Virus record (IMG/VR): IMGVR_UViG_3300027710_000044
Coordinates: 1 to 43,406 of that record
DNA: 43,406 bases
Origin: a virus
Direction: 5' to 3' (one strand)
The notes beneath the pieces are model-generated. The model was not told the DNA's origin. It saw only the letters and a program-made list of their open reading frames with translations, and did no database searches. How positions within the stretch are numbered: the first letter of the stretch is position 1; each line of letters starts with the position of its first letter. Position numbers and translations under genes: made by a program. Shown here one piece after another: positions 1-43,406 of this stretch.

Positions 1-1152
1 TCTTGATACAGGGTCGCCGTTGTATGCAGTGAAATCTACATAGTCCGTGGAACCGTTAAGGTAGACAACTCTGCTTCCACCCTGTGAAGAACCAGAACCT
101 GTTACTGTCTGATTTTGAAAAATTGCAGAAGTGCTGCTGTTTTTTCTAATCTGGATGTTGTACTGATTTGTTGTTGTTCCAGCAGCAGTCCACCATGCGT
201 GAAGTGAAATGTTGTAGTAACCAGCAATTGTTGGCGTGAACTGTTTAGAGGTTGCATTCCACCAGTTGTTAGGGTCAATATCATCTACAAAAGAAATAAG
301 AACATCATTGGTGTTGCTTGCGATTGACTGGTCACCAGACAACTTTCCAGTAACAACAGTATCGGTTGCTGAAATGTTTGCACTTGGACCAGTTGCACCC
401 GTAGCGCCAGTCGCTCCAGTTGGTCCAGTTAGTCCAGTAGCGCCAGTTGGGCCTGGAACAGTTGAGTCTGCGCCGCTCGCACCAGTTGCTCCTGTAGGCC
501 CTGTTGCGCCAGTAGGACCAGTTGCTCCTTCTGCGGCGATTAATGTCCAGAATGTTCCCTCTGATGGAGTATCTCCTGTATTACCGCCATTGGAATTGAT
601 GCGATACCAAGTCTGTCCTTCGTAGGTTGCTATATCACCAACTGCGTATGACGCTCCAAGGTTATAAGCACCAGTAAAATTCCATAAAGCATCTGCCCCA
701 GTTGGGCCAGTGGCACCAGTGGCTCCAGCGGGTCCTGTCACGCCAGTAGGACCTGTCACACCAGTCGGACCAGTAGCGCCAGTTGGACCAGTCGCGCCTG
801 TTGCTCCCGCAGGACCTGTAGCACCCGTCGGACCAGCATCACCTGTATATGGAACAAACTTGGCACCATCAAAACGGAGAATCTGACCAGAGGAAGCACC
901 CGAAGTATCTACTTCAATCCCGTCAACAAAAAGAGCAGGGACTTTTAGAGTGTCGTCAGTCTTGAGGACATTTGCTTCGTCGCGATAGAGATTTACATCT
1001 CCGACTGCGGTTCCGTCACCCCAAACAAGGCGACCACCAGCCTGAACTTGAAGTCTTGCGTAGGTATCGCCGTCTACAAAAATCGTCAACCCATCAGAGC
1101 CAGCAGAAGACAACTGCTTGATTGTAATTGGGGTTATAAATTTTTGTGACAC
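1..1152 (-). CDS. Collagen-like tail fibre protein, C-terminus cut by window edge
   Basis: Open frame reading leftwards from a GTG at 1152 (GAGG just upstream) to the window edge with no stop; 384 codons are visible. Residues 1 to about 100 form a globular N-terminal part that probably anchors to the virion. Residues ~105-155 and ~207-258 are two blocks of Gly-X-Y triplets rich in GPTGAT, the collagen-like pattern of phage fibre shafts. Between them is a ~50-residue domain with a [16 protein letters not shown] stretch, like the small carbohydrate-binding or spacer domains found in fibres. From ~260 onward the sequence has the alternating beta pattern and F-x-P-x-x-A-G-Y-Y signature of a C1q/TNF-like trimeric head. 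It lies last in the tail operon, where receptor-binding proteins usually sit. Receptor binding is inferred from this position and architecture; the target is unknown. Confidence 0.8.
388..533 (-). repeat. Collagen-like Gly-X-Y coding repeat, block 2
   Basis: In-frame 9-bp-type repeats (GCTCCAGTTGGTCCAGT-like on the plus strand) encode GPTGAT triplets. They form the second shaft segment, just before the C1q-like domain. Such tracts are prone to recombinational length change. Confidence 0.85.
690..840 (-). repeat. Collagen-like Gly-X-Y coding repeat, block 1
   Basis: In-frame repeat encoding [13 protein letters not shown] triplets, residues ~105-155 of the fibre. It is separated from block 2 by a ~50-residue non-repetitive domain. 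Confidence 0.85.
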
Positions 1153-1194
1153 GACCTCAATCGCTTCCTACATTTTGCCCCTCAGGGCAGACTA

Positions 1195-2490
1195 TTAACC
1201 TGTTACTACGATATGGAAATCGTCAGAAGAGATTGTTCCGTTCATTGTAACAACAACAGCATCATTGCTTGAGCGAACAACATCACAGTTTACGGTCTCG
1301 CCAGTTGAAACTTGATAAACCTGAACAGTTACATTCTTTGTTCCAAAGTTGTGCGTAACGGTTGTGGTTGAAACACCAACTGAAGAAGCAGCACAAGCCT
1401 GGTGAACGACTCTTGCAAGAACTGCAACAGAAGTTGTCTGACCAGAAGTTGAGGTGCTTGCGAGGTTTGTACGAGCATCTGCTGCTGTTGAAGCACCAGT
1501 ACCACCGTCTGTGACGGCAACATCAGTGCCATTCCAAACACCAGTGGTGATTGTGCCAAGCGTTGTAATCGTGTTCTGACCAGCATATGTAGAAGCAATG
1601 TCTACAGCGTTTGCAGATACCGAAATACGGTCAGTCGTACCGACAACATCAATTGTGTTACCAGTCTTAGTGAGACCGTCACCAGCCGTGATTGAACCAG
1701 CACCAGAGAACTGTGCCCAGTTGATTGCGTCTGTTCCGACAGCAATCGCTCCGTTGCTTGTTACAACCCATCCAGAGTCGGCGTTGACAGTACCTTCTTC
1801 AACAAAAGTAAATGCTCCACCAGAAACTTCACCAGTGCCATCAAAGTCTGTTGCACGAACTGCTGCACCAGAAGCCTGGACAACATAGATACCGTTTTGA
1901 GATGCTGTTGCTTGGTCCTTAACAAGAACTCGGTTACCTTCAGCAAGGGTTACGGTAGTGTCAAGAGTGTCGCCAGCCTCAAGTCCTGTGGAAAGGTTGA
2001 CTGGTCCAGTTGTCGCTGCACGAACTGATTGCTTAACATCAAGACCTGCACGGGCTGCGTCTACATAGCCCTTTGTAGCAGCATGGGCAGCATCGGTTGG
2101 TTCGGCAACCTTGATATTGCCATTTGCGTCACGCTTGACCAACTTAGATGCTGTTGCATCTGATGTTGCCCCATTAAGGTCATTCCAGAATGCGGATGAA
2201 AGCAAACCAGCAGAGTCGGTATCTGCAACATTGAGAGTGAGGGTTACAACGCCATTGGACTCTGAAACAGTAAGGGCTTCAGCAATCCCTACGCCACCAC
2301 CAGAAGAGATGCTGTTTACAACCTTGCGCCATGCACCATTGCCATAGATTTCAATGCTGTCGGTAGTACTGTTGTAGTACATCCGACCTTCAAAGTTACC
2401 AGTGCTTGGGGCTGTGCCAAGAACTTCAAAGGTGGCGTTAACCAGTTGATTCTGGTTTAGGTCAATATTTGTGAGAAATTTAGTTGCCAT
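1195..2490 (-). CDS. Tail fibre-like structural protein with phage tail repeat module
   Basis: 431 residues, ATG start with GAGGG upstream. The first ~60 residues (FEGRMYYNSTTDSIEIYGNG) match the short beta module that starts many phage fibre proteins. At ~139-144 is an ATKGYV motif, also common in fibres. Residues ~153-262 are the module with G-N-R-V-L-V-K-D-Q and Q-N-G-I-Y-V-V, which recurs in many tail proteins and also occurs inside the neighbouring gpI-like protein. The C-terminal third is Ser/Thr/Gly/Val-rich beta sequence ending in a domain with VTHNFGTKNVTVQVY, which resembles the small C-terminal domains of tail spikes. It is probably a baseplate-attached fibre or fibre connector; the ligand is unknown. 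Confidence 0.75.
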   Translation of the reverse strand: MATKFLTNIDLNQNQLVNATFEVLGTAPSTGNFEGRMYYNSTTDSIEIYGNGAWRKVVNSISSGGGVGIAEALTVSESNGVVTLTLNVADTDSAGLLSSAFWNDLNGATSDATASKLVKRDANGNIKVAEPTDAAHAATKGYVDAARAGLDVKQSVRAATTGPVNLSTGLEAGDTLDTTVTLAEGNRVLVKDQATASQNGIYVVQASGAAVRATDFDGTGEVSGGAFTFVEEGTVNADSGWVVTSNGAIAVGTDAINWAQFSGAGSITAGDGLTKTGNTIDVVGTTDRISVSANAVDIASTYAGQNTITTLGTITTGVWNGTDVAVTDGGTGASTAADARTNLASTSTSGQTTSVAVLARVVHQACAASSVGVSTTTVTHNFGTKNVTVQVYQVSTGETVNCDVVRSSNDAVVVTMNGTISSDDFHIVVTG

Positions 2491-2502
2491 TGGCCCTCGC
2501 CT

Positions 2503-2817
2503 TTAAGTTAGATATGCGTATCCAGAGAACGGCACCGTGAAAGAAACTGTCACCTGTGTCGTACTGTCATATTGTACTTCACCAAAGACTGCTGTTTTTG
2601 CAGAATCAACAATGGACACAGATGGGTAGCCACCAAGGGTATGGGTGATTACCCATTCAGCAGACGCAACACCTTGAGTGTGGATATGCCTTCTTGAACT
2701 TGACGAACTTGGTGAAGTTGAACGAACAACAACTATATTTGGTGAGTCTTGGTCAACAGTTACCCTATTAGGAGTATCTTGATAAACATTGACGTTGTTT
2801 GGAACTGAATTACTCAT
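2503..2817 (-). CDS. Small virion protein with fibre-type C-terminal beta domain
   Basis: 104 residues. Its ATG overlaps the stop of the upstream gene as ATGA, so the two are translationally coupled. Residues 1-45 are polar, with two copies of a V-D-Q-D-S/P-N type motif and a serine cluster. Residues ~48-104 form a compact beta domain with W-V-I-T-H-T-L-G-G-Y-P-S-V and ending S-G-Y-A-Y-L. This domain occurs at the ends of fibre and tail proteins in many phages, so a small baseplate or fibre accessory is likely. No enzymatic motif is visible. Confidence 0.65.
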   Translation of the reverse strand: MSNSVPNNVNVYQDTPNRVTVDQDSPNIVVVRSTSPSSSSSRRHIHTQGVASAEWVITHTLGGYPSVSIVDSAKTAVFGEVQYDSTTQVTVSFTVPFSGYAYLT

Positions 2818-3179
2818 CTAGTTACCTCTAGCGACAACGTAAATGTTCCTTGAATAACTCTAGAAACATTGCCAGAGTCATCAATTATTTCTAGGTCGTA
2901 CACGCCGCTTGAGGTTAAAGCAGACGTATCTGCAGCGCTTATAACTATAGTTATAACTCCATCAGGCTCATTAAGAGATATGCGACCATTTTCTGTAGTC
3001 AGAGTAATTAAAGGGCTAGTTGACTCTACTGTTCTACGAACTTGCATTCTTGCGGTGTGGTCAGTAAGCGGATACGGCTCAAAGACCTCTGGGTCTTCTG
3101 CGCTTGGCTGCTCAATGGCTATGACGCGCGTAAAAGTAACACCTTGCTCACAGAGTATGTTGTAATTTCCTGCAATCAT
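2814..3179 (-). CDS. Beta-rich virion-associated protein of the fibre cluster
   Basis: 121 residues, ATG start with AAGGTGG upstream. The sequence is beta-rich, with A-R-M-Q-V-R-R in the middle, then L-T-T-E-N-G-R-I and an S-G-V-Y-D-L-E-I-I-D-D-S-G-N-V-S-R-V-I-Q-G pattern near the end. This layout resembles the Ig/BppU-like domains that many phages encode beside tail fibre genes. It sits between the gpI-like baseplate protein and small fibre proteins, overlapping the latter by 4 nt. A role as connector or fibre chaperone is possible, but only the virion-cluster association is well supported. Confidence 0.6.
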   Translation of the reverse strand: MIAGNYNILCEQGVTFTRVIAIEQPSAEDPEVFEPYPLTDHTARMQVRRTVESTSPLITLTTENGRISLNEPDGVITIVISAADTSALTSSGVYDLEIIDDSGNVSRVIQGTFTLSLEVTR

Positions 3180-3224
3180 GTGACCACCTTAAAACCTCTT
3201 ATATATTGTGCCTTATAACAATGG

Positions 3225-4832
3225 CTACAAGGTGGCAGTACCGAGAACTCCGAATGTGCCGCTACCAAGAGTCAATGTAAATTCATCAACAATCGTATGA
3301 TAAATCTTGTACCCCATTGGCTTTGCTTCTGCCACAACACTTAACACATTAGGTGAACCAGCAAAACTAGAAAAATTTATTGCTGTAGAGCCAATAGTGA
3401 TATTTCCAGTAGTAGAAACTTCAAAAGACTTGTCACCGTTTGTGTCGCCTTGAGTGACGTACCATACTGCGCCTTGTTTAATTTCTCCTGTCGTACCATT
3501 CCATCCAGTGTCAAAGTCTGTAGACCTAGATGCCGCTCCAGAAGCAACGACTGTATAGACGCCGTTTTGTGACTGTGTTGATTGATTCTTTAAAAGAACT
3601 TTATTGCCCGTCACAAGAGTTACTCCGTCAATAATGTCGCCATTTTCAAGACCGCTAGAAATATTTACATTTGCAGTAGAGGCTGCTACCACTTTTCCTC
3701 TGTAGTCAACATCTGGCGTTTCCGAACCTAAAGTTGTAATTCTTATGTTCCAAGGATTTGCTCCGCTTCCAGCGTCATATCTTTGGCTAACAGATACTGT
3801 TTTTTCGCCAGTTAGAACAAACTGTGCAGCGGCTCTTAATGAACCTTGAGTCCCAGAACCGCGTCCGTAAATGGCTGGATAAAGTTGAGCAATTCTGTAT
3901 GCTTCAGTATCGGTTATTATCTCCGTATTGTTTGCATCGTATAACTGCTTAGTTACTTGACGACCAGAAAACTGAGCAAGCCAATCAAGATTTTCATCTC
4001 TAACATTGTTGTAGTCAGTAAGCCTGCTTCTTGTTCCTATGTCGGCAGCACTAAAGTTGGCAGGTAATTCAGATTTTTCATATTGAAACCATTCGGAGTA
4101 CTGAAACATACTGTCTGCTATTCCATCTGTAAGTACATCAACAAGTCTAAAGAATGGCCAAGTTGGGTCTAGTTCATTTGAGTCATAACTTTCAAAAAAA
4201 TTAGGTATATAAGGTCTTATGTTTTGAATAACCGGATTATTTGCCCAAGCCGAGTCATTCACCAAGTTTGGCGTAGAAAGATATATTGTTGAAAGAGGTG
4301 TAGGCACAACTCCTGGGTTAGCCAATTGGTCAAAATTTGGGTCAAAGTTTGGGCTGTGGTTTGAAATAGTTACGGTTATGCCGTATGCGTCAACACCGTC
4401 TTCCAGTCCTGTAACCGTCAACACATTTGACCTTACTGCATCCCAAGAGCCACCAACAAGGTTTCTTATATTTGGTTCACCGCATCCATCGTTAGAGTTG
4501 CAAATCAATGCAGACACCTGAGGATTGCCTAAGTTGCAATTTAATACAGAAGTAAAAACAAATCTTTGACCTATATCTTCAATTTCAAATGGAGTTGTTT
4601 CTGTGTCGAAATCAAGTCTTAAAGTTATAGGCTCTTTGTTAATTGGATTTATTTTTAAAACGTAATGAGAACTACAAAAAAAGTTTTCACCAGAAACAAT
4701 TAATGAACCGTTTCCACTTGATATATACCATCCAGAATTTGTATTTGTATCAAGAATATTAACAGAATCCAAAGAAACAAAATTGTACGCCCTTAAAGAC
4801 TGATAATCATTAAGTCTTTGAATTGTTTTCAT
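3225..4832 (-). CDS. Baseplate protein, P2 gpI-like, with an inserted fibre-type module
   Basis: 535 residues; its ATG overlaps the stop of the J-like gene (ATGA). Residues ~215-365 look like the tail protein I family of P2-like contractile tails: D-P-T-W-P-F-F-R-L-V-D, N-V-R-D-E-N-L-D-W-L-A-Q-F-S-G, then A-Q-L-Y-P-A-I-Y-G-R-G-S-G-T and N-P-W-N-I-R-I-T-T. Residues ~378-492 are the module with G-N-K-V-L-L-K-N-Q and S-Q-N-G-V-Y-T-V that is also in the fibre-like protein at 1195-2490. After it the gpI-like sequence seems to resume (A-E-A-K-P-M-G-Y-K-I-Y-H). The N-terminal ~200 residues are a separate beta-rich domain. It is expected to sit at the baseplate periphery with J and carry fibres. Confidence 0.8.
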   Translation of the reverse strand: MKTIQRLNDYQSLRAYNFVSLDSVNILDTNTNSGWYISSGNGSLIVSGENFFCSSHYVLKINPINKEPITLRLDFDTETTPFEIEDIGQRFVFTSVLNCNLGNPQVSALICNSNDGCGEPNIRNLVGGSWDAVRSNVLTVTGLEDGVDAYGITVTISNHSPNFDPNFDQLANPGVVPTPLSTIYLSTPNLVNDSAWANNPVIQNIRPYIPNFFESYDSNELDPTWPFFRLVDVLTDGIADSMFQYSEWFQYEKSELPANFSAADIGTRSRLTDYNNVRDENLDWLAQFSGRQVTKQLYDANNTEIITDTEAYRIAQLYPAIYGRGSGTQGSLRAAAQFVLTGEKTVSVSQRYDAGSGANPWNIRITTLGSETPDVDYRGKVVAASTANVNISSGLENGDIIDGVTLVTGNKVLLKNQSTQSQNGVYTVVASGAASRSTDFDTGWNGTTGEIKQGAVWYVTQGDTNGDKSFEVSTTGNITIGSTAINFSSFAGSPNVLSVVAEAKPMGYKIYHTIVDEFTLTLGSGTFGVLGTATL

Positions 4833-6037
4833 TGCAACGCTACCGAATTAAGTGTTAAGACGATGTCGTCAAAAGAAATAGAAGGAAGCGAGCCCTTAAA
4901 TACGTAGTCAATATTTCCAGCAACATCATTTGAGCCGTAAGTAGCAGATTTGGGTTCTACGGATAGTTCTGTCATATAAACAACACCACGAACGCCAGAA
5001 ATTATTCCATAAAATTCAGAAAGTTTAATACCGTCTGAAAATCTATAATTTTCAGGAGAAAAATAAGAAGACAAAGCAGATTTAACATTATTTGCTATTA
5101 CCGCTGATTCGTAATCGGACGAATAAGCAATAGATGCTGTTACGTCAAGTTCTACAAGATTTACATTGTTAATCCCTATTTCCAGGCCAGCAACGGTTTT
5201 TTCTTGAATATCAATAAGCAAATCTGTTTTTAGTTCTGGAGAAACAAAATCGCCAATACCATAAACAAATATAGTCACATAACCTACTTCATCCGGGTCA
5301 TCTAACTCAAGGTCGCCATCTGGGTCTGTAAGGTCGTAAGTTTTTGAACGAGAAACTATATTTCCATATCCAGACGCTATAAATGAATCAACTTGAGATG
5401 CTTTTGCAAAAGAAGAAGAAAGCGAACCAAGATAGTTAACAGACCTTGTTAAATATTCAATTTCAGTTTCAGGGTTAGTTCCAGAAGTTACTATTGATTC
5501 AAGTTCTGCTTGAAGAATATCTGTTGTTGGTGTTTCAATTTCTAAAAGAGTTCCAACTGCCAAAGGGATAGTTAATCCAATTTCAAGAGATTGTGCTTCA
5601 ACACTGCCATATGGAAGCGGGTCTTCAATATCAACTGCTGCAATTATTAGTTCTTCAGTAGTTTCAAAGTAAAGAGCACTTCTTTCGCCCAAAAACTCAA
5701 ATTCATATCTGACCACTGTTCCTTGAGGAACTACTGCTCCATCTGTTGTTGTAGAAGTAAATTTAATATCTGCAATAGTTTTTGAGCCATCATCTAAAAT
5801 AACGCCCATCATCCCAACAAGACCAGCCATCAATCTGTCAGGAATTCTATTTATAGCGGCAATATTTAATCCGCTTACATATGAAACAGCCTGCAGTATT
5901 GCATCTTCAGGAGTTCCCTGACGAGGTTGAAATTCTGGTAAAGCAACTCGTGCGTAATCTATTGCGTCTAAATATATTGCCGTTGGTGAAGAGTCAAACG
6001 GTGTAAGCGATACATATTGAGAAAAATTTATTGGCAT
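4829..6037 (-). CDS. Baseplate J-like wedge protein
   Basis: 402 residues, a typical length for the baseplate J/gp47-like family. Recognisable stretches are the early R-Q-G-T-P-E-D-A-I-L-Q-A, the central G-A-V-V-P-Q-G-T-V-V, the N-Y-L-G-S-L-S-S region followed by Q-V-D-S-F-I-A-S-G-Y-G-N-I, and a C-terminal beta domain with G-I-I-S-G-V-R-G-V-V-Y. ATG start with GAGG seven bases upstream. It lies between the gp25-like and gpI-like genes, the standard W-J-I order of contractile tails. With those two proteins it should form the wedges around the hub. Confidence 0.88.
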   Translation of the reverse strand: MPINFSQYVSLTPFDSSPTAIYLDAIDYARVALPEFQPRQGTPEDAILQAVSYVSGLNIAAINRIPDRLMAGLVGMMGVILDDGSKTIADIKFTSTTTDGAVVPQGTVVRYEFEFLGERSALYFETTEELIIAAVDIEDPLPYGSVEAQSLEIGLTIPLAVGTLLEIETPTTDILQAELESIVTSGTNPETEIEYLTRSVNYLGSLSSSFAKASQVDSFIASGYGNIVSRSKTYDLTDPDGDLELDDPDEVGYVTIFVYGIGDFVSPELKTDLLIDIQEKTVAGLEIGINNVNLVELDVTASIAYSSDYESAVIANNVKSALSSYFSPENYRFSDGIKLSEFYGIISGVRGVVYMTELSVEPKSATYGSNDVAGNIDYVFKGSLPSISFDDIVLTLNSVALQ

Positions 6038-6038
6038 T

Positions 6039-6335
6039 TTATGTCCTCACTCGGAAATCAAATTCTACGTTAAGCGAGCCGTCTTCTCTCAGTGAAGGAT
6101 TTATCCCAACAATTTCAACTTCGGGCAAAAATCTTGCTGCATTAATAACAAAATCTATCGGTTCTATGGATATGAAAGTAGGGTCCAGTACACCAAAGTC
6201 TGGTGTTATTGGGTGTTCTCCAACTTCTGTTAATAAACTAAATGTAAGTATTTGTCTATAGTATTCATAACTTCCTTCGGGCAATGTCTTTATACGACCT
6301 GAAGTAAATTTTATTGGAAAAGAAAGACAGTCCAT
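6039..6335 (-). CDS. gp25/gpW-like baseplate wedge protein
   Basis: 98 residues from the ATG at 6335; a TTG two codons earlier at 6341 would add M-N. I prefer the ATG, with GGGA about 9 bases upstream. Family features are I-L-T-F-S-L-L-T-E-V-G-E-H-P followed by D-F-G-V-L-D-P, the conserved core of gp25-like lysozyme-related wedge proteins, then a beta C-terminus ending in V-E-F-D-F-R-V. In contractile tails this protein joins the sheath to the wedge and triggers contraction. It ends just before the J-like gene. Confidence 0.85.
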   Translation of the reverse strand: MDCLSFPIKFTSGRIKTLPEGSYEYYRQILTFSLLTEVGEHPITPDFGVLDPTFISIEPIDFVINAARFLPEVEIVGINPSLREDGSLNVEFDFRVRT

Positions 6336-6355
6336 ATTCAATTATCCCACAGCAT

Positions 6356-6703
6356 TTATGCAATGTCCATAAACATAATAATTTTAATATCTCTTGATTC
6401 ATTAGAAATTTCTTGAACAACTTCCGCTGAAACATCAGTAGAAGCCTGTTGAGCAAGATGCCCGATTACGTACATCTCTTCTGTTCCACCGCCGACATTA
6501 GCACACAACACACGATTGCCTTCAGAAATTTGAAATCCGCTAATAGTGTTGACAACCTGCATTGGACCGACGGTATTTGAAAGTTTTGGTATGTATACGT
6601 AAACCTTGTTATTTGGCAATACACGCTTAACAACTCCAAGATATATTCCATCTGCTCTTGTTGGATGCGACGAGGCTTTTGTCCTATTGACTCCTACTAT
6701 CAT
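6356..6703 (-). CDS. OB-fold baseplate spike/puncturing protein
   Basis: 115 residues from the ATG at 6703, which overlaps the stop of the hub gene as TAATG; an upstream GTG at 6712 is possible. The pattern G-I-Y-L-G-V-V-K-R, then K-V-Y-V-Y-I-P-K-L, G-P-M-Q-V-V and G-N-R-V-L-C-A-N-V-G-G-G fits the five-stranded OB fold at the start of gpV/gp5-type spikes. The expected C-terminal beta-helix needle is missing: the protein ends after a short polar tail. It is therefore either a short spike collar or needs a partner. It sits between the hub and gp25-like genes, as in P2-type tails. Confidence 0.65.
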   Translation of the reverse strand: MIVGVNRTKASSHPTRADGIYLGVVKRVLPNNKVYVYIPKLSNTVGPMQVVNTISGFQISEGNRVLCANVGGGTEEMYVIGHLAQQASTDVSAEVVQEISNESRDIKIIMFMDIA

Positions 6704-8391
6704 TAAAAACACCTATTCCTATCGGGAATTACTGCAGCGCCAGACCAAACTTCTTTTCCATTCGAAGGAAATCTTTTTAAAACTGTCAACATTTGTGCTT
6801 GAATAAGTACATACATGTAAGCGTTGACTTTATCTAGTCCTGCTGTTTGATAAAAAATTCCATGATGAATTGACTCAGATTCGTATTTATCTATTGCTTC
6901 TGATTCGCTAAGTTCTATAACTGTTCCATCAACACAAAATAAACGCTCAAGAATAACATAAGCATTAAATGTTTGCTCTTCATAAATAAATGTTGTTGAG
7001 TGATAAAACATTGACAAAGTTCTACACTTGGTTAATGTTTCAGTTTTATATGTAGAAGGAAGCAAAGGTCTATTCCACATATCTATATTTCCAGCCTGTA
7101 AAAAATTGTTTCTGTCTATTAAAGAAGCAGCACTAAGAAGAGGTTTTGGAACTATTAATTTTATTTCTTCTTTTAATGTTGGGTGAGAAGCAAGTCTTCT
7201 TGAGTTAGGTAATCTTGCTTTTGTTTGTTCTCCGATAGGAAATGGTGTTGTTCCAACTGGAATTTGAGTTGGTTGCGTGTCGTTGTAGTTAGGCATTCCT
7301 ATTGAAGATGTACCCATAATATTGCTTTTAGTAGAAAAATATTCGCTGTTAACTATTTTTCCAATAGGAAGAGGTTTTATTTTTATCTTTCCATTTACTT
7401 CAAGTCTTTCAGGTGTTCTAAACTGAACAGAAACAGGGTCAGTTAACTGTTCTTCAAAATTAACACTTGTAATCAAATAGTATTTTTGCATATGCGGAAT
7501 ATTGTTTATTCGTATAGTCATACCTGGCCGCAAGCCAACACCATTGTCTCTATGAACGGTTGCAGAACCCTCTGTCTCCATTGGGTCGTTTTCGCCTTTT
7601 GTCAATTGAGGCATAGAAAGAATTTCAAATCGTTTTTTTGAATCTTCTGTTCCAGGGTATTCAAATGGAATAAAATGTTTATTTGGTTGAAGTTTTACTG
7701 TTTTGTCTTTGTTCAAAACAGGTTTTCCTTTTTTATCAAGTACAGGTTTTCCCTGCAACCTAGAAGTACCCCATTTATATAAAAACCATTTTTGTGTGCC
7801 AAAATACAGCGTTCCGTCAACAACAAAAACAACGTATTGCGACTCGCCAGCAATATTTGTTATTCTGTCCCACACAGAATCTTGTTGTCCTGTTCCTGAG
7901 TTTTTTGAACCTGCTTTAACTTTTGTGCTTTTTTCTCCAACAAATTTTAATCCATATTTGATTGCAGCGCGTCTTACAAATTCATATCCAGAGCCACTTA
8001 TGTTTCCGGGTTTTTTATCTCTTTTCATTTGCTGAATTGCTTTTGGCATTGCTTCTAGGGTATATACCGGAGATGCACCAGCATCCCCCTGTGAAACACT
8101 CACTCTACTAATTTCATAAACGTGTCGTATTCTTGAAAATAAAGGGTATATATCTGGTTCTATAGTTAATGTTTCAACAGGCCTTATTGCAGTTGTTTCG
8201 TAAACAACGTCTCTACCAACTATAAAATAACTGTTTGAACCCATCTCAAGACCTGGGTCAACTATTTTTATGGTTAGTTGAGCGGCCATGTCCATTGAAT
8301 AACTAACACTCACGCTCAAAATATTTTGAGCAACAACAGACATTTGTTTTTTAGTTAAATCACCTATTTGTAAAGAATCAGAAGTAAACAT
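6703..8391 (-). CDS. Tail hub protein (gpD / XkdQ-like)
   Basis: 562 residues. The N-terminal ~330 residues have the beta-rich character of hub proteins: V-S-V-S-Y-S-M-D-M-A-A-Q-L-T-I-K-I-V-D early on, a helical F-V-R-R-A-A-I-K-Y-G-L-K-F segment followed by S-V-W-D-R-I-T-N-I-A, and R-P-G-M-T-I-R-I-N-N-I-P before a beta strand with Y-L-I-T-S-V-N-F. This matches the XkdQ/YqbQ/gpD group that forms the trimeric hub below the tube. Residues ~330-562 are an extra C-terminal region with no recognised catalytic motif, unusually long for a simple hub. It follows the GS-linker protein by 2 nt and is coupled to the spike gene. Confidence 0.7.
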   Translation of the reverse strand: MFTSDSLQIGDLTKKQMSVVAQNILSVSVSYSMDMAAQLTIKIVDPGLEMGSNSYFIVGRDVVYETTAIRPVETLTIEPDIYPLFSRIRHVYEISRVSVSQGDAGASPVYTLEAMPKAIQQMKRDKKPGNISGSGYEFVRRAAIKYGLKFVGEKSTKVKAGSKNSGTGQQDSVWDRITNIAGESQYVVFVVDGTLYFGTQKWFLYKWGTSRLQGKPVLDKKGKPVLNKDKTVKLQPNKHFIPFEYPGTEDSKKRFEILSMPQLTKGENDPMETEGSATVHRDNGVGLRPGMTIRINNIPHMQKYYLITSVNFEEQLTDPVSVQFRTPERLEVNGKIKIKPLPIGKIVNSEYFSTKSNIMGTSSIGMPNYNDTQPTQIPVGTTPFPIGEQTKARLPNSRRLASHPTLKEEIKLIVPKPLLSAASLIDRNNFLQAGNIDMWNRPLLPSTYKTETLTKCRTLSMFYHSTTFIYEEQTFNAYVILERLFCVDGTVIELSESEAIDKYESESIHHGIFYQTAGLDKVNAYMYVLIQAQMLTVLKRFPSNGKEVWSGAAVIPDRNRCF

Positions 8392-8393
8392 GT

Positions 8394-9989
<1,596 letters not shown>

Positions 9990-9991
9990 GA

Positions 9992-12900
9992 CTATCTCCT
10001 CTCTCTGTTTGAGCGTTCAGTGTCTTTAATTTTCATCATTACCTGGTCTGCAATTTCTTGAGGAGAAGCATTCTTTCCACCCTGAATATAGAAAGAGTAG
10101 TTTGTGTCTCCACTAGTACTTGACATACCCATTGATGGCCGCTTATTTGAAGATGCAACAGGTACGCGCGTATCTCCAATTGCACCTGGACCAGGTACTA
10201 CATGAAGATGTCTTGAAGCATTTGTTCCGTGGAACTCTGCAAATCCTCCACCTGCTTTAGCAAGTGTTTGATATTGACCAAGGTTTTGACCGACTAAATC
10301 GTATGCGCGACCAGTTACATGGTCTGAGTTAACAGAGCCAAGCCCTGTTGTTCTGTAGGAAGACGTGACTGTTCTTTTTCCTGTAAGCGAAGCATCCATA
10401 GCAGAATGTCTGCCCATTGTTATTGCAAGTTTGCTAGAAGTTGTGTCACCAATACCTGCGCCTCTTGGCGTTGATGTATCATCAGAATCAATAAGTTCTT
10501 TAAATGCTTCTTTTGTGAACCAGTCTGGCTTATTTTCTTTATCTCTCTTAAAGAATTCGTCCATACTTCCTATAAGTTCTGATGCTGCATCTGAAATTCC
10601 TAGTGCAGCAGTATCAAGAGCGGAAGTATCTCCCTTTCCACCTTTTTTGCCTTTTGATGTACTAATAAGTTCAAGGTCGCTCATTCCAGCAACACCCAAA
10701 ACTGCCGACTCTTTGCTTTTTGCTCCACGAACTTTACTGGTGTCAAATTTTCCTTGAGCCTTTATGTCAAGTGCAGCAAGTTCATCTGTTGACATATTCA
10801 TGACTTTGTCAATTACTGCGTTAGCGTCGACCATCTTGCCAGTGCCTTTTAGTTGAGAGTTCAACTGGTCTGCATACTGTTGACCAAGGTCAGTTCTTGC
10901 TTTTGTTCTTTGTTGGTCCAGCAATGCTTGAATCTCTTTGTCACCAGAAAAAGTTTCTGGGTCCATTCCATAAAGAGCGCCACCCTTTTTAAATGCTGAA
11001 CCACCTGCTTGGAAAGATTCTTCAAACTGAGCCTGTGCAATACCGCCACTTCCAAACAAAGTAGTATTTTGTTCTCCAACACCTTGTAAAAATTCCGCTT
11101 TATCTTTAAATGTAAGTGTTCCGCTGTTTGCTTTGTCTCTAAAAGTTCTGGCCATTTCATCAAGAATTCGTGGAGTGTCCCATTTTTTTATTGCATCATC
11201 AAAAATAGAAAAAGAATCAACAACTGCAGAAACTGTTACAGCATTCATTTGTTCTTTTGTTTTTTCCATTGCTACACCAAGGCCCTCAACTACGTCTTTA
11301 AAGTCAACAGTTGCATCATAAAGATTTATGCCAAGGCTTCCAGCCATATCCATTATTTCCTGGTCTGTCTTACCAGTCATTGTTTTTAGAGCGTCCATTC
11401 GCGCATTAAACTTGTCCTGCAATGGACCCATTGCCGCAAGGTTTGCAGCACCATCTTTACGAAGTTTATTAAGATATTCTTCTGGCTTAGCGGCTATATT
11501 TTTTTTATCTTCGTCGCTAAAAGTGACTCCACCTTTGGTTGAAAGTATTTCCGCTACTTCGTCAGGGCTTTTCATTATTCCGTTAGCGTCATAAACTCCA
11601 CTTCCAGTGCCAACTTTAAGAAGTTCTTGTTGTGCTCTAATAACTTTCATTGGGTCTTCAAAAGCAGTTCTTAATGATGATGGTCCTATTTCTTTGCCCT
11701 GTGCGTCACGACCACCATTTTTTGATTCAGATTGGACGGCTCCAAGAGTAGAACTTAAAGAAGTATTGATAATTGAATTAATTTGTTTTTCAGCAACAGC
11801 CTTTGCTTTTTGGGCTTTTATTTTTTCCCTGTTTAGATAGCCCATGACCATTCCGCCAATACCGCCAACAAGTGTTCCGACTACTGCTCCAACGGCAGTG
11901 CCTATTCCAGGAATTGCAGAGCCAATCATTGCTCCAGCAGCGGCACCTCCTAGTGCTCCGCTTACTCCACCACCTTTTACGGTTCTTGCGTTCATAGCGG
12001 TTCCTAGACCAGCAACAGCAACACCAGCAAGTGGGTTTGATTGCGCTACTGCAGCGCCTGCAGCCATTGCGCCCTGTGCTTCTTCTGAAGCAAATTGCGA
12101 ACCAGCGCCAAGTACAAAAGATGCTCCCATTTTTGCTGTGTTGCTTCCCAGCATCGCACGGTTTCGTCTTCCTCTATAGCCGTCCATTTTTGTTCTGTTT
12201 TTAATTGCGCGCTGTCTAAATTTTGCTCTTCTTGTTAATTCTCCACTTCCACCAGATGACGGAAGTTTTCCATCTTTGTAAGCACCTTCACCAAATGCTT
12301 TGTTATAGACCCTTGCTTGTCTGAACTCTTCATCAGTCATTCCAGCAACGTCTCTCATCTCTCCTTCGCCACCACCAGCGCCTGGAAGCCACATCTGGTC
12401 AGGTCCATCCATTATTTTTTTAAGACCTTTTATAAAAGTTCCACCAGTTGTTCCAGGTCTTTGAAGGTTGTTAATAAATCTTCTTGTTCTTCTAGGGGTA
12501 GGAGGAGTTGGTCCTGTGCCACCAGGAGGGGTTGCTCCGCCGCCTCCGCCACCGCCTCCTCCGCTTGGAGGAGTAGGACCAGTGGGACTTCCACCAGAAG
12601 AAGAAGCGAACCCATCGGGAAGTTGTTGACCTTGTCTATAGAATCTTCCGTTGTACTCAATGCCTCCTGGAGGGGCCATTGGTTTTCCTGCTCTGTTAAG
12701 AGGAACGCTTCCAGAAGAAAAAGTTGGAGAAGATGCAGAAGCAAGACCAGCAGATGCACTTGCAGCAGCCGCCGCTGGTGCTACTGGCGTACCAGCACGC
12801 ATAGATACCATGCCGACATCTGTGGCTACATCTGCCATTGGAGACATGCTTCCAGGACGAGCAATGTCTTCTATTCCATAGTAAGAACGCTCAGGTGCTG

Positions 12901-14908
12901 TGATTTGTGAAGTAGGAAGGAACGAACCACCTTTATAAAACTTGCCACCAATATATGTCCCCCCTTTTGGCGCTCTTTTAAACACTTCGTATTCAGGTCT
13001 TTGAAGTGGTGTTCTTGATGAACTTGGGAAAGCAGGAGTTCCAGGAGGAGTTGTAGGAGTTGTTGGTGTTCTTGGAGTTGTAGGAGGAGTAGTTCCAGTA
13101 GGAGTTGGAATTGGCGGAATCGGAATAGTCGGAATAGTTGGTGGAGTTGCATGAGTTGTTCCAAGGCCACCAGTAGGAGGTCCGTGAACAACCGTTGGTC
13201 CTCCACCTGGTCCTCCACCTGGTCCGCCAGGTCCGCCAGGACCACTTGGCACCATTTGTTGTTTGCCGTTAACCATGACCATCTTGTAGCCACCCTGGGC
13301 GTACATTGACTGCATACCCCTCATTCCGCCACGCATGGCGAGAATGACCCCAAGAGCACCAAGCGGTCCGCTGCCCATTTTATTCAACGCCTTCATTACT
13401 GTTGTAATTTGTCCGGCTATCTGTGCAAGACCTTTGACTAGGTCATTAACAAATGGAAGTAGTTTTTGCTGCAATTTTGTAAATTCACCCATTGCTGCAG
13501 ATATGTTTTCAAGGAGTAGTCCAATTCCACCGCCAAGTTCTTTTATAGCGCCTTCGTTTTTTGTTAAAAATTCGTTGAAATCGCCAAACTTAGAATTAAA
13601 AATATTTTTAACGTGTTGAAATATTTCATAAAAGAAACCTTCAATGACTTTTGCGCCACTAATAAGCGGACGCAATTTATCAGTTATTACGTCAAATCCA
13701 TCTCTAAATCTGTCCCACCAATTTCCTAATTTAGTAAACATTCCTTCAACAGTGTGGGTGTTGTTATTGATAAATGAAACAATTTTATCTGTCGCTTTTT
13801 GAACAAGAGTTACCAATCCGTGAAGCATGTTTCCCATACCAAAAGACCTAGTAGAAGAAGAAATTTTTACAAATCCTCTTCTTAAAATTCTAAACACTTC
13901 TTCCGCTGCATGTTTTAATGGTTCAAGCATTGGTTGACCCAAGTCTGCAAATTGGTTTCTAAGGATGGTGAAATAACCCTTAAGTTTGTTTATTAAAGTT
14001 CCAGAAACTTGTTCAAACTGTCCTTCTACTCCTGCTTCTTTTGCAAGAGAGCCAGTATCAATTGCTTTTTGAAGACCTTTTTTAGTTGTAATCTTCAACT
14101 TCTTCATTGCTTTTTCCATCGCCTGTTTATCAGGGAATAGTGCTTCTGCCGCAATCTTTGTTTCAGACCATGTAGTTTTTACGTTTTGAAGAGCCGCAAT
14201 TAACTCTCCTGCTTTTTGGACACCTTGGTCTAGCGGTTGCCCTGCAGAAGCAAAGTCCATCAAACCTTTTAATGTCTTTTGGCTTTTCATTGTAAATGTT
14301 GAGTTTTTGGAAACAGCAGCAAATGCCTTATTTAAAGTCTCAACACCAGCGGTTGCAAGATATGTGTCCGTGTGAAGAGCACGCATAACTTGTCTTGTTT
14401 GGTTTAATGTTGAACCAAACTCTTTTTTACTGGTTGTTTTGTAGGCATACATTGCTGCTTGATTTTCGCGTATAGCCGCAGCAGCGGCTGACGCTGCAGC
14501 AACAATTGCCGCCATTCCTGCGGCTAGTGGACCCTGTAGGGCACGCATAGCCTTCATAGCCGCATTACCGACAACAAAGGCAGCATGCACGCCTAGCATG
14601 GCAACAGCCATTAGGCCCATCTCAATGACTGAGCCCTTCATTGCTAGGGACAAGCCTTTTAAGCCAACTTTGGCAACCATAGATACGGCTTTGTCAAACT
14701 CGGTTACTGATTTACGGAGTCTTCCCCAGTACTTCGTTACACCGCCACCTGCGCTGCCCCCACTACCGCCTCCGCTGGCTGATGCAAATGTCGCAGCGCT
14801 TTTTTTTACAACTCTATCAAGGTTGCTAAAGTCTCTTATCGCTTTACGCGCTTCTCTATGACCCGTATAGTCGACATCAATTTTTATTTCTGTCTGAACA
14901 CCGGCCAT
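9992..14908 (-). CDS. Tape measure protein with C-terminal M15-like peptidase domain
   Basis: 1638 residues, the longest gene of the tail block, directly after the tail chaperones; ATG with GGGG upstream. Residues ~95-145 are an Ala/Val/Met-rich hydrophobic segment and ~983-1023 a glycine-zipper hydrophobic segment, both typical of tape measures that insert into the host membrane. Residues ~553-809 are Pro/Thr/Gly-rich and include two similar F-Y-[KR]-x-G/Q repeats. Near the end S-D-H-V-T-G-R-A-Y-D (H1530, D1537) and R-H-L-H (H1569) reproduce the three zinc ligands of M15 D,D-peptidases, preceded by S-S-Y-R. The usual E-x-x-H glutamate is not at its normal place. It sets tail length and may degrade peptidoglycan during DNA entry. 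Confidence 0.88.
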   Translation of the reverse strand: MAGVQTEIKIDVDYTGHREARKAIRDFSNLDRVVKKSAATFASASGGGSGGSAGGGVTKYWGRLRKSVTEFDKAVSMVAKVGLKGLSLAMKGSVIEMGLMAVAMLGVHAAFVVGNAAMKAMRALQGPLAAGMAAIVAAASAAAAAIRENQAAMYAYKTTSKKEFGSTLNQTRQVMRALHTDTYLATAGVETLNKAFAAVSKNSTFTMKSQKTLKGLMDFASAGQPLDQGVQKAGELIAALQNVKTTWSETKIAAEALFPDKQAMEKAMKKLKITTKKGLQKAIDTGSLAKEAGVEGQFEQVSGTLINKLKGYFTILRNQFADLGQPMLEPLKHAAEEVFRILRRGFVKISSSTRSFGMGNMLHGLVTLVQKATDKIVSFINNNTHTVEGMFTKLGNWWDRFRDGFDVITDKLRPLISGAKVIEGFFYEIFQHVKNIFNSKFGDFNEFLTKNEGAIKELGGGIGLLLENISAAMGEFTKLQQKLLPFVNDLVKGLAQIAGQITTVMKALNKMGSGPLGALGVILAMRGGMRGMQSMYAQGGYKMVMVNGKQQMVPSGPGGPGGPGGGPGGGPTVVHGPPTGGLGTTHATPPTIPTIPIPPIPTPTGTTPPTTPRTPTTPTTPPGTPAFPSSSRTPLQRPEYEVFKRAPKGGTYIGGKFYKGGSFLPTSQITAPERSYYGIEDIARPGSMSPMADVATDVGMVSMRAGTPVAPAAAAASASAGLASASSPTFSSGSVPLNRAGKPMAPPGGIEYNGRFYRQGQQLPDGFASSSGGSPTGPTPPSGGGGGGGGGATPPGGTGPTPPTPRRTRRFINNLQRPGTTGGTFIKGLKKIMDGPDQMWLPGAGGGEGEMRDVAGMTDEEFRQARVYNKAFGEGAYKDGKLPSSGGSGELTRRAKFRQRAIKNRTKMDGYRGRRNRAMLGSNTAKMGASFVLGAGSQFASEEAQGAMAAGAAVAQSNPLAGVAVAGLGTAMNARTVKGGGVSGALGGAAAGAMIGSAIPGIGTAVGAVVGTLVGGIGGMVMGYLNREKIKAQKAKAVAEKQINSIINTSLSSTLGAVQSESKNGGRDAQGKEIGPSSLRTAFEDPMKVIRAQQELLKVGTGSGVYDANGIMKSPDEVAEILSTKGGVTFSDEDKKNIAAKPEEYLNKLRKDGAANLAAMGPLQDKFNARMDALKTMTGKTDQEIMDMAGSLGINLYDATVDFKDVVEGLGVAMEKTKEQMNAVTVSAVVDSFSIFDDAIKKWDTPRILDEMARTFRDKANSGTLTFKDKAEFLQGVGEQNTTLFGSGGIAQAQFEESFQAGGSAFKKGGALYGMDPETFSGDKEIQALLDQQRTKARTDLGQQYADQLNSQLKGTGKMVDANAVIDKVMNMSTDELAALDIKAQGKFDTSKVRGAKSKESAVLGVAGMSDLELISTSKGKKGGKGDTSALDTAALGISDAASELIGSMDEFFKRDKENKPDWFTKEAFKELIDSDDTSTPRGAGIGDTTSSKLAITMGRHSAMDASLTGKRTVTSSYRTTGLGSVNSDHVTGRAYDLVGQNLGQYQTLAKAGGGFAEFHGTNASRHLHVVPGPGAIGDTRVPVASSNKRPSMGMSSTSGDTNYSFYIQGGKNASPQEIADQVMMKIKDTERSNRERR

Positions 14909-14940
14909 TGTAACCCCAATAGGAATAAAAGAACTAGAGA

Positions 14941-15147
14941 CTAACCGGCGTTTTTGGACCGTCTATCTTGTTCTTCTTTATCGTTTGCTATAACTTTAGC
15001 ACAGGCAAGACGTATCAACCATTCATCGTCTGTGCAGTCTAGGAGCCTAAGAGGGTCAGTACCAAAAAGTTCGCCCATTCGTGCCGCTGACACGATGACG
15101 GACTCTTTTACTAGTTCGTCGAAGACTCCATCGTAGGGTCCGACGTG
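14941..15147 (-). CDS. Tail assembly chaperone extension reached by -1 frameshift
   Basis: The -1 frame relative to the upstream chaperone is open from the TGA at 15148-15150 down to the TAG at 14941-14943. It encodes V-F-D-E-L-V-K-E-S-V followed by D-D-E-W-L-I-R-L-A-C-A-K-V-I-A and K-E-E-Q-D-R-R. That is the composition and pattern of the T half of lambda-type G/GT tail chaperones, just upstream of the tape measure as expected. There is no convincing independent start: the first ATG would give only about 56 residues with no Shine-Dalgarno. A slip must occur between 15147 and the zero-frame stop at 15111-15113. No textbook X-XXY-YYZ heptamer is present; GGACCCT at 15135-15141 is the best candidate. 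Confidence 0.72.
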   Translation of the reverse strand, partial: HVGPYDGVFDELVKESVIVSAARMGELFGTDPLRLLDCTDDEWLIRLACAKVIANDKEEQDRRSKNAG

Positions 15148-15650
15148 TCAACCGTGTCCGAGTATCCAGCAGCATCAAGGATTGCAAGTGCTGCCGCTTC
15201 AAGGTGTGGGTCAACTCCAAAGAAAGCACGAACTGCTTCTGGGATTGGTCGTGTCGTGTCTGTCATCTGAAGAATCTCATCTGCAGCGAAGTTGAGTTCA
15301 TAACCATTTTCGTCAAAAACTTCTTCTCCGTCAAAGATAACTCCAACAGTTGTATGACCAATCACATGGCAAGAGAACTTAATTGAATCAAGCCCCTGCT
15401 TCGTGTCTTCGCCAGACTGCTTTCTCCACTGCTTCAATTGATGCTGTGTAATGTTTGGACTGATTCTCAAAGAAACACCTGGGCGCTCAGGAACATCAAG
15501 ACGCACAACTGGGCGCTCAACTTTCTTCTGAATTGCGTCCTTCAGTTTGTCAAGAAGTTTTGCTTCAGGAGCCTTTGCGGTCTGCAATGTCTTCTTTGCT
15601 TCTGACTTCTTTGGGTCTTCAGGCTCTGTATAAAGTGAGTTTTCTGTCAT
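15111..15650 (-). CDS. Tail assembly chaperone, short (G-like) form
   Basis: 179 residues. The N-terminal ~60 residues are charged (S-E-A-K-K-T-L-Q-T-A-K). The middle contains R-L-D-V-P-E-R-P-G-V-S-L-R-I-S-P-N-I and Q-H-Q-L-K-Q-W-R-K-Q, a pattern seen in actinophage tail chaperones. The C-terminus runs into acidic Asp/Ser-rich sequence just before the frameshift site. It lies between the tube and tape-measure genes, the conserved position for this function. A G/GT pair coats the tape measure during assembly and is absent from the finished virion. The 57-bp gap upstream of this gene is one of the larger gaps in the tail block. Confidence 0.75.
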   Translation of the reverse strand: MTENSLYTEPEDPKKSEAKKTLQTAKAPEAKLLDKLKDAIQKKVERPVVRLDVPERPGVSLRISPNITQHQLKQWRKQSGEDTKQGLDSIKFSCHVIGHTTVGVIFDGEEVFDENGYELNFAADEILQMTDTTRPIPEAVRAFFGVDPHLEAAALAILDAAGYSDTVDTSDPTMESSTN

Positions 15651-15666
15651 AGCAGAGACATTAGCA

Positions 15667-15682
15667 CACGAAACTTATCGTG
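15667..15682. other. Small inverted repeat in tube-chaperone gap
   Basis: CACGA-AACTTA-TCGTG, perfect 5-bp arms, in the only gap of note between tail genes. Its T-run lies ~15 bases away on the plus strand, so it is not a good terminator for the minus-strand operon. It may reduce expression between the tube and chaperone genes; weak evidence. Confidence 0.25.
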
Positions 15683-15707
15683 GCGCAACTACTTGTGTTT
15701 TTTTATA

Positions 15708-16160
15708 TCAGGAAACGCTCTGGATTGAGAATGTCAGTGCGAATGTCGCTGGAGCACCAGACGAGGAGTCACCGTCAGGCTCGGTAAGTCCAACGAGAAG
15801 AGCATTGGTATATGTTCTTGACAATCCTGCAACGTTAATTCCGCAGTCAAGCGTTGAGACTTGAATGTTGTAGTAAGCCTGGCCAACAAGACCTCTAAGT
15901 GTTTCAAGTTTCTTGGCAATTCCAGCCTCTGTCTCTGAAACAACATTGTCGTCATCAAAGTGAGCAGTCAAAGTGATGTCACCAATTTCTGCAGGAGCAC
16001 ACAAAACTTCTGGAAAAAGTTTTCCACCGAGGTAGATTTTTTCTACCGAAGCGGTGATTTCTCCACCAGAAACTTGAGCAAACTTAAAAGAGCCCCATTT
16101 AGGTGCTGTCTGCGTTACTGGAACGATTGATGCAACTATTTGCCTCTGTGATAACTTCAT
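15708..16160 (-). CDS. Major tail tube protein
   Basis: 150 residues with GGAG upstream of ATG. The all-beta pattern with K-F-A-Q-V-S-G-G-E-I-T-A-S-V-E-K near the start, D-I-T-L-T-A-H-F-D in the middle and A-T-F-A-L-T-F-S-I-Q at the end fits the small tube/Hcp-like fold. It follows the sheath gene by 13 nt, the normal sheath-tube order in contractile tails. It is expected to be one of the most abundant virion proteins, stacking in hexameric rings inside the sheath. Confidence 0.85.
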   Translation of the reverse strand: MKLSQRQIVASIVPVTQTAPKWGSFKFAQVSGGEITASVEKIYLGGKLFPEVLCAPAEIGDITLTAHFDDDNVVSETEAGIAKKLETLRGLVGQAYYNIQVSTLDCGINVAGLSRTYTNALLVGLTEPDGDSSSGAPATFALTFSIQSVS

Positions 16161-16173
16161 TTATATTCTCCTG

Positions 16174-17640
16174 CTATACCGTCACTGAACCAGTGAGATT
16201 TGATTTGATGATTGTTACTTCAATCTTGTCACCAATTGGTGCCACTCTCAAGCCAATCTGAGCCGTAACTTTGCCTTCGGCAAGTTGTGCAGTTGTATTG
16301 ATTGAAGAGTCACACTTGACTGTAAAGCCAGCGTCAATAAGTGCGCCGTTTCCATCATACGCTGGGTACAAAGAACCTTCTCTAGCAAGAATTTCACAAA
16401 TCGACTTCAAGCGACCTTCAATTTCCGTGAACAATGCATTTCTTCCATCAATTGGGGAGAACAGCAAGTCTTCCATTGAGCGGTTTGCGTTGTGGACAAC
16501 CGTATTCACTGTGTCTTGAACGCTGATGAATCTGAAGTTCTCAGTATCGGTAGAGAGTGAGCGTGCTCCGTAGACGCGAACACCGTTTGCAATAATGCGG
16601 ACAGCATTGACGTTATTTTCGTCAAGGTCGTCTCCGATTGTCTTGTTAATGTCTACTTCAACTCCGTTGATGAATCTTGCTGCAGCAATTGCACCAGCAG
16701 CAGGCTGGTGTGGACCAACGCTGTTGTGCGCCGACGCTCTTGCACCAGCAACGAATCCGTCTGGTGGAATAAGTCTAGTTACGCCAGTTACGTTGGTTGG
16801 AGTGAAAACCCAAGGGTAGTAAAGGGCTGCATGCTCTGAACCAGTTTCACCAGTGAGGTCGTCTGCTTCTGCCTTTGCATCATCAGCATCATCGCCCGAA
16901 GCAGTGTGCAAGATTGCAACTCTGTTGTAGGCATTTGCATGAGCAATAAGGTCAGTGTTGATTGTGTGTGTTTCTGGGCAAGAAACCGCACCAGGACCAA
17001 AAGCATCGTTAAACAACTCAAGAGCAGCAACATAAGCAGTGAATGTCTCGTCAACCGAGTTGTGTGTTCTGTCGTCATCGCCACCACTAAGTGCAGTTGC
17101 AGACATAACTTCTGGCAAGTCGTCTGTCAACTTTGATGCAGTTGCATAGTTTCCTGCAACAGGGCTGTTGTTAATTGCGTTTACGAGTTCTGCGTTTGTT
17201 GACTTGAGGCCTGTTGAATAAACCTGGTTGTCATTGTATAAAAACTTAATGTTTCTCTTGTTACCTGATGCAAGTACTTGAATTTTAAGGTTGTTTGACC
17301 AGTTGCCAGGACCGTTTGCTGTAAGAGTGATGCAGTTTGAACCGCCAACTCCACCCTCGTTGAGGTTCAAGGTTGCAATATCTGCGCCTGGACCAACAAC
17401 TCTTGCGATGTAGCACTGTGTGCCACCCTCTTCAAAGAAAGCCTGAACAGTTGGGTGAAGGTATCCGTATGTGACGTAGCCGCCAAACTTCTCTTCAAAC
17501 TCGGCAAGGCTCAATACGAGAACTGCTTCGTCTGCTGTACCCTTCTCTGCAAGGCCAACAAAAAAGGCTTGCGAAGACTCGCGAACTGTATCGCTTGTTG
17601 GACCAGTGCGTACTGCTGTGGTTATAACTACTCCAGGCAT
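16174..17640 (-). CDS. Contractile tail sheath protein
   Basis: 488 residues, strong GGAGAGAGG upstream. The family hallmarks are the N-terminal M-P-G-V-V-I-T-T and A-F-F-V-G-L-A-E-K-G-T, then F-E-E-K-F-G-G-Y, T-V-Q-A-F-F-E-E-G-G and C-Y-I-A-R-V-V-G. A C-terminal helical/beta domain contains G-V-R-V-Y-G-A-R-S-L-S and a closing V-A-P-I-G-D-K-I-E-V-T-I. This gene establishes that the phage has a contractile tail. It is followed directly by the tube gene. Confidence 0.95.
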   Translation of the reverse strand: MPGVVITTAVRTGPTSDTVRESSQAFFVGLAEKGTADEAVLVLSLAEFEEKFGGYVTYGYLHPTVQAFFEEGGTQCYIARVVGPGADIATLNLNEGGVGGSNCITLTANGPGNWSNNLKIQVLASGNKRNIKFLYNDNQVYSTGLKSTNAELVNAINNSPVAGNYATASKLTDDLPEVMSATALSGGDDDRTHNSVDETFTAYVAALELFNDAFGPGAVSCPETHTINTDLIAHANAYNRVAILHTASGDDADDAKAEADDLTGETGSEHAALYYPWVFTPTNVTGVTRLIPPDGFVAGARASAHNSVGPHQPAAGAIAAARFINGVEVDINKTIGDDLDENNVNAVRIIANGVRVYGARSLSTDTENFRFISVQDTVNTVVHNANRSMEDLLFSPIDGRNALFTEIEGRLKSICEILAREGSLYPAYDGNGALIDAGFTVKCDSSINTTAQLAEGKVTAQIGLRVAPIGDKIEVTIIKSNLTGSVTV

Positions 17641-17658
17641 GTGACCTCTCTCCGTTGT

Positions 17659-18009
17659 TTATGATTGCTCAGTTGATGGTGCAATGTCATCTTCGGATGA
17701 ACCCAATTGTACAGATGCTTCGGCATCAACGTCTGCAACTGTTACAGAAGTTTCTTCCGATTTTTCTTCTTTGGGTTTCCGAGGCTTTGGTTTTGCCGAA
17801 TTCTCTTCAACGACTTTTAATTTATTCTCTTTAATAAATTTGTCGATTTTTTTGTCTTGTCCACAATAGAAACCTTTATCTTCAGGGAAAAGACTCACAC
17901 CACCAGCAAAAAGCGTTCTTCCAGAAACATTTTCAAGCACGACATGACTTCCGTCGCAATCAAACGACAGGTCGTTCTTGATTTTTTGAAATCCGTGTTC
18001 ATGCGTCAT
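17659..18009 (-). CDS. Hypothetical protein between terminator and sheath
   Basis: 116 residues, CAGGAG upstream of ATG. The first ~65 residues look globular (beta-rich, with two cysteines at D-C-D-G and F-Y-C-G-Q-D-K-K-I). The rest is a low-complexity Lys/Pro then Asp/Glu/Ser-rich tail, probably disordered. I do not recognise the family. Its location in the neck/tail operon suggests a minor structural protein or assembly factor. Confidence 0.6.
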   Translation of the reverse strand: MTHEHGFQKIKNDLSFDCDGSHVVLENVSGRTLFAGGVSLFPEDKGFYCGQDKKIDKFIKENKLKVVEENSAKPKPRKPKEEKSEETSVTVADVDAEASVQLGSSEDDIAPSTEQS

Positions 18010-18046
18010 AAATACTCCTGATGCTCAATTAGTTAGTGTACAACAA

Positions 18047-18634
18047 TCAATCTGGCAAAAAAGACAATTGTTGGTATTCAATTTCTTTTTCACTAAATAT
18101 GCCCTTGTTCCTGCGACCGATTGATTCGTCTATGTTAAGGGTATAAGACAAATAAGCGCCCGCTAAGACTCTGTCGCCCTTTAAGAGGGTTAAATCAGAA
18201 AACTGTTCCTGCATGGTTGACTCATCAATTTCAACCTTAAAGTAATTTTTTGGGTCAACTGCTGTCAGGCATGGATAGTCAAGCAAAGCGGTACGGACAA
18301 CGGTTGTAAGCCTGTCTCGCATAAGTGTTGTCGGCTCAGATTGTTCAGTTCTGACCCAAACATAGGTTCTCATTGAATAAGAAATTCTGTAAAGAGGATT
18401 TGTTGAATCGTAACCAATTCTTGTCATTGAGTTTGTTGACATAACAACCGTGATAATTGTCGGCCATGAATCTAAAGCAATCGGTTCATAGATGAAATAC
18501 GAAACTGGAGATGGAAGTTCAATATCGTCAAGATTCCATGCGTTTCTGTAATCAATAACTCTCTCTGGAATATCCTGTTTTAGATACTCATTTACATAGG
18601 TTTTAGGGAAATGAGCCCCATACATGACTTCCAT
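18047..18634 (-). CDS. Probable tail terminator / neck protein
   Basis: 195 residues; its ATG overlaps the stop of the preceding gene (TAATG), with GGGAG upstream. The sequence includes W-P-T-I-I-T-V-V-M-S-T-N, then Y-R-I-S-Y-S-M-R-T-Y-V-W-V-R-T, the mixed alpha/beta layout of tail terminator proteins that cap the tube and sheath. It follows the tail-completion protein and precedes the sheath, the position of terminators in many myoviruses. The assignment rests mainly on order and fold pattern. Confidence 0.55.
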   Translation of the reverse strand: MEVMYGAHFPKTYVNEYLKQDIPERVIDYRNAWNLDDIELPSPVSYFIYEPIALDSWPTIITVVMSTNSMTRIGYDSTNPLYRISYSMRTYVWVRTEQSEPTTLMRDRLTTVVRTALLDYPCLTAVDPKNYFKVEIDESTMQEQFSDLTLLKGDRVLAGAYLSYTLNIDESIGRRNKGIFSEKEIEYQQLSFLPD

Positions 18635-19080
18635 TAGATTTCTCCCTCAATGTGGTCAGCAATTTCTTCAGCAAGTTTTTTGGCAAACATAGGGGGCTCA
18701 AATATGAGTTCTCTTTTAGGCATGCTCCATGTTCCAAACTGATGAAAACCAGCAATTTCTGAGTCAACATAAAACGATGCCGACATGTCCTCCAGTTTGT
18801 CAGTCTCCAGTTTTGAAACCGCCTGGAACAACTCTCCAGTACGAATCAATGTTGGCGAACCGGGAAACCTAGATGCTTTCCATGTTCCATATTCAGGGTC
18901 AAGAGGTTCCCATGTCCCACCGCCGTTAGAAAGAAAATGGTCTACATATATTTCTTCTAAATCGCGTTTTGCTTTTTTTAATACAGGCTTTAAATTTTGT
19001 GCCGCGTGTTCAACTTTTTCTATGTATCTTATTGCTTTAAGACCGTTGTAATCAGTTTGTACACGAATTATAGAAGCCAT
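18634..19080 (-). CDS. Tail completion / virion morphogenesis protein (HK97 gp10 / gpS-like)
   Basis: 148 residues, coupled at both ends (TAATG overlaps). The pattern W-E-P-L-D-P-E-Y-G-T-W-K, L-I-R-T-G-E-L, then H-Q-F-G-T-W-S-M-P-K-R-E-L is characteristic of the phage virion morphogenesis (P2 gpS-like) and HK97 gp10-like families, which sit at the head-tail junction. The N-terminal helix and C-terminal A-K-K-L-A-E-E-I-A-D-H-I helix agree. Confidence 0.8.
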   Translation of the reverse strand: MASIIRVQTDYNGLKAIRYIEKVEHAAQNLKPVLKKAKRDLEEIYVDHFLSNGGGTWEPLDPEYGTWKASRFPGSPTLIRTGELFQAVSKLETDKLEDMSASFYVDSEIAGFHQFGTWSMPKRELIFEPPMFAKKLAEEIADHIEGEI

Positions 19081-19967
19081 TAAGCAACTCTGATTCTTTT
19101 ATATTGTTTTACAGACTGAAGTTCTCTTTCTGTAAAACCAGTTTCAAGAGGAGCAACATTTCTTGTCTGAATATCCTTGATACCAACAACATCGTCGTGC
19201 ATATTTTGCATTTCTCTTGTTGCCGCTCTAAGTATCAAAAGTTTTAAAAATGGGATTGTATCTCCATCAAGACCAGCCTCGTAATTCACGGTAACTATGT
19301 CTCCAGCGACCATATTGTAGATGTCTATTCCATATCTACGAACAGCGTAGTTTGTTCCATATCCAAGATACGTACCGCTTGAATCAGTAACAGAACCAGG
19401 GTTTTGTGAAGATAAAACAGTAAAAGTGTTTCCTCCAACTTCAACAATCTTGGTTCTTACAACGTTATAACCACTAGGAGCCATATTTTCAACAGTCAGA
19501 TAAAGACCAACAGTTAATTTATGTCCTACTGATGTGTATGTAATTTTTCCTGCCGAGTAAGAGGCATTGGTAATTACGCCTTCTTTTCTAACGGCTTCCC
19601 CTAAGTATGTTGGCGTTGTCCACTGGTTGTTTATCATTATGCTTTTAACTTTTGAAACTGGAGAATTTCTTAAATAAATAGTTTCTGGAGGCATTGCATA
19701 ATTGGTAGCCGTTTGATTTGAATTTCCACTTGCAGTATAAAAAGATGACTCAAGGTTTCTTTGATAAAAGAAAGATGACATCGGAGAGGCTAAGTAATCT
19801 GCTGGAACTATGTACTCTTCAGTAAATTCAGTAACTTCTACAGGCCTATTCAAGTAAGCCTCAAGTTCTGACTGAAGACCAGACAGCACAATATCTGCAG
19901 CATCTTGCTGCCTTAGGGACAAAGAGATGTCCATATACGTGACAAGGTCTTGCGTAGTTACAAGCAT
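19080..19967 (-). CDS. Head-tail connector/adaptor protein (gp6-like), enlarged
   Basis: 295 residues. The N-terminus M-L-V-T-T-Q-D-L-V-T-Y-M-D and Q-S-E-L-E-A-Y-L-N-R-P-V-E-V is the helical start typical of gp6-like connectors bound under the portal. The middle (~90-215) is a beta-rich insertion with Y-L-R-N-S-P-V-S-K-V and repeated G-Y-like turns. The last ~70 residues are helical and contain L-L-I-L-R-A-A-T-R-E-M-Q. It is about twice the length of minimal gp6 connectors. The Shine-Dalgarno (GGGGG) lies inside an inverted repeat at 19971-19989. Confidence 0.7.
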   Translation of the reverse strand: MLVTTQDLVTYMDISLSLRQQDAADIVLSGLQSELEAYLNRPVEVTEFTEEYIVPADYLASPMSSFFYQRNLESSFYTASGNSNQTATNYAMPPETIYLRNSPVSKVKSIMINNQWTTPTYLGEAVRKEGVITNASYSAGKITYTSVGHKLTVGLYLTVENMAPSGYNVVRTKIVEVGGNTFTVLSSQNPGSVTDSSGTYLGYGTNYAVRRYGIDIYNMVAGDIVTVNYEAGLDGDTIPFLKLLILRAATREMQNMHDDVVGIKDIQTRNVAPLETGFTERELQSVKQYKRIRVA

Positions 19968-19970
19968 TGA

Positions 19971-19989
19971 TTACCCCCGTAATGGGTAA
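19971..19989 (-). promoter_or_regulatory. Inverted repeat over the connector ribosome-binding site
   Basis: TTACCC-CCGTAAT-GGGTAA, perfect 6-bp arms with a 7-nt loop. It lies a few bases upstream of the ATG at 19967. On the mRNA the G-run that serves as Shine-Dalgarno is part of the structure, so folding could limit initiation. Function is inferred. Confidence 0.4.
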
Positions 19990-19992
19990 GAA

Positions 19993-20229
19993 TTATCTTC
20001 TTCGTCCGAAGCGGTTTCTGATAGCGCGTCCAGCCTCACGAATAACATCGCCGACTGTTTCTTCTCTTGCGCCACCACGACCAAGGGCTGCGTTTGCTCC
20101 TGCAGCAGCAGCGCGTGCTGCTCTACGGAGTCTTCCGCCGCGTGAAGCACGACCGCCTCTTCCGCCTCTTCTTTTTTGAGGATAAGCGGTTACTTGGGGC
20201 TTGATGCCAGTTCTATTCCGAATTTTCAT
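19993..20229 (-). CDS. Small, extremely Arg-rich protein
   Basis: 78 residues with GAGGAGACT upstream of ATG, so translation is well supported. About a third of residues are Arg or Lys, in blocks such as K-R-R-G-G-R-G-G-R and a terminal R-F-G-R-R-R, interspersed with Ala-rich helix-forming stretches. No family is recognised. The composition resembles protamine/histone-like DNA- or RNA-binding peptides or capsid-internal basic proteins. It lies between the ParB-like gene and the connector gene, at the switch from DNA-metabolism to virion genes. Confidence 0.7.
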   Translation of the reverse strand: MKIRNRTGIKPQVTAYPQKRRGGRGGRASRGGRLRRAARAAAAGANAALGRGGAREETVGDVIREAGRAIRNRFGRRR

Positions 20230-20272
20230 AGAGTCTCCTCTGTAGGTAGCCTAATTGTACATTATAGGAAAT

Positions 20273-20824
20273 TTATCTGTCTGCATTGGGTGGTTTTTCT
20301 ATTGACATTTGAATTTCGGTTACTTTTGCATCCGCTTCAACTGGAACCCATGCCCGAGAATATGAGTGCTCAGAGATTTTTCTCTGCTTAATAAGTGAAC
20401 CGTCAAGAAGCAACTGAAGTTCATCGCCCTTCATTTGCAGAAGAGCACCAAGTTCAGCCTTTTCATATTTGCGAGACTTGACAAGGTTTCTAACAATTTG
20501 AGATGTTGGTTTTGCCAACAAAGTACCCCTAGACCTATTCAGCCTAAGATGCAACATCTGCGCTTCAAGATTGTCGCATTTAATTTTGATTACAGGGCAA
20601 TCTTCGCCAACAATCTTTGATATTGACTTTTGTTTTTGCGCAATCAATACACGCTCATTTCCATCTATCACAATATTTGTTGACTCTTGCACAATTACGG
20701 GAATAATGAAGCCGAGGTCTCTAAGAGATGCCGAAAGAGCAAGAAGGTCTGGCCTAAGAATGTAAGTTGCCTTAAACGGAGCAATGACTAAGTCACTGAA
20801 TTTAACCATCTCAATATTGTTCAT
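20273..20824 (-). CDS. ParB-like nuclease-domain protein (IbrB-like partner)
   Basis: 183 residues. Its start lies inside the end of the PAPS-reductase-like gene (14-nt overlap) with AGGAG upstream, so the two are co-translated. Residues ~5-90 show the ParB/Srx N-terminal fold: L-R-P-D-L-L-A-L-S-A-S-L-R-D-L-G-F, then I-P-V-I-V and I-V-I-D-G-N-E-R-V-L-I-A. The C-terminal part is helical (E-L-G-A-L-L-Q-M-K). A DUF3440-type SGGKDS protein followed by a ParB-like protein is the IbrA/IbrB arrangement known from enterobacteria and many phages, whose biochemical role is not settled. Whether it cuts DNA or uses nucleotides cannot be told from sequence. Confidence 0.75.
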   Translation of the reverse strand: MNNIEMVKFSDLVIAPFKATYILRPDLLALSASLRDLGFIIPVIVQESTNIVIDGNERVLIAQKQKSISKIVGEDCPVIKIKCDNLEAQMLHLRLNRSRGTLLAKPTSQIVRNLVKSRKYEKAELGALLQMKGDELQLLLDGSLIKQRKISEHSYSRAWVPVEADAKVTEIQMSIEKPPNADR

Positions 20825-21956
20825 TGTTGTCTAACTCCTGTTGTGCTGCTTTTTGTCTCAGCGTATCTGCTTTAGTTTTTGGACCAACTGGCGCTGCAGA
20901 GGCAATTGATATCTCGCCAAGCAAAAGATTCCTGATAAGCCAGTTCATTGGATACGAATACGGGTCACGGAGGTGCTTGCGTCTAAAGTCGGCAATATAG
21001 GCAAAGCCTCGTCTCCTATCGTGCTCATCGGAGGTGTTGTCCTCAACACATCTCTTGGCACCCTCAAATCCGTCTATGGCGTAACTCTCTATGTACTTCT
21101 CCATATCAAATTCTGTCCACCAGCGCCTCTGAGCGTCGATGTCAGGCCATATCTCCCACAATCTGTCGTAGAAGTCCGGCTCGGTGGCTACAAGGTCTCC
21201 TATGCGCCTAATAGCGACACCGTGGAGAGGAACACCGACTCGCGTATTGGAGCCAGTCATTGCCGCAAGGTCGTAATACTCGCAATATTCTGCACCGTGC
21301 TCTTCAGCAATAAACTTCATTACGTCATCTATCTGCCAGTCGTAAATGACTTTTGCAAATTTCATAGGTATTGAGCGCTTCATTCGGAAGGGTGTAGCGA
21401 TGTAGTTCTCGTGAACTTTTTGCACCAGAGACCTGTAGCGAACCATCGACTCATTTGCCCGTACGCCAGTAACAAAAGCGACACTGCCTGTTTTGCCCTG
21501 CATTGTGTAGTAGTCAATAATCTCAGGAAGAGGCTCACCCATAGGAAGTCCAAAGTGAGATGCATTGATTGACCAAGGCGGCATTTCTCTGACGAGTTCA
21601 CCTTTATCGGCACGCTGGGAATCCCATGTCAGAATATTTTGTCTAATGCCAAGAACCCATACTTCTTGAGGAACTGGAAGGCAATACCATTCCATGTCAA
21701 CCCAGTCGTACTGCCTAACTTTATTTACATACTCGTAGATAGCAGGACTGACAAGTTCTTCGTCTCGGAAGATTACTTTTACTGGTCCGAGTCCTCGTTC
21801 TTCATGAATTTCTTTAGCCAAGTAAAGAACCGCTGTGCTGTCCTTTCCTCCAGAAAACTGAACACAAACAGTATCAAAAGTATCGTAGACATGTCTTATC
21901 CTCTGTCTAGCAGCATCAACGCAACTGATGTTAAGAAACATTCTCTGCTTAGTCAT
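20811..21956 (-). CDS. PAPS reductase-like / IbrA-type PP-loop protein
   Basis: 381 residues. S-G-G-K-D-S at residues 35-40 is the PP-loop that binds ATP or an adenylated substrate in the PAPS reductase / N-type ATP pyrophosphatase superfamily. Further family features are F-V-T-G-V-R-A-N-E-S at ~161-170 and Y-D-W-Q-I-D-D-V at ~205, as in DUF3440 (IbrA) proteins. No C-terminal CX2C typical of assimilatory PAPS reductases is visible, so true sulphate assimilation is unlikely. Pairing with a ParB-like gene favours the IbrA/IbrB group; a DndC-like DNA sulphuration role is an alternative but no Dnd partners are present. It overlaps the short gene upstream by 8 nt. Confidence 0.85.
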   Translation of the reverse strand: MTKQRMFLNISCVDAARQRIRHVYDTFDTVCVQFSGGKDSTAVLYLAKEIHEERGLGPVKVIFRDEELVSPAIYEYVNKVRQYDWVDMEWYCLPVPQEVWVLGIRQNILTWDSQRADKGELVREMPPWSINASHFGLPMGEPLPEIIDYYTMQGKTGSVAFVTGVRANESMVRYRSLVQKVHENYIATPFRMKRSIPMKFAKVIYDWQIDDVMKFIAEEHGAEYCEYYDLAAMTGSNTRVGVPLHGVAIRRIGDLVATEPDFYDRLWEIWPDIDAQRRWWTEFDMEKYIESYAIDGFEGAKRCVEDNTSDEHDRRRGFAYIADFRRKHLRDPYSYPMNWLIRNLLLGEISIASAAPVGPKTKADTLRQKAAQQELDNNEQY

Positions 21957-22131
21957 TGTTTGCCTCTAGGGATTCAACTTTATTCTCAAGTTCAATTAAT
22001 CTGCTGACAATATCATGCATCAAAACATTGCTAAGTACGACAGATTCAGTACGCGCTTTCTTCTTACTGCGAACTAGTTGTACGAGAATTTTTTGTAAAT
22101 CGTAGGCATTGTCTGGGTGATGAATTTTCAC
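21949..22131 (-). CDS. Small coiled-coil protein of the ParB/PAPS operon
   Basis: 60 residues starting at a GTG that directly abuts the stop of the larger ParB-like gene (TAAGTG), with AGAGG upstream. It ends 8 nt inside the PAPS-like gene. The last ~25 residues (L-I-E-L-E-N-K-V-E-S-L-E) have heptad spacing of a short coiled coil, preceded by a basic S-K-K-K-A-R. No family recognised. The tight coupling suggests it is a real accessory protein, perhaps an oligomerisation or regulatory partner. Confidence 0.65.
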   Translation of the reverse strand: MKIHHPDNAYDLQKILVQLVRSKKKARTESVVLSNVLMHDIVSRLIELENKVESLEANND

Positions 22132-22905
22132 TTAAACCTCTGTATGCATATCAATAAAGTCAATCAACTTCTCGGCAGTTGTTGTTCCAGAAATACCTGG
22201 GTCATTCCTCAGGTAGCGAACAAAGTCGTACCAACGGCGCTGTTGGTCTGGGTTGTCAAAAACAATCGTGTATTGAACAACGGCTTGTGGAGCAGAACCT
22301 GGAGAAACAAGGGTGCTACCCGAGATAGCAACCTGGTTGTGGTCTACATCCTTGCCAGCAACTATCTTTCTGTCTCCATCTGCATCTTCTTCAACAATGA
22401 TGTTCACAGGTGCTTGTGGAGGGTTGTTAACCATCACAGGCGTAAAGTAGCCATCAGCGATTGGCGAAACTTCTTCTGATGCAAACTGGCTTTCTTCAAT
22501 CGCTGCTATTTCAAATTCGTCCCAACCAAGACCTTCAAAAAGTTCTGGGAAATCATCCCACATGTCAACAACCATTTCATTGAGAACAGAGTTGTCTGTG
22601 TGGCCAAGTTCCATCGTTCGGTTGTCTGCAAGAGCAAAAGCAACGGCTTGGGCTTCGTCAACATTCATTTGAACTGCTGCAATCTTTTCCCAACCTAAAT
22701 TCTTTGCAGCCTGCAGTTGGTGATTTCCAGCAATAACCACATATGTTCCATCGCCCTCTGGTCTAACAACAATGGGCTTCATCTGACCAAATTCTTTGTA
22801 TGAAGACATAATTGCTTCAACATTGCCTTTTCTAGGGTTCTTCTGAAGAGGCTTAAGGTCCTCAACAGAGAGAGCAAGTGGCAGTAAGTCTTTTGATATT
22901 TTCAT
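22132..22905 (-). CDS. ParB-like nuclease-domain protein, larger copy
   Basis: 257 residues. Residues ~10-115 are a clear ParB N-terminal domain: L-K-P-L-Q-K-N-P-R-K-G-N, F-G-Q-M-K-P-I-V-V-R, V-V-I-A-G-N-H-Q-L-Q-A-A and A-L-A-D-N-R-T. A linker is followed by a ~75-residue C-terminal domain with Y-T-I-V-F-D-N-P-D-Q-Q-R-R-W-Y-D-F-V-R-Y-L, which is conserved in phage ParB-like proteins of this size. There is no ParA partner, so plasmid-style segregation is unlikely. A nuclease or transcription/DNA-modification role is more plausible. It is distinct from the smaller ParB-like protein 1.3 kb downstream. Confidence 0.8.
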   Translation of the reverse strand: MKISKDLLPLALSVEDLKPLQKNPRKGNVEAIMSSYKEFGQMKPIVVRPEGDGTYVVIAGNHQLQAAKNLGWEKIAAVQMNVDEAQAVAFALADNRTMELGHTDNSVLNEMVVDMWDDFPELFEGLGWDEFEIAAIEESQFASEEVSPIADGYFTPVMVNNPPQAPVNIIVEEDADGDRKIVAGKDVDHNQVAISGSTLVSPGSAPQAVVQYTIVFDNPDQQRRWYDFVRYLRNDPGISGTTTAEKLIDFIDMHTEV

Positions 22906-23252
22906 TAGTGATGACCAACCTGTACACGCACATTGGCGTTAAGAGTTCTAAGAGCGTCTATTGATGTACGCAAAGATAGCAGTTTTTCCCGCTTTGATTT
23001 GAGAAGCGCTTCAGCAATCTTGAAGTCAAAGTTCTCATCGGCAAGTTTGTAATCAGCCCATGCTTCACGTTCTTTGATTGAGCCTTTTGCAGAAAGATAT
23101 TCTTTTGCCCAATTGGATTTATAGAGGGCTTCTTTTTTAGCCATGTCAGTAGCAAGTGTCTCAAAAGCCTCTGTTTCGCTTTCAAGAAATTCCATGAGCC
23201 TCATTAATTCGCTCTCAATTTCAACCTGACTAATCGGGTTATTTCTCGCCAC
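22905..23252 (-). CDS. Conserved-looking helical hypothetical protein
   Basis: 115 residues, GTG start with GGAG six bases upstream, overlapping the resolvase stop by 14 nt. Almost entirely alpha-helical and charged: E-S-E-L-M-R-L-M-E-F-L-E-S-E-T-E near the start, and A-D-Y-K-L-A-D-E-N-F-D-F-K-I-A-E-A-L-L-K in the second half. Similar small coiled-coil proteins often accompany phage recombination genes, but the family is not recognised. Confidence 0.65.
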   Translation of the reverse strand: MARNNPISQVEIESELMRLMEFLESETEAFETLATDMAKKEALYKSNWAKEYLSAKGSIKEREAWADYKLADENFDFKIAEALLKSKREKLLSLRTSIDALRTLNANVRVQVGHH

Positions 23253-23769
23253 TATTTGCTCCTTTGATTTCTAACCAGTCTATTTTGTCAAGAGCAGATA
23301 ACTGCTCTTTTGTCCACTTATATTGAGATTTGCCCAAATAAGTTAAAGCCATATGCTCAAGCACCCATGCATCGCATTCATCGTTGCCGGAAGCGCCACT
23401 AAATATAATTCCAGTTTTTGCTGAGATAGCAGATATGACTTCCCCTTTTGATGCGTTGCCTCGTCCAGTTGCAAACTTTGCACGGCATGTAGGCGGCACT
23501 TCAATAATAGGGATATTGCATTCAAACAATGTCATGCGAACACATCCGCCCAGTTCCCCAATACTGAAAGCCTGACCGCTCCTAGAAGCAAAAGAGTAAC
23601 CTTCAATTACAACGCAGGAAATTTCTTTTTCTAGACACTCGTGCAATATGCTTTTAGTTACCTCAGAAAGACGCTCAGCACCTTTTGCCTTAGATTGAAT
23701 AACGCTAGTTACGCCTTCTATGGAAACGCCAGTTGATGTAAGCGACAGGTCAAGACCCATTAGCCTCAT
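23239..23769 (-). CDS. RuvC-like Holliday junction resolvase
   Basis: 176 residues from the ATG at 23769, which overlaps the HNH stop as ATGA and has AAAGGGG nine bases upstream; an in-frame ATG at 23778 would place that motif too close. The RNase H-fold acidic residues are visible: D7 in G-L-D-L-S-L-T-S-T-G, E56 in V-V-I-E-G-Y-S-F-A, and D130/D133 in N-D-E-C-D-A-W. These are the RuvC catalytic tetrad positions. It would resolve branched DNA made during replication and recombination before packaging, working with the Rad52-like protein of the same operon. Confidence 0.85.
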   Translation of the reverse strand: MRLMGLDLSLTSTGVSIEGVTSVIQSKAKGAERLSEVTKSILHECLEKEISCVVIEGYSFASRSGQAFSIGELGGCVRMTLFECNIPIIEVPPTCRAKFATGRGNASKGEVISAISAKTGIIFSGASGNDECDAWVLEHMALTYLGKSQYKWTKEQLSALDKIDWLEIKGANSGEK

Positions 23770-24068
23770 CTCTCCCATCCCCTTTTGGCTAAGCCTAGGT
23801 CAAATGAAAGTTGAGGATAATTACCAATACGGGTATGGCAAGGACGACATACAGCCATCAAGTTTTCTTCGTCAAGGATTGAGCCACCTTGCGAGCGCCT
23901 AATTATCTCATGAATATCAACTGAGCGGTTTCTAACATATGTAACCAACTCGTCATGTTTTGCAAACACAGGACACGCTTCGCAAAGCGGTCTTTCTTCC
24001 AGAAGCCTCTTTACAAGGGGAATTCTGATTTTGTATTCAGCCTGTTTTTTATTTGACCTGTGACGCAC
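23766..24068 (-). CDS. HNH endonuclease
   Basis: 100 residues from a GTG. C29-x2-C32 and C74-x2-C77 form the structural zinc site of HNH nucleases. The active-site pieces are D-I-H-E (H53), E-E-N-L (N69) and C-H-T-R (H78). It is a free-standing short HNH of the kind phages often place in DNA-processing operons or near the terminase, where some assist packaging. It is coupled to the resolvase gene. A homing-type selfish enzyme is possible but no interrupted gene is seen. Confidence 0.85.
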   Translation of the reverse strand: MRHRSNKKQAEYKIRIPLVKRLLEERPLCEACPVFAKHDELVTYVRNRSVDIHEIIRRSQGGSILDEENLMAVCRPCHTRIGNYPQLSFDLGLAKRGWER

Positions 24069-24189
24069 GCAGTGAGTCTAGTTCAGATTCAAGTTGAGAC
24101 ACAAGAACGCGGAGCATTGCATTGTCTTTAATGAGAGCCGCAATCTGCTCAGAAAGCGAATTCATTACCTCGTCTATATTTATCTGCAT
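24049..24189 (-). CDS. Very small coiled-coil protein
   Basis: 46 codons between the stop of the upstream gene and the HNH gene. Its ATG at 24189 directly follows a TAA (TAAATG) and its stop lies 20 nt inside the HNH gene. The sequence M-Q-I-N-I-D-E-V-M-N-S-L then A-L-I-K-D-N-A-M-L-R-V-L and L-E-S-E-L-D-S-L has leucine heptads. The tight fit suggests a real gene, but there is no clear Shine-Dalgarno and no known family. Confidence 0.5.
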   Translation of the reverse strand: MQINIDEVMNSLSEQIAALIKDNAMLRVLVSQLESELDSLRASQVK

Positions 24190-24699
24190 TTAGTCCTCGT
24201 CAATTGAATCAATTGAATCAAATTCCCATTTGCCTTCAAGCGCAGCCCAAAGAGCCCTGTCAATCGATGTTTCTTCAAGTTCAAATTCTCGCAAAAGAGC
24301 CCTGTGCCTAAAGATTGCGTTTTCAAAAAATGCAGCCTTTTCCCAGCCGTCTTCTTTCTTGACTTCGCCTGTTTCAATCATCACCATGACTTCATCAAGA
24401 CGACGATTTACATGAAACTTAAATCTGTCAATTTTTTTAATTCTGAACTGATAGTCGCGAGCAGCAGCAGAGGCAAGTCGTTCTCCGCTCCTGCCCATTG
24501 ACAAGTAGCGCTCTGCGTCTGCGTCTGCGTCTGAAGCAAGAGAATCAATTTGTCTGTCTAGGTTGTCAACCAATAGAAGGAGTGATTCTTTCCATCTGTG
24601 CCAGTTTTCAGGTTGCATAAGAACACCTTTTTCTGGAGATGAAATTTTGTTTTTAACATCCTCCGAAACCATTCGGGCGAAAGCATCATCACTAATCAT
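24190..24699 (-). CDS. Conserved phage hypothetical protein (W-H-R-W-K-E type)
   Basis: 169 residues from the ATG at 24699, which overlaps the nuclease stop as ATGA; in-frame ATGs at 24708 and 24717 are alternatives. Largely helical and charged, with E-N-W-H-R-W-K-E-S-L-L-L-L-V-D-N-L, R-Q-I-D-S-L-A-S-D-A-D-A-D-A-E-R and F-R-H-R-A-L-L-R-E-F. Similar proteins occur beside recombination genes in actinobacterial phages from my memory of such genomes, without assigned function. The acidic C-terminus contains a short D-S-I-D-S-I-D-E-D repeat. Confidence 0.6.
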   Translation of the reverse strand: MISDDAFARMVSEDVKNKISSPEKGVLMQPENWHRWKESLLLLVDNLDRQIDSLASDADADAERYLSMGRSGERLASAAARDYQFRIKKIDRFKFHVNRRLDEVMVMIETGEVKKEDGWEKAAFFENAIFRHRALLREFELEETSIDRALWAALEGKWEFDSIDSIDED

Positions 24700-25454
24700 G
24701 ACCGCCATGCAGGGCATACCTTTCTGTAAGAACACCAATCACAAAGGATTGATTTGTTCGCTTTGAAATCTTCATTTTGACAACTAATGTCAATCTTTTC
24801 TTTTACTTCTGATACTTGTTTTTCGACATCAAGAAGCATTTGTTCGGTGACATCCTGCTTGAAGGATACTCCGTCTTTGAGATATAGGAGTTCAACGCTT
24901 TCTGCTTTTCCAACTCCAGTTGAGTCAAGGAGATGTGAATAAACAACGAGTTGGAAGAACTTATCCTGAACCCAATTTGCTTTTGGTGTTTTTCCTGTTT
25001 TGTAGTCCGAAATAACATATCCTGAACCTTCCTCTGAGAATCTGTCTATAAATCCTTTAATCGCTACGCCAGCAATTTTTCCGTTGAGTTCATGCTCAAG
25101 ACCAATTGGTGAAAGAGTTTGCGGATTTTCAATCTTCCACAAATTCTCAATACACCACCATGCTTTCCATCGGAATAAACGCATTGGCTCGCCATCCCTG
25201 ACCCAGGGTTCAACTCTCTCAAACCATGAATCAGCCCACAGGTCTGTAGCAATCTGCTTTGCAGAATTCTGCGTTCTATCGCTACTGTCCAACTTGTACA
25301 TAGCCTCAAGAACGTCATGGACAAAGTTTCCTAAAAGAGTTGCCTCAGTAGGGTCGTCCTTTATCATGTCTATTTTTGAGTATTTGAACTTCAACGGACA
25401 TTGATTAAATGTTCCGATAGAAGATGGAGAAAGGTGCGGTGGAGGGGTAAACAC
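24696..25454 (-). CDS. PD-(D/E)XK nuclease, Cas4/RecB-like with Fe-S cysteines
   Basis: 252 residues, GTG start abutting the Rad52-like stop (TAAGTG). L-S-P-S-S-I-G-T-F-N-Q-C-P opens the fold. Catalytic residues are H46, E120, D137 (G-F-I-D-R), D150 and K152 (S-D-Y-K-T-G-K), then Q168 and Y172. C19 with C238, C241 and C247 gives the four-cysteine 4Fe-4S pattern of AddB/Cas4 nucleases. No CRISPR array or other cas genes are present. Next to a Rad52-like annealing protein it most likely acts as the exonuclease of a phage two-component recombination system, producing single strands for annealing. Confidence 0.88.
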   Translation of the reverse strand: MFTPPPHLSPSSIGTFNQCPLKFKYSKIDMIKDDPTEATLLGNFVHDVLEAMYKLDSSDRTQNSAKQIATDLWADSWFERVEPWVRDGEPMRLFRWKAWWCIENLWKIENPQTLSPIGLEHELNGKIAGVAIKGFIDRFSEEGSGYVISDYKTGKTPKANWVQDKFFQLVVYSHLLDSTGVGKAESVELLYLKDGVSFKQDVTEQMLLDVEKQVSEVKEKIDISCQNEDFKANKSILCDWCSYRKVCPAWRS

Positions 25455-26192
25455 TTATTGACCATCATTGAGGCTGTACATAATGCACTGCTCAATTAGT
25501 GATTCAAGGTCTGCTTTCTGCGCAGTTGTCTTCGTCGGCTTTGGCCTATCGCCTGCGTATCCAAGCCAAAACTCATTAAGTTTTGTTTTCATCTCTGATG
25601 TAAGACCCTTGGAGAGACTGACGAATTGCTCCCACAGTTCTTCAATCACAGGGTCAATAGATGCCTCTGCTTCAATCTCCATTGCCTCTTCACTGCGAGC
25701 AAGGTAGAGACCGACACCAAGTGCCTGAGCAGCCTTTTTGAGAGCATCGGATACGGCACCCTTGAACTCATCGCCAAGGTCAACAATGTCGCCGTTTTTG
25801 GTGCGCTTGATTTTTTGACCACCAAAACCATCTTTAGAAACAATTGTAAAGTTGTCGCCACCAGGGGGGTAAACAGTCATTCTCACATGGGCAATAATAA
25901 AGTCAGGGTCAAGGGAGTCACGCTCGCACTTGACGATTTCGTATGACCATCCGTCAAAACCGAGAACTTTATTCAGTCGGCTGATTACTTCACTGACAGG
26001 GATATAAGTGAGCGATGCTCCACCCTTTTTGAGTTGGCGTTCAACTTCCTTGGGGAATGGCTCATTGAACTCAGACTGCATTTGAGCAATGCGCTTGTCC
26101 TGAGTTTTCTTACGCTCAACGAGGTAGTCGGTTACTGTTGTAGTTGCCGTTTCTTCGCTGACCTCTTCGGTCACAATCTTTTTAGTTGCCAT
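25455..26192 (-). CDS. Rad52/Rad22-like single-strand annealing protein
   Basis: 245 residues; start codon overlaps the stop of the upstream gene (TAATG) with GGAG upstream. The central ~45-170 region has the Rad52-fold pattern: S-L-T-Y-I-P-V-S-E-V-I-S-R-L-N-K-V-L-G, G-W-S-Y-E-I, a beta strand I-I-A-H-V-R-M-T-V, D-E-F-K-G-A-V-S-D-A-L-K-K-A-A-Q-A-L-G-V-G-L-Y-L. The C-terminal third is a separate helical region that may bind partners. It anneals single strands for recombination-dependent replication or repair, presumably with the Cas4-like nuclease encoded next. Confidence 0.85.
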   Translation of the reverse strand: MATKKIVTEEVSEETATTTVTDYLVERKKTQDKRIAQMQSEFNEPFPKEVERQLKKGGASLTYIPVSEVISRLNKVLGFDGWSYEIVKCERDSLDPDFIIAHVRMTVYPPGGDNFTIVSKDGFGGQKIKRTKNGDIVDLGDEFKGAVSDALKKAAQALGVGLYLARSEEAMEIEAEASIDPVIEELWEQFVSLSKGLTSEMKTKLNEFWLGYAGDRPKPTKTTAQKADLESLIEQCIMYSLNDGQ

Positions 26193-26695
26193 TACTTATC
26201 TCCTTTTTTAGAACCATAAATCGCGACATTGGTTTTTGGTTCGCCAGTTTCGCAATACATATCAGCGTTAATTCCTATGTCGTTTAAAGCCTTAACCCGC
26301 CAATAAGAAGGGCTCAGGTAGTCAAGAAGTTTAATGACAATTTCCTTGTCTGACAACCTGACTTCTCCAGTATCCATATCAACGGACGACTGATGGATTC
26401 TGTCGTAAACAGTGGACATTAAGTTTTCGTTATCCCACTTCTTTCGTGGGGCTCCAGTCATGCATTTGATTTCTTCACCTGAACGAAGAGTGATGATTGT
26501 GGAATTTTCCGACTGCATTCTGTGCGTCATTTTTGCCGCATATGAGTCGTAGATGCCTGCCAGTTCCTTTTTGACATCGTTGAGAGCAACGAGTTGAGAG
26601 AGGGCTTCGTCTAGTGGTAGAGATTGGACTTCTTCGCTATTTAGATAATCGTCCAGTTTAATTAGTAACGCAGAAACGTCTGCTGGGTTTAGCAC
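26192..26695 (-). CDS. Hypothetical protein upstream of the annealing protein
   Basis: 167 residues, GTG start with GGAGG six bases upstream. The N-terminal half is helical (L-I-K-L-D-D-Y-L-N, A-L-N-D-V-K-K-E-L-A-G-I-Y-D-S-Y-A-A). It is followed by I-I-T-L-R-S-G-E-E-I-K-C-M-T-G-A-P-R-K-K-W-D and a C-terminal Y-W-R-V-K-A-L. Comparable proteins sit next to Rad52/RecT-type genes in phages, which suggests an accessory role in recombination. I do not recognise a named family. Confidence 0.6.
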   Translation of the reverse strand: MLNPADVSALLIKLDDYLNSEEVQSLPLDEALSQLVALNDVKKELAGIYDSYAAKMTHRMQSENSTIITLRSGEEIKCMTGAPRKKWDNENLMSTVYDRIHQSSVDMDTGEVRLSDKEIVIKLLDYLSPSYWRVKALNDIGINADMYCETGEPKTNVAIYGSKKGDK

Positions 26696-26718
26696 CTATA
26701 ACCTCCAATAGTTAATAC

Positions 26719-28023
26719 CTAGACGATGATACTGACAATTTTTCTTTGTGGCAACCCTAGACCAGTCAAATATGTGAAAGCACCGACAGCCGAGTCAACT
26801 TGGTCATCGTGGTCGCATGCTTCGGGAAATGAAGAAAGTTCGTCTAGCCATTCTGTAAGCCACGGTCCTCTTACGATTCTTACGTTTCCATTCGCTGCAG
26901 CGGCAGCAAATGGTCTTGCTCTGGTCACTTTGTCACCAGTTGAGCGAATTCCTTCAAAATCATACCCTGGAACCACATATCTGGCGTACTGGTCTATGAG
27001 AGCCTTGCCAGACGAGCCTGGTTCTTGCTCCATCCTGATGGTGACTCCATGACCATCTTCATAGGCTGTTTGGGCTATAAACTGCTCTACCTTTTCGTTC
27101 TTCACTCTGGCTTTTCTGACATCAAGGATGTAGGCAATTCCAGCATCAAACAGCATCAATGTACCTACGGTCCAGTCAGGGTTAGGGTTTGACGGAGAAG
27201 GTTCTGTTGCAGCCAAGTCCCAAAACCTCACTGCTCTTGCCGCAGATGAGACAACTGGGACATCTTCTGTATCAATAATAACTATGGATTCCCTATCAAA
27301 CATGGTCCCAAGCGTTGTGCTCCACCAGTCACCCTCTTCAAGACGACGACGCTCAATTGGGTCAAGGGCTTGCAAGGCTTGACGGTAGGAATCTGCGTCA
27401 ATTCCAGGGTTATCCGTCAACTTTGAGGGAACAAAGATGCGTCCCTTCTCAAGACCTTCAACAATAAATCTTTGTCTAACCCAGTTGGGGGCTGGGTTAG
27501 AGGCCGAACGCATACGAAGAGGGACTTGAGATAGCGGACCAGAAGCAGGTCGGCGCAAACGGGAGAACATGTAGCGATAGTCGGATTCACGGATTTCTGT
27601 AACTTCGTCCATTCCGATGAACTGGAATTCGGAACCCTTGTATCTGAGGTAGTCGTTGGTGTTGTTTAGATACCCGAACGAGATTCTTGCGCCAGAAGGA
27701 AAAGTAGCGACATAACTGTTTGCGTTCCAGTGAATGCCGTCCATTTCGTCCATCCATGACTTGAATCTGTCCATCAAAGCACCAGGAAGCGCCAAGTCGG
27801 CATATGTGCGTCTGAACAAAATTGCTGAATAGTTTGGTACATCTACATACTGAAGGGCAGACATCAATAGCGCAGAAGACTTTCCCCCACCAGCAGCCCC
27901 GCCGAATAAGGCTTCAATTGAATTTGTTCTAAGAAATACTTTTTGCGTCAAAGATGGCTCTTCAGGGCAAAACGGAGGCTTCTTAGGTTCTAGGTATTCT
28001 AAAACTTTTGCCCAGTCGGTCAT
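26719..28023 (-). CDS. terL: Terminase large subunit
   Basis: 434 residues. Walker A G-G-A-A-G-G-G-K-S-S at 41-50, Walker B F-I-G-M-D-E with D139/E140, and R-F-W-D-L-A (D269), R-M-E-Q-E-P (E332), H-D-D-Q-V-D-S (D405-D410) for the RNase H-like nuclease. This is a complete ATPase-nuclease packaging motor that docks on the portal. It heads the minus-strand operon, divergent from the portal by only 38 bp plus a small membrane-protein gene. No small terminase is recognised in the window. The nearby HNH gene could contribute to packaging. Confidence 0.95.
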   Translation of the reverse strand: MTDWAKVLEYLEPKKPPFCPEEPSLTQKVFLRTNSIEALFGGAAGGGKSSALLMSALQYVDVPNYSAILFRRTYADLALPGALMDRFKSWMDEMDGIHWNANSYVATFPSGARISFGYLNNTNDYLRYKGSEFQFIGMDEVTEIRESDYRYMFSRLRRPASGPLSQVPLRMRSASNPAPNWVRQRFIVEGLEKGRIFVPSKLTDNPGIDADSYRQALQALDPIERRRLEEGDWWSTTLGTMFDRESIVIIDTEDVPVVSSAARAVRFWDLAATEPSPSNPNPDWTVGTLMLFDAGIAYILDVRKARVKNEKVEQFIAQTAYEDGHGVTIRMEQEPGSSGKALIDQYARYVVPGYDFEGIRSTGDKVTRARPFAAAAANGNVRIVRGPWLTEWLDELSSFPEACDHDDQVDSAVGAFTYLTGLGLPQRKIVSIIV

Positions 28024-28046
28024 TTTTTTCTCACGATGGTGTTACG

Positions 28047-28065
28047 GCATAAAGGTTTTTTATGC
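28047..28065 (+). promoter_or_regulatory. Inverted repeat enclosing ribosome-binding site and start codon
   Basis: GCATAAA-GGTTT-TTTATGC, perfect 7-bp arms with a 5-nt loop. The Shine-Dalgarno AAAGG spans the first arm and loop, and the ATG of the first plus-strand gene is in the second arm. If folded on the mRNA it would hide both; as DNA it could also be an operator between the two divergent operons. No convincing -35/-10 pair could be read in the 38-bp gap. Confidence 0.45.
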
Positions 28066-28307
28066 GCTACGGTGTTAGTCGTATGAGCAATTTCATCACC
28101 ACCGCAATCTCCAAACTAGTAAACAGTATTATTACTTTTTTTGCAAAAATGCGAAGAGTGTTAACAAGGTCATTTATATCCTACACGCTAATGGTAGGAT
28201 TTATTATATTCACAAGTGTGGGAGCGGGTGTAATTTCGCTCGCCTTTGGTTTTATAGTGGCGGGTGTTACATGCGGGATACTAGGGTTCCTATTAGGTAT
28301 TGAGTAA
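28062..28307 (+). CDS. Small two-helix membrane protein
   Basis: 81 residues from the ATG with AAAGG six bases upstream; ATG at 28083 is an alternative start without a clear Shine-Dalgarno. The N-terminal half is amphipathic and basic (F-F-A-K-M-R-R-V-L-T-R). Residues ~42-80 are almost wholly hydrophobic, with a glycine/serine turn, enough for two membrane helices. It begins the head operon, ending 2 nt before the portal gene. Holin-like size and topology are noted, but no endolysin lies beside it, so the function is open. It could also mark a membrane site for head assembly. Confidence 0.65.
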   Translation: MRYGVSRMSNFITTAISKLVNSIITFFAKMRRVLTRSFISYTLMVGFIIFTSVGAGVISLAFGFIVAGVTCGILGFLLGIE

Positions 28308-28309
28308 AG

Positions 28310-30343
28310 ATGGCTTGGAACAATTACAACAACAAATCGCTTAACAATCAGTCGCAAAAGGCTGTTGGACCTGGTGCGCCCATTTCTCACTCTCCCGGTT
28401 TCGTGGGTCGCCCCTATACGGACTCATGGGATATTGAGCGTGTTTACAAAGAGGGAATGCAGAAGGTCACATGGGTGGCTAGATGTATTGACGCAATCGC
28501 TGGCAACCAAGCAAGACTGCCAATAATCCTTAAAAAAGATAACTCACCGCAAGGCGAGATACTTAAGGGCTCTAAGGCTAAAAACTCGGACATTCTTAAA
28601 ATCCTTAATACCAAGTCAAATATCGGAGAAAACTCATTTATCTTCCGATACAGACTTTCTTCTCAGTTGTTGATGAGTACACGAGGCGTTTTCATTGAAA
28701 AAATATATGGAAAAGACGGCGGCGTCATTGCCCTCAACCTTCTTCCGCCACAATCAACAGCACCAATTCCAGACCCAAAGAACTTTGTTGCTGGATATGA
28801 AGTAAGAATGCCAAATGGCGCTGTCATCAATATGAGACCAAAGGATGTCATCTGGATTAGAAAACCTCATCCGCTTGACCCGTACTTGTCTATGACTCCA
28901 CTTGAGGCTGCTGGTATCGCAATTGAAATTGAGAACTTGGCAAAGGTCTATAACCGCAACTACCTGATTAATGACGGCAGACCTGGCGGTCTTCTTGTTC
29001 TTCGTGGCGAAGTAGATGATGACGACAAAGAAGAGTTAAGAAACAGATTTAGAGGAAACCTTTCTCGCGTTGGTGCAACAACTGTTATCTCCTCAGATGA
29101 TGGAGCAGATTTTGTTGATACATCGGCGAACCCTAGAGACGCTGCTTACATTCAGATGCGTCAAATCACAAAAGAAGAAATCCTTGCTTCTTTTGGTGTT
29201 CCAGAGTCAGTAATCGGCAATGCTTCTGGTCGTACTTTCTCCAACGCTGGAGAAGAAATCAGAGTCTTCTGGAACGAGACAATGCTTCCACACTTGGAGC
29301 CAATCGCTAGAGCGTTAGATGAACTTGATGATGAGTATTACGTTGATTTTGATGTATCCAATGTTCCTGTTTTGATTTTGTATGAGCAGGAAAGAAATAG
29401 ATACACCAAAGAAGAGTTCACACAAGGACTAATCAGTCTCAATGAATACCGAGAAAAAATCGGAAGAAAAGAAGTTGAAAGCGATTTGGCTGACTCACTT
29501 CTTCTCAACCCAAACTTGACACCAATCGCAAACACCAAGAAGAAGATGGAACAGCCTCCTCAGGCTGGTGTCGCAGGACCTCCAGGAAGTGCTGGAATGC
29601 CACCAGGAGCGCCTGGAATGCCTGGGATGCCACCAGGAGCCATGCCAGGTGCAGAAGGTGCTCCACCAGACCCAACGACAATGCAAGGGGCAATGGAACT
29701 TGCTGCACAGGGTCAAGGAATGGCAGAAGGCGCAGGAATGGCACCAGCAGAGGCTGCGCCAGCAGAAATGGCACCACAGCAGGCATCTGCTCCAAAGGGC
29801 GGAATTCAGACAAAATCTGCAGATGACAAAGAAGAGATAACGCTCACTAGGTGGACAGAAATTCTTGACAGAAGTCTTGAGCGAATTTTTGAAAGACAGC
29901 AGAGAGTCGTTCTTGAAAAAGCAGCAGGTGTAAAAGCCAGAAAGCAACTCATTACTGGATTCCTTGACACTGAAAGCATCTTCCAATCAGACATATGGTC
30001 TAAACAGATTGAAGAAGACATCAAGCCAGTGCTGAACGCCATCATTGCTGATTCGCAAACAATATTTGCTGAAAAATCACTAATCAAAACTCCGATAACA
30101 AGCGCAGATGTTGTTACGCAAGTAAATTCTCAGATAGCAAGAATTAAATCTATAAATGACGAAACATCAGAACAAATAACTAACGCAATCCTCGGAACGC
30201 TTAATATCTCTGATGGTGACGACAGGTCTACTGCTCTTAGAACTTCACTTGTAGGGATATTTACCAACTTGATAGCGAAGAAGAGAAACGAAATTGCAGA
30301 AACTGAAGCGAGAATTGCCTGGTCAATGGGCTCCAGGATGTAG
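28310..30343 (+). CDS. HK97-type portal protein with MuF-like C-terminal domain
   Basis: 677 residues, against ~400-450 for a plain HK97 portal. Residues ~20-400 carry the portal features: V-A-R-C-I-D-A-I-A, D-V-I-W-I-R-K-P-H-P-L-D-P-Y, Y-N-R-N-Y-L-I-N-D-G-R-P-G-G, then I-L-A-S-F-G-V-P-E-S-V-I-G and G-E-E-I-R-V-F-W-N. Residues ~414-498 are a Pro/Gly/Met/Ala-rich collagen-like linker. Residues ~500-677 are helical, with E-R-I-F-E-R-Q-Q-R-V-V and a final E-I-A-E-T-E-A-R-I-A-W, reminiscent of Mu gpF-type head morphogenesis domains that are usually a separate gene. The dodecameric portal is the packaging vertex; the extension may face the head interior. Confidence 0.88.
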   Translation: MAWNNYNNKSLNNQSQKAVGPGAPISHSPGFVGRPYTDSWDIERVYKEGMQKVTWVARCIDAIAGNQARLPIILKKDNSPQGEILKGSKAKNSDILKILNTKSNIGENSFIFRYRLSSQLLMSTRGVFIEKIYGKDGGVIALNLLPPQSTAPIPDPKNFVAGYEVRMPNGAVINMRPKDVIWIRKPHPLDPYLSMTPLEAAGIAIEIENLAKVYNRNYLINDGRPGGLLVLRGEVDDDDKEELRNRFRGNLSRVGATTVISSDDGADFVDTSANPRDAAYIQMRQITKEEILASFGVPESVIGNASGRTFSNAGEEIRVFWNETMLPHLEPIARALDELDDEYYVDFDVSNVPVLILYEQERNRYTKEEFTQGLISLNEYREKIGRKEVESDLADSLLLNPNLTPIANTKKKMEQPPQAGVAGPPGSAGMPPGAPGMPGMPPGAMPGAEGAPPDPTTMQGAMELAAQGQGMAEGAGMAPAEAAPAEMAPQQASAPKGGIQTKSADDKEEITLTRWTEILDRSLERIFERQQRVVLEKAAGVKARKQLITGFLDTESIFQSDIWSKQIEEDIKPVLNAIIADSQTIFAEKSLIKTPITSADVVTQVNSQIARIKSINDETSEQITNAILGTLNISDGDDRSTALRTSLVGIFTNLIAKKRNEIAETEARIAWSMGSRM

Positions 30344-30362
30344 TTTATATATTCAATATAAA
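30344..30362. other. AT-only inverted repeat after portal gene
   Basis: TTTATAT-ATTCA-ATATAAA, perfect 7-bp arms, starting immediately after the portal stop. Too weak a stem to be a strong terminator; it could be a protein-binding site or promoter-associated palindrome. The gap 30344-30438 contains no gene. Confidence 0.35.
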
Positions 30363-30391
30363 TAAACTAAAACAAAACTTGCACTGGCAGC

Positions 30392-30404
30392 ACCACTTAG
30401 TGGT
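30392..30404. promoter_or_regulatory. Palindrome upstream of the protease polyprotein
   Basis: ACCACT-T-AGTGGT, perfect 6-bp arms around one base, followed by TTTATTATCTTTTT and then AGGGAG before the ATG at 30439. It may be an operator or a weak attenuator (stem plus T-rich run). TTGCAC lies upstream but the spacing to TATTAT is 21 bp, too long for a standard promoter. Confidence 0.4.
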
Positions 30405-30438
30405 TTATTATCTTTTTACTAAGCCTTAGGGAGAAGAC

Positions 30439-33400
30439 ATGGCAAGCACCAACATTGAGTTCAAGGCCATGCCTGGACAGTTTAATATTGATGAAGCACA
30501 GGGAATTGTTGAGTGCTTCGTTGCTGGCATTGGGAATAAAGACTCCGTGGGTGATGTTCTTATATCTGGCGCTTTTGCAAAAAGCCTTCAAAGACGCAAG
30601 CCAAGAGTGGTTTGGGGACACAACTGGAACGACCCAATCGGTAAAGTTCTAGAGATTTACGAAGTTGCTCCAGGCGATAGAAGGCTTCCGTCCAAGATGC
30701 TTAAGGCTGGCATTGGTGGTCTTTACGCAAGAGTTCAGTTCAACCTGAACTCCGAAAAGGGTCGCGAAGCGTTTGCAAATGTTGCTTTCTTTGGGCAAGA
30801 ACAAGAATGGTCAATTGGATATAAGACTCTTGATGCAATCTTTGACCCAAACATGCAAGCCAATGTTCTTAAAGAAGTAGAACTTTACGAAGTCTCTCCA
30901 GTTCTTCATGGAGCCAATCAATTGACGGGAACAATATCCGTCAAGTCTGACGATGCCATCACTTTGGCTGAATCAGAAAAAGGCTGGGGCATGATGGGTC
31001 CTCATCATATGATGGGACAAATGCCGCAAAAACCAAACATGATTGTAATTCGGGAAGACGATGACGACGATTACGAATCAGAAAAGCCAATTTTTGCTGA
31101 AGGCCTGGCTCGCCCACTTGGTGGAGAACAGCGTCAGCGCCTTGAAAGAGAAATTTCTGAAAGAACTAACTCAAAAATTAAATTGATTGAAGCAACTGAG
31201 AGTACTGCTGTATTCATGAAGTTCTCTCCCAATGGAGCGCCAACCGTTTATAGAATCGGTTATCACACTCCAGACAATTACTCAACATTTATGTTTGGTA
31301 AGCCAGAGGTAACTAATAGCGGAAATAGCGGTTCACGCATTGTCGTTCCATCACAGATGCCATCAATGCCAATGCAGGTAAAGCCTGGATATCAGCAGGG
31401 CTATGGAGAAATTATGCCGAAATCTGACGAAAAATCAGACCTTGCATCTCAGATTGAGCAATTAGAAGATTTAATTGCTGAAGAGATTGATGAAAAAGTT
31501 GGCAAGACAATCAACAAGAAAAATCTTTCAAAATTAAAAGCAATTCTTGAAAACCTTCAAGATGTAATTTCTTCTGCAGAAAAAGAAGACCTTGAAACAA
31601 AGAGTTATCTGATTCCCGTTAAACTAGAAGAAGCGTTTAACACCAAATCATTGCTTGACCCAATTTTTGATTACCACAGGGTTGAATCCGTAGTTACAGA
31701 AGATGGAATCCTAATTACGTCAGGCATAACAAAAGACCTGGTTGAGGCTATAGATAACGCCCAGAAGGGAATCGGTAGAAGTATCGGTGGTAGCCCGGGA
31801 AAAGTAAGGGCAGCCGGTAGGGCTGCTTCCGCAAACTTCGACCCGAACGCATGGGACGGAGATAATGACGGAATCGTTCAGGAAGGAACGCCCTTCCAAC
31901 GCCCTGCAATTCCTGGTGTTAATGACTTTTCAACCAGAGGAAAAGTAAACAAAAGAAGAGCAACAGAGGGATTTGCCAGTCAATCAGGCGTTGTCCCAGC
32001 AGCACAATCCGTAAGCGGAGAAGTTGTTTCAAAAAACGAATTGCCAAAATCTTTAGTTAAACGCATGGAAGACGCTGCAGCGTCTGCCGTAGGGCGCAAG
32101 GGAGACTCTTCAAAAATTATTGATGGGGCAAAAGAAGTATTAACAAACCTTACTGATGAAAAACTTAAAGACAGTGTTGGTAAGTCTGTATCTAATGCAA
32201 GAAAACGATTAGCGGAAATGCTTTCTGACGAAAAAATTATTGAACAATTTTCTTCACAAGAAAAAATTGAAGATTTTATGGATGACATGGCATTTTCCAT
32301 TCAGAAAATGCTTGACCTGCATGTTGACTCTGTTAAAAAAACAGGAACCGACAGTGAAATAGAAGAAATTAAAGAAATTGTAGATAACGCAAGCAATGAC
32401 CTTGATGACGTTTTTAAACAATTAACTTCTCGTTCTAAGTCTTTTTGGGAGAAAAGACGTGAACCTGATTCTTACAGAACAATAGAAGAAGCAAAAGAAT
32501 CAGCAAGATTAGACAGACAACTTTTGATGACATCGCTAAGAGAAGGCGGAGAACCAGAAGACCTTGAAGAAACATTGCGTTTACAGGATGGCGTAAACCT
32601 ATTACGTAGCGATTCTGAAAAAATTATTGATGGGAAAATGTCTCTTGAAGATTTTAATTACGAATTAGAAAAAGCAATTGATGGAATTATAGAAAACGAC
32701 CCGTCAATTGAGCCTGAAGAATTAGTAAATGAACTTGCTGATGCATTGCGCGAAGGCGCGTCAAAAGACGGTGCAAACCCCTTAATCGTCTCTCTTGCTA
32801 AAGAATTTGGTGATGAAAAAATCACTGGTGGCGATTTAATTGACTACCTAAATATGACTCGTAGAGATTCTAAATACAGAGCAGATAGAGGCAAAATTGA
32901 AAAAGAAAACATTCGTGTTTTTGCTTCTAATAGCGGCAGTGGCAATAATCGAATTGTAAGACCTACGGGCATACAAAGAGATGAACGGGGAAATGTTGAT
33001 GCTACCGAAGCACGCAATATGAGAGCAGAACGCGATAATGCTGTATTTGAAAAATTAAGAGAATTTGGTTTGTCAGACGAAGAAATTGAACAACTAACAG
33101 GCGTACCTAACGGCGGACGCAACGTTGAGCAAGGCGATATTAGTCAGGATGAATTAGACGAACTAAACACCGTAATTAATGAAGGAATAGCAGAAGGTCT
33201 TGAAAGTGGAGAAATTACTGGTGTTGTTTCAAGAGAAGATGCTCGCAGAATTCTTGAAGAGAGTGAAGGTCTTGCTCGTGTAAATCCAGGACTTGCTTCA
33301 TCTGGAAAAACGCCAAGAAAGAAAATTACCAAAGACGGAACAGTTACTCCTCAAAAGAACCTCTCAATCACCCTTGATGATGACACAATTGGTGTTCTTA

Positions 33401-36246
33401 ATGAAGAAGTTGGAATGCTTCTTGACAATACAAAAAACCGTCAGCCTTTGCTCGCAATGAAGAAGATTCTTGAAGAGTCAAAAGGTGGAAAATTCGAAGT
33501 AACACCACAGCAGTTTGATGATATTGCTGCTGCAATTGAAGATTCTTTTGACAACGGTGTTGTTTCTTCTGATATTTACGGTGTATTGCATCAAGCAGCA
33601 GAATCTCTTGATGGAAAATACGACATCAACGAAATAGCCAATCCCAAGAAATCAAAGGGGTTTGCCTCTTCTGGGAAACGTGCCAATAATGGCGCACCAA
33701 CAGATATGACCGAACTACAGCAAAGACAATACGTTGCGTGGGCTCGTCAGCAAAAAGGTCTTCGTGTTGCTCAAGAAATTATCCGAGAGCATGATAGCAA
33801 CAGCGGACAAATGTCGGCTTCTAGATGGAAAGCGCTTCGCACCATGTATTCAAACATGGGACCAGGAAGTGGAGGACCACGCCGCTTTGCATCAAACACA
33901 AGTCAGCCAACTGCAGGATTTAGAGACGCATTAACTTTTGGAGCAGGACCACTTCCCTACGTCCACACAACTACTGGCTGGAAAAAAGTCGGTGGTGCAG
34001 GAGGTCTTAACGAAGCAGGAAGATATATGGACCCAAAAACTGGAAAGGTTTACTATGTAAAGCATTCTAGGTCTGGCGAAGAATTCCGCGGAGAAACAGA
34101 AATTTTGACAAGCAAACTGTATCAACTTCTTGGTGTTCCGACCATTGACTACAACCGTGGTGTTCATAACGGAAAACTTCAAAGAGTCAGTGAATGGGAT
34201 GACAGAATAAGAGAAGTAAGTCATTCTCAGATGTCTAAAGACTCAAAGTTTAAAGCATCAGTTCAAAGAAGCCTTATTGCTAATGCATGGCTTGCAAACT
34301 GGGACGGCACTGGCAATATGTCAAACATTGTCCAGGGTCCTAACGGAGAGGCAGTAATGGCCGACTCTGGTGGTGGCTTGATATTTAGAGCGCAGAGATA
34401 CAGTGGTTTAAAGACAAACCCACCGTTTGGTCCTAAAGTTGACGAAGTTGAAAACTTAATAAATGGCGTAACACGTTCTGGACAGCCTGTTCAGACCGCT
34501 GTCTCCAAGGCTTACTACAAAGACATTGAACCTTCAGAGGTTGCGAGACAAGTAAAAGAACTTTCTCAAGTAACAGATGACGACATCAAGAAATTGGTTT
34601 CCCAGCAAATTAGCGACAAAGAAGATGGAGACAGGCTTGCTCAAATTCTTATTGCTAGAAGAGACTGGATTGTCGACCACTGGTCAACAGGAAAGTTGGT
34701 TGACAACCCGTCTGATACATCACGAAGCGATGCTTCTGGTGCTAAAGCAAAACCATTTGCTTCACTAACAAAGAAACCCGCTCGTTCAGTAAGCGCTTCA
34801 AGGGTTGGATTTGCATCAAATATTGATGGTCCTGGTGATGACGAGCGTGGAGGCGGAGCAAGAAGAGCCCGTGGAGTTGGCGAAATGGTTCCAGGTGGAA
34901 ATCTTGCTCCAGGAAGAGCAAGACGAGAAGGAGAAAAAAATAGAGCAGGTACTGAAGTTGGTGCAGAAACTCAATTTGCTGGCAAAACATTTGATGAAAT
35001 AAAGCCAGATAATTGGGATGAACTTACAACAGACGAAAAATTTCAATGGGCTTTGACTCAAGGCAACCCAGATAGCGGAAGCGAAATGTCTCGCGTTGCT
35101 TATAGAAAACTTCTTGCCGACCTTGGCGACCAAATGGACAAAGAAGAACTTGCAGAAATGTCTCCTGCTGCGAGAAGAGCAGAACTCGCTGCAAGAAGAG
35201 AAGAACAAAGAACAATTGAAAGAATGGGCGTTCCTAGAGAACCAACAGAAGGTGCAGCGGCTAAACCAAAACGCGAAACATCTTCAGAACCAAAAGCCCC
35301 CAAGATTAAAAAGTCTTCAAACGCTCAGGATGCAAAAACAGAAAGAGAATCAAGACTTGATAAGTTTCTTGAGGCAATTGACGCCTCGTCATCAAGAATT
35401 GATTCAAGCGATTCTGAAATAAACGAGCACAGAGACTTGTGGGATGAAGTTACGACATCTTTGCAAGAAAATGGATATGACTTCACCATCAGGAGCCTTG
35501 ATAGAACAATTGAAGTTTTAGATGACTATGTCAGCGCATTTGAAGACGAACAGTTAACTCCAGACGAAAGAGCCAACTTGGCAGCAGCAAGAAAGATTCT
35601 TAAAACCCTTTTGGGAACAAGAACTGCCTATTCTGAAGATGAGTGGATTATCGGAGGCAAAAAACCGTCAAGCAGTCAAATTAATTTTGCTTCGGCAACT
35701 GGTGGAACAAGCAAAAAATTTAACATAAACCTTGCACAAGACATCCAAAAAGACCTTAAAAAACTTAACGGTACTGGCAAGCCTGGGACAAGAGGTTTTG
35801 CTTCAACCTCTGCTGGCGGAAAGACAATGATTACAGATGAGGCGACATTCTTTAAAGATGTTCAATCATCTCTAGACAAAGAAATAAAAAGAGCAACCAA
35901 AGACGGGGATAAGAGAGCAATTGCTGGTCTCAGAAAACTGTCTGAATTAATTTCCAGAGACGAAGCAGGAAAAACTGGAAGCAGAAGAACAAATGTGGGA
36001 AGTATTTACTTTACCGCTGAAGAGGCAGACCAGATTCTTGATGGTCTTATGTTTGCTCTTGACACTCAACTTGCTGACGGCGGAGAAAAAAGAATCGCTT
36101 GGTATTCAAAACTTATTGAGATGGTTGCTGGTGCAGCCAAGTCAACATTTATTGATAAAAAGACAAACGCAATAACAGACACAACACGAACAGCAACAAA
36201 TTCACGCGGACAAAGTAGAACCATAAATATAGTTCCCGAAGCATAA
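30439..36246 (+). CDS. Prohead protease fused to a long multi-domain polyprotein (includes kinase-like domain)
   Basis: 1935 residues with AGGGAG before the ATG. Residues 1-~180 are an HK97/S78-type prohead protease: V-V-W-G-H-N-W-N-D-P-I-G-K (H61) and E-W-S-I-G-Y (S125), then L-Y-E-V-S-P-V-L-H-G-A-N. The family is normally ~200-250 residues. A D-G-D-N-D-G EF-hand-like loop is at 473-482. Beyond it are charged helical segments punctuated by F/L-A-S motifs at about 511, 827, 951, 1074, 1149, 1439, 1457, 1749 and 1786. Residues ~1160-1425, between two of these, resemble a HipA/PI3K-like kinase: Y-Y-V-K (K1208), G-E-T-E (E1219/E1221), N-W-D-G-T-G-N (D1289) and A-D-S-G-G-G-L (D1309). It probably matures the capsid and releases internal proteins; that processing is inferred. 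Confidence 0.8.
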   Translation: MASTNIEFKAMPGQFNIDEAQGIVECFVAGIGNKDSVGDVLISGAFAKSLQRRKPRVVWGHNWNDPIGKVLEIYEVAPGDRRLPSKMLKAGIGGLYARVQFNLNSEKGREAFANVAFFGQEQEWSIGYKTLDAIFDPNMQANVLKEVELYEVSPVLHGANQLTGTISVKSDDAITLAESEKGWGMMGPHHMMGQMPQKPNMIVIREDDDDDYESEKPIFAEGLARPLGGEQRQRLEREISERTNSKIKLIEATESTAVFMKFSPNGAPTVYRIGYHTPDNYSTFMFGKPEVTNSGNSGSRIVVPSQMPSMPMQVKPGYQQGYGEIMPKSDEKSDLASQIEQLEDLIAEEIDEKVGKTINKKNLSKLKAILENLQDVISSAEKEDLETKSYLIPVKLEEAFNTKSLLDPIFDYHRVESVVTEDGILITSGITKDLVEAIDNAQKGIGRSIGGSPGKVRAAGRAASANFDPNAWDGDNDGIVQEGTPFQRPAIPGVNDFSTRGKVNKRRATEGFASQSGVVPAAQSVSGEVVSKNELPKSLVKRMEDAAASAVGRKGDSSKIIDGAKEVLTNLTDEKLKDSVGKSVSNARKRLAEMLSDEKIIEQFSSQEKIEDFMDDMAFSIQKMLDLHVDSVKKTGTDSEIEEIKEIVDNASNDLDDVFKQLTSRSKSFWEKRREPDSYRTIEEAKESARLDRQLLMTSLREGGEPEDLEETLRLQDGVNLLRSDSEKIIDGKMSLEDFNYELEKAIDGIIENDPSIEPEELVNELADALREGASKDGANPLIVSLAKEFGDEKITGGDLIDYLNMTRRDSKYRADRGKIEKENIRVFASNSGSGNNRIVRPTGIQRDERGNVDATEARNMRAERDNAVFEKLREFGLSDEEIEQLTGVPNGGRNVEQGDISQDELDELNTVINEGIAEGLESGEITGVVSREDARRILEESEGLARVNPGLASSGKTPRKKITKDGTVTPQKNLSITLDDDTIGVLNEEVGMLLDNTKNRQPLLAMKKILEESKGGKFEVTPQQFDDIAAAIEDSFDNGVVSSDIYGVLHQAAESLDGKYDINEIANPKKSKGFASSGKRANNGAPTDMTELQQRQYVAWARQQKGLRVAQEIIREHDSNSGQMSASRWKALRTMYSNMGPGSGGPRRFASNTSQPTAGFRDALTFGAGPLPYVHTTTGWKKVGGAGGLNEAGRYMDPKTGKVYYVKHSRSGEEFRGETEILTSKLYQLLGVPTIDYNRGVHNGKLQRVSEWDDRIREVSHSQMSKDSKFKASVQRSLIANAWLANWDGTGNMSNIVQGPNGEAVMADSGGGLIFRAQRYSGLKTNPPFGPKVDEVENLINGVTRSGQPVQTAVSKAYYKDIEPSEVARQVKELSQVTDDDIKKLVSQQISDKEDGDRLAQILIARRDWIVDHWSTGKLVDNPSDTSRSDASGAKAKPFASLTKKPARSVSASRVGFASNIDGPGDDERGGGARRARGVGEMVPGGNLAPGRARREGEKNRAGTEVGAETQFAGKTFDEIKPDNWDELTTDEKFQWALTQGNPDSGSEMSRVAYRKLLADLGDQMDKEELAEMSPAARRAELAARREEQRTIERMGVPREPTEGAAAKPKRETSSEPKAPKIKKSSNAQDAKTERESRLDKFLEAIDASSSRIDSSDSEINEHRDLWDEVTTSLQENGYDFTIRSLDRTIEVLDDYVSAFEDEQLTPDERANLAAARKILKTLLGTRTAYSEDEWIIGGKKPSSSQINFASATGGTSKKFNINLAQDIQKDLKKLNGTGKPGTRGFASTSAGGKTMITDEATFFKDVQSSLDKEIKRATKDGDKRAIAGLRKLSELISRDEAGKTGSRRTNVGSIYFTAEEADQILDGLMFALDTQLADGGEKRIAWYSKLIEMVAGAAKSTFIDKKTNAITDTTRTATNSRGQSRTINIVPEA

Positions 36247-36258
36247 TAGTGGTCATAA

Positions 36259-36287
36259 CTGACGGAACTAGCGTGCTAAGTTATACT
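36259..36287 (+). promoter_or_regulatory. Candidate sigma70-type promoter
   Basis: CTGACG (-35, 4/6) and TATACT (-10, 5/6) separated by 17 bp in the 104-bp gap 36247-36350, the largest gap in the plus-strand block. It would drive the 466- and 1875-residue genes. A TTGACA at 36312-36317 has no matching -10. AGGAG eight bases before the ATG at 36351 is the ribosome-binding site. Confidence 0.45.
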
Positions 36288-36350
36288 TAGAGACACTAAT
36301 TAATTTTGGTATTGACACTGCGTCCGTACTTACAACAACAGGAGTAAATA

Positions 36351-37751
36351 ATGGCAGAAAAAGTTGAAGTCAGCGTTGATGCAGACGGCAATGTCCTGAA
36401 GTGTGCAAAGGGCGCAAATGCTACTGAGTGCGGGTACACGCCTGGCGCAAAAGTATGTGGCAAGTGCGGTGCAATGCCCATTGAAATGAAGATGGTTCCA
36501 GTCGAAGAATACGACGAAAAGGGATATGAAATGGGTTCCAAGAAGCCAATTCCAGGAAGAAACATGAACCAAGACCTCATCACTGATGATGAAGAAGACG
36601 ACGAAGTATCTGTCATGGGTCAGGGCAAAAAGGGCATGGGTATGGGCATGCCTATGGACGAAGAAGAAGACGAAGACGCAGAAATGCCGATGAAGAAGTC
36701 AAGAAAAGCAGTTGGTATGGGAATGCCAGGCGAAGATGACGAAGAAGAAGACGACGAAGAAGACATGGGCGATGAAGAAGCCGATGACGAAGAAATGAAG
36801 ATGTACGGCATGAGTGACGACCTTGAGTCAGCACGCAAGCGTCGTCTTGCAACAATGGGTGCAAAGTCTGCAGAACTTGGCAGAAACGCATACATGTGCG
36901 CAATTGAAAGAAAAGTTTACCCAGGCGGTTCTTCCGTTTGTGACGACTGCCCTGGTGGTTGTGTTGCCGAAAAGGGAATGCCTGGTCTTCTTTCTGTTGA
37001 GGGAATTGCCGAAAAGATGTTCAATGGAACAGTTCTTGATTCTGGTTATTCTTCAGATGCAGACATGTTTGTTGTTGATGTACACACTAAAGATGGTCGC
37101 TCAGTAGAAGTTTTTGTTGACGGAACAACCGCAGAAGTTCTCGGCTTCCACAAGTTGGACGACAGCGCTTTTGAGCAAAAGTCTGCTCTTGACTCAATCA
37201 TGGTTATTGACCTTCATGAGGCTGCAGAGATTGCTGTCAAGTCAATTCAGGGCGATGTTGTAGCAGTTGAGCCAGACATTTTTGAAGGCTTTGACGCTTA
37301 CGCAGTTGAAATTGAAGGACTTGATGGAAAGTCATACGACGTTTTCGTTTCTCTTGACGGTGAAGTTCTTGGATACGACAAGTACGAACCAGAAGAAGCA
37401 GAAGCAATTGAAGCAGAAGCAGCAGAAATTGCACTCAAGCGTGCTTTCACCGAAGATGTTAGAAACCAAATGGCTAAAGAGGGGACCGCTCTTCCAGACG
37501 GCTCTTTCCCAATTGCTAATGCATCTGACCTCAAGAATGCTATTTCAGCATATGGTCGTGCAAGCGACAAGGAAGCAGCAAAGCGTCACATCATGAAGCG
37601 TGCAAAGGCTCTTGGTGAAGAAAAACTTATTCCAAGCAACTGGGTAAGCGGTTCAGAAAAATCAGCAGACCTTCCAGATGACATCAAATCTTCGCTCATT
37701 GAATTTGAACTCCTTGAGGAGGAGTTTAGAAACACCGACCCGAGTATCTAA
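36351..37751 (+). CDS. Acidic head-cluster protein with two Cys4 clusters and PepSY-like repeats
   Basis: 466 residues, strong AGGAG. N-terminal C18, C27, C36 and C39 look like a small zinc ribbon. Residues ~80-165 are acidic with Gly-Met repeats (G-M-G-M-P, D-E-E-D), like scaffold or DNA-mimic tracts. C183, C197, C200 and C204 form a second cysteine cluster. Residues ~213-265 and ~283-345 are two similar beta modules (V-E-V-F-V-D-G-T-T-A-E-V-L-G and Y-D-V-F-V-S-L-D-G-E-V-L-G) that resemble PepSY domains. Residues ~381-431 carry the L-P-D-G-S-F-P-I ... A-K-R-H-I-M-K-R-A-K-A-L-G module seen in many phage head-cluster proteins (DUF6582, name from memory). It could be a scaffold or internal head protein. 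Confidence 0.65.
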   Translation: MAEKVEVSVDADGNVLKCAKGANATECGYTPGAKVCGKCGAMPIEMKMVPVEEYDEKGYEMGSKKPIPGRNMNQDLITDDEEDDEVSVMGQGKKGMGMGMPMDEEEDEDAEMPMKKSRKAVGMGMPGEDDEEEDDEEDMGDEEADDEEMKMYGMSDDLESARKRRLATMGAKSAELGRNAYMCAIERKVYPGGSSVCDDCPGGCVAEKGMPGLLSVEGIAEKMFNGTVLDSGYSSDADMFVVDVHTKDGRSVEVFVDGTTAEVLGFHKLDDSAFEQKSALDSIMVIDLHEAAEIAVKSIQGDVVAVEPDIFEGFDAYAVEIEGLDGKSYDVFVSLDGEVLGYDKYEPEEAEAIEAEAAEIALKRAFTEDVRNQMAKEGTALPDGSFPIANASDLKNAISAYGRASDKEAAKRHIMKRAKALGEEKLIPSNWVSGSEKSADLPDDIKSSLIEFELLEEEFRNTDPSI

Positions 37752-37767
37752 GAAAGCGTAGGCCCGT

Positions 37768-40700
37768 ATGACGGGGGTGAACTATAAAAAAATTCGCCAC
37801 TACGCTCCTGGCATAGAAAAAAAACAGAAACGCTTTGACCCAGACATTGCCGCTCTTTTATTCAAAGCAGGAGTAAGGGTAACTTCCAGCACTGAGAGAC
37901 TTATTGCCGACGTCTCAATTAAAGCAGCGATGCCTTTAGTGTCGCCAAACTCTGGAGACTCAGACGGTAAAAAAAGAGGCTTAGAAAGCGAAAGAGCATC
38001 TAAATTAGAAAACTATGCAGGAATAGTCCTTGACCCAACTGCTAAAAAAACTCCTGATTCTTATCTAAAACTTCACGTTACAGAACCTGAAAGAAAAGCG
38101 GCTTTAATGTCGCCAGAACCAGTTCCAAACTTTGGATGGGTTAAGTACGGAGAAACAAATACTCCTAAAGTTTCCGGCAATGTAAAAGTATCTGTAACAA
38201 GACACCGAGTTGACCCAAGAACTGGTAAGCCAATTATGTCAACGGGCTATGACCCGTATGACCCGTTTTCTCCGTACATGAATCAAGGCATGGAGGAAAA
38301 AGGTTTAGGAAGAACAATTGCCGAGGCTAATCCTGGACAAAAACTTATACATTTTACGGCTAGAGCAACAGGCCTAGTTATTGATGCTTTAGGAAAATTT
38401 AGATGCCCTCCTGGTACACCAGCAGCAAACAGATTTACCAACGAGCGGGGTGAAGGATGTTTTGCTGTTACAGCAGTTGACCTAGCAGCAATCGCTACAT
38501 CAATTGCAACAATCATGTCTGATGGCGGCGGTGTCAGCATGACAGAAAATCTTCTTAGGGTTGGAATTTCTGCAGCAGAAATACGTGATGTTTACAGGCA
38601 GTCTGGTTTGCGAGGTCTCGCATCAATGGCAGAAAGAGTTCTTGGCGGTCCTGGTCATCTTGTTGGAGAAAAATATAAAGACCCCTCCTACAGAGGAGCC
38701 ATAGCCCCAGCGCTCAGAGCCATAATGCGTTTGACTGAGAACAAAACAGAAAGAATGGCAAGAATTGCTGCCGAAAAAACAGGCAGAGTAGAAGACCTTA
38801 AAGCAGACCCAAGAGTTCTTGCAGTTATGGCGGCTCGTGGTGTTTCTTTTACTGGAGATGAAGAAAAAGACTTAATTAAACTTCTTGAAGCAATGGGTCA
38901 AATTCCAGAGTTTGGTCTTGCTGCTGATGGCCATGTTTTTTATGTTGGTGGAAACGAAGACACACATAAAGTATGGGTAAGAAAAAAATTCTTTGAACAG
39001 CATGCACAAGTAATTGAGCAGTATTACGGCGCATTGACTCCTGCTCAATTAGAACAAAAATATCTTGATGAAATTGCTTCTGGTGGAACTCCTTTTACGA
39101 TGGCAATAGATGCTGCGGCAAGACGAGAAAGAGACCTCAGAATAGGTGCTTTTGAGCAGATTGCTTTAGATGCGATTGATAGGCCTCAATCACTTAAAGA
39201 CATAAGAATAACTGTTGATTTTGACGCTAATTCTGGTACTGGCGGAGTTCTTGATGGTTATAATTTTGAAACTTTAAACGGAATGGCTGGTCCCAACTTT
39301 CTTTACGTTGGTTCTGGTCCTGCAATAGCAGGTCACCGCGGTGGGCCACCAGCAGGTCATATGGACCTGTATCAAGCGACTGGCGGCTCTACGGAAGAAC
39401 AATGGGCTGCGATTGCAGCAGCAATGGCTGCGGATGAAACTGGAAGACATTGGGCTTTTACTTATGGTGTTGACTTAGCAGCGATGCAAGGTCGTGGATG
39501 GAGAGACTTTGGTGCTCAAGCAGCAGCACATGAGATTTATCACTTTGACCAAGTCATTGCTATAGCAAATTACATGGCTCAAATGCATGCTCTTGAACCA
39601 GGAAGATATCCAGCCACTGATTTGTCAACAATGAGTAGCAATGATTTATTTCTACTGGCACAAGAGTTTTTAACTAACGCTGACCCTCAAATGCTAAGAG
39701 AGGCATTAGGTGCAGATATTGAAGACCTGATTACTGCAAGACTTGATGGAGTCGCAGGAGCGTATTCTGGAGACAAACAACAGGACGCACTGGTAGCAAT
39801 AGCAGCAAGCGCTTCTGGTGACCCAGAACTTGCTAGGAAGGCAAACGCTGCAAGAAGTCTTGCGTTGCTTGAAACGATGGCAGAACTTGCAGCCAATAGA
39901 AAAGTTGGCTTAATTGGAGATGACCCAGACTTAGATAAAGCGATAGATACTGTATTTGGTCCTGCGACAATAACTCTTGATGGAATTCCTCCGCTTCCTG
40001 GTGGCACAACTACTCCAGATGGAACTATCCCAGACACTCCTACGGATGCTCCAACCCCATCTCGCCCAGCGTGGGGAGACATGTGGTGGTCTACTGACGA
40101 CATATCAATAGACATGCCAGAAGCACCATCTACTGGCGATGGTGGTTCTGAAGGCGGAGGAGGCGGAGGAGGCGGAGGAGGAAGAATCCACGACCCTTTC
40201 AGCAGAAGAAGAAATGGAAAAATTCCTCGCAAATTGCGTGATGGTGATGCTACGGGCGAAGATATTGACGACCTTATTGATGGCACGCCAGAAGACCCAA
40301 GAGACCGTTCTTCAAAGCGTAAAGGTGGAATAAAATCTACATGGCGCTCAATAAGAAACATAAGGCTTAGAACTGGAAACCAGAACCCGAGCGACAGAGA
40401 AAAGAAAAAATTCTTAAATGATGCACTAGATGAACTTCCACTAACAATTGAGCAAATTGAAGAATTGGCTCAAAAACTAAGAAGAGGCGAAGTTTTAAGT
40501 GAAGAAGAAAACAGCAAACTTGTTGAATCAATTCAAAAACTAAGACAAAAACTTTTTGAAGCAGATGCAAATCTTGCAAACGCTATTGCAGAATTTGAAG
40601 CAGGATGTCCTCCAGATGTTGCTGCTGCAGACGTTGGAAATTATGACGATATTGGACCATGCCGTGCTTATTTAGAAATGATGGAGAGAGCCGTTGAAAA

Positions 40701-43395
40701 ATGGAAATTTGTTGTAAATAAACTTGAAAGAGCAGTTATTCCTCAACTAAATGACTTGTGGGACATAAATCAACATATTCAAGAAAATGGTCCACTCCCT
40801 CCACCGCCAATTAGGTGGACACCACCAGAATTCGTATACCGAGGCGGAATGGCATCTGTGTCTAACATTGCATCATCTCAAAATGCAAAACTTTCTGCTG
40901 ATGAAATTGCTTTAGTTTCATCTGCTTTTACAGATACCCCACTTCCCACAACTGTAGGTATGTCACCTGCTGCTCTTAGAGACAGAACTGTTCTTAATCA
41001 AGTTTATGAAAGATATGGATTAACTCCTCCATCTTCTTCAAACTTGGATGATACAGAAACCGTTGTTCCAGTTTTAAGAATTCTTGACAAAACAACAATC
41101 AGTGATGACTTAATTGTTGAAACAGAAATGATTCTTGACTCTAAAGATATTGGTTCACTTTTTGAAACCAACACGATTGAAACACTTCGTGTTATGGATA
41201 GTCCAGACAATATTGGATTCGCCAGCACATCAGAAGCGCGTTCTAGAAAAGCAGCAGGAATTGCTGGAAGATTGCTTAATTCTAAAGCAGCAAGAAAAAC
41301 AATGAAGAGAATAGGTCTTGACCCAGAGAACGAAGACCTCGTTGATATGGCTGCAGAAGCGGCGCTTGCTTTCTCTATTGGTGGTCCTGCAGCAGCAATA
41401 ATTCCAATTGCTAGACGCGGTAGCAGAGATGCTGCAGAAGCAGCAATAAAAATGATGGTTGCAAAAGGCTGGATTACACAATCTGTTGCTGGAAAAATTT
41501 CTCAATACGGTATTGACCGCATTGCAAAAGAAGGACTTCCTCAAGAAATCATTGACGCAATGAAGACAGTCGGCGTTGCAGTCACAGACGAAGAAACAAA
41601 ACAAAACGCCTTGCGTATGGCTGGAGTTCTTCAAGAGAGGTCATCGGAATTAAAGAGAGCATCTGCTAAAAGAATTGCTGAAATAAGACAAAGAATTGCC
41701 GAAATGAATGAAAAGTCTGGATTCTTTGATATTGAAATTAAAGAACTTGGAACTGGCATTGGGGCAAACAATGTTCCCAAAAACGACGCTAAAGCAAATC
41801 AAAGAAAGAGCAAAGTTAGGGTAGTTATCCCTGCTGGCTCAAAAGCAAAAGTAGATAAGTCTGGCGAAGTTATGATTCCGCCAGGAAAAATGAAGATTAC
41901 TAATGTTGACAAAAATGGAGTAGTTGAAGCAGAAGTTACTGAACAAACTTCTGCAATTGAATACATGAAGAAAGCAGAAGAAAACCTTGTCAAGTTTATG
42001 CAAAAGACGACCGATGAGGGTGTGAAAAAACTTTTATCTACAACTGCAAGCAAATATAAAAAAGCAAAACGTGATGAAACAATTTCATCTAGAAATTCTG
42101 CAGATTCTGGTATTTCAAAAATAACGCTAGAAAAAGCGGAAACAATAATTGAAGATGCTAAAGAAATGGGATATGCATTATTTAACGAAAATTATGTTTA
42201 TGTCAATGGTGAAAAAGTTGAAGTTAACAGATATTACGATTTGTTCACAAAAGCGATGACTGATGCAATTAAAGAAATAAAAGAAGAAGCAGAAAAAAAA
42301 CTGTTTATATCCAACACAAAACTAAATAACTACATAATTACAAATAGTGTGCAAGGAATATATTCTGCATTAATTGGGATAGCAGGTTCAGTATTTGGAG
42401 GAATTGACAGAAGAACAAGAATTTCTATGTCAAAGGCTTCTTTACAGGATTTTCTGACTTCTGGAAGAATTGCAAATGTTGATGTTGATAGCAGGATGTT
42501 GTCAACAATGAAATTAAATAGAGACAAAATAATTGGTGGAGAAAATTCTTCTGCAGAATTTATGCTTACACCAGTAGAAATAATCCATGAATTTTATACA
42601 AATTCCGTAGAACAGTCTCTTTATGCTTCTGGTACAAAAATTGGTTCAGAAGAGTTTTCCGATTATGGAAGAGGCATAGAGGTTGTCATCAGGTCAGAAA
42701 ATGCAAACCGTATTGGGTACGGCCGCTCTGACGGATATGAAACCAATGGAATATATTCAATGCTTACTGACGATAGTCAAAAGAGAATTGTTATGACAAT
42801 TTTTAGCGACGCAATGAACGGAATTGAAAAAGCAAAAGATTCAATAATTTCAGCACTTCAAGCAAAGATTGAAAAAAACTATTCTCAGGTTTTAAAAAAG
42901 AACACCGAAGAAAACTTTGAAGCATTCCTCGTTGGAGAAATAAGCCTTAACGACATTGAGCATATTAAAATTCCGGTTTCAATATTTGAGATAGAAAAGA
43001 AACCAATATCTCAGTCTCATCCATTTGCTGGAAAAAACAGAATCTCTTCTGAATTAAAAAAACGCGGGAAAACAGATTCAGAAATCAAAGACTTTTTTGA
43101 AAAGGGCGGCCTATTGGGTGGAGGATATAACCCTAAATATCTGACCTATTTATTGCAAGTTGAATCAGCAATAGAGTTAAGAGATAGATTAATTTCTTTC
43201 GGCATACCAGAAGTTATCTTTACCAACAAAAATGGAATAGACATAATGGCTGAAGGAACATGGGTGACACTTCCTCCAAATCCCAAAACAGGTATTGATG
43301 CTCTTAGAATGCTTGCAAAGATGGAAGTACGTGGGATAATAGAAAAAGTTGCACCAGAGAAAGCAAGCAAAACGCCAGAAAAGGTTGCATCATGA
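37768..43395 (+). CDS. Giant virion-cluster protein with zincin motif and ART-like segments
   Basis: 1875 residues; ATG with AGG seven bases upstream (a GTG at 37777 is possible). Residues ~205-235 hold R-C-P-P-G-T-P-A-A-N-R-F and a second cysteine, C231. H588-E-I-Y-H592, followed by A-Q-E-F (E633), fits a gluzincin HExxH + E metalloprotease site. A ten-glycine run at 796-805 separates this from a basic, then helical, second half. Y-R-G at 1024, G-F-A-S-T-S at 1150 and V-V-I-P-A-G-S ... G-E-V-M-I-P-P-G at ~1352-1373 resemble the three motifs of ADP-ribosyltransferase toxins, but spacing is longer than usual. Another E-A-F-L-V-G-E-I-S-L-N-D-I segment is near the end. Virion localisation and effector function are inferred from the operon and motifs. 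Confidence 0.7.
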   Translation: MTGVNYKKIRHYAPGIEKKQKRFDPDIAALLFKAGVRVTSSTERLIADVSIKAAMPLVSPNSGDSDGKKRGLESERASKLENYAGIVLDPTAKKTPDSYLKLHVTEPERKAALMSPEPVPNFGWVKYGETNTPKVSGNVKVSVTRHRVDPRTGKPIMSTGYDPYDPFSPYMNQGMEEKGLGRTIAEANPGQKLIHFTARATGLVIDALGKFRCPPGTPAANRFTNERGEGCFAVTAVDLAAIATSIATIMSDGGGVSMTENLLRVGISAAEIRDVYRQSGLRGLASMAERVLGGPGHLVGEKYKDPSYRGAIAPALRAIMRLTENKTERMARIAAEKTGRVEDLKADPRVLAVMAARGVSFTGDEEKDLIKLLEAMGQIPEFGLAADGHVFYVGGNEDTHKVWVRKKFFEQHAQVIEQYYGALTPAQLEQKYLDEIASGGTPFTMAIDAAARRERDLRIGAFEQIALDAIDRPQSLKDIRITVDFDANSGTGGVLDGYNFETLNGMAGPNFLYVGSGPAIAGHRGGPPAGHMDLYQATGGSTEEQWAAIAAAMAADETGRHWAFTYGVDLAAMQGRGWRDFGAQAAAHEIYHFDQVIAIANYMAQMHALEPGRYPATDLSTMSSNDLFLLAQEFLTNADPQMLREALGADIEDLITARLDGVAGAYSGDKQQDALVAIAASASGDPELARKANAARSLALLETMAELAANRKVGLIGDDPDLDKAIDTVFGPATITLDGIPPLPGGTTTPDGTIPDTPTDAPTPSRPAWGDMWWSTDDISIDMPEAPSTGDGGSEGGGGGGGGGGRIHDPFSRRRNGKIPRKLRDGDATGEDIDDLIDGTPEDPRDRSSKRKGGIKSTWRSIRNIRLRTGNQNPSDREKKKFLNDALDELPLTIEQIEELAQKLRRGEVLSEEENSKLVESIQKLRQKLFEADANLANAIAEFEAGCPPDVAAADVGNYDDIGPCRAYLEMMERAVEKWKFVVNKLERAVIPQLNDLWDINQHIQENGPLPPPPIRWTPPEFVYRGGMASVSNIASSQNAKLSADEIALVSSAFTDTPLPTTVGMSPAALRDRTVLNQVYERYGLTPPSSSNLDDTETVVPVLRILDKTTISDDLIVETEMILDSKDIGSLFETNTIETLRVMDSPDNIGFASTSEARSRKAAGIAGRLLNSKAARKTMKRIGLDPENEDLVDMAAEAALAFSIGGPAAAIIPIARRGSRDAAEAAIKMMVAKGWITQSVAGKISQYGIDRIAKEGLPQEIIDAMKTVGVAVTDEETKQNALRMAGVLQERSSELKRASAKRIAEIRQRIAEMNEKSGFFDIEIKELGTGIGANNVPKNDAKANQRKSKVRVVIPAGSKAKVDKSGEVMIPPGKMKITNVDKNGVVEAEVTEQTSAIEYMKKAEENLVKFMQKTTDEGVKKLLSTTASKYKKAKRDETISSRNSADSGISKITLEKAETIIEDAKEMGYALFNENYVYVNGEKVEVNRYYDLFTKAMTDAIKEIKEEAEKKLFISNTKLNNYIITNSVQGIYSALIGIAGSVFGGIDRRTRISMSKASLQDFLTSGRIANVDVDSRMLSTMKLNRDKIIGGENSSAEFMLTPVEIIHEFYTNSVEQSLYASGTKIGSEEFSDYGRGIEVVIRSENANRIGYGRSDGYETNGIYSMLTDDSQKRIVMTIFSDAMNGIEKAKDSIISALQAKIEKNYSQVLKKNTEENFEAFLVGEISLNDIEHIKIPVSIFEIEKKPISQSHPFAGKNRISSELKKRGKTDSEIKDFFEKGGLLGGGYNPKYLTYLLQVESAIELRDRLISFGIPEVIFTNKNGIDIMAEGTWVTLPPNPKTGIDALRMLAKMEVRGIIEKVAPEKASKTPEKVAS
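40153..40182 (+). repeat. Poly-glycine coding repeat
   Basis: GGC-GGA-GGA units encode ten consecutive glycines (residues 796-805) between the zincin-containing N-terminal half and the basic segment starting R-I-H-D-P. It is a domain boundary. Confidence 0.9.
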
Positions 43396-43406
43396 AAGCC
43401 GTATTT
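43392..43406 (+). CDS. Start of next gene, cut by window edge
   Basis: ATG at 43392 overlaps the stop of the 1875-residue gene as ATGA, the same coupling used elsewhere in this genome. Only five codons (M-K-A-V-F) are visible, so identity is unknown; a major capsid or decoration protein would be expected in or beyond this position. Confidence 0.5.

Follow-up and report, generated by a model that had tools for sequence, protein, structure and literature searches.

A short linker motif of phage-specific spelling in long proteins with an N-terminal prohead protease: candidate cleavage sites in phage polyproteins

In the 43,406-nucleotide stretch of viral DNA analysed here (IMG/VR record IMGVR_UViG_3300027710_000044, positions 1 to 43,406; hereafter the window), a chain of 1935 residues begins with an S78 (HK97-type) prohead protease and carries recurrent copies of an F-A-S or L-A-S motif, most of them in predicted linkers between folded modules. 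Among IMG/VR relatives the linker motif is mostly uniform inside a phage and unlike among phages. Judged from sequence, the copies are probably cleavage sites, the most likely cutter being the S78 protease of the same chain and the products being virion cargo. An earlier note on the window had proposed that F-A-S marks where this protease cuts; the phage-specific spelling across several proteins, the location in linkers and the shuffling of modules described below add to that proposal, in which cutting, and the S78 domain as its agent, are still what we infer.

The protease polyprotein and its recurrent motif

The N-terminus of the 1935-aa chain had been taken for a prohead protease, and this assignment is borne out by matches to PF04586 (E 8.7e-11, 42.7 bits against a cut-off of 21) and to phrog_80 (E 1.1e-28); TIGR01543 was matched at E 2e-13, with 50.7 bits, under its cut-off of 59. 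Residues H61 (in WGH) and S125 (in EWSIGY), the putative catalytic His and Ser of the S78 family, are invariant across 16 homologs, and the AlphaFold model of this domain is of low confidence. The gene sits between a portal gene upstream (28310-30343) and an HK97-fold capsid gene, the downstream side being read from a longer, near-identical contig (G001) that encodes the same 1935-aa protein (100% alike) and in which the protease ORF is followed by further large ORFs and then by the HK97-type major capsid gene. Coordinates of the features in the window are collected in Table 1.

Counted over the whole chain, FAS occurs eight times and LAS twice. For FAS the composition predicts 0.38 copies (Poisson p 8e-9), which makes it the top enrichment among all tripeptides of the protein, and for [FL]AS the ten copies compare with 1.28 expected and with a maximum of 6 in 5000 shuffles, the earlier note having estimated about one such triplet or fewer. 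When shuffling was confined to 16-residue blocks, FAS appeared 0.42 times on average and at most 3 times (n=2000), so that a chance origin of the enrichment is ruled out by global and local shuffles alike. Nine sites spanning 31969-35805 had been listed in the earlier note and their coordinates are exact, the residue numbers given there being those of the residue before F/L; the description of their surroundings, usually G before and S, N or T after, was only partly accurate, G preceding five of the nine copies and S/N/T following six. A tenth copy, D-L-A-S-Q at residue 335, was absent from that list and is rejected as a site: it stands where a predicted helix begins, and relatives whose motif is spelled otherwise still have [LI]AS at this place. 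Some pairs of motifs are only 9-18 residues apart. Codons vary among the copies, serine being encoded by TCN as well as by AGY, which rules out a DNA-level repeat and indicates that selection acts on the protein. The Gly/Pro/Ser-rich stretches of the window's portal and of a tail protein are without the motif.

Table 1. Features of the window, with nucleotide positions, residues of the encoded protein and the basis of each assignment
Feature	Residues	Position	Strand	Basis
Tape measure protein, motifs of matching spelling	41 (TFASAS), 722 (GLASAS), 767 (GFASSS)	9992..14908	-	sequence
1935-aa protease-cargo polyprotein ORF		30439..36246	+	ORF translation
S78 (HK97-type) prohead protease domain	4-170	30448..30948	+	PF04586, phrog_80
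Conserved block FDPNAWDGDNDGIVQEGTPFQRPAIP	467-492	31837..31914	+	upstream of motif 1
Motif 1, G-F-A-S	511-514 (F at 512)	31969..31980	+	inside pLDDT<50 segment 447-531
Helical cargo module	532-832	32032..32934	+	confident model; homologous to L043 726-1032
Motif 2, F-A-S	828-830	32920..32928	+	helix end; low pLDDT from 833
Motif 3, L-A-S	952-954	33292..33300	+	sequence count and model
Motif 4, F-A-S	1075-1077	33661..33669	+	G-F-x-S invariant, 11 homologs
Motif 5, F-A-S	1150-1152	33886..33894	+	sequence count and model
Kinase-like cargo module	1173-1415	33955..34683	+	best fold match CtkA
Motif 6, F-A-S	1440-1442	34756..34764	+	sequence count and model
Motif 7, F-A-S	1458-1460	34810..34818	+	F, S invariant in 11 homologs
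Motif 8, F-A-S	1750-1752	35686..35694	+	homologs: GF[QDN]S or F[AT]S
Motif 9, F-A-S	1787-1789	35797..35805	+	F, S invariant in 11 homologs
466-aa ORF, acidic, PepSY-like repeats, without motif		36351..37751	+	ORF and profile search
1875-aa second polyprotein, zincin motif at residue 588		37768..43395	+	sequence
HEIYH zincin motif of the 1875-aa ORF		39529-39543	+	conserved in relatives
GFASTS of the 1875-aa polyprotein, F-A-S	1151-1153	41218..41226	+	sequence

The chain was modelled with AlphaFold in two parts (residues 1-945 and 930-1935), homologs being supplied as an alignment. Segments with pLDDT<50 make up 706 of the 1951 modelled residues and hold eight of the nine motif copies (p ~0.002 by simple binomial counting), and nearly every long linker of the modelled chain holds a motif. 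The earlier note had suggested a whole-chain model to see whether all motifs lie in disordered linkers; the ninth copy, at residue 828, lies at a helix end, three residues ahead of a pLDDT<50 segment. The kinase-like domain at residues ~1173-1415 is indeed bracketed by two copies, at 1150 and 1440; CtkA, its closest fold, is a Helicobacter HipA-type kinase. No significant match was returned by a fold search with the N-terminal half of the chain, nor when solved structures were searched by sequence, using the protease or the C-terminal half as query. When 11 homologs are aligned, the motif is kept and its flanks vary, as the earlier note had suggested might be found: F and S at 1075, 1458 and 1787 are invariant, the middle residue is variable and the flanks contain insertions and deletions.

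Other proteins of the window share some of these features. In the linker orthologous to the GFASTS linker of the 1875-aa polyprotein each relative shows its own spelling, and the tape measures of the group have motifs around residue 40 and in a linker midway along the chain, mostly spelled as in their own phage. Among the cultured phages of the collection searched, none encodes a protein related to the 1875-aa chain. The 466-aa ORF, which may be regarded as a scaffold candidate, has a C-terminal domain like that at the end of the GMA6 and DalanDe protease proteins, suggesting that a gene was split or fused. A further element is the FDPNAWDGDGDGIVQEGTPFQRPA-like block, present in one copy in each of several cargo chains per phage, upstream of the first motif, and tentatively viewed as an anchor or a (capsid-)targeting signal. 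As FDP[NK]AWDGDGDGxVQEGTPFxRPA it is seen in cargo ORFs of G001, G002, G004-G006, G008 and G009, usually once per chain, and its Asp spacing resembles a calcium loop.

Spelling of the motif among phages and among the proteins of one phage

A scan of IMG/VR for related proteases gave 80 loci, and a second scan, with a more distant member as query, also gave 80, a few of them common to the first set; each long protease ORF was then searched without bias for enriched three-residue patterns. The spellings recovered are [G/R]FAS, GLAS, RGM[A/R]S, GF[S/A]S, G[L/M]RS, RLSSG and GP[V/I]GxM, one of which dominates per phage. At or near the top of the unbiased search stand FAS in the window's group, G.AS/GL.S/LAS in L038 and L040, GM.S in L039 and L074, GF.S in L030-L036 and L042, G.RS/GL.S in L048 and L054, G.RS/GM.S in L079 and L084, LSS (in RLSSG) in L086, and P.G.M in L073 and L076. 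The linker ahead of the conserved C-terminal module illustrates the switch at a single place, reading RGFAS in the window, MGFSS in G006, RGMSS in G005 and SGLRSS in L043. A logo of 198 copies reads R-G-[FLM]-[ARS]-S-[RST]-[ST]-G, in which only the flanking positions are independent, the copies having been selected by pattern. More M-type spellings were met in L157, L159 and L166 (PSGSM, EAGM and P[TI]A[SA]M); with GP[VI]GxM of L073 they form a second motif class ending in Met, in very long protease ORFs. Two further loci, L015 and L022, have protease ORFs with many five-residue repeats of the ANLxGA type, and L146, probably a phage contig that was binned with a Phycisphaerae MAG, has a protease of 75% identity.

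In many shorter relatives' proteases (~800-1250 aa) the pattern search gave no clear motif, and no enrichment was found in the cultured relatives GMA6, Cantare and DalanDe or in DSL-LC01. Since the cultured relatives with short proteases, and DalanDe, are without the motif, it belongs with polyproteins rather than with the protease family in general. On a tree of protease domains the spellings are clustered yet switch several times, the independent switches being too few to name specificity residues.

For contigs fetched at length, the phage's own spelling was counted by class: the protease ORF, the other ORFs up to the capsid gene, the tape measure, a 3100-3200-aa ORF where there is one, and the remainder. 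In the contigs examined whole it is enriched in the cargo ORFs, and mostly in the tape measure too, and not in the remaining proteome, and a table of spelling by phage is near diagonal. GLAS in G004 was seen 9 times in the protease ORF (0.07 expected), 6 in the other ORFs up to the capsid gene (0.20), 3 in the tape measure (0.10), 10 in the 3112-aa ORF (0.12) and once in the rest (0.81). The corresponding counts for the protease ORF, the other cargo ORFs and the rest are 13, 4 and 0 for GM[ARS]S in G005 (expected 0.12, 0.20 and 0.47), 11, 8 and 0 for G[LM]RS in G008 (0.15, 0.26 and 0.45), and 11, 10 and 0 for P-x-G-x-M in G011 (0.11, 0.35 and 0.43), in whose tape measure P-x-G-x-M is not enriched. 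The spelling in the protease ORF agreed with that in the other proteins at a concordance of 34.8, against 13.6 when shuffled and a maximum of 23.3 in 20,000 shuffles. The pattern is less clear in some phages: GF and GL copies occur side by side in G006, G009 shows few copies beyond its protease ORF, and the two FAS phages have 5 and 6 copies in their other cargo ORFs, a modest enrichment that some local shuffles reach.

The stretches between motifs recur in other contexts. Residues 523-830 of the window's chain are 66% identical to residues 726-1032 of L043, the other modules standing in unlike order, and the kinase module is placed in a different ORF in G005, G008 and G010. BLAST matches end within 20 residues of a motif in 357 of 1280 cases against 162 (s.d. 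12) at random, a count that is indicative only, the matches being non-independent. By these sequence comparisons, modules between motifs are exchanged among proteins and phages. The cargo modules of relatives include zeta-toxin-type kinases, sigma-70 region 4, NUDIX and DUF3626, and are plausibly host-directed proteins.

The major capsid protein was also searched, and no motif of matching spelling was found in it. It has an N-terminal extension, and a conserved [LIVM]-x-[AS]-S-L-T stretch, present in most phages, is a possible site. A candidate site immediately ahead of S-[IVL]-G-[DE] was discarded, the HK97 mature start aligning further downstream.

Cleavage and other readings of the motif

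A spelling that is uniform and switches jointly argues for a trans-acting recogniser common to all these proteins, most simply a protease. The S78 enzyme is preferred as the cutter because it lies on the chain, because the S78 HK97-type family cuts virion precursors and because the sites fall at module borders. The phage would make several very long precursors (the 1935-aa and 1875-aa chains, with additional ORFs in relatives reaching ~5300 aa), each consisting of folded modules joined by disordered linkers, in which the S78 protease would recognise G-[F/L/M]-x-S and cut, releasing a protease part of ~56 kDa together with a set of smaller proteins that may be virion cargo delivered to the host. 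With one enzyme reading every site, the sites would change their spelling together and each phage would come to possess a private cut code.

The exact position of the cut may be considered from three sides. Cutting between A and S would give pieces of 513, 316, 124, 123, 75, 290, 18, 292, 37 and 147 residues, and a cut before S agrees with HK97, whose mature capsid chain begins with Ser. A cut after S agrees with T4, where the cleavage pattern is hydrophobic-x-residue. A cut after the hydrophobic residue would bring the F/L/M and the P-x-G-x-M spellings under one rule.

Several observations count against cleavage by the S78 enzyme. The capsid protein, its classical substrate, lacks a motif of matching spelling; the tape measure carries sites though it is not a head protein; and the cultured relatives and many shorter proteases show no enrichment, to which the mixed copies of G006 and the few outside the protease ORF of G009 may be added. 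The capsid protein would cease to be an obstacle if the cutter, possibly acting after host entry as has been proposed for polyvalent proteins, were instead the zincin-like metallopeptidase (HEIYH) encoded in the adjacent 1875-aa polyprotein. All eight motif-bearing contigs compared have an HExxH, similarly placed, in the orthologous ORF. This alternative is unlikely, given that the S78 protease shares its chain with most of the sites and belongs to a family known for cutting virion precursors, and that the 1875-aa ORF matched no Pfam or NCBIfam peptidase profile. Among the peptidases for which a role in processing polyvalent proteins has been proposed, metallopeptidases are nevertheless the most frequent (PMC5512222).

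It is conceivable, and improbable in our estimation, that the motif stays uncut and serves for docking to the capsid interior, the protease, a scaffold or fellow chains, having diverged together with its partner. A shared recogniser alone would suffice for uniform spelling and joint switching, and the tape measure copies are no harder to explain by docking than by cleavage, but the copies lie at module borders, with one in nearly all long linkers, module ends gather at them, pairs stand as close as 9-18 residues and a protease is present on the chain. Very little weight falls to a motif arising as a by-product of low-complexity linkers or of domain-shuffling joints, with no recogniser at all: the motifs do lie within Gly/Ser/Arg-rich linkers near which modules are shuffled, yet shuffles of local composition fail to yield the motif in protease ORFs, the copies use unlike codons, spelling changes between phages at one and the same linker and in several proteins, and Gly/Pro/Ser-rich stretches of the window's portal and of a tail protein do not contain it.

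Relation to known phage and viral systems

The N-terminal 170 residues of the chain match the HK97 protease family, and the downstream capsid protein is a homolog of HK97 gp5. The HK97 protease is a short stand-alone protein, whereas here the chain runs ~1760 residues beyond the domain, with many putative sites and cargo modules. In T4 the prohead protease gp21 is accompanied by head cargo aimed at the host (internal proteins, Alt), and gp21 cuts (L/I)-x-E in separate small proteins. The likeness to T4 internal proteins drawn in the earlier note survives in kind, as plausibly host-directed cargo, and not in detail: the enriched motif here has Ser and not Glu, no x-E pattern tops the enrichment lists, and no homology of the cargo to T4 internal proteins was found. 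The herpesvirus assemblin, a maturational protease that is the N-terminal part of a longer precursor and cuts at ...A/S, has two sites and a scaffold; compared by description, the present chain differs in its many putative sites and enzymatic cargo.

In SPN3US and the phiKZ-type phages, the gp245 protease acts at one short motif, A-x-E, in many packaged and ejected proteins, some of which have several motifs; the sites mostly strip N-terminal propeptides from proteins with genes of their own, and Glu is the last residue of the motif (PMC10052503). One protease and one short motif serving many proteins is what is proposed here too; the sites of the present phages, in contrast, stand between modules of very long chains, and their motif has Ser and switches among close relatives. 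Polyvalent proteins (Iyer et al. 2017) are phage proteins of great length and many domains, among them embedded peptidases and putative enzymes aimed at the host; they are likened to RNA-virus polyproteins, and their assemblin-like peptidases are always at the C-terminus (PMC5512222). Unlike domains are likewise found in one chain here (kinase-like in the window; zeta toxin, sigma-70 region 4 and NUDIX in relatives), but the protease lies at the N-terminus (residues 4-170) and not at the C-terminus, and no cleavage motif was found in the portions of that article available.

Processing of several packaged proteins by a prohead protease at a common motif is already known, in SPN3US (PMC10052503) and in T4. 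An N-terminal prohead protease followed by many linker motifs of phage-specific spelling appears to be new within the open-access literature, in which no description of the motif or of the architecture was found. Even chances would be given to a wider proposal, that uncultured tailed dsDNA phages of a widespread group may use RNA-virus-like polyproteins, with one protease, several cargo chains of up to ~5300 aa, a phage-private code that switches whole between close relatives, and modules exchanged at the sites.

Release of cargo by embedded peptidases has been proposed before, and no cut sites were found for it in the open-access literature, including the portions of the polyvalent-protein account available. 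The candidate sites described here are recognisable in the sequence itself, mostly uniform per phage and unlike in close relatives, which makes cargo borders predictable and the co-evolution of protease and substrate testable. The motif offers a way to split uncharacterised phage proteins of a thousand residues into likely mature products, several of which resemble host-directed enzymes. As a separate observation, sigma-70 region 4 occurs inside motif-bearing cargo proteins (L144:13923-16556 and L132:10726-18015), as if a transcription factor were cargo.
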